A stretch of DNA of 51,441 nucleotides, taken from positions 1-51,441 of the forward strand of contig JAJXUA010000005.1 in assembly GCA_021783275.1 (NCBI GenBank), written 5' to 3'. A program made the translations under genes and the position numbers. Below are positions 1 through 51,441 of this stretch, in pieces; position 1 is the first letter of the stretch; every line of letters starts with the position of its first letter. Source of the stretch: Pseudomonadota bacterium (lineage in GTDB: Bacteria > Pseudomonadota > Gammaproteobacteria > Burkholderiales > Thiobacillaceae). The notes under the pieces are model-generated. The model searched no databases. It had not been told where the DNA came from and saw nothing but the letters and a program-made list of their open reading frames with translations.

Positions 1-796
1 CACTCGATTCAATGTTCGCGCGCGTGGTGCTGACCAGATCAATAATCAGGGTATTGATCATGCGCCGTATGGTTTCAGTGACGACACGCCGACCCTGCAA
101 TGCGGGATAGCGTGTGCGAACGTCGTTGAGATGTCGCGCAAAAATACTGACTTCGGATAATTGCTCCAGCATGATCAAGCCTGAGCGCAACCCATCGTCA
201 ACATCATGATTGTTGTAGGCAATTTCATCCGCCAGATTGGCAATCTGCGCTTCGAGCGATGGCTGGCGTTTGTGCAAAAAGCGCTCGCCCAGCACGCCCA
301 ATTTTTCCGCATTGCCCAGTGAGCAATGTTTGAGGATGCCTTCGCGCGCTTCGAAGCTGAGATTCAGGCCGTCGAATTCGGCGTAGCGTTCTTCCAGCAG
401 ATCGACCACACGCAGCGATTGCAGGTTGTGCTCGAAGCCACCGTGTTCGCGCATACAGGCGTTCAGCGCATCCTGCCCGGCGTGGCCGAACGGCGTATGG
501 CCCAGGTCGTGTGCCAGCGCAATCGCCTCGACCAGGTCTTCATTCAGCTGGAGCAGGCGGGCGAGGGTGCGGGCAATTTGCGCCACTTCCAGACTGTGCG
601 TCAGCCGTGTGCGAAACAGGTCGCCCTCGTGGTTGACGAACACCTGGGTCTTGTATTCCAGGCGGCGGAACGCGGTGGAATGAATGATGCGGTCGCGATC
701 GCGCTGAAATTCGGAACGCGGTGCAGCGGATGGCTCGCTGTGCTGGCGGCCCCGGGTCTGGCTGGCATGCGCGGCGTAGGGAGCAAGGTCGGTCAT
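1..796 (-). CDS. dgt: Deoxyguanosinetriphosphate triphosphohydrolase-like protein, C-terminus cut by window edge
   Basis: The gene reads leftward from an ATG at 796 and stays open to base 1, so about 265 N-terminal residues are present and the C-terminus lies outside the window. It belongs to the HD-domain dNTP triphosphohydrolases, which hydrolyse dGTP to deoxyguanosine and tripolyphosphate in the cytoplasm. The HD metal site is visible: His in LTHSLEV near residue 67 and His-Asp in [13 protein letters not shown] near residues 96-97. The N-terminal [19 protein letters not shown] stretch is typical of this family. In many Betaproteobacteria this gene follows aroB closely. Here a hipBA pair separates the two, and the gap to hipA is only 7 bp, so dgt probably depends on transcription from upstream genes. 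Confidence 0.93.
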
Positions 797-803
797 GGGC
801 GGG

Positions 804-2003
804 TCACAAGTCTTGATTGCGGCGGGCGAGGTCGGTCGCGAAACGGTCGATGTCAGTGTGCGGCACGCCGTAGTCTGCCGCAACCTGCGCAAATTCAGCC
901 AGCGCTGCGCGCACTGCATCGCACATCGCCGCCGCGCCGCTGATGCCCCATTTGCGCCCGAGTGCGGTCAGTTGCGCTGGTTTGGGGGCGGCGGGTTCGA
1001 GATCGAACCTCAGCACATGCTCGATCAGCCTGGCGGTGTCGGGCAGCAGGTCGAACGCGGGGGAAAGCCGCCAGCCCGCGTCATCGTGCAGTATCCAGAA
1101 GTTTTTCAGGTGGTCGTCGGTGTTGCCGAGCAAGGCATTGAACACCATTTGCCGGTACAACTGCGGCACGTCGATTTCGGGCGCGGCACTGTGGCGACGC
1201 AGCGCGGCAATCAGGTCAGCGTAGCCGAGTACGTAATCCCCGCTCGCCTGTAACAGCGCGCGAAAACTCAGCATGTGCCGCCGCCCGTGGGCGCTGCGGT
1301 CGAAGCGTTCGACCAGCAGGGCGCGGCGATTTTCACCCAGCCGGGCCGTTTTGAAGCGCGGCACGATGAGCCCGGCACGGCGCGCCAGTTCCAGGCTCGC
1401 CGCTTCCAGCCCGACCATGTCGCAGTCATCGCGGCGGCTCGAAAACTTGGCGATCCAGTGACCGTCAGCGTCATGTACCAGCGCCTTCGGGCGCGCGCCG
1501 CCGGGCGAGCAGCCCGCCGCCAACAACATACGGCTGCTGGCGTCGATGGCCTCGCCCGCTTCCAGCCGTGCTGCCGCGTCGGCCAGCTCGGTCAGCGCGA
1601 CGCTGTCGGCCGAACCGTCGTACGCCTGCAATGGCTGCCCCGGCAGAGCAAATCCCAACGCACCCAGACTCCCGCCACCCATCGCGCGCAGCAAAATCGG
1701 CTCGGCCTGCTGGCCGCGCTGAAGCCCGTGGCGTAACACCAGCAAGCGCCGTCCCCAGGCGTCCGGCAACGCGTCTTCAAGCGCGAGCAAGGGCGGACTC
1801 AACTGGGTGGTCTGGAATTCCTGCGCCGACAGCGGCAAGGCGGCGGGGTCGAGTGCGAATGCCGAGGCTGACGCCAGATAGCCCGGCGTATAACGAAATG
1901 CGCTGTGATAACGCCCGTGCGCATCGGCGTCGGTACACGCCAGCTCGCCTGCGTGGGTGCGGCTGCCGTCGGGATGCGTTAACCAGACATCGAGCTGGAT
2001 CAT
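804..2003 (-). CDS. hipA: HipA-type serine/threonine kinase toxin
   Basis: This 399-residue protein matches the HipA kinase fold, which phosphorylates a cellular target (glutamyl-tRNA synthetase in E. coli HipA) and can induce dormancy. Visible motifs are the Gly-rich nucleotide loop GGARPKALV in the middle of the protein, the catalytic segment NTDDHLKNF near residues 290-300, and the metal-binding SPAFDLLP segment shortly after. The N-terminal part resembles the HipA N-terminal (Couple_hipA) domain. The ATG overlaps the hipB stop in an ATGA arrangement, which indicates translational coupling to its antitoxin. Length and motifs are intact, so the toxin looks functional; the actual target is unknown. 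Confidence 0.92.
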
Positions 2004-2305
2004 GGCGCGGCACGGCGTCGCCGCGCGCGCTGGCGCACGGGCGGCGCGGGCGCGGCGGCAGCAAACAGACTGGTGAAAGGGGCGAGCCAGGCGTCGGCCT
2101 CGTGCAGACGCCCCAGAGTCTCCAGCGCAGCAAACCAGTGGCCGATTTGCGTGCCGGGGTCGCCCTGCTCCAGCCGTCGCAAGGTGGGCACCGAAATACC
2201 CAGACGCGCCGCGAAACGCGCCTGCGGCTCGTCGCGGGACAGCCGCAAGGTACGTAGCCTTGCGCCGAGGTGACGCAAGGCCTGATCCATATTATTGGAA
2301 AGCAT
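2000..2305 (-). CDS. hipB: HipB-like XRE-family antitoxin and autorepressor
   Basis: This small protein carries a helix-turn-helix: the segment QARFAARLGISVPTLRRLEQGD is a classic XRE-type HTH. Its C-terminus is Ala/Pro-rich and ends in a basic Arg run. It directly precedes hipA with a 4-bp overlap, the usual antitoxin-toxin order, and should neutralise HipA and repress the pair. Three in-frame ATGs are possible (2314, 2305, 2290). The first lies inside the palindromic operator at 2311-2338, so 2305 or 2290 is preferred. No strong Shine-Dalgarno sequence decides between them. The 2305 start gives 101 residues, and 2290 gives 96, closer to the usual HipB size. Confidence 0.85.
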   Translation of the reverse strand: MLSNNMDQALRHLGARLRTLRLSRDEPQARFAARLGISVPTLRRLEQGDPGTQIGHWFAALETLGRLHEADAWLAPFTSLFAAAAPAPPVRQRARRRRAAP

Positions 2306-2310
2306 GTTTT

Positions 2311-2338
2311 GCATTATCTTAAAAAATATAGATAATGC
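2311..2338. promoter_or_regulatory. Palindromic operator upstream of hipB
   Basis: A perfect 9-bp inverted repeat (GCATTATCT and AGATAATGC) with a 10-nt A/T-rich spacer sits immediately upstream of hipB in an otherwise GC-rich region. The half-site core TATC...GATA resembles the E. coli HipB operator, TATCC-N8-GGATA. It is most simply read as the autoregulatory binding site of the HipB-like protein. Assigning it to HipB is inference; the repeat itself is directly visible. Confidence 0.75.
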
Positions 2339-2371
2339 AAAATAAATATTGCTTTATTTTTGGGATGAAAT

Positions 2372-3469
2372 TTAGCTGCTTGCGCCGTTTGTCACGCACG
2401 CCGTCAGCGTATCGCGCAAAGTCGATGCAGGAACATCGCCGGTTATCACCGCTGCGCCGAGTTTTTTCAGCAGCACGAAACGCAGCTTGCCCGACTCGAC
2501 TTTCTTGTCATGGCCCATGTATTCGAGCCAGGTCTCCGCGCCCAGATCAGGCGCGACATCCGGCAAACCGGCCGCGCGGATCAGCGCACGGGTACGCGTG
2601 ACCTCTGCTGCACTGAGCCAGCCCATGCGCTGCGACGCCTCGGCCGCCATCACCATGCCTGCGCCGACCGCTTCGCCGTGCAGCCAGTTGCCGTAGCCCA
2701 TGCCGGTTTCGATGGCATGACCAAAGGTGTGGCCGAGGTTGAGGATGGCGCGGATACCGCCTTCGCGCTCGTCCTCGCTCACCACCTGGGCCTTGATTTC
2801 GCACGAGCGGTGGATCGCGTAGGTAATCGCTGCCGCGTCGAGTGCGCGCAGTTCGCCCATGTGCGCTTCGAGCCAGGCCAGAAATTCCGCATCCCAGATC
2901 AGACCGTATTTGATGATTTCGGCCAGGCCCGCCGACAGTTCGCGCGGCGGCAGGGTCTTCAGCGTATCGGTATCGGCGAGCACCACTTTGGGCTGGTAGA
3001 ACGCGCCGATCATGTTTTTGCCCAGCGGATGGTTGATGCCGGTCTTGCCCCCCACCGACGAATCCACCTGCGACAACAGCGTGGTGGGAATCTGAATGAA
3101 GGGCACGCCGCGCTGATAACTCGCTGCGGCAAAACCGGTCATATCGCCGATGACGCCGCCGCCCAGCGCGACGAGCGTGGTCTTGCGCTCGGCGCGGCTG
3201 CCGAGCAGCGCGTCGAAAATGCGGTTCAGGGTTTCCCAGTTTTTATACGCTTCGCCATCCGGTAGCACGATGGGCTGAACGGTTACACCCGCACCGGTCA
3301 GCGCGGTGATCAGGCGATCCAGATAAAGCGGGGCGACGGTGGTATTCGTCACCACGGCCACTCGCGGCTGCGCCAGGTGCGGCACGATCAGGCCGGGCTG
3401 ATCCAGCAGGCCACTGCCTATATGAATCGGGTAGGAACGGTCGCCAAGATCGACGGTGAGGGTTTGCAT
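2372..3469 (-). CDS. aroB: 3-dehydroquinate synthase
   Basis: This cytoplasmic enzyme converts DAHP to 3-dehydroquinate, step two of the shikimate pathway, using NAD and a divalent metal. The 365-residue length is normal for AroB. Conserved segments are visible: the NAD-binding [19 protein letters not shown], the [20 protein letters not shown] block, and the metal-binding [12 protein letters not shown] with GEAV shortly after. The ATG at 3469 gives the standard start [15 protein letters not shown]; longer upstream extensions do not resemble the family. aroK, often the upstream neighbour, is not present: the gene is divergent from the polysaccharide genes across a 261-bp gap. Downstream it is separated from dgt by hipBA. 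Confidence 0.97.
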
Positions 3470-3537
3470 GACAGGTAGCAGGAAAGACCGGATGGGTTCT
3501 GATTGTAACCAAAGCCCGTGTTTTCGAGAGACCGGCA

Positions 3538-3553
3538 TGGCATAGCCCTTGCT
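3538..3553 (+). promoter_or_regulatory. Sigma-54 (RpoN) promoter for the flippase/glycosyltransferase operon
   Basis: The 16-mer TGGCATAGCCCTTGCT matches the sigma-54 consensus TGGCAC-N5-TTGCW, with the GG and GC dinucleotides at the required spacing. It lies in the aroB-wzx gap and points to the right, placing the start of transcription near 3564 and leaving a leader of roughly 165 nt before the flippase gene. Two further matches of the same quality lie at 42291-42306 and 47192-47207. Confidence 0.82.
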
Positions 3554-3640
3554 GGCCTTACGTCCATTTAGAATGACGCGCATGGCATTCCTGAAACCCC
3601 TGTTTTCCCTTTCCACCCGGCATGCTGACGGGTCATGGCA

Positions 3641-3657
3641 CACGCCGGCCCGGCGTG
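3641..3657 (+). other. GC-rich hairpin in the flippase leader
   Basis: A perfect 7-bp stem, CACGCCG/CGGCGTG, with a 3-nt loop lies inside the predicted leader between the sigma-54 promoter and the flippase start. No T-run follows, so it does not look like a simple intrinsic terminator. It could stall polymerase, stabilise the mRNA or be incidental. Confidence 0.45.
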
Positions 3658-3730
3658 GGCCCGCATCCCCTGTTGCCGTTTCGACAGGGACGGCGAGACC
3701 TCGTCACCCCGCCGGATTGCCGGGACGCCC

Positions 3731-5191
3731 ATGAGCCTGGGACAAACCATGCGGCATGGCGTGGCCTGGGTGTTTGTCGGCAATACCGGCAAACAGCTGC
3801 TGGGATTTCTGTTCGGCATTGTGCTGGCGCGATTGCTGGTGCCGGAAGATTTCGGCACCCTGCTGACGATCCAGGTCTTCACCGGACTTGCCGGCTTCGT
3901 CGCGGGCGGTGGCATGGGCCAGGCGCTGGTGCGTGCCAAACAGACCACCCAGGCCGATTACGACATTGTGTTCACCATGCAGATCGTCATTGGGGTGCTC
4001 ATTTATGCATTCTTTTTTCTGGCGTCGCCGTGGTTTGCCGAGTGGTACAAGACACCGGTCTACACCGACCTGCTGCGTGTGTCGGCGCTGTCTTTTCTGT
4101 TTCGTCCCTTTGTCAATCTGTCGGGCAGCATCCTGCATCGGCAGATGCGTTACAAGGCGCAAACCCTGGTCAGTATCAGCACCCTGTGTGTCTCCAGTGC
4201 CGTGAGCATCGTCCTCGCCTGGCGCGGCTATGGTGTGTGGAGCCTCATCTGGGGGGGCATGGCCGGATCGATTGCCAGCATCCTCCTGCTGATTCCACTG
4301 GCACGCTGGAAGCCGGGATTTTCAGCCGACTTCACACGCGGCGGGGAAATTGCGCGTTACGGGCTACTGGTTTCTTCGAACGGCATCGTCAACTATTTGC
4401 GTAACCAGGTGAGTATTTTCATCCTGTCGCGCACGCTCGGGCCCACCAGCGTGGGGCTCTACAACAAAGGCGAAAGTCTCGCCCTCATGCCGCACGGCTT
4501 TATCACCGGCTCGGTCTACCAGGTTCTGTTCCGAGCACTGGCGGCAGAGCAAGACAATCTGGATAAAAGCCGCTACCTGTTTTACCGAAGTATCACCCTG
4601 GTTGCGGTCTATGCCACGCCGTTTTATGTGGGCCTGTTATGGGTGGCCGAGCCTCTGGTGCGGGGGCTTTACGGAGACAGATGGGTCGATGCTGCCTCAC
4701 CAATGTTCATATTGGTGCTGGCATGGCCTTTCTGGCTGATGGAGACCCTATCAGGTGCAGTGCTTGCAGCCCAGAATCGCCTGGGGCGCGAGCTTCCGGT
4801 CCAGATTGTCACACTGACCATGAGTGCACTCGGCATCCTGGCGTTTCTAGAATATGGTTTGGACGGCGTCGCCTGGGCGATATTCGGTGCATCCGTCTAT
4901 AGTGCCCTGCATCTATATTGGCTGGCCACCAGCTGTTTGCGCGCACGAGGAAGCGATTACCTGCGCGCCATCGCACCTGCAGCCGGCTTGAATATACTGC
5001 TAGTCTGCGTCATGGCTACCATGCATTATTTGCTGGCCAGTAGGGACGATCTGCACCCTTTACTCTATGTTGTCATCCTGTCCGGCACAGGCGCGTTCGC
5101 CTATGGGTTGGCTCTGCTTTTTACGCCTATTGCCGCCCTGAAAACTGAACAACAGCGCTGGAAATTGAGGCTCGGACTAAACAAAAACTGA
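3731..5191 (+). CDS. Wzx-type lipopolysaccharide/exopolysaccharide flippase (MOP superfamily)
   Basis: This 486-residue polytopic inner-membrane protein is expected to flip undecaprenyl-linked repeat units from the cytoplasmic to the periplasmic face. The N-terminus MSLGQTMRHGVAWVFVGNTG followed by GIVLARLLVPEDFGTL is typical of the Wzx/RfbX/WzxC family. About a dozen hydrophobic segments follow through the length of the protein. The ATG at 3731 was chosen because the family conservation begins there; the in-frame sequence upstream is Pro/Arg-rich and unlike the family. It is the first gene after the sigma-54 promoter at 3538. It is also the only flippase seen in the window, so it probably serves the whole polysaccharide locus. 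Confidence 0.92.
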   Translation: MSLGQTMRHGVAWVFVGNTGKQLLGFLFGIVLARLLVPEDFGTLLTIQVFTGLAGFVAGGGMGQALVRAKQTTQADYDIVFTMQIVIGVLIYAFFFLASPWFAEWYKTPVYTDLLRVSALSFLFRPFVNLSGSILHRQMRYKAQTLVSISTLCVSSAVSIVLAWRGYGVWSLIWGGMAGSIASILLLIPLARWKPGFSADFTRGGEIARYGLLVSSNGIVNYLRNQVSIFILSRTLGPTSVGLYNKGESLALMPHGFITGSVYQVLFRALAAEQDNLDKSRYLFYRSITLVAVYATPFYVGLLWVAEPLVRGLYGDRWVDAASPMFILVLAWPFWLMETLSGAVLAAQNRLGRELPVQIVTLTMSALGILAFLEYGLDGVAWAIFGASVYSALHLYWLATSCLRARGSDYLRAIAPAAGLNILLVCVMATMHYLLASRDDLHPLLYVVILSGTGAFAYGLALLFTPIAALKTEQQRWKLRLGLNKN

Positions 5192-5208
5192 CTCTCTAGA
5201 TAGCGCAC

Positions 5209-6153
5209 ATGCGAACTCAACCCCCCCCCGAACTAGCCTGTCTCTTCTGGTTCTACAAATCCCCAGAACTGTGCGAGAACAGACTCCGGTTACTGCGCAA
5301 GCACAACCCAAAAACTCTAGTCTATGGACTGTATGGTGGCGATCCGGGTTTGGCAACGGAGTTTGATAAACGTCTGTCGATCTACCTAGATGATTTTTAT
5401 ATTTTTTCTCAAGGCCGTACTCCCCATTGGAAGTGGTATCACGGCGACCAGATGATCGTCGACTGGTTTCGCCAACGCGGACAGCATCTCGCTTGGGACA
5501 CCATCTTCATTGCGCAGTGGGATATGTTGGTTTTCGATTCACTTGCTAATCTTTTTCCATCCCTCAGAAAAGATGAACTTTTGCTGTCAGGGCTTCGCCC
5601 AGTGCATGAAGTTGAACCTTGGTGGTATTACATCAGACCAGACTCGGAGGAACGACAAGAATACGAAAGATTCATTAGGCATTTAGGTGAAACCTACACT
5701 TATGACCAATCTCCATTGTGTTGCGAATTTATAGTCGCCTGTCTGCCGCGAACATTTCTCATCCAATATCAAGACATACCCAAACCAGAATTAGGGTTTC
5801 TGGAATACAAAATTCCGATATATGCCCAATTGTTCGGGATTCAGTTACACATGGAGCATCCACACCAACCTTGGTGGGGCGATGCACCCGATGCAAAAAA
5901 AGCTTCAGTCTTTTCGCGAGGACTAAACTCGGAGACAAAAAATGTCCCGTTACGGGTGATTGAAGCGCACCGGCTTTGGCCTTGGGGCCGTCGTATTTTT
6001 CACCCGGTTTTTGAAAGCTATCCCGAGAATGCTGCTGTCCGCGCAAAGCGAGTCATCCATGAAGTGTGGAACGACGAATTCAAGTTACGCTGGTGGAAAT
6101 GGCACCACGCAAGACAAAAAAAGCGTTTGTCCAACAAGAGAAAATTAGGGTGA
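5209..6153 (+). CDS. Uncharacterised protein, possibly a glycosyltransferase-like enzyme
   Basis: I do not recognise the family of this 314-residue soluble protein. It has no signal peptide or membrane segment and is unusually rich in Trp, Tyr and His. Segments such as KTLVYGLYGGDPGL near the N-terminus and IFIAQWDMLVFDS in the middle recall a GT-A nucleotide-sugar fold with an Asp-containing loop after a beta strand. This is only a resemblance. The C-terminus is strongly basic. The coding sequence is visibly richer in A/T and in non-GC third positions than its neighbours, which suggests later acquisition. It starts 17 bp after the flippase and overlaps the next gene by one base, so it is co-transcribed with the polysaccharide genes and probably acts in the same pathway. 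Confidence 0.8.
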   Translation: MRTQPPPELACLFWFYKSPELCENRLRLLRKHNPKTLVYGLYGGDPGLATEFDKRLSIYLDDFYIFSQGRTPHWKWYHGDQMIVDWFRQRGQHLAWDTIFIAQWDMLVFDSLANLFPSLRKDELLLSGLRPVHEVEPWWYYIRPDSEERQEYERFIRHLGETYTYDQSPLCCEFIVACLPRTFLIQYQDIPKPELGFLEYKIPIYAQLFGIQLHMEHPHQPWWGDAPDAKKASVFSRGLNSETKNVPLRVIEAHRLWPWGRRIFHPVFESYPENAAVRAKRVIHEVWNDEFKLRWWKWHHARQKKRLSNKRKLG

Positions 6154-6938
6154 TGGATCTTCTATCCCGAAAACTGCACGAGCACGCTGGCCGGCATGGC
6201 CCGGTGATGCTGATGTATCACGCCGTTCGTCAGGATAATTCAACCCCGGCCTGGCCCTGGGCTGTCTCGATGCGCCAGTTTCGGTCACAGCTGGATTTCC
6301 TGGTCGACGAAGGCTATGCCGCGCCAACCATGGCACAGCTTGTGGCAACGCCCGACGCCTGGACAGGCCGCACTGTTGTGATCACCTTCGATGATGGCTA
6401 CGTGGACAACTTTGCGGCCTGCGATGAACTCGAAAAGCGTGGTCTGCGTGCCTCGTGGTTCATCGTTGCGGGCGCTATCGGACGCGAACCGCATTGGCCA
6501 GAGGATGGTCGGCCTGCAGGCCGTCTGCTGGATGCGGCTGAGCTACGCGCCATGCATGGGCGCGGCTTTGATATTGGCTCGCACACCCTCAACCACCTTC
6601 GCCTCCCTGCGCTTGATGAGGCCACGCTGAAAGTGGAGCTTGGTGTGTCACGCCAAGTACTGGAGGACACCCTCGGGGCCCCAGTCGGGAGTTTTGCCTA
6701 CCCCTATGGAGTCTGGGACGAGCGCTGCGCCAAAGCTGTCGCCGCAGCAGGCTACGCCGCCGCGTGCACCACCCGGACCGGTTGGGCATTGCGCGACAAC
6801 GACCCTTACCGCCTGCGACGACTCAGTGTTTTCAACGATGACACCGTATCCAGCCTGGCCCGCAAACTTTATTTGGGCGACAACGCCGTGGCCTGGGGGG
6901 ATCTCGCCCGCTACGCCCTACGCCGCTTCGTGGGTTGA
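6153..6938 (+). CDS. Polysaccharide deacetylase family protein (NodB-like, CE4)
   Basis: This 261-residue NodB-homology protein should remove N- or O-acetyl groups from a polysaccharide or lipid-linked intermediate. The CE4 motifs are in order: VVITFDDGYVDN (motif 1, catalytic Asp and metal Asp) near residue 75, DIGSHTLNHLRL (motif 2, HxxxH) near residue 140, and GSFAYPYGVWDE (motif 3) near residue 175. There is no signal peptide, so it may act in the cytoplasm or use another export route. The ATG at 6153 shares its first base with the last base of the previous stop, showing translational coupling. It is one of three deacetylase-like proteins in the window. Confidence 0.9.
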   Translation: MDLLSRKLHEHAGRHGPVMLMYHAVRQDNSTPAWPWAVSMRQFRSQLDFLVDEGYAAPTMAQLVATPDAWTGRTVVITFDDGYVDNFAACDELEKRGLRASWFIVAGAIGREPHWPEDGRPAGRLLDAAELRAMHGRGFDIGSHTLNHLRLPALDEATLKVELGVSRQVLEDTLGAPVGSFAYPYGVWDERCAKAVAAAGYAAACTTRTGWALRDNDPYRLRRLSVFNDDTVSSLARKLYLGDNAVAWGDLARYALRRFVG

Positions 6939-6946
6939 ACCTGCGC

Positions 6947-7888
6947 ATGTCACCGACTGTTTCCATCGTCATGCCCTGCTACAACGCGGCGGCCCACTTG
7001 CCCACCAGCGTGGGTAGCGTGCAGGCGCAAACCCTGCATGACTGGGAATTGATCGCCGTCAACGACGGCTCCAGTGACGACACTCTGGCTTGGTTGCACC
7101 AGCAGACTGACCCCCGGATCAAGGTCATCGACCAGCAAAACGGCGGCGTATCGCAGGCACGCAATGCTGGTCTGGCTGCTGCCCGTGCCCGCCATGTGGC
7201 GTTTCTCGATGCCGATGACACCTGGGTATCCAGTTTTCTCGAACGCATGTCAGCCGCACTCGATAACCGCCCCGACGCAATTTTGGCCTATTGCGGCTGG
7301 CAGAATCTGGGGCTGTCGAGCCGGCGCAGCGAGCCCTTTATCCCGCCAGACTATGAAACTCCGGACAAGGCTGAAATCCTGTTTGCCGGCTGTCGCTGGC
7401 CGATCCATGCCGCCCTGGCACAACGCGAGGCAGTGCTGGCAGCAGGCGGCTTTGATGACCACCTGAAGAACGCCGAAGATTTCGCCCTGTGGTTGCGCGT
7501 GGCGACGCGTGCGCCGATCGTGTGCGTGCCCGAAGTGTTGGCCTACTACCATCATCACGACGGCACACAGGCTTCATCCCACCATGCCCGCGCCGCCATG
7601 CAGCAATTTCAGGCGCAACAGGCCTATCTGCTTCAGCATCCGGAATTTCGCGCAGCGCTGGGGCAGCGGGCACGCCCACTGATGCTGGGCGATCTGCTGA
7701 AACGCGGCTATGCCTGTTACTGGCGGCGCGACCTAGCGGGTGCCCGGCAAATTTTTCGCATGGTCATGCGGCAAGGCTATGGCACACTCACGGACTGGAA
7801 ATACATGCTGCCAGCCTGGCTGCCGCTGGCCTGGCATCGTCGCCTGATCCACCTGCGAGACGCAACCGACCAATCGACCGATGGATAA
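6947..7888 (+). CDS. Family 2 glycosyltransferase (first of a tandem pair)
   Basis: This 313-residue cytoplasmic GT-A enzyme transfers a sugar from a nucleotide donor to the growing repeat unit. The N-terminal nucleotide-binding strand VSIVMPCYNAA, the loop NDGSSDDT and the DxD-type metal site AFLDADDTW are all present. The ATG at 6947 was chosen because family similarity begins directly after it; an in-frame TTG at 6935 overlapping the previous stop is an alternative. It is clearly related to the next gene: both carry AYCGWQN, VPEVLAYY and a CxWRRD segment at matching positions. This indicates a tandem duplication followed by divergence. Confidence 0.92.
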   Translation: MSPTVSIVMPCYNAAAHLPTSVGSVQAQTLHDWELIAVNDGSSDDTLAWLHQQTDPRIKVIDQQNGGVSQARNAGLAAARARHVAFLDADDTWVSSFLERMSAALDNRPDAILAYCGWQNLGLSSRRSEPFIPPDYETPDKAEILFAGCRWPIHAALAQREAVLAAGGFDDHLKNAEDFALWLRVATRAPIVCVPEVLAYYHHHDGTQASSHHARAAMQQFQAQQAYLLQHPEFRAALGQRARPLMLGDLLKRGYACYWRRDLAGARQIFRMVMRQGYGTLTDWKYMLPAWLPLAWHRRLIHLRDATDQSTDG

Positions 7889-8849
7889 CTTTGACCCTGC
7901 GCTGATTTCGGTGGTGATGCCGTGCTACAACGCCGCTCGCTTTGTGGACGAAGCCGTACAGAGCGTAATGGCGCAACCGTACCCACACATTGAATTGATC
8001 GTGATCGACGACGGCTCGACCGATGCTTCGGCCGAAGTGCTTGACCGGCTCGCGGCGGCGTACCCGCAACGCATTCGGGTCTTGCACCAGATCAACAGTG
8101 GCCCGTATGCCGCGCGTAACTATGGCCTGTCGCAGGCGCACGGCAATTTCGTGGCGTTTCTCGATGCCGACGACACTTGGCATCCAGATGCCCTCGCCCG
8201 GCTGCACGCGGCACTCACTGAGACACGTGCCGATGTGGCGTACTGCGGCTGGCAAAACGTCGGCGATGCGGCGGTGAATACCCAGCCGCACGTGCCGCCC
8301 AATTACGCCGCCAGTGATGCCGCTGCCCTGTTTTTGCAGGCGTGTCCATGGCCGATCAATGGCGTGTTGCTGCGCCGCCAGCTGATCGACAGTCTGCGCG
8401 GATTCTCCGAACGTCTGCCCACGGCAATGGATTACGACCTGTGGCTGCGGATGCTGGCGGCGCAACCCGTGGTGGTGCGTGTGCCCGAAGTGCTAGCGTA
8501 TTACCGGCGCTATGCGCGTGGTGACGCGCACATTCCACGCTGGCGCCAGGTCTTCGATGCGATCAGCGTGCGCGAGGATTTTGTGCGCCACCATCCCGCC
8601 CAGGTCGCGCATCTGACGCGCGCCGAACAGGATGCACGGGTCTACGGTTCACTGCTGCCGGAAGCCTACCGCTGCCACTGGCGGCGCGACACGGCCTCGG
8701 CGCGGCGTCTGTTCCGCCGCGCCCTGCGGCGTGCTGACTGGAAATCGCGCGATCTCAAATACCTGCTGGCCAGCCTGTTACCCGGCCCGGCATTCGATAC
8801 GCTGATCCAGCTGATCGACAGTCGCCGCAGTGCGCGCCAGCGCATCTGA
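7881..8849 (+). CDS. Family 2 glycosyltransferase (second of a tandem pair)
   Basis: This 322-residue GT2 enzyme has the same layout as its upstream neighbour: ISVVMPCYNAARFV at the N-terminus, IDDGSTDAS, and the metal site AFLDADDTW near residue 95. The C-terminal half shares AYCGWQN, VPEVLAYY and CHWRRDTASARRLF with the neighbour. Its ATG lies 8 bp inside the previous gene, so the two are translated together. Donor and acceptor cannot be read from the sequence. The divergence of the C-terminal halves suggests the two copies add sugars to different acceptors. Confidence 0.92.
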   Translation: MDNFDPALISVVMPCYNAARFVDEAVQSVMAQPYPHIELIVIDDGSTDASAEVLDRLAAAYPQRIRVLHQINSGPYAARNYGLSQAHGNFVAFLDADDTWHPDALARLHAALTETRADVAYCGWQNVGDAAVNTQPHVPPNYAASDAAALFLQACPWPINGVLLRRQLIDSLRGFSERLPTAMDYDLWLRMLAAQPVVVRVPEVLAYYRRYARGDAHIPRWRQVFDAISVREDFVRHHPAQVAHLTRAEQDARVYGSLLPEAYRCHWRRDTASARRLFRRALRRADWKSRDLKYLLASLLPGPAFDTLIQLIDSRRSARQRI

Positions 8850-8852
8850 TCC

Positions 8853-9800
8853 ATGCCTGCGCTGACCGTCGCCTTCTGCACTTTCAAGCGACCAGCGCGT
8901 CTCGACGCACTGGTCGCTGCACTGCGTGCGCAGGAGAGTCCGGTTCGCTACGACATACTCGCGATCAACAACAACAGTCCGGATAACACGCTGGATGTGC
9001 TGCACGCGTTGCAGGCGTTACCCGGTGCGCCACTGCGCATCGTCACCGAAACCACACCGGGCATCGTCCCGGCGCGCAACCGGGCGCTGACCGAAGCCGG
9101 AAACTGCGACGTGCTGGTATTCATCGACGACGACGAACTGCCTCACCCCGGACTGCTGGCCGCAGCCTGCGATGCCATCCTGCAGGAAGGGGCCGACTGT
9201 GCCGGTGGACGGGTGGAAATCGATTTTGCGCCGCATGGCCGCCCCGACTGGCTGGGCGATGACCTGCTGGGCTTTCTCGCCCACATTGACCATGGTCCGT
9301 CAGCATTCTGGCTGGTCGACGACCGCACTCCGCTCTGGACCAGCAACATCGCCTATCGCATGGCCTACGTACGCCAGCATCAGCTGCACTTTGACGCGCG
9401 CTACAACCGCGCCGGTGCCAGCGCCAGCGGCAGCGGTGGCGGCGAGGATGTGGTCATGCTGCGCCGCCTGTTCGCGCTGGGGGCTCGCGTCCGCTACCGC
9501 CCCGACATGGCGGTCACCCACGGCGTCGAGCCGTGGCGGCTGAGTCGCCGCTACTTCCTGCGCCTGCATTACCTGGCCGGAATGCGCAAAGGGCTGCATG
9601 AACTGCCAGACTTTCCGCGTACGCTGTTCGGCGTCCCGCCCTTTCTGATCAAACAGGCAATGCAGCACGGACTGAAGGCGCTCGCAATGACAGTCCTGCG
9701 CCAGCAGGGTGCGCTGCGTCAGGGCATGAACGCGACCCACGCCCTGGGTCTGCTGCAAGGGGTACGCGCACGCTACCGACAGCCGGGGGCTGCCACATGA
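8853..9800 (+). CDS. Family 2 glycosyltransferase
   Basis: This 315-residue GT2 protein begins LTVAFCTFKRPARLDALVAAL and has the NNNSPDNT loop and the acidic metal site FIDDDELP near residue 92. A second acidic motif, GGGED, near residue 195 matches the usual position of the catalytic base. It is less similar to the two preceding GT2 proteins than they are to each other, so it represents a separate lineage. It starts 3 bp after the preceding gene and overlaps the next by 4 bp. Confidence 0.9.
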   Translation: MPALTVAFCTFKRPARLDALVAALRAQESPVRYDILAINNNSPDNTLDVLHALQALPGAPLRIVTETTPGIVPARNRALTEAGNCDVLVFIDDDELPHPGLLAAACDAILQEGADCAGGRVEIDFAPHGRPDWLGDDLLGFLAHIDHGPSAFWLVDDRTPLWTSNIAYRMAYVRQHQLHFDARYNRAGASASGSGGGEDVVMLRRLFALGARVRYRPDMAVTHGVEPWRLSRRYFLRLHYLAGMRKGLHELPDFPRTLFGVPPFLIKQAMQHGLKALAMTVLRQQGALRQGMNATHALGLLQGVRARYRQPGAAT

Positions 9801-10708
9801 GTATCGGAACATTTTTCAGCCCGTCCTATCGAGGTGATCTGGAGCGCATGGTCTGGCTGCGACGCTCGCTTGAAGCCTTCAATACGCTACCTGCACGCCA
9901 CATCGTCGCCATACCCGCACGCGACCTCAAGGTTTTCCGCAAAGCGCTGGGCCACAGCAATTTGCTGGAACTTATCTGTCAGGAAGACCTGGTCGATCCC
10001 GGTTTTTACCCCGATGTCCTGTATCGGCTGACCGAGCGTTTCGCTCCCCAACATCTCTGGCGTTTGGCCGGACACGCCGGCAAGCCGGGCTGGATCGTGC
10101 AGCAAATCGTCAAGCTGTCGAGCAACCGGCTCATCTCCGATGGGCCCATCATTTTTCTCGACTCGGATATTTTCTTCTATCGTCATTTTTCGCTGGAGCA
10201 TGACCTCGGACTGGGAGCTAACCAGCGCGTCCTGGTACGCATCGTTCCGGAAGAGATCGGTGCCCGTCATCCGCACCATGTCGAACATTCGCGACAGTTA
10301 TTCGGACTGCCTGCGGGTGCGAGCGACATGACTTACATGGGCTACCCGGCTATCTGGTATCCCGACTGGCTGAGCCGGATGCAGCAGCATATCGAATCGA
10401 TCTCAGGAAAACCCTGGCAGCAAGCACTCTTGACAGTCAATTTCAATATTTCCGAATACACCCTCTACGGCATCTATCTGGAAGAAATTCTCCGCCCACC
10501 TGGATTGTCGATCCGCTCGAAACCTTACAACCTGATCGCCTGGGATCGTCCGTCATTCGAAGCGCTAAAACTCCGCATTCTTAAAGGCCATAGCCTGCCA
10601 CCCGAATGCTTTACCCTGTGTCTGCAATCAAATGTGCAGATACCCGTCGTCGAATATCAGGACATGCTGGCGACGCTGCTTACCAAGCGCACACAGGCAG
10701 CCGCATGA
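9797..10708 (+). CDS. DUF6492-like glycosyltransferase-fold protein
   Basis: This 303-residue soluble protein resembles the DUF6492 group, found mainly in polysaccharide clusters and thought to be sugar-transferase-like. The segment IIFLDSDIFFYRHF near residue 118 has the look of a GT-A DxD loop after a hydrophobic strand. The N-terminus SIGTFFSPSYRGDLERMVWL fits a nucleotide-binding start. No signal peptide or membrane segment is visible. It overlaps both neighbours by 4 bp (ATGA), so it is a fully integrated member of the operon. Its reaction is unknown; the assignment to DUF6492 is from memory of the family and needs a profile search. Confidence 0.75.
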   Translation: MSIGTFFSPSYRGDLERMVWLRRSLEAFNTLPARHIVAIPARDLKVFRKALGHSNLLELICQEDLVDPGFYPDVLYRLTERFAPQHLWRLAGHAGKPGWIVQQIVKLSSNRLISDGPIIFLDSDIFFYRHFSLEHDLGLGANQRVLVRIVPEEIGARHPHHVEHSRQLFGLPAGASDMTYMGYPAIWYPDWLSRMQQHIESISGKPWQQALLTVNFNISEYTLYGIYLEEILRPPGLSIRSKPYNLIAWDRPSFEALKLRILKGHSLPPECFTLCLQSNVQIPVVEYQDMLATLLTKRTQAAA

Positions 10709-13700
10709 CGTTTACCCTGATCGCCACGGTACGCAACGAAGCGACGACGATCCGTGCGTTCGTCGATTCGCTGCTGCAACAGCAGCGCCCGGCGGATGAA
10801 ATCCTCATCGTCGATGGTGCCAGCACCGACGGCACCCGTGAGATTCTCGAAGACTATGCACAACGCGGCCTGCTGCGGGTCATCTCCCAGCCGTGCAATA
10901 TTGCCGAAGGCCGCAATCTCGGCATCGCCGCTGCGACCGGTACCCATCTGGCGGTCACCGATGCCGGCTGTAATGTGGATGCCGCATGGCTCGCCGAAAT
11001 CGAGCGCTGCTTTGCCTCGGACTGCGCACCGGATGTGGTTGCGGGCAATTTCCGCTTCGAGACCCATACACGTTTTGAGGAAGCGGTGGTACACGCCACC
11101 TTCCAGCCCAACCGCGACCAAAGCGAGACAGCACGCTTTTATCCATCGAGTCGCTCAGTCGCCTTCACCAAGGCCGCGTGGATCCAGGCCGGCGGCTATC
11201 CCGAATGGCTGTACGCGGCGGAAGACACGCTGTTCAATATCCGCATGCGCCAGCTCGGGCTGCGTTTCGTTTTTTGCCGCGACGCGTTCGTCCGCTGGCG
11301 GCCGCGCGAAAGCTGGCGGGCACTGGCACGGCAACGCATCAATTTTTCGCGCGGCAATGCACGGGTGGGTATTGGCACCGCGGGCTATCTGACCAATCTC
11401 AAAGTACATGGCCTGTTTCTGCTGCTGCTGCTGGGCAGCCTGCTCTGGCTGCCGCTGCTGGCGGCTGCGCTGGCGCTGGCGAGTCTGCATGTTTACCGCC
11501 ATCTCTGGCCACAGGCCAGCCGCACCACCGTCGGCATGGGCGGCGCCATGCGGATGCGGGTACTTGGCGTGATGACGTTTGTCCGCGTCGTCAACCTGTA
11601 CGGCTTTTTGCGGGGTCGTCTGGATCGCCGCATTGATCCACGCTATCGCTCACGCCAGCTGGCCTACATGGGGGTGGACTCGGTCGATGCACTGGATCTG
11701 TCCGATCCCGCGGGTTCACTGCGCGCCAAATGGCAATTGCCGCCGGATCGCAGCCGCGTGCTCATCGAATGGCTGGGATTGGGCACCGCCGCGTGCGGCC
11801 TGATTGCCTGGATGATTGCCGGATCGGCCAAATGGGATGGCCTGCTGCCGCTGGTGATTGTGGCGGCGACCGGCACGCTGGCGCTGCTGATCAAGTCGAT
11901 GACCGATTTTTCGCAGACCGGCCCGCGTATCCGCAAGGAAGTACTCACCCATTACCGTCGTTACACCCTGTTCGCCCTGGCGCGTCTGTCGGCATGGGCA
12001 TTTGCCATCATGCTGTTCACCGGCGGCTGTGGCTTATGGGTGTATTTCATGCTCGACACGGTGATCGGGCAACCGGGCTCAGGTGAGTTCGCCGGACTGG
12101 CGGCCGGGCTGGGCATGGTGGCGGGTTTCCTGCTGCAATTCCTGCGCAAGCTGCGTTTCAATCCGGGGCTGCTGGTGGCGTCGATGCATTACCGCATGAG
12201 CCGGCTTTACCGCCTGTGGGCATGGGCCACCCCGGCCCGCATTGCGCGTATCGAAACCCTCGGCATGCTGGCCACCGCGATTCTGTTCCTTGCCTCCAGC
12301 TGGCAGCTTGTAACCCAGAACCGCACCGGTGAATTGATCGCGCTGTGGGCGGCCACGCTGTTTGTGGTGGGCACGGTACGCTGGGCTAGCTGGCAGCCCG
12401 CTGCGGCCCTGCCTCAGCGTCACCCCGGGCGCAGCGCAGACAGCCGCCCGAATATCCTGATGATCGGCTCCGACACCTTGCGTGCAGACCGGCTGGGCGC
12501 GCTGGGTTACCGTCGCGCGATCACCCCCTGCATCGATCAGCTGGCCATGCAGGGGGCGCTGTTTTCACAATGTTATGTCCCCTGTGCACGTACCGCACCT
12601 AGCCTGATTTCCATGCTTACCGGCACCTGGCCCCACACGCATGGCATCCGCGACAATTTTGTCGCCGACGCCGAGACGCGGCTGGATATCGACACCCTGC
12701 CGCGCCTGCTGCGTGACGCGGGCTATCACACCGCCGCACTGTCCGACTGGTGCGGCGGTGACATGGGCAAATTCAATTTCGGTTTCGAGCACGTCGATGT
12801 GCCCGATGACCAGTGGAACCTGAAATACCTGATCCGCCAGGGTCCCAAGGACCTGCGGCTATTCGTGTCGCTGTTCACCCACAACCGCCTGGGACGTCTG
12901 CTGCTGCCCGAGGTGTATTACCTGGGCGGCGTGCCAATGACGCAGTCCATGGGCAAGCGTGCGCGCCGTCTGGTGTCACGGCTGGCATCAGAGGCCGAGC
13001 CGTTTTTCCTCAACGTGTTTTATTCCACCACGCATCCGCCGTTTGCCTCGGAATGGCCCGGCTACACGCGTTTTTCCGACCCGGCCTACGCCGGGGAGTC
13101 CAAGTTTGCCATGGCACGGCTGACCGATCCCTTCGAGATCATCCGGCGGCAGGGTGCGCCGCGCGAAGAATTCGATCTCGATCAGATCATCGACCTGTAC
13201 GACGGCTGCGTCGCCGAATTCGACAACGAGGTCGGCAAGATGCTGGCGCATGTTGACGCCTGTGGCCTGGCCGGGAACACGCTTGTGGTGGTGTATTCCG
13301 ATCACGGCATGGAATTTTTCGAACACGACAGCTGGGGACAGGGCAATTCCGCGATCGGCGAAGCCAGCCCGCGCATCCCGCTGGTCATTCGCGATCCGCG
13401 TGTGCCTGCACGGGGAAAAATTGACGCCGTGGTCCGTTCGATTGATCTGGCACCGACGCTGCTGGAACTGTGTGGCCTGCCGCAAACCGGGCATATGGAC
13501 GGTGTCTCACTGGCTTCCTGCCTGACGCCCGCAGGCGCCTGTCCTGAACTCGATGCCTACAACGAAACCGGCATCTGGATTGCCGACATCCCCGGTTTGC
13601 CCGAACAGCATCTGCGCTATCCCGATCTGCTGGGCTTGATGGAAGTGCCGGATCGCGCGCGCGGCACGCTTGCAATCAAGCCTGAGTTTGCGACGCGCAT

Positions 13701-13938
13701 TATTGAAGCCAAGGATCGCATGATCCGCAGTGGCCGCTGGAAGCTGAGCTATCAGCCGCTGAGTGAGGGCTATCTGCTGCAACTCTTCGATGTCATCGCC
13801 GACCCGATGTGCAAGTCCAACGTGATTGATCAACATCCGGATATTGCCAATCCGCTTTGGGACAAACTGCGTGCATGGATCAATCCTCCGGACTTACACT
13901 TGGGCACTTCCGCAACTTTGAAAGCATCTTCGTGTTGA
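10705..13938 (+). CDS. Large fusion: family 2 glycosyltransferase, membrane region and sulfatase-like (alkaline phosphatase superfamily) domain
   Basis: This 1077-residue protein has three parts. Residues 1 to about 230 are a GT2 domain (TLIATVRNEATTIRAF, VDGASTDGT, and AVTDAGC in place of a clear DxD). Residues about 235-560 hold six to eight hydrophobic segments. From residue 583 comes a sulfatase-like domain with metal ligands in NILMIGSDTLRADRLG and in SDHGMEFFEHDSWGQG near residue 866. The expected formylglycine motif C/S-x-P-x-R is replaced by TAPSLISMLTG: Thr630 sits at the nucleophile position and the conserved Arg is Leu. Thr nucleophiles are known in phosphoethanolamine and phosphoglycerol transferases of the same superfamily, so a phosphotransferase or non-FGly hydrolase is possible. 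The start at 10705 overlaps the previous stop (ATGA). Confidence 0.88.
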   Translation: MTFTLIATVRNEATTIRAFVDSLLQQQRPADEILIVDGASTDGTREILEDYAQRGLLRVISQPCNIAEGRNLGIAAATGTHLAVTDAGCNVDAAWLAEIERCFASDCAPDVVAGNFRFETHTRFEEAVVHATFQPNRDQSETARFYPSSRSVAFTKAAWIQAGGYPEWLYAAEDTLFNIRMRQLGLRFVFCRDAFVRWRPRESWRALARQRINFSRGNARVGIGTAGYLTNLKVHGLFLLLLLGSLLWLPLLAAALALASLHVYRHLWPQASRTTVGMGGAMRMRVLGVMTFVRVVNLYGFLRGRLDRRIDPRYRSRQLAYMGVDSVDALDLSDPAGSLRAKWQLPPDRSRVLIEWLGLGTAACGLIAWMIAGSAKWDGLLPLVIVAATGTLALLIKSMTDFSQTGPRIRKEVLTHYRRYTLFALARLSAWAFAIMLFTGGCGLWVYFMLDTVIGQPGSGEFAGLAAGLGMVAGFLLQFLRKLRFNPGLLVASMHYRMSRLYRLWAWATPARIARIETLGMLATAILFLASSWQLVTQNRTGELIALWAATLFVVGTVRWASWQPAAALPQRHPGRSADSRPNILMIGSDTLRADRLGALGYRRAITPCIDQLAMQGALFSQCYVPCARTAPSLISMLTGTWPHTHGIRDNFVADAETRLDIDTLPRLLRDAGYHTAALSDWCGGDMGKFNFGFEHVDVPDDQWNLKYLIRQGPKDLRLFVSLFTHNRLGRLLLPEVYYLGGVPMTQSMGKRARRLVSRLASEAEPFFLNVFYSTTHPPFASEWPGYTRFSDPAYAGESKFAMARLTDPFEIIRRQGAPREEFDLDQIIDLYDGCVAEFDNEVGKMLAHVDACGLAGNTLVVVYSDHGMEFFEHDSWGQGNSAIGEASPRIPLVIRDPRVPARGKIDAVVRSIDLAPTLLELCGLPQTGHMDGVSLASCLTPAGACPELDAYNETGIWIADIPGLPEQHLRYPDLLGLMEVPDRARGTLAIKPEFATRIIEAKDRMIRSGRWKLSYQPLSEGYLLQLFDVIADPMCKSNVIDQHPDIANPLWDKLRAWINPPDLHLGTSATLKASSC

Positions 13939-14639
13939 AAAACTTGACCAAACGTGCGTTGCGCAAATTCGGATACAAGATCGAGAAAATCGATCCGCTC
14001 GAAGAAACCATCCCTGCCGATTACAACCATTCGCCTTTTTTGCCGCGGGTCTATCGCGGCGCGCTGGATCGTTATTTGTATTTCAAGGATATGCTCGAAC
14101 AGGTAAAGACAGTGGAAGGCGATATCGTCGAGTGCGGTGTTTCGCTCGGCCACGGTGCCCTGCTCTTCACGCTGCTGAGCGACTATGTTGACGTTCCCCG
14201 CGTGTATTACGGTTTCGACTCGTTTGAAGGCTTTCCCGACCCGGTCGCCCAAGACGAAACAACACCGATCAAAGGCCGGGGCTTCTGGGCAAATCCGCCG
14301 GATACGGTGATGAGGGTGTTGCGCGACGGGCGGCTTCCCGATGCCGTTATCCGCGACCGGATTCGTCTGGTCAAAGGCTGGTTCGACCAGACTCTGCCGT
14401 CTTACACTGGCGATATTGCGCTCTTGCATCTGGACTGCGATTTATACGAGTCGTACAAGCTGACGCTTGAAGCCCTGTACGGCAAAGTAAAACCAGGAGG
14501 CGTTATCCTGTTCGACGAGTATGCCGATTCGCGCTGGCCGGGCGCACGCAAAGCGATCGATGCGTTTTTTTCCGACAAGCCGGAAACCATTCAGGCGCAT
14601 TCCAAATGCACGTGGAAATACCACGTTGTGAAGCAGTGA
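13935..14639 (+). CDS. TylF/MycF-family SAM-dependent methyltransferase
   Basis: This protein of about 234 residues should O-methylate a sugar hydroxyl on a polysaccharide or its precursor. The SAM-binding loop VEGDIVECGVSLGHGALL near residue 50 is present, as is the metal-binding and catalytic region LLHLDCDLYESYKLTLEAL with KPGGVILFDEY after it, both typical of TylF-type macrocin O-methyltransferases. A TTG at 13935 overlapping the upstream stop (TTGA) gives a start LKNLTKRALRKFGYKI typical of the family. An ATG at 13875 or a GTG at 13932 are alternatives, and no clear Shine-Dalgarno sequence decides. It is followed by a 61-bp gap before the sulfotransferase. Confidence 0.86.
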   Translation: MKNLTKRALRKFGYKIEKIDPLEETIPADYNHSPFLPRVYRGALDRYLYFKDMLEQVKTVEGDIVECGVSLGHGALLFTLLSDYVDVPRVYYGFDSFEGFPDPVAQDETTPIKGRGFWANPPDTVMRVLRDGRLPDAVIRDRIRLVKGWFDQTLPSYTGDIALLHLDCDLYESYKLTLEALYGKVKPGGVILFDEYADSRWPGARKAIDAFFSDKPETIQAHSKCTWKYHVVKQ

Positions 14640-14700
14640 TGGTGTCGTTTCAGCGGATTTCTGCACAGCGCTCGATCGATTCACTGGATGATCTGTTCCG

Positions 14701-15789
14701 ATGACGACACCCCCGGATGGTCAGCTCGCTGCTAGCTCGTGCGTGGCAACGGAGCGCAGCCCCCTTTGTTTCCGCAGCCCTATTTTCATCCTCGGTATCG
14801 TGCAGCGGTCCGGGACCAATTTCCTGAACAATCTGGTGCTGCTGCATCCCGATGTACGTTCCCCAGGCATCGTGTGGGAGGATTTTTATCTGGCCCCGGC
14901 AGATCGGCTGAGTGACTACGCGGCCGCCCTGCAGCCAAGCTGGAATTCCGGTTGGCGCGAGAAGCTTGGGCAAGCGCTGGGCGAAGACACGGTGATGCGG
15001 CATCTCGGCGATGCGCTGATCCGGTTGATGGAAGATCAGTATCGCCATTGCGTCGCTGCGGGGACTCAACGAGCGGCCGAAGCATCGGCCGTAGCGCTGG
15101 TGACGGCCACGCCCAATACCCGTAACCTCGATCAGTTTTTTCGGCTATTTCCAGCCGCCGCGCCGCTTCTGATCGTGCGCGATGGTCGAGCGACGGTCGA
15201 GTCCGGCGTACGCAGTTTTGGCTGGGACTATGAGGAAGCAATCCGCGCCTGGGTCGCCAGCGGGCAGCGCATACTCGACTTTTGCGCGAACCCGGAACAC
15301 GGCGGACGATATCTTCTGACACGTTATGAACGGCTGTTTCTCGACCCCAAGACAGAGATGCAGCGCATTCTGGAATTTCTGAAACTCGAACCGGCCAATT
15401 ACGATTTCGAAGCCTGCGCCAAGTTAGGTCTGATGGGGTCCTCCGAGTTAAAACAAAACGGCGCGTCGACGCTGCATTGGAAATACGTGGACAAGCCAAA
15501 ACACTTCAACCCGCTGGCGCGGGCCAGCGAGTGGACAGAACCGATGCGCCAGCGCTTCTACTATCTCGCGGGCCCTACGATGACCGCACTGGGTTACGAA
15601 CTTGAAGCAGCCGACAGGGCGCTGGCGCCGCAGAGGGCCGCGTGGAATCGGTGGATGGATTGGCTTTACGCGCTGGAGTTGCGACTTCGCAGAAGCTTTC
15701 CGCCGGGGGCTGCCTGGCTCAAACGCCTGCGTTACCGGTTGCTGAAGGCGCCCGTGACCATTACCCCGACTCCCCGCAAACCCGATTGA
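14701..15789 (+). CDS. Sulfotransferase family protein
   Basis: This 362-residue protein should transfer a sulfuryl group from PAPS to a hydroxyl or amino group of a carbohydrate. The 5'-phosphosulfate loop is seen as FILGIVQRSGTNFL near residues 28-41. The 3'-phosphate-binding region is LLIVRDGRATVESGVRSFG near residues 157-175. There is no signal peptide, consistent with a cytoplasmic PAPS-dependent enzyme acting on lipid-linked intermediates. The C-terminus is basic and ends in a Pro/Thr-rich tail. It is one of three sulfotransferases in the window and the only one in the plus-strand operon; no PAPS biosynthesis genes are nearby. Confidence 0.87.
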   Translation: MTTPPDGQLAASSCVATERSPLCFRSPIFILGIVQRSGTNFLNNLVLLHPDVRSPGIVWEDFYLAPADRLSDYAAALQPSWNSGWREKLGQALGEDTVMRHLGDALIRLMEDQYRHCVAAGTQRAAEASAVALVTATPNTRNLDQFFRLFPAAAPLLIVRDGRATVESGVRSFGWDYEEAIRAWVASGQRILDFCANPEHGGRYLLTRYERLFLDPKTEMQRILEFLKLEPANYDFEACAKLGLMGSSELKQNGASTLHWKYVDKPKHFNPLARASEWTEPMRQRFYYLAGPTMTALGYELEAADRALAPQRAAWNRWMDWLYALELRLRRSFPPGAAWLKRLRYRLLKAPVTITPTPRKPD

Positions 15790-15794
15790 GCCCG

Positions 15795-16934
15795 ATGTCT
15801 TCACGTAATCTCATGACGCCGCCGGTCGTGTGCTTCTTTACTAATAGTTGCGGCGACTGGGGCGGCGCCAGCCGCGTGCTGTTTACCAACCTGTGGCAGA
15901 TTGACCGCACCCGACTGACGCCATTGCTGATCCTGCCCTGCCATGGCCCGATAGAACCCGAGCTGCAAGCGCGTAAGCTGCGCTATCAGGTCTGGACGCC
16001 GTTCACCGAACCGGGATCGCCGCTCACTTATCTGCGTGCGCTCTGGAAAGCCTGGCGTTTCTTTCGTCGCGAGAAAGTCGCTCTCGTTCACGTCAACGGT
16101 TCCAACGCCTGGCGACCGGCCGAATTGCTGGCGGCGCGGTTGGCCGGTATTCCCGTCATCGCGCATTACCACGTCATCAATCACCATCCTTCACCCGCCA
16201 TGCATCACTGTCGTGCGGCGATCGCCGTGTCGCGCTATACCGCCGAGCAGTCTGGCCCGCCGGGCTTGCCCAAACCGGTCATCTACAACCCGGTCAATCT
16301 CGCCCGTTTCGACGCAGGCCACAGCCTGCGCGACACCCTGGGGATCCATCACCAAGCCGTGGTCGTGGTTTTTCTCGGTCAGGTACGCGAAATCAAGGGC
16401 GTTGCGGACTTCATCGCGATGGCGCGCCGCATCGACCATCCCGATGCCCGTTTCCTGATCGCGGGAGAATGCCGCGACCGCAGCAAAATTCCCGACAGCT
16501 ATACGCCCGAAGACCTGCTCCGCATGGCCAAAGGCGACACGCGTATCCGCTATATCGGCTATTGCCGTGAAGTGGAGAATGTCTACCACACCGCCGACAT
16601 CGTCGTCGTGCCTTCCCGCTGGCAGGAACCGCTGGGGCTGATCAATCTGGAAGCGGGTGCCTGCCGCAAGGCCGTCGTGGCCACCCGCGTGGGCGGCATC
16701 CCCGAAGTCGTGGAAGATGGGGTGAACGGCTATCTGGTCGAGCCGTCAGATGTCACGGCCCTGGCGGCGCGCGTGACCACCCTGATCGCTGATCCGGCTC
16801 TGCGCATACGCATGGGGGAAGCAGGGCGTCAGCGCGTGGAAGCCGAGTTCACCACCGCGCCGATCCGGGCATTTGAAGCCGAACTGCTGCGGCATATTCC
16901 GACACACCCTCAAAGCACGCGATCAAACAGCTGA
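15795..16934 (+). CDS. Family 4 glycosyltransferase
   Basis: This 379-residue GT-B enzyme retains sugar configuration and acts on the cytoplasmic side of the membrane. The N-terminal segment FFTNSCGDWGGASRVLFTNL is the acceptor-side loop. The donor-binding region has VVFLGQVREIKGVADFI and the catalytic EPLGLINLEAGACRKAVVATRVGG, a variant of the EX7E motif. The ATG at 15795 follows the sulfotransferase by 5 bp; a second ATG at 15813 is possible. It is the last gene of the plus-strand operon and converges on the TPR gene with 21 bp between the two stops. No clear intrinsic terminator is visible in that gap. Confidence 0.92.
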   Translation: MSSRNLMTPPVVCFFTNSCGDWGGASRVLFTNLWQIDRTRLTPLLILPCHGPIEPELQARKLRYQVWTPFTEPGSPLTYLRALWKAWRFFRREKVALVHVNGSNAWRPAELLAARLAGIPVIAHYHVINHHPSPAMHHCRAAIAVSRYTAEQSGPPGLPKPVIYNPVNLARFDAGHSLRDTLGIHHQAVVVVFLGQVREIKGVADFIAMARRIDHPDARFLIAGECRDRSKIPDSYTPEDLLRMAKGDTRIRYIGYCREVENVYHTADIVVVPSRWQEPLGLINLEAGACRKAVVATRVGGIPEVVEDGVNGYLVEPSDVTALAARVTTLIADPALRIRMGEAGRQRVEAEFTTAPIRAFEAELLRHIPTHPQSTRSNS

Positions 16935-16955
16935 GGCCGCGCATGCCCGGCAAGA

Positions 16956-17759
16956 TCATTGCGCCGTCTCGGGCGGCGGGCAAAACCTGCAATACGGATT
17001 ACCCGGCATGCCGATTGCACGCGGCGGCTCGGCCTGGTCGGGGGGCGGCGTCGTCGCAACCGGTGCCGTTTCCGTAACAGCTGGCGCCGTCGTTGATGGC
17101 GCAGTGGGCGCTGGCTCAGCAGCGTTCGCAGGAGGCGTCTCGGCCACGGCAGTAGCAGGCTCGGGAAACGGCAGCTTGCCGCCCAGTTCCAGATACTGCT
17201 TTTGCAGCGCTTTGGAATCGGGGTTCTGGCGCAGCCCCGCAACTGCCGTTTCCAGCGCCACCGCAGTTTGTTTGTTGGCCTTGTACAGCGTGATCAGTTC
17301 CTGATAGGCACGCGTCAGCCGTGGATTGATTTCTATGGCTTTCTGAAAATCCTTGACCGCCCCCCCGGGCTGTTTCAACAAGCGCAGGGTGATGCCGTGC
17401 TGCAGATACATATCGGCGTGTAGCGGAAACCCTGGTTTGGCCGCACGGATCATGTATTCGAAGTTGCGCTTGGCGCCCTGCAACATGCCGGCTTTATCCC
17501 GCGCGGCCACGGCGTAATAACGGTTGATGAAATTCAGGCCCGCGCAGTAGTGGTGGATGTCGATGTAATTCGGCCCGAGCTGATCACGCCAGTTTTTCCA
17601 TTCAACCGAACTGGTGCTGCTCTTGAATTTGACCACGCAGTATTGCGGCAACACCCGCATCTCGGTTTCAGACGGAACGAAACTTTGTATGCTGGTCTGC
17701 GCCTGCGCCATAGCCGCCCAGACCAGCCCTGCCCAACCTAGATACACTGAAAATCGCAT
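16956..17759 (-). CDS. Secreted TPR-containing protein with Pro/Ala/Thr-rich C-terminus
   Basis: This 267-residue protein begins with a cleavable-looking signal peptide (hydrophobic core, AQA before Gln near residue 21), so it is probably periplasmic. Residues about 100-190 form tetratricopeptide-like repeats, including the segment AVKDFQKAIEINPRLTRAYQELITLY. Residues about 195-250 are a low-complexity Pro/Ala/Thr linker. The C-terminus carries an NPYCRFCPP motif with two Cys, and a further Cys pair lies near residues 41-72. No enzyme function is seen; a scaffold role in polysaccharide assembly or export is possible. It is the last gene of the minus-strand group but is separated from its upstream neighbour by 119 bp. 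That gap contains the palindromes GCACCGGTGC (17846-17855) and GGCTTAAGCC (17800-17809), and may hold its own promoter. Confidence 0.8.
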   Translation of the reverse strand: MRFSVYLGWAGLVWAAMAQAQTSIQSFVPSETEMRVLPQYCVVKFKSSTSSVEWKNWRDQLGPNYIDIHHYCAGLNFINRYYAVAARDKAGMLQGAKRNFEYMIRAAKPGFPLHADMYLQHGITLRLLKQPGGAVKDFQKAIEINPRLTRAYQELITLYKANKQTAVALETAVAGLRQNPDSKALQKQYLELGGKLPFPEPATAVAETPPANAAEPAPTAPSTTAPAVTETAPVATTPPPDQAEPPRAIGMPGNPYCRFCPPPETAQ

Positions 17760-17878
17760 TGCGGGTTCCTCGTTCTATTCATACCCGGCAGGATTGCCCG
17801 GCTTAAGCCAACTCAAAGGCAAGCTGCGATGAAAACCGTTTCCGGGCACCGGTGCGAGTCACGCGCCACGGTATGGAA

Positions 17879-19027
17879 TCAGATCTCAGGCTTGCCAAGT
17901 AGACGGGTTTTATCGGCAACACGTTCCCAGGCGAATTCACGTTGCACCCGATCCAGCGCACGCTGGCTCCACACCGCCACCCTGTCAGTCTGGGTCAGCA
18001 GGATCCGCAGGCCTTCAGTCACAGCTTCGAGCGAGTTGCCATCGACCCGCAGACCCGTCTCATTGTGCAGCACGGCCGAGCCGGTGCCTCCTGCTTCGCC
18101 AGCCAGGCTGACTTTACCGCAGGCGGCCGCTTCTATGAAGACCATGCCGAAGCCTTCATTATCTCCGTTGATCTCGCGATTGGGCATGGCAAACACATCA
18201 CAGGTATTGAGCCAGCGCGGCAAGTCGCTGCCATTCACCGCGCCGATACGATGCACGATGCCCGTCAGACGGTGTGTCTGGATGAGGCGGTCCAGCGTTG
18301 CGGCTTCCTCACCGATGCCCGCGAGCACATAGTGCACGCGCAATCCCTGTTCACGGAGACGTGCGACCGCAAGCAGGGTCTGGTCAAATCCCTTGCGGCG
18401 GCTGAGACGTCCCACCGAGAACACCAGTTTGTCATCGGGCAAGATACCCAGCTGGCTGCGCAAGCCTGCCGTATCGAGCCCGGGTTTGAATACGCTGACA
18501 TCCACGCCCGGATAGATCAAAACGATGCGCGCGGCGGGCACGCCCATCGCCAGCAGGGTGGCTTGCGTATGCGTACTGTTCGCCACCACGCGGTTTGCGC
18601 GGCGCAACACAAACCGCATGACCCGGTATTTGGCACCGTCGCCCCAGCTCGTCAGCTCTTCGCCATGGGCGTAGATCACGACTGGCCGCCCGGTCAGACG
18701 CGCCACGCCCCAGGCCACCAGGCCTTCCGGCAGGGCACGGAATGCATGGATGGCATCAAACCGATGCAGCAGGGCCAGCTTCAGGGATACGGCAAAAAAA
18801 CGCGCATACATCGCCAGCGATTCCGGCCGCAGCCAGGCAATGCGCCGCAAGGCCAGACGGTGCACGGTATTGGGATGGGCCGCATCCATTTCTGCCGCAC
18901 CCGGCACATCGGCCGTGACGATATGGATTTCCTTGCCGCCGAGACGCCGGTATACCTCGGCAGCCCAGACGGCGGTACCGCCCCGGGTCGGCAGAAAAAG
19001 CTCGGTCAGGACGAGCAGCCGGTTCAT
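17879..19027 (-). CDS. Family 4 glycosyltransferase
   Basis: This 382-residue GT-B protein begins MNRLLVLTELFLPTRGGTAVW, the Gly-rich acceptor loop common in GT4. The donor site includes VFSVGRLSRRKGFDQTLLAV near residue 205 and the catalytic segment NEGFGMVFIEAAACGK near residue 290, which fits the EX7E motif. There is no membrane segment. It lies 19 bp downstream of the UDP-xylose synthase gene and is probably co-transcribed with it, which makes a pentosyl or other decorating transferase conceivable. The actual donor cannot be deduced from sequence. Confidence 0.92.
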   Translation of the reverse strand: MNRLLVLTELFLPTRGGTAVWAAEVYRRLGGKEIHIVTADVPGAAEMDAAHPNTVHRLALRRIAWLRPESLAMYARFFAVSLKLALLHRFDAIHAFRALPEGLVAWGVARLTGRPVVIYAHGEELTSWGDGAKYRVMRFVLRRANRVVANSTHTQATLLAMGVPAARIVLIYPGVDVSVFKPGLDTAGLRSQLGILPDDKLVFSVGRLSRRKGFDQTLLAVARLREQGLRVHYVLAGIGEEAATLDRLIQTHRLTGIVHRIGAVNGSDLPRWLNTCDVFAMPNREINGDNEGFGMVFIEAAACGKVSLAGEAGGTGSAVLHNETGLRVDGNSLEAVTEGLRILLTQTDRVAVWSQRALDRVQREFAWERVADKTRLLGKPEI

Positions 19028-19046
19028 CTCGACATCACCCCAGCCT

Positions 19047-19989
<943 letters not shown>

Positions 19990-20003
<14 letters not shown>

Positions 20004-21096
20004 ACGCACGGGCGTCATCCTCATCATTGGAAAATTGCTGGAGCAGCTGCGTCAGCGCCTCGACATCGACGCTGAAGCTGCTGTGGCGATCTGTCTCGTC
20101 GGCGCACAGGGCGTGATAGGCATGCCCCATGGCGCGCGCCATGAAATAGTAATGCGGCATGATGGCACGGGTCGGATGCAGTTCCACCAGCGTAATCGCT
20201 GCTGCAAACAGAATGTTGGTAATGCCCGCACCATGCGGCGCCACCACAATTTCGGCGTCATAAAACAGCGCAATCTGTTCGGAGATGGCCAGCGTTTCCA
20301 GCAGATACACCGTAAAATCCTGCGCTTCCACACAGGCGCGCACGGCTTCTTCATTGAGGATGCGCCGCCCGCCCGGTGCCTGGCGGCGTGAAATATAAAT
20401 ACGGTGGCGACGCTGGCGCGGTCGGGCGGGCAAGACCCGGGGCAGGAAATAATCCAGGTAATGCTGCGGCAGCGCCCCCGACATCGGGTCACTGAGATAT
20501 TCACCCACCACCATCTGCTCGGCACGCCACAGATACTGCGGTTCGACCACACACAACTCCGCGTTGTCCGGCATGACCTGGGGCAGGAAATACGCTTCCC
20601 AGGGGCGCAGCGGGCCGGGAACCAGAACACGCACGTGCTGATCGCGCAACGCTGGCTGGGTCAGCCAGTACAGGCGCGGCAGGTTGTCGATCAGCGTGTG
20701 GTAATAGTTATTGGCCGGTGAGCGCAGCGCCATGCAGAGTCCGTCCAGCGTGCGACTCGGCAGGGTGTAGTGATAGCGCCAGTAATACAGCGTGTGAAAC
20801 GGCCTGCCCGGAAACTCGCGCCAGACATTGTCAGTTTCCCGCACGATGCGACCACGACGCGGCAGCACGACATTGAAACGGCCATCGAAATACGCACGCG
20901 GTAACAGCTTGACGACACGGGTGCTGGCTGAGGGCGCAGTTCGCAAAAAATCTGCATGTGAAGAAAGCACCGGTGCATCCGCCGCCACGCCGGGGTGCTG
21001 CACCGTCAGCTCGGCCAGCGGCGGCGTCGCCCGTGTCAGCTCGCCGAGACGGGTTTCGCGCAGCAGCGCGTTCAACAGGCGGGCCCGCATGCTCAT
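19990..21096 (-). CDS. Family 61-like glycosyltransferase (DUF563)
   Basis: This 368-residue protein matches the GT61/DUF563 fold, which includes xylosyl- and arabinosyl-type transferases. The diagnostic C-terminal stretch is [20 protein letters not shown] followed by LVELHPTR. The middle region contains [21 protein letters not shown], also typical. It overlaps the gene before it by 4 bp (ATGA) and the UDP-xylose synthase gene after it by 14 bp. The link between a GT61-type enzyme and UDP-xylose synthesis is suggestive, because several GT61 members use pentose donors, but donor identity is inference. Confidence 0.88.
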
Positions 21097-22025
21097 CCTT
21101 TCAGCATGGCCAGCAGATCACGCACACTTTGCCAGTCCGGATGATTGCGCAGCGTGGGCCACACGGCCTGTGCGGCCGCCATGCGCTGACCCTGTCTGCT
21201 GAGCGCGCAGCCCAGGTTGTAGCGCGCAGCGCGCAGCCGTTGCGCCACGCCTTCACGTACCGGGACCGGAAACCGGGGCGACAGTCTTTGCAGATCGGTG
21301 AGGGTGCGGACATTTTCGCGCTGCGCCGCGACCGGATCGCGGCGGGTGGCACTGCCTTCGTGGATGACATAGACCCCCAGACTCTGGCAAATCACGCCGA
21401 TCCGGCGGCTGGCCGCCACCAGTCGGGTCAGGAAATGCACGTCTTCGCAAACCCGGAAACCCGTGGGATAGCCGCCCAGCGCCATGAACTGTGTGCGCGG
21501 CACCGACAGCGTGTGGGTGTCACCAAAATGATCCGCAACGAATGCCGCAATATCCGCAGGCGTTTCCAGCACCACGCGCAGCCCGCCTGCGGCACGGGTG
21601 AGCACCGACTGACCAGATGCGTGCTGCGCCATGGAACGGCCGAGCGTCGCACCGGCGGCATCGCGGTATTCATAATCGCCGGTCAGAAAATCCAGCGTGG
21701 GGTCTTCAGCAATCCATTCGGCATGCAGACGCAAACGATCCGGGGTGTAGTAATCGTCGGCATCCAGAAACGCCAGCCAGTCGCCCGTCGCAGCAGCAGC
21801 GCCTGCATTGCGCGCAAGCGACACGCCGCTGTTGGACTGCCGGATCAGGCGGACCGCTGTGCCAAAGCGACTGACCCCTGCCGCCGTATCGTCAGCCGAG
21901 CCGTCATCGACCACGATGATTTCGTGTGCAGGCCAGCGTTGCGCCAGCACCGATTCGATGGCACGTGACAGGGTCGCCGCAGCGTTGTACGCCGGAATGA
22001 CAACCGAAAAACGTGGTGGACTCAT
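21093..22025 (-). CDS. Family 2 glycosyltransferase
   Basis: This 310-residue GT2 enzyme begins MSPPRFSVVIPAYNAAATL, with VDDGSADDT and the metal site AFLDADDYYTPD near residue 90. The ATG at 22025 was chosen because it overlaps the previous stop as ATGA and the family fold starts immediately after; upstream in-frame sequence is Arg/Pro-rich and unlike the family. It overlaps the GT61-like gene downstream by 4 bp. The C-terminal region is helical and Arg-rich. Sugar specificity is not evident. Confidence 0.92.
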   Translation of the reverse strand: MSPPRFSVVIPAYNAAATLSRAIESVLAQRWPAHEIIVVDDGSADDTAAGVSRFGTAVRLIRQSNSGVSLARNAGAAAATGDWLAFLDADDYYTPDRLRLHAEWIAEDPTLDFLTGDYEYRDAAGATLGRSMAQHASGQSVLTRAAGGLRVVLETPADIAAFVADHFGDTHTLSVPRTQFMALGGYPTGFRVCEDVHFLTRLVAASRRIGVICQSLGVYVIHEGSATRRDPVAAQRENVRTLTDLQRLSPRFPVPVREGVAQRLRAARYNLGCALSRQGQRMAAAQAVWPTLRNHPDWQSVRDLLAMLKG

Positions 22026-23200
22026 GGCCGGCGACACCGCCGCGACAGGCCGCTCCAGCGTGCGATGCGGGCAAAGTGCGGAATCTCGTCGAGCCGCGCC
22101 CGCCAGGCGGCCAGGCGTGGCAGGAAGCGGGTTTCGATCCATTGCGGATCGCGCTGCCGCATCGCCCGCGCCAGTTCCAGCGGGGTGACAAAACGCACAT
22201 CGGGGTGCGCTGCAAGCGCGGCGTGCAGAGCCGTCTCCAGCGTGTCGAAACTGTCGGCCGACTCCAGAAAATTGAAGCGATGGGTTTCAACCAGGCAGGC
22301 GCGACCCTGGCAGGTGCGCTGTCGCAGCCCGTCGAGCAGACGCTGCGGTGTATGACCGTATGCCGGTTCGAAATACACATCCCGCACCAGATAGGTCTGC
22401 CCGGCAGGCGCGCGATCCCCTGCCAGCATCGTGGCATCGACGCCGCCGGGCTGGCCGCCCGCATCACGACAGGTGGCGCGCCGCCCCGGCGTGACGATGG
22501 TCTCAATACCGGACTCGCGCCAGGCGGATTCCACTGCGGCATTCCAGACAAAGGTTGTGGCCACCGCCACCTGTGGCGGTGTGCCGAACACCGCATGGAA
22601 GGTGGCCACTTCGGCGGCGACTGCCGCACTGACCGCATCGTGACTCAGCGCGCACGAAGGCAACACCGACGCGTCCACCCAGCGGCTTTGCAGGTGCGAA
22701 GGCAGCGTTTCGGTCGTCGCAGGCGCAGGGGATGCCAGCCAGGCGCGCACCTTCTCGTCTGTCCGGCTGGCGGTCATCAGCGCCGGTGGCCAGTAGTGGC
22801 ACTGTCCGTGCAGATGCGGCACAAACACTCCGGCGGCAATGCCCTGCTGCAAAGCCTGGCGCACAGGCTCAAATACGCGGTCGGTCAATGGCAGGGCGTG
22901 ATAGTCAACCCCGCCCGATGCGGCGATGCGGGCACCGTCCGGCACTTCGAGTATGACGCCCAGCGTCATCATCGCAGGGCGGCCGGTGTGATCGCGCACC
23001 CTCTGGAGCAGGGCCGACAGCCGCTGCAGCGCCGCCGCCTGCGCCAGCGGTCCCGCACCCCAGTCGTCGCTTTCGATCACCAGCACCGGCATACGCAGCA
23101 CCGGTTCGCGCCAGCGCGCCCGCAAAGGCCGGGCAAACGCCAGCACGATGCCCAGCACTAGCAGGGCCAGCAGCACAGTCAGGGGCATCGCCACGCTCAT
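22022..23200 (-). CDS. Membrane-anchored polysaccharide deacetylase-like protein
   Basis: This 392-residue protein has one N-terminal membrane anchor (PLTVLLALLVLGIVLAFARP), so the rest probably faces the periplasm. The first conserved strand carries VLVIESDDWGAG, equivalent to CE4 motif 1 with paired Asp. FVPHLHGQCHYWP near residue 150 supplies His residues at the position of motif 2. A later strand, ACLVETHRFNFL near residue 300, could provide the third motif. These are not the canonical NodB sequences, so it belongs to a divergent branch of the superfamily and activity is uncertain. It overlaps the genes on both sides by 4 bp. Confidence 0.75.
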   Translation of the reverse strand: MSVAMPLTVLLALLVLGIVLAFARPLRARWREPVLRMPVLVIESDDWGAGPLAQAAALQRLSALLQRVRDHTGRPAMMTLGVILEVPDGARIAASGGVDYHALPLTDRVFEPVRQALQQGIAAGVFVPHLHGQCHYWPPALMTASRTDEKVRAWLASPAPATTETLPSHLQSRWVDASVLPSCALSHDAVSAAVAAEVATFHAVFGTPPQVAVATTFVWNAAVESAWRESGIETIVTPGRRATCRDAGGQPGGVDATMLAGDRAPAGQTYLVRDVYFEPAYGHTPQRLLDGLRQRTCQGRACLVETHRFNFLESADSFDTLETALHAALAAHPDVRFVTPLELARAMRQRDPQWIETRFLPRLAAWRARLDEIPHFARIARWSGLSRRCRRP

Positions 23201-24117
23201 CGATACCCCATCCGTTCAGCCACCGCAGCGACCCGGGGCAGGATGCGTTCGATCCGTTCGCGATTGCGCCCGTCTCGCCATTTGTCCAGGCGGATTTCGG
23301 AAAACGCGTTGTAGGGAATATCGAGTACCTGCGCGCAATGCGCTTGCAGCCGCGCGTCAAAAGCCAGTCCGCAGCCGTCGAAGACGTGGCGAAACGTGGC
23401 GACCGGATCGCGCAGAAAATCCTCGTAAAACACCTCGACCCATTGTGCGGGCGGCAACGCGGCTTGTGCATCGAGGATCGCGCCATTGATCGCGGCATAC
23501 TGGAACGCGGCAACCTCTTCCACCGGGGCAGCCAGATAGCGACGCCAGCCTTCCGCCAGAAAAAAACACCACTGATCGTACTGGCCGTTTTCCACTGCCA
23601 CGGTGTCCGGCAAGGCCAGCGACCAGGTGGCAAATTCGTCGGGCTTGCGCCAGCCCTCGATCAGCGAATTGAGATTGTCGCCCGGACTGCGCTTGACGAA
23701 AACGAACACCGCATCGGGAAACAGCGTATGCAGATAGGGGATGCACAGGCCGTTCTGGTTGTTCTTGTCGACCCAGCGGTGCTGTCCTGTCCAGGCGTAA
23801 AAATAGCGGCTGGCGCGATCACGGTCTTGCGGGGACGCGTCGCGCGCATCCAGGGCGTGGGTATCCCAGTGCTTGTCGGACGGCGGATGCAGGTCGCTCC
23901 ACCAGTCATGGGTTTCGCGATGCAGGCTGCCGATTTCACGCGATTCTGAAAGCGTTTTATAGACCAGCGTGGTGCCCGCACGCGAACACCCCACCACAAT
24001 AATCGGGCGGCGTGCGCGAACCGGCCACGCATCCCAGCGCCGACCACGCACCGCCCGAACAACTTGACGGCTGTGATGGCGCAGCGTTTTTCTGACCTTG
24101 TCGAGGAAATCCCTCAA
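23197..24117 (-). CDS. Sulfotransferase family protein
   Basis: This protein of about 306 residues has the PAPS 5'-phosphosulfate loop IIVVGCSRAGTTLVYKTL near residue 38 and the 3'-phosphate region VFVFVKRSPGDNLNSLIEG. The segment WVDKNNQNG between them is also typical of carbohydrate sulfotransferases. A TTG at 24117 is preferred as the start because an AGGGGG ribosome-binding sequence lies just upstream; longer in-frame starts exist up to 24261 but would overlap the divergent gene. It is the first gene of the minus-strand group that runs to the TPR gene, and overlaps its downstream neighbour by 4 bp. Confidence 0.85.
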   Translation of the reverse strand: MRDFLDKVRKTLRHHSRQVVRAVRGRRWDAWPVRARRPIIVVGCSRAGTTLVYKTLSESREIGSLHRETHDWWSDLHPPSDKHWDTHALDARDASPQDRDRASRYFYAWTGQHRWVDKNNQNGLCIPYLHTLFPDAVFVFVKRSPGDNLNSLIEGWRKPDEFATWSLALPDTVAVENGQYDQWCFFLAEGWRRYLAAPVEEVAAFQYAAINGAILDAQAALPPAQWVEVFYEDFLRDPVATFRHVFDGCGLAFDARLQAHCAQVLDIPYNAFSEIRLDKWRDGRNRERIERILPRVAAVAERMGYR

Positions 24118-24184
24118 AATGCCCCCTGTGGCGATGTCCTTCAATGGCTGGCGTATCCTGCATGTCGGGCAGGCTCGATAGCCA

Positions 24185-24200
24185 TACAGGATTCGTGCCA
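24185..24200 (-). promoter_or_regulatory. Possible weak sigma-54 promoter for the minus-strand group
   Basis: On the minus strand TGGCACGAATCCTGTA has a perfect -24 element (TGGCACG) but CTGT instead of TTGC at -12. It lies 68 bp upstream of the TTG start of the sulfotransferase gene, in the 142-bp divergent gap. Its position and the three strong matches elsewhere in the locus make it worth noting, but the missing -12 GC weakens it. Confidence 0.35.
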
Positions 24201-24259
24201 ACCCACCAGCTCGTTTATATTGGCGACCATTATCCCGTAACACACCGACACGACACACC

Positions 24260-26086
24260 ATGGATGGTATTTTTGGCTGGCTGGGCGACCACGGCGCGCA
24301 TCAGGAGTTGATCCGGCAAATGGGCACGGCGGCCAATCTGTCGCCGGAAGCCTTGCTGCATGCCCACAGCAGCCAGATGCTCGGGGTGGCGGCGTGCTCG
24401 CGTTTTGGCAAAGCCGAAATCCATGTCGAAAATGGTCTCGCGGCCACGCTGACCGGGCGGCCACGCTTTCTCGACGAAGGGCTTGCCTTCATTGCGCGTG
24501 ACCGCACCCCGGCCGTTGCCGTGGCCCATGGCTGGCTGCGTTTTGGCGAGCAGTTGCCCACGCTGATGGAAGGCAACTTTGCCTTCGCCGTGATCGAACC
24601 GCTGAAGAAAAAAGCCTGTCTGGTGCTCGACCGGACAGGCGCCGAACGCCTGTGTTATGCGCATCACCACGATCACCTGATATTCGGCACCAGCGTGCAG
24701 GCCGTTGCCGCCCATCCTGCGCTGGATCGCCATATCGACCCGCAGGCGATCTACGACTATCTGTACTTTCACACCATTCCGGCGCCGCGCACGCTGTATC
24801 GACGCATACACAAGCTGCTGCCGGGGCAGATGCTCACCCTGAGCAATGGCCGCATACAAACCCGGTTTTACTGGCACGCCGACTACACCCCGGTCGAGGC
24901 TGACTTCGCCACCCACCGCGCCCGGTTTCGCAGCACGCTGGATCAGGCGGTGCGCGATGCCGATGCACCGGCCACTGCCGCATTTCTGTCGGGCGGCACC
25001 GACAGTTCCACCGTGGTGGGCGCGCTGACGGCGGCGCGCGGCCAGCCGGTCGATACATTTTCCATCGGCTTCGACGCGGCAGGCTTTGACGAAATGGAAT
25101 ATGCGCGCTGCGCGGCCGAACGCTACGGATGCCGCGCCAACGAGTATTACCTCAAACCGGCGGATATCGTGACGGCGATTCCGGTCATCGCCAGCGAATA
25201 CGACGAGCCCTTTGGCAACAACTCGGCCGTACCCACCTATTTCTGCGCCCAGCGCGCGCGCGAAGCGGGCTTCGAACACATGCTCGCGGGCGATGGCGGA
25301 GACGAAATTTTCGGCGGCAACGCCCGCTATGCCAAACAGCGGCTGTTCGAAAACTACGCCCGCCTGCCCGCCCTGTTGCGGCGCGGGGTCATCGAACCGA
25401 TCGCCCGCCTGCCCGGCTTGTCCGGCCATTTCCCCCTGTCCAAGCTCAACAGCTACCTGTCCCAGGCCCGGGTGGGTTTGCCCTTGCGGCTGGAAAGTTA
25501 CAACTTCCTGCACCGCACCCCGCTGGAACAGATTTTCGCTCCCGGCTTCATTCATGCGTTTGACCCTGCCGTTACCGATCAGGCGCTCACCGAGGTCTAC
25601 GCGCGCACGGCCTCGCCGCATTACCTCAACCGCATGATGCATCTCGACCTGAAATTCACCCTCGCCGACAACGACCTGCGCAAGGTCGGCAGCATGACTG
25701 AAGCCGCCGGAATCGAAGTGCATTACCCCTTGCTGGATGACCGCATGATGGCCTTTGCCCATCATTTGCCAGTTGATTACAAGGTGCGCGGGCAAAAGCT
25801 GCGCTGGTTTTTCAAGGCCGCGCTCGACGACCTGCTGCCGGAAAAAATCATCCAGAAGCGCAAGCACGGTTTTGGTTTGCCGTTCGGTGTCTGGAGCACG
25901 CAGTACGCGCCGCTGGGCGAAATCGTCGGCGACAGCCTGTCGGACTTCAAGAAACGCGGCTGGATACAGCCCGCCTATCTGGATCACATGCTGGCCATGC
26001 AGCGCGGCCCGCACGCCAGCTATTACGGCGTGATGATCTGGGTGACGATGATGCTGGAACGCTGGTTGCAGGCCAACGGGCACTGA
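24260..26086 (+). CDS. Asparagine synthetase-like amidotransferase homologue lacking the catalytic Cys
   Basis: This 608-residue cytoplasmic protein has the two-domain layout of glutamine-dependent asparagine synthetase. The N-terminal glutaminase-type domain begins MDGIFGWLG: the invariant Cys2 nucleophile is Asp, and the usual RGPD segment is not found. The C-terminal ATP-pyrophosphatase domain keeps the PP-loop LSGGTDSSTVV at residues 243-253 and the downstream LAGDGGDEIFGGNARY. The synthetase half therefore looks active while glutamine hydrolysis looks lost. This recalls beta-lactam synthetase and carbapenam synthetase, which also lack the Cys and do not use glutamine. It is transcribed alone, divergently from a sulfotransferase gene and converging on the polymerase gene. 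An amide- or lactam-forming modification of the polysaccharide is conceivable. Confidence 0.87.
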   Translation: MDGIFGWLGDHGAHQELIRQMGTAANLSPEALLHAHSSQMLGVAACSRFGKAEIHVENGLAATLTGRPRFLDEGLAFIARDRTPAVAVAHGWLRFGEQLPTLMEGNFAFAVIEPLKKKACLVLDRTGAERLCYAHHHDHLIFGTSVQAVAAHPALDRHIDPQAIYDYLYFHTIPAPRTLYRRIHKLLPGQMLTLSNGRIQTRFYWHADYTPVEADFATHRARFRSTLDQAVRDADAPATAAFLSGGTDSSTVVGALTAARGQPVDTFSIGFDAAGFDEMEYARCAAERYGCRANEYYLKPADIVTAIPVIASEYDEPFGNNSAVPTYFCAQRAREAGFEHMLAGDGGDEIFGGNARYAKQRLFENYARLPALLRRGVIEPIARLPGLSGHFPLSKLNSYLSQARVGLPLRLESYNFLHRTPLEQIFAPGFIHAFDPAVTDQALTEVYARTASPHYLNRMMHLDLKFTLADNDLRKVGSMTEAAGIEVHYPLLDDRMMAFAHHLPVDYKVRGQKLRWFFKAALDDLLPEKIIQKRKHGFGLPFGVWSTQYAPLGEIVGDSLSDFKKRGWIQPAYLDHMLAMQRGPHASYYGVMIWVTMMLERWLQANGH

Positions 26087-26093
26087 GCCCGTT
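26075..26093. terminator. Hairpin overlapping the stop codon between convergent genes
   Basis: AACGGGC and GCCCGTT form a perfect 7-bp stem with a 5-nt loop that includes most of the TGA stop of the preceding gene. It lies in the 20-bp space between convergent genes, where a bidirectional terminator would be useful. No T-run follows on either side, so it is a weak candidate. Confidence 0.4.
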
Positions 26094-26106
26094 ACGCCCG
26101 GGTACT

Positions 26107-27402
26107 TCAGCGCCCCTGCCAGCGCGCCGACGGATGGATCAGCGGCTGCGGTGCCGACACGGGACGCGCCTGATCGAGCACCCCGGAGAATTTCGCAGTC
26201 AACAGCAGGATGATCATCAGGTGGTAGGGCAGGTCGAAATATGCCAGGCCAAGGAACGCGCCGCCCGCGCCATAGCCGATCAGGCTGACCTGGATCATCG
26301 CCGCCAGGTCCGCCGCCCACTTGCGGTCGGGGTCGTTCTTGCAGACACGGATGATCTGCCGGGCGCGCAGCCAGGCCAGCAGCGCCAGCAGCATGAACAG
26401 TCCGAAGCCGATGAAGCCGTGTTCGCCCATCACCTCGAAATAGATGCTGTGCACATCGTGCACATTCCACGGATCGGGCGCGTACTGGCGGAAGGTCTGC
26501 GGGCGGAACATTTCGAAGCCACCGCCCATCACGTTGGCCGAGGCCACATTGAACGCGGTATGCCAGGCGTTGATCCGGCCCAGCGCCGACTGGTCTTCCT
26601 GGTAGGTTTCGATGGTGCCCATGCGGTCATACCAGGCCTGCGGCAGCACCGCTGCCATGATGCCAACCGCAGCAATCATGTACACCGCCATGATGAATTT
26701 CTTGCGGCTCTTGAACCAGAGGAACACGCCCATCGCCAGGATCGCCACCAGCGCGCCACGCGACTGGCTGCCGATGGCGGCCACCCCGGTCAGCACCATC
26801 GCACCCGACAGACCCAGCTTCATCCAGCCCCGGGTTTCCTGCAGGTGCAGATAACGGATGAGCGGTATCGTCATGATCAGCGCCAGCGCCATTTCATTGT
26901 TGCCACCGATGAAAGTGCCGGCCGGCCCCTGTACCCGGAATTCACCGCCATTGACGATGGTGAAGATGCCGCCCTTGATGCCGTAGTAGCCCAGCGACAG
27001 CGCAATGATCCAGATCATCCAGTTGATCTGCCTGCGCTCCGTGATCATCATCACGATGAGAAAAATCATCAGCTGGATTTTCCACACCTTGTTCCATTGC
27101 ACCCAGGCGAGATCGGGATAAAACGAAAACACCGTGGTGGTGTACATCCACGCGATGAAGATCAGCAGCACGATGGTTTCGCGCGTCCACAGCATGGCCT
27201 TCTTGTCGCGCGACAGCACAAACGCAGCGATCGTGACCAGCCCTACAATCATCGAGAACGGGAAATCGTAGGCAAAGCCCCAAGTCTGGCGGTGCGGGTT
27301 CATGTACGCCAGCCAGGACCACAGCAGTATCCCGATCCAGGGCCGCTTGAAGACCATGGGCAGGAGGCCGAAGATGATCGCGGTGACAACAATATCTCTC
27401 AT
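26107..27402 (-). CDS. O-antigen ligase/Wzy-like polymerase, exosortase A-associated
   Basis: This 431-residue polytopic membrane protein with about ten hydrophobic segments matches the putative O-glycosylation ligase or polymerase associated with exosortase A loci (TIGR03097-type). The Wzy_C-like features are GSQSRGALVAILAMG near residue 210 and the large periplasmic loop ending DVHSIYFEVMGEHGFIGFG near residue 325. It should polymerise repeat units or ligate glycan to an acceptor on the periplasmic face. It is the last gene of the long minus-strand XrtA operon, 3 bp after the PaaK-like gene. The next gene is convergent. Confidence 0.9.
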   Translation of the reverse strand: MRDIVVTAIIFGLLPMVFKRPWIGILLWSWLAYMNPHRQTWGFAYDFPFSMIVGLVTIAAFVLSRDKKAMLWTRETIVLLIFIAWMYTTTVFSFYPDLAWVQWNKVWKIQLMIFLIVMMITERRQINWMIWIIALSLGYYGIKGGIFTIVNGGEFRVQGPAGTFIGGNNEMALALIMTIPLIRYLHLQETRGWMKLGLSGAMVLTGVAAIGSQSRGALVAILAMGVFLWFKSRKKFIMAVYMIAAVGIMAAVLPQAWYDRMGTIETYQEDQSALGRINAWHTAFNVASANVMGGGFEMFRPQTFRQYAPDPWNVHDVHSIYFEVMGEHGFIGFGLFMLLALLAWLRARQIIRVCKNDPDRKWAADLAAMIQVSLIGYGAGGAFLGLAYFDLPYHLMIILLLTAKFSGVLDQARPVSAPQPLIHPSARWQGR

Positions 27403-27405
27403 GAC

Positions 27406-28818
27406 TTACGCATTTCCCTGGCTGGCGGCGGGCAGATCGGCCCCGGCGACGGCCGGAGCCAGTGTCGGGGCAACTGCGACATGGCTGACCACATAGCGAT
27501 GCTTGCCCGACGCTTCGGCCGCAATGTGATCCTGAAGTTTCAGTTCGATGATGGCCGTCGGCCCGAGCCGGGCCTGCAGGCCGGAAATCACGGCCTCACG
27601 GCCTGACGCATTCCAGTCGGCTCCCGGCACGATCTGCACCTCGATGCGGTCTATCGCATGCTGGATCAGCTTGAACTGTGCCACCCCCGCCACCGCGCGC
27701 AGCACATAAATCACCGCCAGCGCATGCAGGATACGACCATCAGCGGTGACGACAAAATCCGTCTGGCGGCCGATCACGCTGTCGATCACGGCCAGCCCGC
27801 GCCCGCCCGGGTCAGTGCGCCCGCTACGACTGACTATATCGCCGGTGCGATAGCGAATGAAAGGCTGCGCCTCGGAGACCAGGCTGGTGATCACTGCCTC
27901 GCCTTCATCGGCCGGCTGGCCGGTGGCGTCGAGCACTTCAACGAGATGGGTTTCGCTCATCTGCAACAGCACGCCATCCGGCGATTCCAGCGCAATCAAC
28001 CCGGCGTCGCGGGCGCCATACTCGACTGAAACCGGCACGCCAAACACGCGCGTGATCAGTTCGCGCTGATGCGGAAACAACGGCTCGCCGGTGGTGCTCA
28101 CCACGCGCAGGGCAGGACCGCGCAGCGCAACACCCTGCGCCTCGGCATGCGCCGCCAGCAGCGCCAGACTGCTGGCATAGCCATAGATCGCCTTGGGGTT
28201 CCACGCGCGGATCGCATCCAGATACCGATCCATGGCAGACGGCGTCATCTCGAAGGCATTGAGCAAGAGCTGGTTCACCAGCCGGTCGCGCAGGGTCTTG
28301 ATGCGGTCGGTTTTCGACAGTTCGACCGGCGCGCCCCACAGATAGACCTCACGGTCGCCCGGTTCGACCCCCCACCAGCGCCTGGCACGCAGGCGACCGG
28401 CAGCGTCGGCTGCCTGACGGCTACGGCCAAAATGGAAAATCAGTGGCTCTCCGCTGGAGCCGCCGGTGGTGTAGCGGAAAACGCCCCCGGGCACCTCGCG
28501 CCACATCAGTTGATCCGCGTGGCTACGGGCATCGCGCTTGTCCATGGTCGGCAATCGGTTCAAGTCGCTGATCTGCACCGCGCCTGCGCGCACCGCATCG
28601 TCCAGTCCGGCTGCGCGCAAACGCGTGGCATGCCAGGGGCTATGGGCCAGCGCGACCTGTAGCAAGCGATTCAATCGCCGGGTTTGCGCAAGTGCCATGT
28701 CGTCGACAGACAGCCACTGGCTGCGCTCGAGTTCGGCCAGCATGGTCCAGGTCGGGCGCTGCATCGCCGCTTCCTGCGCACGAAACACCGCGCGCGCAAA
28801 CCAGGCAGGCACACTCAT
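27406..28818 (-). CDS. PaaK/CapK-like adenylate-forming enzyme
   Basis: This 470-residue protein belongs to the phenylacetate-CoA ligase/CapK group of adenylate-forming enzymes, often found in capsule and exosortase clusters. The ATP-binding loop is RYTTGGSSGEPLIFHFG near residue 115. The adenylation core continues with SVEYGARDAGLIALES and FIRYRTGDIVSR, where the Asp binds the AMP ribose. The C-terminal domain is shorter than in PaaK. It probably activates an acyl group for transfer onto the polysaccharide or a carrier; the acid is unknown. It overlaps the upstream sulfotransferase gene by 4 bp (ATGA). Confidence 0.85.
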   Translation of the reverse strand: MSVPAWFARAVFRAQEAAMQRPTWTMLAELERSQWLSVDDMALAQTRRLNRLLQVALAHSPWHATRLRAAGLDDAVRAGAVQISDLNRLPTMDKRDARSHADQLMWREVPGGVFRYTTGGSSGEPLIFHFGRSRQAADAAGRLRARRWWGVEPGDREVYLWGAPVELSKTDRIKTLRDRLVNQLLLNAFEMTPSAMDRYLDAIRAWNPKAIYGYASSLALLAAHAEAQGVALRGPALRVVSTTGEPLFPHQRELITRVFGVPVSVEYGARDAGLIALESPDGVLLQMSETHLVEVLDATGQPADEGEAVITSLVSEAQPFIRYRTGDIVSRSGRTDPGGRGLAVIDSVIGRQTDFVVTADGRILHALAVIYVLRAVAGVAQFKLIQHAIDRIEVQIVPGADWNASGREAVISGLQARLGPTAIIELKLQDHIAAEASGKHRYVVSHVAVAPTLAPAVAGADLPAASQGNA

Positions 28819-29657
28819 GCCGGCCTCCGCGCCAGCGCGTGAAATCGCGCCAGCAGGTCATCACACAGGTTCACCACAGCGGGTGACAGACCATCCGGGT
28901 CGCGATGCTTCACCGAGCGTGCGTGTATGCGTGCGGCAACGCCCGCATGGAATCCCGGCAATCCGAGAAAATCATAAACCGCCGCGACTTCCTGCATGGG
29001 CTGACGCACCAGCGCCTCATAAAACACCAGACGCACACGCGGATCGGCCGCCAGCTGCTGTTCAAAAAACAGCACATTGCGGTAGAACCACATGATGGCA
29101 GCACCCTCGGCTTCACTCGCCTCTGCGTGAAACAGCGCGGCCAGCAACTCCCGGGTGGCGGGCGACATGCCCCGCCCGCGCCAGTCTGCCGCATCGCCTT
29201 CGGACAGCCGCTTCCACTGCGGCACGAAATTGCCGAACGAACGGATAGCCGAGTGCACGCTGTCGCGCCAGTCGCGCACAACCCACAAGGTTCGGGCCGG
29301 CGCAAACGCCTCCATCAGGGTCTTGATGCGATCAAGCTCACACAGCGCCTTGATCACAAACACGGGCGCGCGACTCTCGCGACTGAGCTGCTGTATGACG
29401 TGCGGATCACGCATTTCATAGCGCACGAATGCACGCGCATCGGTTTCGTGAAACACCTGCGTGGCCGCGCTGCCATCCAGCACATCCATCAGCAGATTGG
29501 TGCCGGATCGCTGCATTCCGGCGACGAAGACATGCTGCGCGACCGGGCGTGGCCTGAGCCGCTGCCGCAGCGTTTTGCTGCGACGCCATAGCGCATGGCG
29601 GATGCGCATCGTGAGGCTGCGTGCATCATGCCCCGTGGCGGGTCGCGTCGTACTCAC
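28815..29657 (-). CDS. Sulfotransferase family protein
   Basis: This 280-residue protein has a clear PAPS-binding loop, HVFVAGMQRSGTNLLMDVL, near residue 35 and the 3'-phosphate-binding segment TLWVVRDWRDSVHSAIRSF near residue 115. A GTG at 29657 overlapping the upstream stop (GTGA) was chosen because it couples translation and avoids a long overlap; the ATG at 29606 (MRIRHALWRR) is an alternative. It is the third sulfotransferase in the window and the only one in the XrtA operon proper. It lies directly after two glycosyltransferase genes and before the adenylate-forming enzyme. Confidence 0.86.
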   Translation of the reverse strand: MSTTRPATGHDARSLTMRIRHALWRRSKTLRQRLRPRPVAQHVFVAGMQRSGTNLLMDVLDGSAATQVFHETDARAFVRYEMRDPHVIQQLSRESRAPVFVIKALCELDRIKTLMEAFAPARTLWVVRDWRDSVHSAIRSFGNFVPQWKRLSEGDAADWRGRGMSPATRELLAALFHAEASEAEGAAIMWFYRNVLFFEQQLAADPRVRLVFYEALVRQPMQEVAAVYDFLGLPGFHAGVAARIHARSVKHRDPDGLSPAVVNLCDDLLARFHALARRPA

Positions 29658-30883
29658 GGATGCACCTGCGCAGAGTGGGGACTTCCCCCACCGGCCGAAG
29701 CCAGCAAGGGCTCGAAAGCCACCAGCAGTTGGGCCACCCGCTTGTCCCACTGGTTTTCACGGGCGTGGCGGAGGATCGCTGCACGATCCCACGGATATTT
29801 GAGCGCGGCGTCCAGTGCGTGCGTCAGAGCGGCCGCATCGCCAAAGGGGACGACCGTGCCCAGTTCTGGTCGGCACACGACTTCAGCGTTGCCACCCACG
29901 TCGGTCGTCACCACCGGCAGACCGCACGCCATGGCTTCGAGAAAGACATTGGCCCAGCCCTCGTTGCGCGTGGACAGGACGAACACATCCGCCGCCGACA
30001 AGGGATATTTCAATTCCTGTGGCGGCAGCGCGCCAAGAAAATGCACACGCGCAGTCAGCCCCAGCCGGGCGACCTGTGCGTCGAGTTCGGCACGCAGATC
30101 GCCTTCCGGGCTGCCACCGCCGACGATGAGGTAATGCACATCCGGATGCTGGCTGACGAGTGCGGGCAGGCAGTCGATCACCCGGTGCATGCCCTTGCGC
30201 TCGACCAGTCCGCCAACCGAGATCAGCACGTTCGCGTTATCCGGCAATTTGTAGCGTGCGCGTGCCGCAGCACGGTCCACCGGATGGAATACGGCGACAT
30301 CCACCCCGTTGCCCACCACTTCGGTTTTGCCCGGCGCCGCCCCCAGCCGGATCGCCAGTTGCCGCAGCGAATCCGATACCGAAAATATCCGCGTCGCGGC
30401 GCGCAGCGTACGCACCAGACGCGGGCGCAAAACGGGGTTATGACTATGCGGCACTTCGGTCCCGCGCAGGGTGACCGTCACCGGCAGTTTCAGCCAGCGC
30501 CCCAGCCGGGTGGCGGCTTCGCCATCGGGATAGGCAAAGTGCGCATCGATGAGCCGCACTCCGGCGGCCTGCAAACGCCGCAGCAGCACATAACTGCCAA
30601 GCGCCATCGCCCAGCCATCCAGCCGTCGCAGCACGCCGGGCAGGGCCAGAAAACGCGGATGGTAGACCGTGATGCCCTGCTGGGTTTCCACTGCGGGCGC
30701 GGTCGGGCGATAGCCGGGGCGCAGCAGGCGTATCAGCCCCTGACCCGGAAACCAGGGCTGCGGCGACACCACCACCAGCGGGCGGTGTTTCGCCACGCGA
30801 AACATGCGCTCACGAATGAACAAGCCCGCTCCGGGACGCACTGCGCTGGGAAACAGCGAGCTGAATACCACCAGTTCAGGCAA
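29654..30883 (-). CDS. Family 4 glycosyltransferase
   Basis: This 409-residue GT-B enzyme starts at a TTG (30883) preceded by a good GGGAGG ribosome-binding site inside the end of the upstream gene, giving LPELVVFSSLFPSAVRPGAG. The donor domain has VLISVGGLVERKGMHRVIDC near residue 215 and the catalytic RNEGWANVFLEAMACGLPVV near residue 310. It overlaps the upstream gene by 8 bp and the sulfotransferase gene by 4 bp, so it is tightly coupled. Its similarity is to exosortase-associated GT4 proteins; the sugar is unknown. Confidence 0.91.
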   Translation of the reverse strand: MPELVVFSSLFPSAVRPGAGLFIRERMFRVAKHRPLVVVSPQPWFPGQGLIRLLRPGYRPTAPAVETQQGITVYHPRFLALPGVLRRLDGWAMALGSYVLLRRLQAAGVRLIDAHFAYPDGEAATRLGRWLKLPVTVTLRGTEVPHSHNPVLRPRLVRTLRAATRIFSVSDSLRQLAIRLGAAPGKTEVVGNGVDVAVFHPVDRAAARARYKLPDNANVLISVGGLVERKGMHRVIDCLPALVSQHPDVHYLIVGGGSPEGDLRAELDAQVARLGLTARVHFLGALPPQELKYPLSAADVFVLSTRNEGWANVFLEAMACGLPVVTTDVGGNAEVVCRPELGTVVPFGDAAALTHALDAALKYPWDRAAILRHARENQWDKRVAQLLVAFEPLLASAGGGSPHSAQVHP

Positions 30884-32099
30884 CGACGGCCTCCCCCGGT
30901 TTGAGCAGGCCACCATACACGCCACGATAGCGCGCCACACTGGCGGTCCAGTTGCGCTCGGTTTCAACAAAGCGGCGGCCATGCGTTTTCAGTGCGTCCC
31001 AGCCTGCCTCGTGCTGCAACAGGCCCACCACCTTGCTGGCAAGATCGTCTGCGTTACCCGCCCGGAACAGGATGCCGGTCTTGCCATCCTGAATCAGCTC
31101 CTTGTGTCCGCCCACATCGGACGCGACCATCAGCCGCCCCTGGGCCATGGCCTCCAGCGGCTTCAGCGGCGTCACCAGGTCGGTAAGCCGCATCGGGTGG
31201 CGCGGATACACCAGCACATCCACCAGATCGTAATAACGGTTCACGTCGTCATGCGGCACGCGCCCTGTGAAGATGACCCGGTCCTTGAGATCAAGCGTCA
31301 TCACCTGCCGTTTCAGCGCTTCATCCTGCGGCCCGCCACCGACCAGCAGCACTTTCACGTCGGGCATCTGCTTGAGGATGGCCGGCAGCGCAGCGATCAG
31401 CAGATCCAGCCCTTCGTAGGCGTAAAACGAACCGATGAAACCGAGCACCCGGCTGCTGCCCAGACCCAGTTTCAGCTTCAGTTCGGGATCCGCCTTGCCG
31501 CCTGTCTCGAATTTTTCGACATCGACCGCATTGGGAATGACCGTGATTTTTTCAGCGGCAATGCCACGCGCCACCAGATCGCGGCGCAGCCCTTCACAAA
31601 TCACCGTGACGGCATCGGCGCGTTGCACCGCCCAGGTTTCCAGCGCGCGCGTCAGCCGGTAGCGCAGACTGCCTTCCCGGGTGCTGCCGTGATCCACCGC
31701 TGCGTCTTCCCAGAATGCGCGGATTTCATACACCACCGGAATACCCAGCGCGCGGCCAACGCGTATCGCCGGTACGCCATCGAGCACCGGAGAATGCGCA
31801 TGAATCACGTCGGGACGCACTTCGCGCGCCAGGCTCAGCAAGCGTTTTTCGATTGCGGCCATCACCGCAAACGGCTCGCCACCAGGCAGTCTGGCCAGCA
31901 GACCCGTGGGAGCAGGCGTGCGGTAAAAGTGCAGACCATCCGCGGTTTCTTCCGCCACCTGACAATTGATGTGCTTGGGCCCGGACAGGTGCAGCGTTTC
32001 CCAGCCCAGCTTGTTCTGCTCGCGCAAAATAGCCGCGCTGCGAAACGTATAGCCGGAATGCAGCGGCAGGGTGTGATCAAAAACGTGGAGGATTTTCAT
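30876..32099 (-). CDS. Exosortase A-associated family 4 glycosyltransferase (TIGR04063-like)
   Basis: The N-terminus MKILHVFDHTLPLHSGYTFR is characteristic of a GT4 subfamily that occurs almost only beside exosortase A. The 407-residue protein contains the donor-site segment VLGFIGSFYAYEGLDLLIAA near residue 225 and the catalytic PLKPLEAMAQGRLMVASDVGG near residue 320. The ATG at 32099 was chosen because the conserved N-terminus begins there; the sequence upstream is unrelated. A 100-bp gap separates it from the amidotransferase gene. No promoter was recognised in that gap. Confidence 0.92.
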   Translation of the reverse strand: MKILHVFDHTLPLHSGYTFRSAAILREQNKLGWETLHLSGPKHINCQVAEETADGLHFYRTPAPTGLLARLPGGEPFAVMAAIEKRLLSLAREVRPDVIHAHSPVLDGVPAIRVGRALGIPVVYEIRAFWEDAAVDHGSTREGSLRYRLTRALETWAVQRADAVTVICEGLRRDLVARGIAAEKITVIPNAVDVEKFETGGKADPELKLKLGLGSSRVLGFIGSFYAYEGLDLLIAALPAILKQMPDVKVLLVGGGPQDEALKRQVMTLDLKDRVIFTGRVPHDDVNRYYDLVDVLVYPRHPMRLTDLVTPLKPLEAMAQGRLMVASDVGGHKELIQDGKTGILFRAGNADDLASKVVGLLQHEAGWDALKTHGRRFVETERNWTASVARYRGVYGGLLKPGEAVVA

Positions 32100-32199
32100 G
32101 TCGGGGCACACACTACCGCACAAATCGCAGCGTATCTCTGGCACACCAGCCTGCCGCACCCGGAGGCAGGTTGCCTGCGCCGCGGAATGAACAGGCTGA

Positions 32200-34119
32200 T
32201 CACGCGGCCTGCCGCTCGGTTTCGCCGAGGCCCAGCACCTGGCCGAGGAAGGCGTCAAACATCAGCACCGTCCAGAGGATAACTGAGTAGTCACGCCGAC
32301 CCGACTGGTGCGCTTCGACGACTTCGCGCAAGTAGGCCTGATTGAACAGGTCGGTGGACGCCAGCCGTTCGCCCAGCACCACGCTGCGGATAGTCGCGGC
32401 CAGCGGGCCGCGAAACCAGGCAGCGAGCGGAACCGAAAATCCCATTTTCTTGCGATACAGCACGTCGTGCGGCAAATAGGGTTCCATCGATTTTTTCAGT
32501 AGATATTTGCCTTCGGTGCCGCGCAATTTGAGATCAACCGGCAGGCCCGACACCCAGCCCATCAGCTCATGGTCGAGCAGCGGCTCGCGCACTTCGAGTG
32601 CATGCGCCATGCTCGCGCGATCCACCTTGGTGAGGATGTCACCGACCAGATAGGTTTTCATGTCGAGGTATTGCACCAGCGAGAGCGGATCGTCGGTGGG
32701 CGCGACGGTGGCGTGGCGACGCAGCACTTCCACGGCCTGGTAGCCCTGTAACTCGCGTTTGAACGCGGGTGAAAAAAGCTGCTGCCGCTGCGCGTCGGAC
32801 AACAGCGAGACGCCATGAAAATAACCTTCAACCGTATCGCGTGCCAGTGCTTCGAAGGTGGTTTTGGCGCGCAGCACCTTGGGTGCCCAGTCGGCTTTGG
32901 GATAGAGCCTGCCCAGCACGCCGAACAGCGGCCGGCGCAGCATCAGGGGCATGGCCGAACGCATCCGCTCTTCGTAGCGAAACCAGCGATAGCGCCGGTA
33001 GCCGGCAAAATGCTCATCCCCGCCGTCACCCGAGAGCGCCACTTTCACATGCTTGCGCGCCAGTTCGCAGACCCGGTAGGTCGGCAGGGCGGAAGAGTCA
33101 GCATAGGGCTCGTCATACACATTGGCGAGTTTATCCACCAGACCGAAATCATCCGCAGCCACGGTTTCGACGTGATGCGCAGTCTGGTAGCGGCTGGCCA
33201 CCTGCTGCGCGAATTCGATTTCGTTGAAGGCCGGGTCGTCGAACCCGATCGAGCAGGTGTTGACCGGGGCGCTGGATTGCGTTGCCATCATTGCCACCAC
33301 GGCGCTGGAATCGACCCCGCCCGACAGGAACGCGCCGAGTGGCACGTCGGCGATCATGCGCAGGCGGATCGATTCCTGCAAACGCTCGACCAGTTCGTCC
33401 ATGGCCGCCGCTTCGTCCTTGACCTGAACCGGCGTAAACGGCATGTCCCAATACTGTTTCGGCAGCGCGTGTGCCTCGCCGCGTTTCAGCGTGAGGGTAA
33501 AACCCGGCGGCAGCTTGCAGACACGCCTGAATATCGTGCGTGGCTCGGGCACATAGCCATAGGCGAAATACTCTTCCACCGCGAGCGGATCGATATCGCG
33601 CGGCAGGCCGGGATGCGCCATCAGCGATTTCAGCTCCGAGCCAAAAATGAATTCACCGGTATCGAGAAAAGCGTAGTACAGCGGCTTGACCCCAAAGCGG
33701 TCACGCACCACAAAGAAGGTGCCCTGATTGCGGTCCCACAGGGCAAACGCGAACATGCCGCGAAACCGGGCGACGCAGGCTTCGCCCCAGGCTTCCCAGG
33801 CGTGAACGATCACTTCGGTATCGGAGTGGGTACGGAACACGTGGCCCAGCGCTTCGAGTTCGGGCACCAGTTGCTGGAAGTTGTAGATTTCGCCGTTGAA
33901 CACGACGACAACCGATTGGTCTTCGTTGAACAGCGGCTGCTGGCCGCTGGATAAATCAATAATCGACAGCCGCCGGTGTCCCAGCCCGACTCCGGGTTCC
34001 AGATGCAGACCGCCCTCGTCGGGACCACGATGAAACTGGGTTTCATTCATGCGGTCGAGCAGGTCGCGAGAAATATCGCGTGCTTCGCGCGTATCAAAAA
34101 TGCCGGTGATGCCACACAT
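32200..34119 (-). CDS. Exosortase A system amidotransferase 1 (asparagine synthetase family)
   Basis: This 639-residue protein has both halves of a glutamine-dependent asparagine synthetase intact. The N-terminus MCGITGIFDT carries the Cys2 nucleophile and FHRGPDEGG the conserved RGPD segment. The ATP-pyrophosphatase domain starts with LSGGVDSSAVV near residue 265 and continues with ALSGDGGDEHFAGYRRY. In exosortase A loci this family (TIGR03108-like) is thought to amidate a uronic acid or similar sugar of the repeat unit. It contrasts with the homologue at 24260-26086, which lacks the Cys. The upstream 90-bp gap contains short direct repeats with a spacing of about 10-11 bp. Confidence 0.93.
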   Translation of the reverse strand: MCGITGIFDTREARDISRDLLDRMNETQFHRGPDEGGLHLEPGVGLGHRRLSIIDLSSGQQPLFNEDQSVVVVFNGEIYNFQQLVPELEALGHVFRTHSDTEVIVHAWEAWGEACVARFRGMFAFALWDRNQGTFFVVRDRFGVKPLYYAFLDTGEFIFGSELKSLMAHPGLPRDIDPLAVEEYFAYGYVPEPRTIFRRVCKLPPGFTLTLKRGEAHALPKQYWDMPFTPVQVKDEAAAMDELVERLQESIRLRMIADVPLGAFLSGGVDSSAVVAMMATQSSAPVNTCSIGFDDPAFNEIEFAQQVASRYQTAHHVETVAADDFGLVDKLANVYDEPYADSSALPTYRVCELARKHVKVALSGDGGDEHFAGYRRYRWFRYEERMRSAMPLMLRRPLFGVLGRLYPKADWAPKVLRAKTTFEALARDTVEGYFHGVSLLSDAQRQQLFSPAFKRELQGYQAVEVLRRHATVAPTDDPLSLVQYLDMKTYLVGDILTKVDRASMAHALEVREPLLDHELMGWVSGLPVDLKLRGTEGKYLLKKSMEPYLPHDVLYRKKMGFSVPLAAWFRGPLAATIRSVVLGERLASTDLFNQAYLREVVEAHQSGRRDYSVILWTVLMFDAFLGQVLGLGETERQAA

Positions 34120-34138
34120 GGTCGGGTTGTTTTCCTGG

Positions 34139-34181
34139 TCGGTCGTCTATCGGTCGTATTGCGTGTCGTATCGGTGCCGTG
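34139..34181. repeat. Imperfect direct repeats of 10-11 nt upstream of the amidotransferase
   Basis: Four consecutive units read on the plus strand as TCGGTCGTCTA, TCGGTCGTATT, GCGTGTCGTA and TCGGTGCCGTG. The spacing is close to one helical turn and they sit just upstream of the minus-strand amidotransferase start. This could be a cooperative regulator site or simply slippage-prone sequence. Confidence 0.4.
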
Positions 34182-34209
34182 TCAAATTTTCGGGTGGTTC
34201 GGCCATAAA

Positions 34210-35397
34210 TCAGCTGCCGCGCCGCAGGGTCAGGTCATAGACCGCAGCATAGGCTTCGGCCATGGCCGGAATACTGAAACGCTGCACAGCAAACTGGCGG
34301 GCAGTCTGCCCCTGTTGCTGACGCAGCATGGTGGCAGTCGCCGGTGTGGCTCGATCCGTCGCCTGTTCAACCTGGCCAGACTCAACCAAATAAGCGAGCA
34401 AGGCGCGTGCCATTTCTTCCACATCCCCTACCGACACCAGGGTGCCATTCACGCCCGGCTCAACCAGCTCGACATTGCCGCCCACTGCAGTGGCAACGAC
34501 GGGCAGGCCACTTGCCAGCGCTTCGAGCACAGTATTGGAAATGCCTTCGTTGCGGGAAGGCAGCACGAACACATCCAGCGCACGCATCAGTTCGGCAATG
34601 TCATGCCGCTCGCCCGGCAACCAGGCGAGATGGGCACAGCCCGCTGCATCCAGCAGACGCTGGCAATCGGCACGGGCATGGCCTTCGCCCACCAGAACCA
34701 GGCGCATGCTTTCTGCGTGCTCGGGTTGCAGTTGCCGCATCCGGATAAAAGCGCGCACCAGTGTGGGGTAGTCCTTGACGTCGACCATGCGGCCCGCCGA
34801 CCCGTAAACGACGACGTCATCCGGAGCAAACCCGGGTGGCAGGCAAGCCGGGCGGGTGCCACTACGCGGATGGAAATGCTGGCTATCGACGCCGTTGTAT
34901 ATCTGGTGCAGTTTGCGCGCAGGCACGCCGATGGCGAGACGCAGCCAGGTTTCCAGATCCCGGCTGACCGCGATGTAATTCGAGACGAAGGGTTGCGCAG
35001 CCCGGCGTAACAGCCGGTATTTCCAGTTCATGCCGTACAGGTCGAACATATCGCGCCCATGTTCGCCGTGAACGGTGGCACGCACGCCGACGGCCCGGGC
35101 AACAAACTGCGCTTCAAGCGCCGCCAGATTGCGGGTGTGCACCAGATCGGGTTGCAGCTGACGCAGCAGTTTCCACAGGCGACCCATCCAGCCCAGCCCG
35201 TGCCCCGGCGCGCGATGCAGTGCGTGAAACGCAACCGGCTGCGCCACGATGCGATTACGGAACGCACTGTAGTCGGTGAGGGCGACCACGGTGTGGCGAT
35301 AGCGCGCAGCGGGCAGGGTGTTGAACAGGTTGACCATGCCGTTTTCCATGCCGCCGGTACCGAAGCTATGCACCACATGCACGATATGCGGGGTCAC
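34210..35397 (-). CDS. Exosortase A-associated family 4 glycosyltransferase (TIGR03088-like, stp2 type)
   Basis: The N-terminus PHIVHVVHSFGTGGMENGMVN is the signature of a GT4 subfamily co-occurring with exosortase A. The 395-residue protein has the donor loop VYGSAGRMVDVKDYPTLVRA near residue 200 and the catalytic RNEGISNTVLEALASGLPVV near residue 290. It overlaps the exosortase gene by 4 bp (ATGA) and is followed by a 90-bp gap before the amidotransferase gene. It should add a sugar to the lipid-linked repeat unit in the cytoplasm. Confidence 0.93.
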   Translation of the reverse strand: MTPHIVHVVHSFGTGGMENGMVNLFNTLPAARYRHTVVALTDYSAFRNRIVAQPVAFHALHRAPGHGLGWMGRLWKLLRQLQPDLVHTRNLAALEAQFVARAVGVRATVHGEHGRDMFDLYGMNWKYRLLRRAAQPFVSNYIAVSRDLETWLRLAIGVPARKLHQIYNGVDSQHFHPRSGTRPACLPPGFAPDDVVVYGSAGRMVDVKDYPTLVRAFIRMRQLQPEHAESMRLVLVGEGHARADCQRLLDAAGCAHLAWLPGERHDIAELMRALDVFVLPSRNEGISNTVLEALASGLPVVATAVGGNVELVEPGVNGTLVSVGDVEEMARALLAYLVESGQVEQATDRATPATATMLRQQQGQTARQFAVQRFSIPAMAEAYAAVYDLTLRRGS

Positions 35398-36941
35398 TGG
35401 CCATCCACCCGATCCAGGGTCTGACGGAGCGCAGGCTCCATCGCGGCAGCAAACTCTGCCAGTGTCGCTTCGGCGCCAGCCGGATCGGTATCGTCATAAG
35501 GGGTGGCGATCAGCACCGACAGGCCATCGTCGCGCTGCAGACGGACGCGATCCAGGGCGAGCAGCAGTTTGCCCAGCTGGTCATTCACCACCGGCTGCTG
35601 ATTGATCAGATTCCATTGCCATGCCAGCACGCGCTGGCCATTACTGCCACGCAGCCTGGCCTGACGTATCTGGCGAGACTGACCGGCAATGGTCACGGTT
35701 TTGAGGCTTTCGCCGATGTTCGACCAGTACGGATCTTTCTGCCTGATCATGAAATTCTGCGAGTTGATCAGCTCGGCATCCTGCCTCTGCGTGGCGTAAT
35801 AATTGAGCTCGATCATGACCGGCGTCTCGCCACGGCGATACGGCTGGCGCAACTGGCGGTCTGCGCCGACCCAGTGCGGCGTCCACGTGGTGAACGCTTC
35901 CGCAGGCTGCCAGCCGGACGGGGGGCCTACCTGCAATTCGGGCAGGGTCGGCAGCGGGCGCGATGCCAGCCATATTGCATAGGCCGGCCAGAGTCCGGCG
36001 ATCGCCAGCACCGCCACAACCCCGACGAGTCCCGTCCGCGCCGCGCCTGGCGAAGCCGTCATCGCGGCAGGCGCAGGAGCGACGCTCACCGGCGCATCGT
36101 CTTCGCGCCAGAAACTGCCGATCCAGAACAGCAGCAGCATGACGATGCCGAAAAACACCCAGCCGTAGATATAGTGATCAACACCCAGCGCCAGCTTCAT
36201 GTCTGACAGATGCGCGATCATCACGATCATGTAGGCGCGGCCGCTGTTGGCAAAAATCGGCACGACGATGGCCGCGATGGAAAACAGCAGCCGCCGTTTC
36301 CACGAACGGTAGGTGAGGTAGGCGTACAGCACCCCGAGGGTGACCGAGGCAATCAGATAGCGCAGTCCGGAACAGCCTTCCACCACCGACCAGTCGCCGC
36401 TGGGGATGCTGAAAAAATTGCCTTCGCGATAGACCGGGATGCCGGTGGCCTGCAACAGGGTGACGGTGAAATCCGCTGTCACGCCCATCAGCGGCTGGAT
36501 CAGAAACTCACCCACCGGCACGGCAAAAAACAGGAACATCAAGGGAAAAAAAGCCGCCCACACCACGCGCCAGCCCAGCAAGGTCCACACCGTGGCGATC
36601 AGCATGACGATGTAGGCGTATTGCGCAATGACGTTGACGCTGCCCGCATCGGCCAGCAGCCAGCCCGCGCCCGCACCCGCCAGCACGATCAGCCCGCGCG
36701 CATCCGGCCGGGGCAGAATGCGCGCCAGTTCCGCGCGCTGGCGCCAGATCAGCCAGCTCGTGATAGGAAAAATCAGATAGCCATGGGCAAAGGTTTCAGA
36801 CCGCTCCCAGACCTCGGCCATGGAATAGAACGTCGGCCAGAAGAGTGCCGTGAGCAGCAGCAGCACACCCAGCGTGAGCACGCCCGGCCACAACCAGGGA
36901 GAACGCTGCAAGGCGCTGCCGGGTTTGGCGGATGCATTCAT
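35394..36941 (-). CDS. xrtA: Exosortase A with fused EpsI domain
   Basis: This 515-residue inner-membrane protein is the transpeptidase-like enzyme thought to cleave PEP-CTERM signals and attach the proteins to the cell surface. The catalytic triad is visible: Cys190 in VEGCSGLRYL, Arg235 in FANSGRAYMIV and His256 in VDHYIYGWVFF, between at least eight membrane segments. The last 200 residues or so form an EpsI-type (DUF3485) periplasmic domain with WTPHWVGADRQ and ELNYYATQRQ; such fusions are common in exosortase A. The ATG at 36941 overlaps the upstream stop as ATGA. No confirmed PEP-CTERM substrate lies in the window; the only candidate is the incomplete gene at 50605. Confidence 0.95.
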   Translation of the reverse strand: MNASAKPGSALQRSPWLWPGVLTLGVLLLLTALFWPTFYSMAEVWERSETFAHGYLIFPITSWLIWRQRAELARILPRPDARGLIVLAGAGAGWLLADAGSVNVIAQYAYIVMLIATVWTLLGWRVVWAAFFPLMFLFFAVPVGEFLIQPLMGVTADFTVTLLQATGIPVYREGNFFSIPSGDWSVVEGCSGLRYLIASVTLGVLYAYLTYRSWKRRLLFSIAAIVVPIFANSGRAYMIVMIAHLSDMKLALGVDHYIYGWVFFGIVMLLLFWIGSFWREDDAPVSVAPAPAAMTASPGAARTGLVGVVAVLAIAGLWPAYAIWLASRPLPTLPELQVGPPSGWQPAEAFTTWTPHWVGADRQLRQPYRRGETPVMIELNYYATQRQDAELINSQNFMIRQKDPYWSNIGESLKTVTIAGQSRQIRQARLRGSNGQRVLAWQWNLINQQPVVNDQLGKLLLALDRVRLQRDDGLSVLIATPYDDTDPAGAEATLAEFAAAMEPALRQTLDRVDGQ

Positions 36942-38161
36942 GCGAGGCAGGTTTCCAATGCGGGCGAGGCATCCGGCGACACCTCGAACCATCGATCCAG
37001 GGCCGCCAGATTACGGCTCCAGTCATACTCGGCGAGGATGCGGTCACGCGCAGCGGGACAGGTACTTGCGCCGCGCAGCACCGACAGCACCGCCTGCGCG
37101 AATCCGGCTTCGTCATCTGCCAGCACGAAATCCCGCCCGGCTACCGCCCGGATACCCTCGGCGGCCTGTGCGCTGACGACGACCGGGCATGCCATCGCCA
37201 TCGCCTCCAGCACTTTGTTCTGAACCCCGCGCGCGATGCGCAGGGGTGCCACGGCACACCCGGCGTGGGCGAGAAAAGGCCGGACATCGGCGACGCTGCC
37301 CGTCACCTCCACCCCCGGCTGGCGTGCCAACTGCAAAACGGCCTCGGTCGGACGACTGCCGACGATGGTGAAACGGGCGTTCGGGATCGCCTCGCGCACC
37401 GCAGGAAAAATGCGCTCGGCAAACCAGCTCACGGCATCGATATTCGGCCAGTAATCCATCGCACCGGTAAAAACCACCCCGCGCACGCCCTCGGCGTAGG
37501 GATCGGGATAGCTGCGTGCAGGCGAAAAATAATCGGCATCGACGCCATTTTCAAACGCGCTGATTCTGGTGCGTGCAGCGGGTGCCCGGCTTTGCAGCAG
37601 GGCGGCCTCATCGTGGGACACCAGCAGGGTTGCGTCAAAATCGCTGGCGATACGGGCTTCCCAGTCCGCCAGCGTACGGCCTTCGCGCGCATACACCCAC
37701 GACATCGGCCAGCGTTGGGTCGCAGCGAATTGCGTCCATTTATCCGAATCGACATCGACCATGTCCAGCACGCGGCGCGCAAGCTGCGGCGGCATGAATT
37801 GCGCCATTGCCGAAGAAAACGCGAGGCCGCACGAGACCGTGCCGCTTGCTGCCAGCTTCGCCGCCCAGTGCCTGAGCGCGGCGCTGCGGTAATACGGCAG
37901 GGTCAGGGGATCCCCTGTCAGCAGCCCGCTCAGACTCAGCAGCCGGGCACGACGGGAATGCAGGGGAACCAGGTTGATCGACTGGCAGTAGGGCCGAAGC
38001 GCGTCCGCGTATTGCCAGTCGTCGGGGTCATCGACGAATGCGCCCAGATGCACCTGGTAGCGCGTGCTCAAATGCCGCAACAGATGAAACGAGCGGATCT
38101 TGTCACCCTTGTTGGGCGGAAACGGAATCCGGTGTGCGAGAAACAGCAGCCCTGGTTTCAC
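36938..38161 (-). CDS. Exosortase A-associated glycosyltransferase (TIGR03087-like, stp1 type)
   Basis: This 407-residue GT-B protein starts MKPGLLFLAHRIPFPPNKGDK, the conserved opening of the exosortase-linked PEP-CTERM/stp1 glycosyltransferase family. The donor-site region has GVVFTGAMDYWPNIDAVSWF near residue 225 and the C-terminal GVQNKVLEAMAMACPVVVSA near residue 320. It lies 3 bp after the FemAB-like gene and overlaps the exosortase gene by 4 bp. It probably contributes an early sugar of the repeat unit, though the donor is unknown. Confidence 0.94.
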   Translation of the reverse strand: MKPGLLFLAHRIPFPPNKGDKIRSFHLLRHLSTRYQVHLGAFVDDPDDWQYADALRPYCQSINLVPLHSRRARLLSLSGLLTGDPLTLPYYRSAALRHWAAKLAASGTVSCGLAFSSAMAQFMPPQLARRVLDMVDVDSDKWTQFAATQRWPMSWVYAREGRTLADWEARIASDFDATLLVSHDEAALLQSRAPAARTRISAFENGVDADYFSPARSYPDPYAEGVRGVVFTGAMDYWPNIDAVSWFAERIFPAVREAIPNARFTIVGSRPTEAVLQLARQPGVEVTGSVADVRPFLAHAGCAVAPLRIARGVQNKVLEAMAMACPVVVSAQAAEGIRAVAGRDFVLADDEAGFAQAVLSVLRGASTCPAARDRILAEYDWSRNLAALDRWFEVSPDASPALETCLA

Positions 38162-38164
38162 GCG

Positions 38165-39232
38165 CTAGCCCAGGTTCTTGACGATATGCGGCCCGATCAC
38201 ATTGGCCAGTGACAGGGGCATTTTCTTCCAGGCCTGGATGAAGAGGCGGTATTTCGGATTGAGCGGATTGATTTCCGGCACGGTCCTGTCGTTCACCAGA
38301 AAATATTCGTAGTACAGCGGGGTCGGCTCAAACCCCCAGTTTTTCTTGAAGTCATACGATCCGGTGCCCTGCTTGCTGCGGCCAAAGTCGAAGACTTTCA
38401 GGCCGCGTTCACAGGCGCGCCGCATCAGTTCCCAGTACATGAAATCATTGCCGGCCACAGCGCGTGCGGCATCGGTGCCGCCGCCGTAATACGGCAGCAC
38501 TTCGTCGCGGAAGTAAAACGACAGCACACTGGCGATGAGCTGGCCATTTTGTACGATGGTCAGCACTTCGCAGTCATCGCCGAACTCGGCTTGCAGCAGA
38601 CGAAAAAACTTGCGCGAAAACACCGGCGTACCGAGACGATGCACGCTGCGGGAATAGGCGTCGAAAAAGCGCGTGGTGTCGCGGTCGATTTCGCCCGTCA
38701 AACCCGCCTTGATGCCTTTACGCACCATCGCGCGCTGCTTGCGCGGGATGGCGTTGAGGTTGGCCTCGACATCCGGATCGATGGCTTTCTTGAAAGTGAC
38801 GTACAAATCCTTGGTCGGCCAGGCGGGATGCTGGGCACGCTGATTACGGTATTCGAGTGCGCCCACCCCCAGCTTCGTCGCCAGTGCCTGCGCGGCAGTG
38901 TCGAGCGCATGGCTCGCGGCGTCATCGTCGGCCACAACGCCGCCGTAGGCACAAAAAGGCAAGGCACCGAGGCTGTGACCGAACAGACGGCTTTTGATTT
39001 CTGCCAGCGGCAGCACGCCGACAAGTTCACCCGCGCGCTCGGCCAGCAGGAAATGCGTGCGATGGCCGAATGCCTGTTCGATCACCCGCTTCCAGCCAAT
39101 GCGATGAAAAAAAGTGGCGTGCGGGTGTGCCAGAACATAGGCGTCCCAGCGTGCCGCATCCCCTACGCCATACACACGCACCGTCACCGCCTTCAGCGCA
39201 GTGTCGGGCGCAGCAAGGGGCTCGGCCTGCAT
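38165..39232 (-). CDS. FemAB-like GNAT-fold protein, exosortase A/PEP-CTERM system-associated
   Basis: This 355-residue protein resembles the FemAB family associated with PEP-CTERM loci (TIGR03019-like). FemAB proteins transfer an amino acid or acyl group using the GNAT fold. Recognisable segments are ATFFHRIGWKRVIEQAFGHR near residue 50, PFCAYGGVVADDD, and the C-terminal VFDFGRSKQGTGSYDFKKNW near residue 295. An ATG at 39232 or a GTG at 39238 overlapping the upstream stop (GTGA) are possible starts. It is likely to add an aminoacyl or similar group to the polysaccharide repeat. It is tightly packed between deacetylase and glycosyltransferase genes. Confidence 0.91.
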   Translation of the reverse strand: MQAEPLAAPDTALKAVTVRVYGVGDAARWDAYVLAHPHATFFHRIGWKRVIEQAFGHRTHFLLAERAGELVGVLPLAEIKSRLFGHSLGALPFCAYGGVVADDDAASHALDTAAQALATKLGVGALEYRNQRAQHPAWPTKDLYVTFKKAIDPDVEANLNAIPRKQRAMVRKGIKAGLTGEIDRDTTRFFDAYSRSVHRLGTPVFSRKFFRLLQAEFGDDCEVLTIVQNGQLIASVLSFYFRDEVLPYYGGGTDAARAVAGNDFMYWELMRRACERGLKVFDFGRSKQGTGSYDFKKNWGFEPTPLYYEYFLVNDRTVPEINPLNPKYRLFIQAWKKMPLSLANVIGPHIVKNLG

Positions 39233-39234
39233 GT

Positions 39235-40086
39235 TCACGGACGTGGCAGAAACACGCGATCGACGCGGTCCCATTCAAAATCGCTGAGCAGCTGCCGCAG
39301 CCTGCCCGGCATACGGTGCAGATTGACGTAATGCCGGAAACGCGTTTTGGCCGAAATACCGCGCTGGCGCGGCTGGTCGGCATCGACTTCCCAGGGGTGG
39401 AAATAGAACATGCACGGTGCGCGATCCTGGGTATTCACACGCCGCAGCATCCAGCGCGAGAGCGCATACGGCAGCAGGCGGAACCAGCCGCCACCGGCAG
39501 CAGGTAGGTTGCGGCCCATCATCGGCACCGTCGTCGGCGGCAGTTCCAGTATGCCGGCTGCGCCGTTGGGACGGTTGGGAAAACGCGGCGCATCGGGCAT
39601 ACCGTAATGGTCATGCCGCACTGGATAAATGCTCGAGCTGTATTCGTAACCGGCGTTTTCCACTTCTTCGACCGCCCACCAGTTGTTCTGGTTGATCGAG
39701 AAACTCGGCGCACGGTAGCCGCGTATCGCCACGCCCCCCAGGTCTTCCAGTATCCGTTTGGCGCTGACGATGTCGTCGCGGAACTGCTGCGGCGTCAGGT
39801 CGCTGGCGCGCTGGTGGCCGTAGCCGTGGCTGGCCAGTTCATGGCCCTGATCGACAATACGCCGCACCACCTGCGGGTAGCGCTCGGCGATCCAGCCGAG
39901 GGTAAAAAAAGTGGCGTGTGCGCGCGCTTCGTCGAGCAGCCCCAGTATGACATCGACATTGCGCTCGACCCGACACGGCATACGGTCCCAGTCTTCGCGC
40001 CGGATATGCGGCGCAAATGCCGACACCTGGAAATAATCTTCGACATCGATGGTCATCGCATTCTTGATCGCAGCGGGTTTCATCAT
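39235..40086 (-). CDS. Exosortase A system polysaccharide deacetylase (TIGR03006-like)
   Basis: This 283-residue NodB-type protein begins KNAMTIDVEDYFQVSAF, the variant motif 1 (DVED) seen in the PEP-CTERM-associated deacetylases. Motif 2 is ELASHGYGHQRA near residue 85, motif 3 GYRAPSFSINQ near residue 122, and YFHPWEVD near residue 230 supplies the late catalytic His. It should remove acetyl groups from amino sugars, fitting the neighbouring WecB that provides ManNAc. It overlaps the wecB stop by 4 bp (ATGA). Confidence 0.94.
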   Translation of the reverse strand: MMKPAAIKNAMTIDVEDYFQVSAFAPHIRREDWDRMPCRVERNVDVILGLLDEARAHATFFTLGWIAERYPQVVRRIVDQGHELASHGYGHQRASDLTPQQFRDDIVSAKRILEDLGGVAIRGYRAPSFSINQNNWWAVEEVENAGYEYSSSIYPVRHDHYGMPDAPRFPNRPNGAAGILELPPTTVPMMGRNLPAAGGGWFRLLPYALSRWMLRRVNTQDRAPCMFYFHPWEVDADQPRQRGISAKTRFRHYVNLHRMPGRLRQLLSDFEWDRVDRVFLPRP

Positions 40087-41198
40087 GCGGCCTTGCTGTG
40101 GGGGGAACAGGAGGCCGCCTGCGGCAGCCAGCTTTGCAGGGCATGGGCGATACGCAGGGCGGCACGGCCATCCCAGTATTCCGGAATGCGGCCTGTCTTG
40201 CCGCCGCCTGCCATCACCTCGTCAAACGCTGCGCGGATCGCCGTGGGGTCGGGCCCCACCAGGGTGTTGGTGCCTTCGACCAGGGTAATCGGTCGCTCGG
40301 TGTTGTCGCGCAGGGTGAGGCAGGGCACACCCAGCGCGGTGGTTTCTTCCTGAATTCCGCCGGAATCAGTGAGCACCAGTTTGGCATCCCGCATCAGTCC
40401 CAGCATTTCCAGATAGCCCAGCGGCGGCAGGACATGCAGCCCGTCGAGTTTGGCACTGAGGCCGAATTTTTCGATATTGCCGCGCGTACGCGGATGCAGC
40501 GGCATCACCACCGGCACGCGGCGATGGATTTCGGCAATCACATCGAGCAACGCAGACAGGATGACCGGATCATCCACATTGGACGGGCGATGCAGCGTCA
40601 GCACGGCATACGCCTCCAGCGTGATGCCCAGCGTCTGCTGCGCGGGAACGGCACGGGCCAGATTGCGGTGCAGCGTGTCGATCATGACATTGCCGACAAA
40701 CTGCACCCGCGCCGGATCGATGCCTTCGCGGACGAGATTGACCAGCGCGCTCTTTTCGGTGGTGAACAGCAGATCGGAGATCTGGTCAGTGAGCACGCGA
40801 TTGATTTCTTCCGGCATGGTGCGGTCATAACTGCGCAGCCCGGCTTCGACATGGATCACCCGCACGCCACGCTTGGCGGCGACCAGCGCGCAGGCGATGG
40901 TTGAATTGACATCGCCCACCACCAGCACGGCCTGGGGCTGCACCTGGTCGAGCACTGGCTCGAAGCGTTTCATCACTTCAGCTGTCTGCACCGCATGGCT
41001 GCCCGAGCCGACTTCGAGATGATGATCGGGATGCGGAATCCCGAGGTCGGCAAAAAACCCGTCGCTCATCGCCGCGTCATAGTGCTGGCCGGTGTGCAGC
41101 AATTGCGCGGCAATGCCGGTTTCGCGCAGCGCCGCCATCACCGGTGCGATCTTCATGAAGTTGGGGCGGGCACCCGCAATGCATAAAACCTGGGTCAT
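40083..41198 (-). CDS. wecB: UDP-N-acetylglucosamine 2-epimerase (non-hydrolysing)
   Basis: This 371-residue enzyme interconverts UDP-GlcNAc and UDP-ManNAc in the cytoplasm. Characteristic segments are CIAGARPNFMKIAPVMAAL at the N-terminus, HVEAGLRSYDRTMPEEINR near residue 120, LTLHRPSNVDDP, and LTDSGGIQEETTALGVPCL near residue 285. The ATG at 41198 is 7 bp downstream of the ATPase gene and gives the normal family length; longer in-frame starts would overlap that gene. No wecC (ManNAc dehydrogenase) is seen, so the sugar may be used as ManNAc or oxidised by an enzyme encoded elsewhere. Confidence 0.96.
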   Translation of the reverse strand: MTQVLCIAGARPNFMKIAPVMAALRETGIAAQLLHTGQHYDAAMSDGFFADLGIPHPDHHLEVGSGSHAVQTAEVMKRFEPVLDQVQPQAVLVVGDVNSTIACALVAAKRGVRVIHVEAGLRSYDRTMPEEINRVLTDQISDLLFTTEKSALVNLVREGIDPARVQFVGNVMIDTLHRNLARAVPAQQTLGITLEAYAVLTLHRPSNVDDPVILSALLDVIAEIHRRVPVVMPLHPRTRGNIEKFGLSAKLDGLHVLPPLGYLEMLGLMRDAKLVLTDSGGIQEETTALGVPCLTLRDNTERPITLVEGTNTLVGPDPTAIRAAFDEVMAGGGKTGRIPEYWDGRAALRIAHALQSWLPQAASCSPHSKAA

Positions 41199-41205
41199 GA
41201 TGCGT

Positions 41206-42240
41206 TCAATGCGCGACGTCGCGGCCATCAGTCTGGCCTTCGTCTGTGTCACCGGCATGACGTTCACTGACGGCATACAGAATCTTGCGCACGATGGGCA
41301 GCATCCGGTTGACCGAACGTTCAACCTGTTCGAGTCGCTGTACCAGTTGCTGGGTCTCTTCGCCCGATGCCACACCGTTGCTGATCGAATGCGCCGAATT
41401 GACTGCCACGCTGCCAAAATCCTGATGCGCGACTTCGGTCTTCAGATCCGCCACCACTTCGTCCACTTCCGCTTCACCAAAATGGCTTTTCTCTTCCAGA
41501 AAACCCAGCAGCAACAGGCGGTCGCAGGTGGTATTCAGGCGGCGTGGAATCCCGCCGGTAAATTGATGCAGCGCAACAAACGCCGCATCGTCAAAACTGG
41601 GGTTCCCCTGCCAGCCCACCGTCGCCAGACGGTGTTCAATATAGCCGCGCGTCTCGTCGGCACCCAGCGGACCCAGGTGATACGACGCCACCACGCGCTG
41701 GCGTAACTGCTGCATGTCCGGGCTTTGCAGAATGCCGCGAAACTCGGGCTGGCCGAGCAGAAAAGTCTGGATCAGCGAACGCTCATCGTTCTGGAAATTG
41801 GACAACATGCGCAGCTCTTCCACCGCACGCTGTGTCAGGTTCTGCGCTTCGTCCACCACCAGCAGCGCGCGCTTGCCCTGGCGCGTAGCCGCGGACAGAA
41901 AGTCTTCGAGATTTTTCAGCAATGCCGACTTGGTCAGCCCCTCGTGCTGCAGGCCGAACGATGCTGCCACACTGCGCAGCGTATCTTCAGCATCCAGTTG
42001 CGTGGACACCAGTTGCGCGGCGATCAGGTTGTGAGCTTCGAGCTGGCGAAACAGATTGCGCACCAGCGTGGTCTTGCCCGCGCCGACTTCACCGGTGATG
42101 ACGATGAAGCCTTCGCCCAGCGACAGCCCGTAGTCCAGGTAGGCCATCGCACGCTTGTGTCCCTTGGACCCGAAGAAAAAGCGCGGGTCGGGGTTGAGCT
42201 GAAACGGCTTGGCACTAAAGAGGTAGTAATCTTCGTACAT
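41206..42240 (-). CDS. ExeA/GspA-like ATPase, exosortase A-associated (TIGR03015-like)
   Basis: This 344-residue AAA protein begins MYEDYYLFSAKPFQLNPDP, shared with ExeA-type secretion ATPases. Walker A is TGEVGAGKTT at residues 49-58 and Walker B ALLVVDEAQNL near residue 128. Sensor-type residues follow in YHLGPLGADETRGYIEHRL. The C-terminal 80 residues are a predicted helical tail without known motif. It is probably a cytoplasmic ATPase that powers or regulates assembly of the export apparatus. The ATG at 42240 is preferred over an in-frame TTG at 42246. A strong sigma-54 promoter lies 51 bp upstream, so this gene begins a separately regulated part of the operon. Confidence 0.94.
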   Translation of the reverse strand: MYEDYYLFSAKPFQLNPDPRFFFGSKGHKRAMAYLDYGLSLGEGFIVITGEVGAGKTTLVRNLFRQLEAHNLIAAQLVSTQLDAEDTLRSVAASFGLQHEGLTKSALLKNLEDFLSAATRQGKRALLVVDEAQNLTQRAVEELRMLSNFQNDERSLIQTFLLGQPEFRGILQSPDMQQLRQRVVASYHLGPLGADETRGYIEHRLATVGWQGNPSFDDAAFVALHQFTGGIPRRLNTTCDRLLLLGFLEEKSHFGEAEVDEVVADLKTEVAHQDFGSVAVNSAHSISNGVASGEETQQLVQRLEQVERSVNRMLPIVRKILYAVSERHAGDTDEGQTDGRDVAH

Positions 42241-42290
42241 GGGCAATCCGTTCTTTGAATGGGGCGCAGCGACTGTACTTCTGAAGACAA

Positions 42291-42306
42291 AGCAATGGCT
42301 GTGCCA
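42291..42306 (-). promoter_or_regulatory. Sigma-54 (RpoN) promoter for the ATPase/wecB sub-operon
   Basis: On the minus strand TGGCACAGCCATTGCT is a perfect match to TGGCAC-N5-TTGCW. It lies in the 80-bp gap between the outer-membrane protein gene (stop at 42321) and the ATPase gene, oriented into the ATPase gene. The predicted transcription start is near 42280, a leader of about 40 nt. Confidence 0.88.
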
Positions 42307-42320
42307 TTCCGGCGCGCCGG

Positions 42321-43949
42321 TTAGAAGCGCATATTGACCGAGGCGGAGAGGCTGTTTTCGTCGTAATCCGCGTTGGCGGCGTTGGAATCCCGTTGGGTGT
42401 GACGGAAGGTCAACGCGCCGTTAAGCTTGTCGGCAAAGCGATGGCTGAGACCGAGGCTAAGCGTGGCAATGTCATCATCACGCTCAACCCCGCTATTCAG
42501 CAACGCATCGGCGCTATTACGGGTGAGCGAGAGACTACTATTGACGCGGGTTTTGGGTGATAGTCGATACGATGCAGAGGCCGTGACGCTTTGAATTTCA
42601 TCCTGTGCGTCTCCCAGAAGCTGGTACAGGCGCTTGCTGTCACGCAAGGTCAGACCCAGATCCAAGCGACGGATATTCCAGGTTACCCCCGCTGACAAGC
42701 TCTTGATAATGTAAACGCCATTCACTGTCGAGGCTAAAAAGCCGCCCGCACTCAGCAGCGACTCGAAAGAAACACCCAAGCCCAATAACTCAGAAGGTGT
42801 GGCTGGCTGCGGCAAGCACGAGGGGAATGGAGCTACCGGGAAAAAGTCTGTCCGGTAAGCACGTACCTCTGTATTTTCTGTGGCAGGTGGAACAGCACCT
42901 CCGTCACTGACAACACAAACCCAGTAAGTTTTGTCGCTTTCGCTAATAAACTGGTTCGAGATATCGCTAACGTCTTCCGAGTAACTGGCTGACCATTGCG
43001 CCCGACGTGTCTGATGTCGGCCGGTAAAACTGAAGGTCTTGCCGAAGAAACGCTCGCCTGCCGACATCTCAATGCTGGTGCGACGCGAAGGCGACCAGCC
43101 AAACCCCAGGCTATACGATGAGCCGTCGGTTTCATTGGCACTGATGAAGTCATTACGGTCTTCGCCCAACGTGCCGAATACGCGGAATTTTCTCGACAGG
43201 GCATAACCCAATGTCACCACCGCGCTTTCGAAGGTGCTGTCGCTCACATCGCGGTTGTTGGCTTCGCGGATCGAGTAATTCAGCCCCCAACTCAGGTCGT
43301 TGAATTGCGTGCCGCTGGTGAGCCCGGCGCTGAAGGCGTTGATGTTCGAATTCGACGCGGCGTTGTCGCTGAAGATCGCGCCGCCCCCAGTGTAGCGCGC
43401 CTGCAGGTTGGCGAACGTCCCCAGGCGTTTCTGGATATACGGGCTGATCGAGAAGGTGCCAACGGTCGCACGGTTGCTGTCGTTGACTGACGCATCGGCA
43501 GGCGAGCCGAACAGTGAAATCAGTTGCTGGGAGACGCTGGCATTGGCATCGACGAAGAAGAAATCCTCGACGACTTCGGATTTGAGGCTGGCTCCCAAAT
43601 TGTGAAACAGATCGTTATCGCTATTTCCGCCAAATCGCGTCACGGCCGACATGTTATAGCCAACGTTGGCCCGCACGCGCCGCGACCCCAGCGATTGCAG
43701 GGTGAAGCCCGGCGTGAGACTGAGACTCCCGCCGGTTTCCTCGTTGTTCGCGCTCTGGTTGACGTTGTCGCTGAAGGTCACCGTGGAGCCGATGCTGGGG
43801 GTGAAGCGCCAGTTGACGGCCTGGGCGGGCGCCGACAGTGCCAGGGCCGTGAAAACGGAACAAGCGCCAACCCGCGACGCTTGCACTGTCCACCGCCGCG
43901 CTGCGCAACGGGGAAACGGCTTATTTGCCGTAGCTGCCATAGTAGCCAT
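42321..43949 (-). CDS. Exosortase A-associated outer-membrane beta-barrel protein (TIGR03016-like)
   Basis: This protein of about 542 residues has an N-terminal signal peptide (basic start, then FTALALSAPAQA near residue 45). Alternating hydrophobic and polar strands run through the rest, ending in SLSASVNMRF with the terminal aromatic expected of an outer-membrane beta-barrel. It matches the TIGR03016 family, which occurs only with PEP-CTERM/exosortase systems and is presumed to form a pore or anchor for the polysaccharide. ATGs at 43949 and 43940 and a GTG at 43964 are possible starts; all overlap the end of the kinase gene. The overlapped kinase region encodes its Tyr-rich tail, so that segment is read in two frames. 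Confidence 0.88.
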   Translation of the reverse strand: MATMAATANKPFPRCAARRWTVQASRVGACSVFTALALSAPAQAVNWRFTPSIGSTVTFSDNVNQSANNEETGGSLSLTPGFTLQSLGSRRVRANVGYNMSAVTRFGGNSDNDLFHNLGASLKSEVVEDFFFVDANASVSQQLISLFGSPADASVNDSNRATVGTFSISPYIQKRLGTFANLQARYTGGGAIFSDNAASNSNINAFSAGLTSGTQFNDLSWGLNYSIREANNRDVSDSTFESAVVTLGYALSRKFRVFGTLGEDRNDFISANETDGSSYSLGFGWSPSRRTSIEMSAGERFFGKTFSFTGRHQTRRAQWSASYSEDVSDISNQFISESDKTYWVCVVSDGGAVPPATENTEVRAYRTDFFPVAPFPSCLPQPATPSELLGLGVSFESLLSAGGFLASTVNGVYIIKSLSAGVTWNIRRLDLGLTLRDSKRLYQLLGDAQDEIQSVTASASYRLSPKTRVNSSLSLTRNSADALLNSGVERDDDIATLSLGLSHRFADKLNGALTFRHTQRDSNAANADYDENSLSASVNMRF

Positions 43950-44877
43950 AGTAATAATCTGCACCGGGAGTAGGTGTGGTCTTGTTCAGCAACATGCCGA
44001 CCACCTCGCACGACTGAATGTGGCTGAGCGCTTCGCGCACCGCTTCCTGCGAGGTTTTTTCGGCTTCGACCACCATCACGATCTGGCCCATGTGGGTGGC
44101 CAGCACGCTGGATTCGCTGGTGGCCAGCAGCGGTGGCGAATCAAACAGGATGATGCGGTCGGGGTAGCGGTTGCCAATGTCTTCGACCAGCCGCGTCATC
44201 GCTGCGCTCGCCAGCAGTTCGGTCGCGCGCTTGTAGGTGCGCCCGGCCGGCAGCACGGTCAGCTTGGCGATATCGGTTTTCACCAGCACGTCGGACAGTT
44301 TCAAATCCTTGTCCTGCAACACATCGAGCAGCCCTTTATCGACGTGGATGCCGAGATATTCGGGAACACGCGGCTTGGCCACGTCGGCGTCGATCAGCAG
44401 CACGGTGCGATCCATTTCCATCGCCATCGAGATCGCGAGGTTGATGGCGCAGAAACTCTTGCCCTCGCCGGGCAGCGAGCTGGTGACCATGATGAGGTTG
44501 CCGTTCTTGACCCGTGCTGTGCCCTGACCGAAGGCATTGGCGATGAGCGGGCGCTTGATGATGCGGAACTCTTCGGCAATCTGGGTCTTCTCGGCGTCGG
44601 GCGAAACCACGCCCATGCGATGCAGACGCGCCAGGTTGATCGACTGCACCTGGCTGCCACCTTCCATCGCCACGGTGTCCGGCGAATTGAACATCGGCTC
44701 GACCGGGGTGGCAACGAAGGGTGCGGGCTGCGGCGCAGGCTGAGGGCTGCGCTGCTTGTTGAGCGCATTCTCGATCATGCTGGCCTTGTCGTCGCGGGCC
44801 GGGCTGCCCGCATCCTGATCTGACGGGCGCGGTGCACCGGTGCCGATCTTGCCTGCTGCTTTTTCAATAATGCTCAT
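43921..44877 (-). CDS. Exosortase A-associated tyrosine autokinase (BY-kinase, TIGR03018-like)
   Basis: This 318-residue cytoplasmic kinase works with the chain-length protein to control polymer length. Walker A is VTSSLPGEGKSF at residues 131-142, Walker A' VLLIDADVAKPR near residue 160, and Walker B RIILFDSPPLLA near residue 225. The C-terminal tail contains a Tyr cluster, DYYYGYYGSYGK, the usual site of autophosphorylation in BY-kinases. The N-terminal 90 residues are Pro-rich and probably link to the membrane partner. It follows the chain-length gene by 8 bp, and its last codons overlap the start of the beta-barrel gene. Confidence 0.95.
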   Translation of the reverse strand: MSIIEKAAGKIGTGAPRPSDQDAGSPARDDKASMIENALNKQRSPQPAPQPAPFVATPVEPMFNSPDTVAMEGGSQVQSINLARLHRMGVVSPDAEKTQIAEEFRIIKRPLIANAFGQGTARVKNGNLIMVTSSLPGEGKSFCAINLAISMAMEMDRTVLLIDADVAKPRVPEYLGIHVDKGLLDVLQDKDLKLSDVLVKTDIAKLTVLPAGRTYKRATELLASAAMTRLVEDIGNRYPDRIILFDSPPLLATSESSVLATHMGQIVMVVEAEKTSQEAVREALSHIQSCEVVGMLLNKTTPTPGADYYYGYYGSYGK

Positions 44878-44885
44878 GCAATCTC

Positions 44886-46421
44886 CTAACCGGCACGCGA
44901 CATGACCATCTGCAACACCATGACTGCGCCATAGGCGGCAATGAGGCTACCGAGGGTTGCAAGATAGGACACCAGGCTTTTGCGCTTGCGGCGGCGGGTT
45001 TCATCGGTTTCCACGCGTGAGACCGCGCCCAGCAGCGGCAGGCCGGTCAGTTCACGCAATACGCGACGGTCGGTCACGGTGCGGCGCAGCTGGCTCAGCA
45101 TGAAGGCAACACCGATGCCTGCAATCAGGCCGGCTAGCGTGACCAACGATAGCATCAGTGGGCGATTCGGCCAGGCCGGCTGGCTGGGAACGAAAGGCGG
45201 ATCGATCACGCGGAAATCGACGGTGTCGGTTTTGCTTTCGACTTCACCGGACATGGTCACCGATTCGCGGCGCTTGAGCAGCGCATCATAGTTTTGCCGG
45301 TACACATCGTAGTCGCGGGTCAGTTGGGTGTATTCCTGCTCCACCTGCGGAATCATGTTCGAGGCATTGCGCAACTCGCCATAACGACGCTGGTATTCGC
45401 CCACCCGCGCCTGCAGCGACGCAACGGTCGCATCGGCTTCGGCAATGGCGATGGTGAGCTGCTGATACACCGGGTTCTGGATACGCGCGCCGGCCTGGTC
45501 GTTCTTGCCGGCTGCGGCGAGATCGGCCTTTTTCTGTGCTTCGAGTTTTTCGATCAGGCGCTTGGTTGACTGGATGTCCGGGTGCAGGTCGGTGTATTGC
45601 AGACGCAGTTGATCCATCTGCCGTTCCAGCGCCGAGATACGCCCATCGACTTCGCTGTTGCTGGAGATCGCTGCGGCAGCGGTCAACTCGGGTTCTTCAT
45701 CCTCAAGCTGGCGCTTGAGCTGGTTGCGACGGTTGATCGCTTCCTGCTGATCAAGCTGGGCTTGGCGCAACTGTCCCGAGGCTTCCGCCAGCTTGGCGTA
45801 GTAGTCGCCACCCTGACCCGGCATCATGCCGATGTTTTTCTGCTTGAATTCCTTGAGTGCGTTTTCCGCATCGGTGAGTTTCTGCTGGTATTGCTGCAGC
45901 TGCTCTTCGATGAAGCGCTGCGAGCTGGAAATATCCTGACGGGTTTTGCCCAGGCTGCTTTCCACAAAAATGGTGAGCAGCGACTGCACGACTTTCTTGG
46001 CCAAATCGCCGTTCGCGTCCTGATAGCTGATGGTGTAGAGATTTTCGCGGCCGGCATCGGCAATCGAGATCTTGCTCGCCAATCCATTGAGCATGGCTTC
46101 GGTCTGTTCCGGTGTCTTGGCCTTCACATCGAGATCAGTCATGCGCGAGACCTTTTCCAGTGTGGGACGACTGACCAGCTGACGGGTCATCAGCTTGATC
46201 TGCTGCTCCACGTTGGGTTCGGCGGCCAGCCCCGACAGCAGGGGTTTCAGCAAGGTCTGAGTGTCCACGTACACGCGCGCCGAGGCTTCATAGCGATCCG
46301 GCAACACCATTACCCAGGTCCAGCCGATAATGCAGACCAGCCAGGCCACCGCCACGCCCCACCAGCGGCGATACCAGGCGGCTTTGGCATAGGCCAGAAT
46401 TTGTTGCAGCACTTGATCCAT
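44886..46421 (-). CDS. Polysaccharide chain-length determinant, Wzz/PCP family, exosortase A-associated
   Basis: This 511-residue inner-membrane protein has a Wzz N-terminus with a first membrane segment near residues 21-42 (WGVAVAWLVCIIGWTWVMVL). A long periplasmic coiled-coil region spans about residues 140-370. Two more hydrophobic segments lie near residues 425 and 485. The periplasmic motif WPNRPLMLSL precedes the second segment, as in PCP co-polymerases (TIGR03007-like). It sets chain length and pairs with the separate kinase that follows. It is the second gene after the sigma-54 promoter at 47192. Confidence 0.95.
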   Translation of the reverse strand: MDQVLQQILAYAKAAWYRRWWGVAVAWLVCIIGWTWVMVLPDRYEASARVYVDTQTLLKPLLSGLAAEPNVEQQIKLMTRQLVSRPTLEKVSRMTDLDVKAKTPEQTEAMLNGLASKISIADAGRENLYTISYQDANGDLAKKVVQSLLTIFVESSLGKTRQDISSSQRFIEEQLQQYQQKLTDAENALKEFKQKNIGMMPGQGGDYYAKLAEASGQLRQAQLDQQEAINRRNQLKRQLEDEEPELTAAAAISSNSEVDGRISALERQMDQLRLQYTDLHPDIQSTKRLIEKLEAQKKADLAAAGKNDQAGARIQNPVYQQLTIAIAEADATVASLQARVGEYQRRYGELRNASNMIPQVEQEYTQLTRDYDVYRQNYDALLKRRESVTMSGEVESKTDTVDFRVIDPPFVPSQPAWPNRPLMLSLVTLAGLIAGIGVAFMLSQLRRTVTDRRVLRELTGLPLLGAVSRVETDETRRRKRKSLVSYLATLGSLIAAYGAVMVLQMVMSRAG

Positions 46422-46470
46422 GCGCGCGTTCCACTCACTAAAAACGCCGCATCACGCGGCGCAAAACAAC

Positions 46471-47091
46471 TTAGAACAGGCTTTCGGGAACAACCAGTAC
46501 GTCACCCGGGCGCATCTCGACGTTCGCTGCGATGTCGCCACCCTTGAGCAGGTCTTCCAGCCGCACGCCGAGGCGGTTCTGTTTGCCGTCCACCGTGCGC
46601 AGGATGTAGGCCTTGTTGCCCGCTGCAAAATCAGTCAGGCCACCGACCGAAATCATCAGGTCGATCAGGCTCATGTTTTCGCGGTAATTCAGCGCCTGCG
46701 GTTTGGCCGCTTCGCCGACCACCCGGATTTGCTGATCAAACGGCCCGATCCCGCCCGCCACGATGACCGTAACGATAGGCTCCTGGATATATCGGGCCAG
46801 GACTTTTTCAATATCACGCGCCAGCTGGGTCGGGGTTTTGCCCGATGCCTGGAGGTCTTCGACCAGATTCATCGTCATCTTGCCGTCCGGACGCACCGGG
46901 AAGCTGCCGGACACCTCGGGGTTGCGCCAGACGAACACCTGAACCGAATCACCCGGGCCGACCAGATAATTCCAGTCATAACCTGCTGATTGTGCCGGCG
47001 CGGGTGGATAGGACGGTGTGCCGCAACCCACCAAGGTAGTAACCGCCAGCGCCAGGCTGACCCGCGTGATGTACTTGTTGATCGTAAACAT
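46471..47091 (-). CDS. Outer-membrane polysaccharide export lipoprotein (Wza-like, TIGR03027-type)
   Basis: This 206-residue protein begins with a lipoprotein signal peptide whose lipobox is LVGC with Cys23, so it should be acylated and targeted to the outer membrane. The poly-export domain starts at YLVGPGDSVQVFVWRNPEVSG near residue 42, followed by a SLBB-type region with IRVVGEAAKPQALNYRENMS. It forms the export channel for the polymer. It is the first gene of the canonical XrtA operon, behind a sigma-54 promoter and a leader with a hairpin. The Shine-Dalgarno GGGAGG lies 10 bp upstream of the ATG. Confidence 0.95.
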   Translation of the reverse strand: MFTINKYITRVSLALAVTTLVGCGTPSYPPAPAQSAGYDWNYLVGPGDSVQVFVWRNPEVSGSFPVRPDGKMTMNLVEDLQASGKTPTQLARDIEKVLARYIQEPIVTVIVAGGIGPFDQQIRVVGEAAKPQALNYRENMSLIDLMISVGGLTDFAAGNKAYILRTVDGKQNRLGVRLEDLLKGGDIAANVEMRPGDVLVVPESLF

Positions 47092-47136
47092 TACTATCCT
47101 CCCTAATCCCTGGAATATGCCTTAAACCGCGACCCG

Positions 47137-47151
47137 CTGGCATTATGCCAG
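47137..47151 (-). other. Hairpin in the leader of the polysaccharide export gene
   Basis: CTGGCAT-T-ATGCCAG is a perfect 7-bp stem around one central base, located between the predicted transcription start near 47180 and the ribosome-binding site. The stem can be extended by flanking CC/GG pairs with one mismatch. No T-run follows. It may protect the mRNA or bind a dimeric regulator. Confidence 0.45.
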
Positions 47152-47191
47152 AGGGCATTGAAAACCGTACTCAACACAACGCCACAATCCA

Positions 47192-47207
47192 AGCAAGGGG
47201 CGCGCCA
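47192..47207 (-). promoter_or_regulatory. Sigma-54 (RpoN) promoter of the exosortase A operon
   Basis: On the minus strand TGGCGCGCCCCTTGCT matches the sigma-54 consensus at both the -24 (TGGC) and -12 (TTGC) elements with correct spacing, with G for A at the fifth position. It lies 101 bp upstream of the export lipoprotein start. Just upstream is an inverted repeat, CGCCGC and GCGGCG, that could be an activator site. RpoN with the PrsK/PrsR two-component pair is known to control PEP-CTERM systems; the regulators are not in this window. Confidence 0.85.
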
Positions 47208-47316
47208 TCTCGCCGCGTTCTCCGGCGGCGCGTCCCTTGCCTGCCGACCCCGCACGCCGTGACGAGACTCCGTCATGGCTGTCGTACGGTCATCACCGGC
47301 CGGGGTATCATGCCGC

Positions 47317-47706
47317 ATGACCGAATCCCCCATCGACTCGCTTGCCGCCCTGCGCCAACACGTGCGCGCCTTTGCTGACGCCCGCGCCTGGGCACCGTAC
47401 CATACGCCGAAGAACCTGGTGATGGCGCTGGCCGTGGAAGCCGCAGAGCTGGTCGAGCCCTTCCAGTGGCTGACGGCCGAACAGAGCCAGAACTTGAGCG
47501 CCGAACAGCGCGAAGCCGTACGCCAGGAAATGGCCGATGTGCTGATTTACCTGACCCGGCTGGCCGATGTGCTGGATATAGACCTGCTCGACGCTGCCAC
47601 CGCCAAACTGGCCATCAACGCCCGTAAGTACCCGGTCGAGCTGGCGCATGGCCATGCGCGCAAGGCCACGGCCACCCCTTCCCTCCCCGATTCCGCTCAT
47701 GACTAA
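47317..47706 (+). CDS. MazG-like nucleotide pyrophosphohydrolase
   Basis: This 129-residue protein resembles small MazG-type/dCTPase enzymes of the all-alpha NTP-PPase superfamily. It contains MALAVEAAELVEPFQWL with the EExxE-type acidic metal motif near residues 35-46, and the second acidic motif EMADVLIYLTRLADVLDID near residues 72-90. It should hydrolyse a non-canonical or deoxy nucleotide to the monophosphate and pyrophosphate. It is divergent from the XrtA operon and overlaps the ferredoxin gene by 8 bp, so it starts a new, unrelated plus-strand operon. Confidence 0.9.
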   Translation: MTESPIDSLAALRQHVRAFADARAWAPYHTPKNLVMALAVEAAELVEPFQWLTAEQSQNLSAEQREAVRQEMADVLIYLTRLADVLDIDLLDAATAKLAINARKYPVELAHGHARKATATPSLPDSAHD

Positions 47707-48016
47707 GCCGTATTTCAAGCATCACGTGTTTTTCTGTACCAATCAGCGCGACGACGGAGCACGCTGTTGCGGCGCTGCGGGCGGCCAGGCCATGCGCGAC
47801 TACCTGAAGAAAAAGGTCAAGCAGGCGCACCTCAACGGTGAAGGCAAATGCCGCATCAACAGCGCGGGCTGCATGGATCGCTGCGACGAAGGCCCGGTGT
47901 TGGTCGTCTATCCGGAAGGCACCTGGTACACCTATGTGGACGAGAGCGATATCGACGAAATTCTGGATGTCCACCTCAAACAGGGCCGCATCGTCGAACG
48001 CCTGCTGCTGAAATAA
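47699..48016 (+). CDS. Thioredoxin-like 2Fe-2S ferredoxin
   Basis: This 105-residue protein has the thioredoxin-like ferredoxin fold. The Cys ligands are spread as in the Azotobacter Shethna-type FeSI family: HHVFFCTNQRDDGARCCG near the N-terminus and INSAGCMDRCDEGPVLVVYP near residue 55. It is a cytoplasmic electron carrier; its partner is unknown. The ATG at 47699 gives the conserved start MTKPYFKHHVFFC and overlaps the end of the preceding gene. A longer in-frame Arg/Pro-rich extension was rejected. Confidence 0.93.
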   Translation: MTKPYFKHHVFFCTNQRDDGARCCGAAGGQAMRDYLKKKVKQAHLNGEGKCRINSAGCMDRCDEGPVLVVYPEGTWYTYVDESDIDEILDVHLKQGRIVERLLLK

Positions 48017-48033
48017 TCTGGCGGACTGCGGCG

Positions 48034-48636
48034 ATGAAGCGTTACAAATTGCGCATACCCGTGCCGGTCGGCAAGCTCGAAACCGTCATTGATGATCCCG
48101 AAACGTCCCGTCGCGGCCTGCTGCTGATGGCGCATCCCCACCCGCTGCATGGCGGCAGTCTGGAAAACAAGGTGGTGACGACCCTGGCCAGGGCGGCCAA
48201 CGAAGCGGGTTGGGTGAGTGTGCGGCCGAATTTTCGCGGCGTGGGCATGAGCGACGGCAGCTTTGATGCCGGCAGGGGCGAAGCCGAGGATATGCTGGCG
48301 GTGACGCGCTTTGTCGAAGCCAGTTATCCCGGCTTGCCCTGGGTGCTGGCCGGATTCTCGTTTGGTGCCTACGTCCAGCATCGCCTGCGCCAGCAGCTCG
48401 ATGCGCGCCGCCTGATTCTGGTCGCCCCGGCAGTCACGCTGTATGAATTCGATCCGGTCCCCCCCGATACCGTGGTGATCTATGGCGACACGGACGAGTT
48501 GATTCCGCCGCAGGCCATGCAGCAGTGGGCCGAGCGACAGCAGCTTGCCACCATCGTCATTCCCGCCGCCGGACATTTCTTTCACCGCAAGCTGAAAGAA
48601 CTGAAACAGGCGTTCCTGAAAGCGTGCCCATGCTGA
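48034..48636 (+). CDS. Alpha/beta hydrolase (serine esterase-like)
   Basis: This 200-residue single-domain hydrolase has the oxyanion-side segment [18 protein letters not shown], the nucleophile elbow AGFSFGAY near residue 108, a catalytic Asp in [10 protein letters not shown] near residue 155, and His in AGHFFHRK near residue 183. It resembles YfhR/OsmC-adjacent small hydrolases found widely in Betaproteobacteria; substrate unknown. Its end overlaps the start of the ABC ATPase gene by 7 bp, which suggests coupling with the exporter. Confidence 0.93.
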
Positions 48637-49535
48637 GTGTGCACGGACTGAACAAGCGCTACGGCGACACCGAAGTGGTGCGCGGACTCGATTTGCAGGT
48701 GGCACGCGGCGAATGTTTCGGCCTGCTCGGCCCCAACGGGGCAGGCAAGACCACCACCCTGCGCCTGCTGCTGGGACTGATCGCACCCGACAGTGGCCAC
48801 ATCGAACTGGCAGGCATCCCCATCCCGCAACGCGCGCGCGAGGCCCGGATGAAAATCGGCGTGGTGCCGCAGATGGACAACCTCGACCCGGATTTTTCGG
48901 TACGCGAAAACCTGTTTGCCTATGGCCGTTATTTCGGCATGAGCCGTGCGGCGGTCACCGCACGGGTGCCCGAACTGCTCGATTTTGCCGGCCTCGCCAG
49001 CAAGGCCGACGCGCAGATCAGCCAGCTGTCCGGAGGCATGAAACGGCGGCTGACCCTGGCGCGTGCGCTGGTGCACGATCCCGACATCCTGTTTCTGGAT
49101 GAACCCACCACCGGCCTCGACCCGCAGGCGCGTCACCTGATCTGGCAGGGCTTGCGGCGCCTGATCGCGGCAGGCAAAACCATCGTGCTCACCACCCATT
49201 TCATGGACGAAGCCGAGCGGCTGGCCGACCGCCTGGCGATACTCGATCATGGCCGTATCGTGGTGGAAGGCGCACCGCGCACGCTGATCGAATCGCATAT
49301 TGAACCGGCGGTGGTGGAAGTGTTCGGTGAGGGGCTCACCGAATGGACCCGGCTGCACGCCGCGCAGATTTGCCTGCGGTTCGAGACCGTCGGCGAAACC
49401 CTGTTCTGCTACACCGACACCCCGGAGCGCGTGATTGCCGTGTTGCAGGCCAGCCCTGCGCTGCGCTACATCCATCGCCCCTCGAACCTTGAAGACGTGT
49501 TCCTTAAACTCACCGGGAGAGACCTGCGTGATTAA
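48630..49535 (+). CDS. nodI: ABC transporter ATP-binding protein, NodI-like
   Basis: This 301-residue ATPase of the DRA/NodI type has Walker [13 protein letters not shown] near residue 35, the signature [19 protein letters not shown] near residue 135, Walker [15 protein letters not shown] near residue 155, and the switch His in [10 protein letters not shown]. The C-terminal 80 residues form the extra domain common to NodI-like ATPases. NodIJ of rhizobia are thought to derive from such betaproteobacterial pairs; outside rhizobia the exported substrate is unknown. Its end overlaps the permease start by 8 bp. Confidence 0.93.
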
Positions 49536-50304
49536 GCTCCCTAGCCTGTCGTGGCGCTTCATCCCGGTGTGGCAGCGCAACTACCTGGTGTGGAAAAAAC
49601 TCGCCATTCCGTCCATCCTCGGCAACCTGGCCGATCCGATGCTCTACATGCTCGGCCTCGGCTTCGGCCTCGGCAGCCTGCTGCCCGACATTGACGGCAT
49701 GTCCTATCTGAGCTTTCTGGCGGCCGGCACGGTGGCTTACAGCACCATGAACGCCGCCACGTTTGAAGTCCTGTATTCGAGCTTCTCGCGCATGCACGTG
49801 CAGCGCACCTGGGACGCCATCCTCAATACGCCGATGACGCTGGATGACGTGATGCTCGGTGAACTGATCTGGGCTGTGTCGAAAAGCCTGCTGTCCGGGC
49901 TGGCCATCCTGGCCGTCATCTGGGGGCTGGGGCTGTACGGCAATTTCTGGCTCACGTTCGCGATCATCCCGGTGGTGGCACTGGTCGGCTTCTGCTTCGG
50001 TGGCATGGGGCTGGTGATGAATGCGGTGTCGCCCAGCTACGATTTCTTTCTCTATTACTTCACCCTGGTGATCACGCCGATGGTGCTGCTGTGCGGCGTG
50101 TTCTTCCCGGTATCGCAGCTGCCGCCGCTGCTGCAGGCGGTGTCGGCCTGGCTGCCGCTCACCCACGCCATCGACCTGGCGCGCCCCCTGGTGATCGGGC
50201 GCATACCCGGGCAGATTGTGCTGCACGCCAGCGCGCTGTTGATCTACGGCCTGATCGGCTATGTCATTGCGCTTGAACTGACACGCCGCCGCTTGCTGAA
50301 GTAA
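49528..50304 (+). CDS. nodJ: ABC-2 type permease, NodJ-like
   Basis: This 258-residue membrane protein has six hydrophobic segments and the family hallmarks [11 protein letters not shown] at the N-terminus and [23 protein letters not shown] near residue 193. It is the membrane half of the exporter with the preceding ATPase. A GTG at 49528 was chosen: it has a GGGAGA ribosome-binding site at the right distance and matches the family start ([11 protein letters not shown]). The coding sequence ends at the first base of an inverted repeat that begins the MITE-like element, so its mRNA 3' end probably lies in that element. Confidence 0.93.
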
Positions 50305-50462
50305 TTCCACTTCCAGATTGAAAATCTCTTTGTCGGTTTCGCCTTACCCGCAAGGGGTAGGCCGTGGTTGTAAAGCCGCTTAAGCGGCAACAACCACGCA
50401 CTGCCGTGCTACAGCACTGTCTGCGGCTCACCTTCGCGATCTTTTCAATCTTGAAATGGAAT
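50304..50462. mobile_element. MITE-like structured element with terminal inverted repeats
   Basis: The two ends, 50304-50324 and 50442-50462, are imperfect inverted repeats with 19 of 21 positions matching. Inside are a hairpin at 50341-50362 with a GCAAG-type loop, a longer stem from 50364-50371 paired with 50390-50397 enclosing the perfect 14-bp palindrome GCCGCTTAAGCGGC (50375-50388), and a small GCAC-TGCC-GTGC hairpin at 50398-50409. There is no open reading frame. The design resembles non-autonomous MITEs or a REP-type repeat. It starts exactly at the stop codon of the permease gene and could also act as its transcription terminator. No second copy was noticed in the window. Confidence 0.6.
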
Positions 50463-50604
50463 AAATTCACGCCGGGTATTCGTCAGGGCTGCCAGAAGCC
50501 CAACGCTTTTTGCACGCGCACAGATACCACCCCACCTGATTGCGCGCTTTGCCGACAGGCAAGACCAGGGAATGGAAATTGCGGAGTAACAGCATCGTTT
50601 CGAT

Positions 50605-51441
50605 ATGGATGCTGCCATGCGTACTTCATCTTCCCGCTCCCGCCGTCAGGCACGGAAACTGGGTTTGCTTGGCCTGTTCGCGTCGGCATTGTCGCCCGCC
50701 GGAAAAATCGTGCTGTCCTTGGGCGCGGCTACGGTGCTGGTGGGCGGGGTGGTCGCGTCGGTGCGTTATACCGTCGCGCCCGAGTCTGCCTCGACCCCGG
50801 CTCCGAGCGCCCGGTTCGGCACGCAACCCGTTGAGCGCCGCTTGCCCGCTGCATCCCCCGCCCGTCCACTGATGCTTGAACAGCCGGATTCCGGCATGAA
50901 GGTCATGCTCGCCGAACACGACCCCGCCGACCCGCAGGGTCTGCTGGACGAACTGGATCTGGCCTCCCCCACCGCCTCGGGCCCCGCAGTGCAGGCCACC
51001 CCGCCACGTCAGAAACCACGCTTCGGGCATCCCCGGGGAACGCCGCCTGTCCCGCACGGTGCCGGTGGCCCCAGCGCAACGGGCCCTAGCTCACCGGGTA
51101 AGCCAGACACGCCCTCGGCGGGCCAACCGTCCACACCCTCATCGCCCGCCGGAACGGGTCCGACCGCCGGTCCTGAGTCTCCTCCGGTCATCGTCGCTCT
51201 GCGCGAGCCCTCGCTGATACCCCCCACAGCCGACGTGACTGCCGATCCGCCTGCTGACGTCCCCGGTTCCGCGCCAGACGACCTGCCGCCGCTGCCATCC
51301 GGCGGGCCGGGTATGCCTGCCTCATTTGCGCCCCTGCCGGAAGAGCAAAATCCTGCGGCCTTGTTGCCGACGGACACCTACGGCAATGGCACACTGGACG
51401 ACGAAGTCGCGGAGACGACGCGCACAACGTCCATACCCGAG
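50605..51441 (+). CDS. Pro-rich membrane-anchored or secreted protein, C-terminus cut by window edge; possible PEP-CTERM substrate
   Basis: From an ATG at 50605 (or 50617) the frame stays open to the end of the window, 279 codons, with no stop. The N-terminus is strongly basic (SSSRSRRQARK) followed by two hydrophobic stretches, the second being GKIVLSLGAATVLVGGVV, so it is exported or anchored. The rest is low-complexity, Pro/Ala/Gly/Ser-rich with scattered Asp and no recognised domain. The last visible residues are TTSIPE. A next codon for Pro would create the IPEP core of a PEP-CTERM signal, fitting an exosortase A host, but this is unproven. A weak sigma-54-like GG-N10-GC sequence lies just upstream at 50567-50582. 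Confidence 0.75.
   Translation, partial: MDAAMRTSSSRSRRQARKLGLLGLFASALSPAGKIVLSLGAATVLVGGVVASVRYTVAPESASTPAPSARFGTQPVERRLPAASPARPLMLEQPDSGMKVMLAEHDPADPQGLLDELDLASPTASGPAVQATPPRQKPRFGHPRGTPPVPHGAGGPSATGPSSPGKPDTPSAGQPSTPSSPAGTGPTAGPESPPVIVALREPSLIPPTADVTADPPADVPGSAPDDLPPLPSGGPGMPASFAPLPEEQNPAALLPTDTYGNGTLDDEVAETTRTTSIPE

Follow-up and report, generated by a model that had tools for sequence, protein, structure and literature searches.

A conserved asparagine-synthetase homologue without the glutaminase cysteine in an XrtA/PEP-CTERM exopolysaccharide locus of Thiobacillaceae

In the available portions of the literature, the exopolysaccharide (EPS) cluster of Rubrivivax is described with three asparagine synthases, two of them marked with transposon insertions (PMC3684757), and two asparagine synthases were needed for floc formation according to An et al. 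2016 as cited in PMC7662799. Zoogloea and Aquincola are likewise given two (PMC9012009), and the EPS gene map of Thauera shows one (PMC4784049). Loci encoding the amidotransferase TIGR03108, a FemAB (VimA-like) protein and an exosortase have been linked with the linking sugar of the T9SS and with the uronamide synthase WbpS, in an account that calls the acceptor to which exosortases attach PEP-CTERM proteins unidentified (PMC7468200, accessible part). A chemical precedent for amide-bearing polysaccharides comes from an EPS in which galacturonic acid carries amino acids in amide linkage (PMC4663550), and uronamides are reported in a glycan whose locus carries a putative asparagine synthase (PMC12407052), again as given in the accessible parts of both papers. 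A term search of the accessible text of PMC1569441 gave no mention of asparagine or amidotransferase. Within the open-licence full texts searched, as far as accessible, we found no description of an asparagine-synthetase family in XrtA loci that lacks the catalytic cysteine. The available parts of PMC3684757 and PMC7662799 do not state which of the Rubrivivax or An et al. 2016 genes is of this kind. A published knock-out of exactly the gene described here was considered and rejected, as the reports on Rubrivivax (PMC3684757) and Zoogloea (An et al. 2016) concern two or three asparagine synthases among which, in the text available, a Cys-less one is not told apart.

The stretch of DNA analysed (51,441 nucleotides, hereafter the window) contains an XrtA/PEP-CTERM EPS locus, which includes the glycosyltransferases stp1-3 and the following genes:

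23197 to 24261, minus strand: sulfotransferase (Sulfotransfer_3), divergent neighbour, its cluster present in 7 of 56 compared loci including the window
24260 to 26086, plus strand: Cys2-less asparagine-synthetase homologue, the subject of this work; 608 aa, ATG at 24260, stop codon ending at 26086
26107 to 27402, minus strand: putative O-glycosylation ligase TIGR03097, convergent neighbour; 593.1 bits, cut-off 188.1
27406 to 28818, minus strand: CapK/PaaK-like AMP-forming ligase homologue; NCBIfam matches under the cut-offs, no Pfam match
28815 to 29750, minus strand: sulfotransferase (Pfam)
32200 to 34119, minus strand: intact glutamine amidotransferase TIGR03108 (XrtA/PEP-CTERM, WbpS-like); 639 aa, MCGITG...HRGPDEG, 1134.6 bits, cut-off 816.9
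35394 to 36992, minus strand: exosortase A (TIGR03109) fused to an EpsI domain; 363.3 bits, cut-off 208
38165 to 39274, minus strand: FemAB-family XrtA-associated protein TIGR03019 (VimA-related, a relation taken from the accessible part of PMC7468200)
39235 to 40086, minus strand: XrtA system polysaccharide deacetylase TIGR03006
40083 to 46421, minus strand: rest of the XrtA EPS core, namely wecB-type epimerase, TIGR03015 ATPase, TIGR03016 outer-membrane protein, TIGR03018 tyrosine kinase and TIGR03007 chain-length protein
46471 to 47091, minus strand: XrtA/PEP-CTERM EPS export protein TIGR03027

The second, intact amidotransferase proposed by the initial annotation is thus present, with the refinement that it lies on the minus strand and scores well as TIGR03108. 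Another gene of the asparagine-synthetase family was found at most five genes away from the Cys-less gene in 12 of the 56 compared loci, in a cluster that mixes TIGR03108 with other proteins. The Cys-less gene itself stands on the strand opposite to its window neighbours, so that cotranscription is only putative, which counts against the reading we favour below. In the ORF list its start codon (plus strand, 24260) overlaps that of the divergent sulfotransferase (minus strand, 24261) at 24259-24262; the true start of the sulfotransferase is probably further in, because its domain match begins at residue 86. The window holds three sulfotransferase-like genes (14701-15789, 23197-24261 and 28815-29750), besides a 1110-aa protein (10606-13938, plus strand) that joins an N-terminal family-2 glycosyltransferase to a C-terminal sulfatase domain and whose cluster occurs in 6 of the 56 compared loci, including the window. 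This combination suggests a sulfated polysaccharide.

The N-terminus of the encoded protein, MDGIFGWLGDHG, starts with MDGIFGW and has neither Cys2 nor an RGPD segment, and the loop SGGTDSS is intact at residues 244-250, as had been noted from the sequence at the outset. Its parts are:

24260 to 24901, plus strand: N-terminal part resembling an Ntn glutaminase but degenerate (approximately residues 1-214), without Cys2, RGPD or the equivalents of R49, N74 and D98 of E. coli AsnB (AS-B)
24926 to 26071, plus strand: Asn_synthase (PF00733) synthetase domain (residues 223-604); 252.7 bits, Pfam cut-off 21
24989 to 25009, plus strand: PP-loop SGGTDSS (residues 244-250)
25289 to 25306, plus strand: GDGGDE motif (residues 344-349), with D345 at the position of AS-B E348, beta-lactam synthetase (bLS) Tyr348 and CarA Tyr345
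25862 to 25864, plus strand: codon of K535, equivalent to AS-B K449, bLS K443 and CarA K443

With a synthetase domain above the curated cut-off, an SGGxDS loop and the catalytic Lys K535, the protein belongs to PF00733. Lacking the Cys nucleophile and the glutamine-site residues, it does not belong to the class II AsnB-type glutamine-dependent enzymes; in P0001 the equivalents of AS-B R49, N74 and D98 are a gap, T65 and P84. Pfam recognized the Asn_synthase domain at full length, but of the glutaminase no more than its second half, as a partial GATase_7 match (model positions 64-122 of 123; 28.1 bits, cut-off 25). The best NCBIfam scores came from the TIGR03108 and AsnB families, and none of the matching NCBIfam models reached its cut-off (TIGR03108, 291.3 bits against 816.9).

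We screened 369 genomes of the class, scoring up to three candidates per genome, and found the subfamily in 54 of them at E values of 2.2e-106 or better, separated by a gap in score from the next match at 1.2e-74. The second score level includes the window's own TIGR03108 protein (3.0e-73). Across the phylum, 8 of the 398 genomes scanned passed 1e-75, and one of these 8 belongs to a different class. A tree was calculated from 398 columns of the synthetase domain of 65 proteins, 24 of them subfamily members and none of them bLS or CarA, by a quick search without bootstrap that gave long-branch warnings. All 24 members lay on one side of one branch with an SH-aLRT of 84, or 96 with the Omnitrophota homologue, and TIGR03108 formed another branch (97). 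Because the two branches are separate, the subfamily is not nested inside TIGR03108 in this tree. The long-branched sequence L180, without the Cys motif, also joined the clade at 85, which we count against the favoured reading. The same five general NCBIfam models matched all 48 members of alignment A1 and a sixth matched 47, and remnants of GATase_7 were visible to Pfam in 46 of the 48 (E of 0.01 or better). By sequence, the Cys-less proteins are a distinct conserved clade that has no name in the libraries searched. A search of viral contigs for relatives gave no match, and 341 plasmid records matched, all below 60% identity; among the ten plasmid matches listed, seven were named asnB/asparagine synthase or TIGR03108-type, two had no feature and one record was unannotated.

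Residues were compared across 56 aligned members, that is the window protein, a second copy on contig C46, the homologue L053 and proteins from 53 other genomes of the class; L054 fell below the score limit and was excluded. The second copy lies with a neighbouring sulfotransferase at G000:C46 (locus L111) 3101-5954 and shares 77.9% DNA identity with window positions 23245-26078. C46 is a contig of 5958 bases with a G+C content of 57.5% versus 61.7%, and this copy is likely from a co-binned relative, since the bin has an estimated contamination of 5.16%. Residue 2 was S in 18 members, T in 7, N in 6, R, Q, Y and G in 3 each, D in 2, another residue in 11 and Cys in none, where single N-terminal letters are uncertain because some distant start codons were picked by rule and the N-terminal part aligned poorly. 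The replacement of Cys by Asp that had been proposed therefore describes this lineage, with its 48 close relatives, and not the subfamily. As residue 2 is unconstrained across the 56 members, Asp2 can be regarded as a detail of the lineage and not as a new catalytic residue. The glutamine site is lost, with equivalents of AS-B R49 and N74 each kept in 1/56 and of D98 in 6/56 members.

The synthetase site gave the opposite picture, S244, G245, G246, D248, S249, D345, D348, E349 and K535 each being present in 56/56 members, and the TIGR03108 amidotransferase of this locus also has an Asp at the position of D345. Seven further positions (N320, N354, K395, R410, D472, R515 and K533) are invariant in the clade and occupied by other residues in the locus's own TIGR03108 protein and in two additional proteins of the Cys type, a difference that suggests another set of substrates. 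Among these, R515 stands in place of a Lys of AS-B (K429) and TIGR03108, and K533 in place of an Arg; these swaps could mean altered or lost chemistry. An assignment of R515 to the catalytic Lys (AS-B K449), and hence a changed active site, was rejected, as mapping onto E. coli AsnB places K449 at the conserved K535 and R515 at K429. The residue pattern as a whole would fit a loss of glutamine use with adenylation and amide formation kept for a different substrate pair.

The gene sits in XrtA loci and also co-distributes with them. XrtA was found above cut-off in 49 of the 54 genomes with the subfamily versus 24 of the 315 without it (Fisher 7e-37; 369 class genomes), counts in which genomes are the unit and species are non-independent events, as also in the TIGR03097 figures below. 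Both genes were on the same contig in 29 of the 49 genomes and within 30 kb in 25; four of the 29 same-contig pairs were separated by 70 kb to 2 Mb, which counts against the reading favoured below. Five of the 54 subfamily genomes lacked XrtA above cut-off (three of these had no exosortase match at all) and 24 XrtA genomes lacked the protein, which is therefore not obligatory; this, too, counts against that reading. The putative ligase TIGR03097 was above cut-off in 49 of the 54 subfamily genomes versus 9 of the 24 XrtA genomes without the subfamily; of those 49, 41 had both genes on the same contig, 36 within 30 kb and 25 within 5 kb. Neither XrtA nor TIGR03097 was above cut-off in any of the 14 control genomes (family controls).

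Two further genes varied across the 54 genomes with the subfamily. The CapK/PaaK-like ligase was found in 35 (E of 1e-40 or better) and the XrtA-linked decarboxylase TIGR03099 in 24 (E of 1e-100 or better), with both in 8 genomes, only the decarboxylase in 16, only the ligase in 27 and neither in 3 (Fisher 3e-5). They look like alternative modules, a picture that shared descent could also yield. Nine of 40 ligase matches (G064, G267, G107, G362, G147, G247, G338, G044 and G223) contained one internal in-frame stop (TGA or TAA), possibly an effect of match extension. A diamine from the PLP decarboxylase TIGR03099 was considered as the obligatory amine of the Cys-less enzyme and rejected as not general, given its limited occurrence and its absence above cut-off from the window's own genome (214.6 bits against 478.45). 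That genome encodes a nucleotide-sugar dehydrogenase in two places, and uronic acids are possible there; these genes weigh little for uronic acids, because all 14 control genomes matched as well.

Since the glutaminase is lost, the synthetase half is intact and under purifying selection and a separate intact amidotransferase is encoded in the locus, we prefer to read the protein as one with an altered amide-forming role. It is very probably part of XrtA EPS synthesis, and on its conserved residues it is likely to be an active adenylating amide synthetase without a glutaminase of its own. Taken together, we think it probable that the protein acts as a glutaminase-dead, ATP-dependent, AMP-forming amide synthetase in a dedicated step of the XrtA/PEP-CTERM exopolysaccharide pathway. 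The enzyme would adenylate a carboxylate. The acyl-AMP would then be attacked by an amine from a source other than the enzyme's own glutaminase, giving an amide, while the N-terminal part may now only shape the fold or the path of the amine. For the substrates we can offer guesses: the carboxylate could belong to a uronic acid, either in the polysaccharide itself or in a precursor that is a sugar nucleotide or is lipid-linked, a choice we put forward tentatively, and the amine might be an amino acid, an amino sugar or a diamine. The enzyme might in that case complement the WbpS-like TIGR03108 enzyme, which for its part would produce the plain uronamide.

Other explanations differ in how they deal with the missing cysteine. 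A sequencing error, a wrong start or a recent pseudogene might be suspected in a draft bin with the contamination given above. Among 51 loci in a scan of named genomes, however, 48 start with MDGI[F/Y]GW, so that Asp2 is conserved at this level, and the other three are a C-terminal fragment (L055) and two distant relatives without Cys2 (L053 from Methylothermaceae and L054 from Omnitrophota). Most of the 48 are named Thiobacillus or Hydrogenophilales, a few otherwise. Retention of Cys2 by orthologues would have spoken for an error or a recent loss; none of the 56 diverse subfamily members carries it. The gene is moreover under purifying selection in both domains, residues 1-160 giving a median dN/dS of 0.14 and residues 215-608 one of 0.10 over 64 pairs from 38 orthologues, with maxima of 0.48 and 0.27, respectively, and no pair above 1; of 42 loci considered, these were the 38 with exactly 608 codons without N, paired at DNA identities of 0.85-0.97 and dS of 0.1-1.5. 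We regard an artefact as practically refuted by these orthologues. The same data bear on a catalytically dead scaffold or regulator, for instance a heteromeric partner of the TIGR03108 enzyme, as might be proposed from the catalytic residues already gone from the glutaminase part and from the exchanges that led to R515 and K533 in the synthetase half. Pseudoenzymes usually lose residues of the nucleotide site, whereas here all 56 members retain the PP-loop, D345/D348/E349 and K535, and the synthetase domain shows a low dN/dS; we consider such a role improbable.

If the protein is active, its amine might simply be ammonia, supplied by the cell or by the glutaminase of the TIGR03108 partner, and its product a primary amide (uronamide). 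The intact synthetase site, with D345, E349 and the PP-loop as in TIGR03108, is consistent with this, as are the TIGR03108 gene in the locus and the asparagine-synthetase-family genes within five genes in 12/56 loci, and ammonia can replace glutamine for an AS-like enzyme (PMC13060819, accessible part). The seven clade-invariant residues that differ from the TIGR03108 protein and two more Cys-type proteins argue against it, and we hold an ammonia-fed amidotransferase to be rather unlikely. An intramolecular lactam, closed as by beta-lactam or carbapenam synthetase, had been suggested by the likeness of the protein to these enzymes. The missing Cys and the shared Lys (K535, K443) speak for it, and in a search of the PDB with the single sequence, which gave four matches, CarA (8.6e-8) stood just above AS-B (9.8e-7), followed by bLS (7.1e-6) and headed by 7ylz. 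Beyond the Cys the likeness was not supported: the Tyr of the cyclases is D345 in 56/56 members, the best NCBIfam scores are those of TIGR03108 and AsnB, and the family profile reversed the order, with AS-B (3.4e-31) far before bLS (2.2e-14) and CarA (7.9e-14). The profile also found three more chains that bear the name asparagine synthetase (1.9e-19 to 4.1e-19), and the locus is of the polysaccharide type and no antibiotic locus. Ring closure is therefore very unlikely. The initial proposal of a new role for this copy stands as far as an altered amide-forming role is concerned, with the glutaminase lost, the synthetase kept and a second amidotransferase nearby, and not in its lactam-synthetase likeness. 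Its further suggestion that an amine is coupled to a uronic acid may also apply.

If the protein is a glutamine-independent amide ligase as we favour, the EPS should carry substituted amides besides the uronamide expected from TIGR03108. A bolder idea, which we hold to be a long shot, concerns the missing acceptor of exosortase A. The clade could supply it by attaching an amino acid or a diamine to a uronic acid, either in the EPS or in its lipid-linked precursor, so as to leave a free amine (or side chain). XrtA would then join the cut PEP-CTERM protein to an amine made by a glutaminase-dead asparagine synthetase, and the link between protein and polysaccharide would not run only via the FemAB/VimA-like route speculated from the T9SS parallel (PMC7468200, accessible part). 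These questions bear on flocculation in activated sludge. The analysis also marks out a conserved clade tied to exosortase A, whose members NCBIfam recognizes only with scores under its cut-offs, as if they were poor amidotransferases of the glutamine-dependent kind.

Among known relatives, the WbpS-like TIGR03108 enzyme is the nearest by family, being the top NCBIfam match and encoded in the same locus, with a shared PP-loop pattern, GDGGDE motif and catalytic Lys; the Cys-less protein differs in scoring far under the cut-off, in lacking Cys2, RGPD and the glutamine-site residues, and in forming a separate clade. With E. coli AsnB it shares PF00733 and the equivalents of D238, E352 and K449, while C1, R49, N74 and D98 are lost, E348 is replaced by D345 and K429 by R515. 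The closest solved structure by sequence is 7ylz, a hydroxyamidotransferase (4.1e-20; 3.4e-37 with the family profile). The glutaminase Cys is absent from beta-lactam synthetase and CarA too, in which the ring-closing Tyr forms a dyad with a Glu (E382 in bLS, E380 in CarA). The Cys-less protein resembles them in this absence and in the Lys K443, with weak overall similarity (7.1e-6 for bLS, 8.6e-8 for CarA); because their ring-closing residue, Tyr348/Tyr345, is an Asp in all 56 members, the beta-lactam/carbapenam analogy is weak. Lasso and macrolactam cyclases are AS-like amide-bond formers that act on amines, and their profiles NF033535 and NF033561 matched the protein weakly, with 121.9 and 70.8 bits against cut-offs of 525 and 300.
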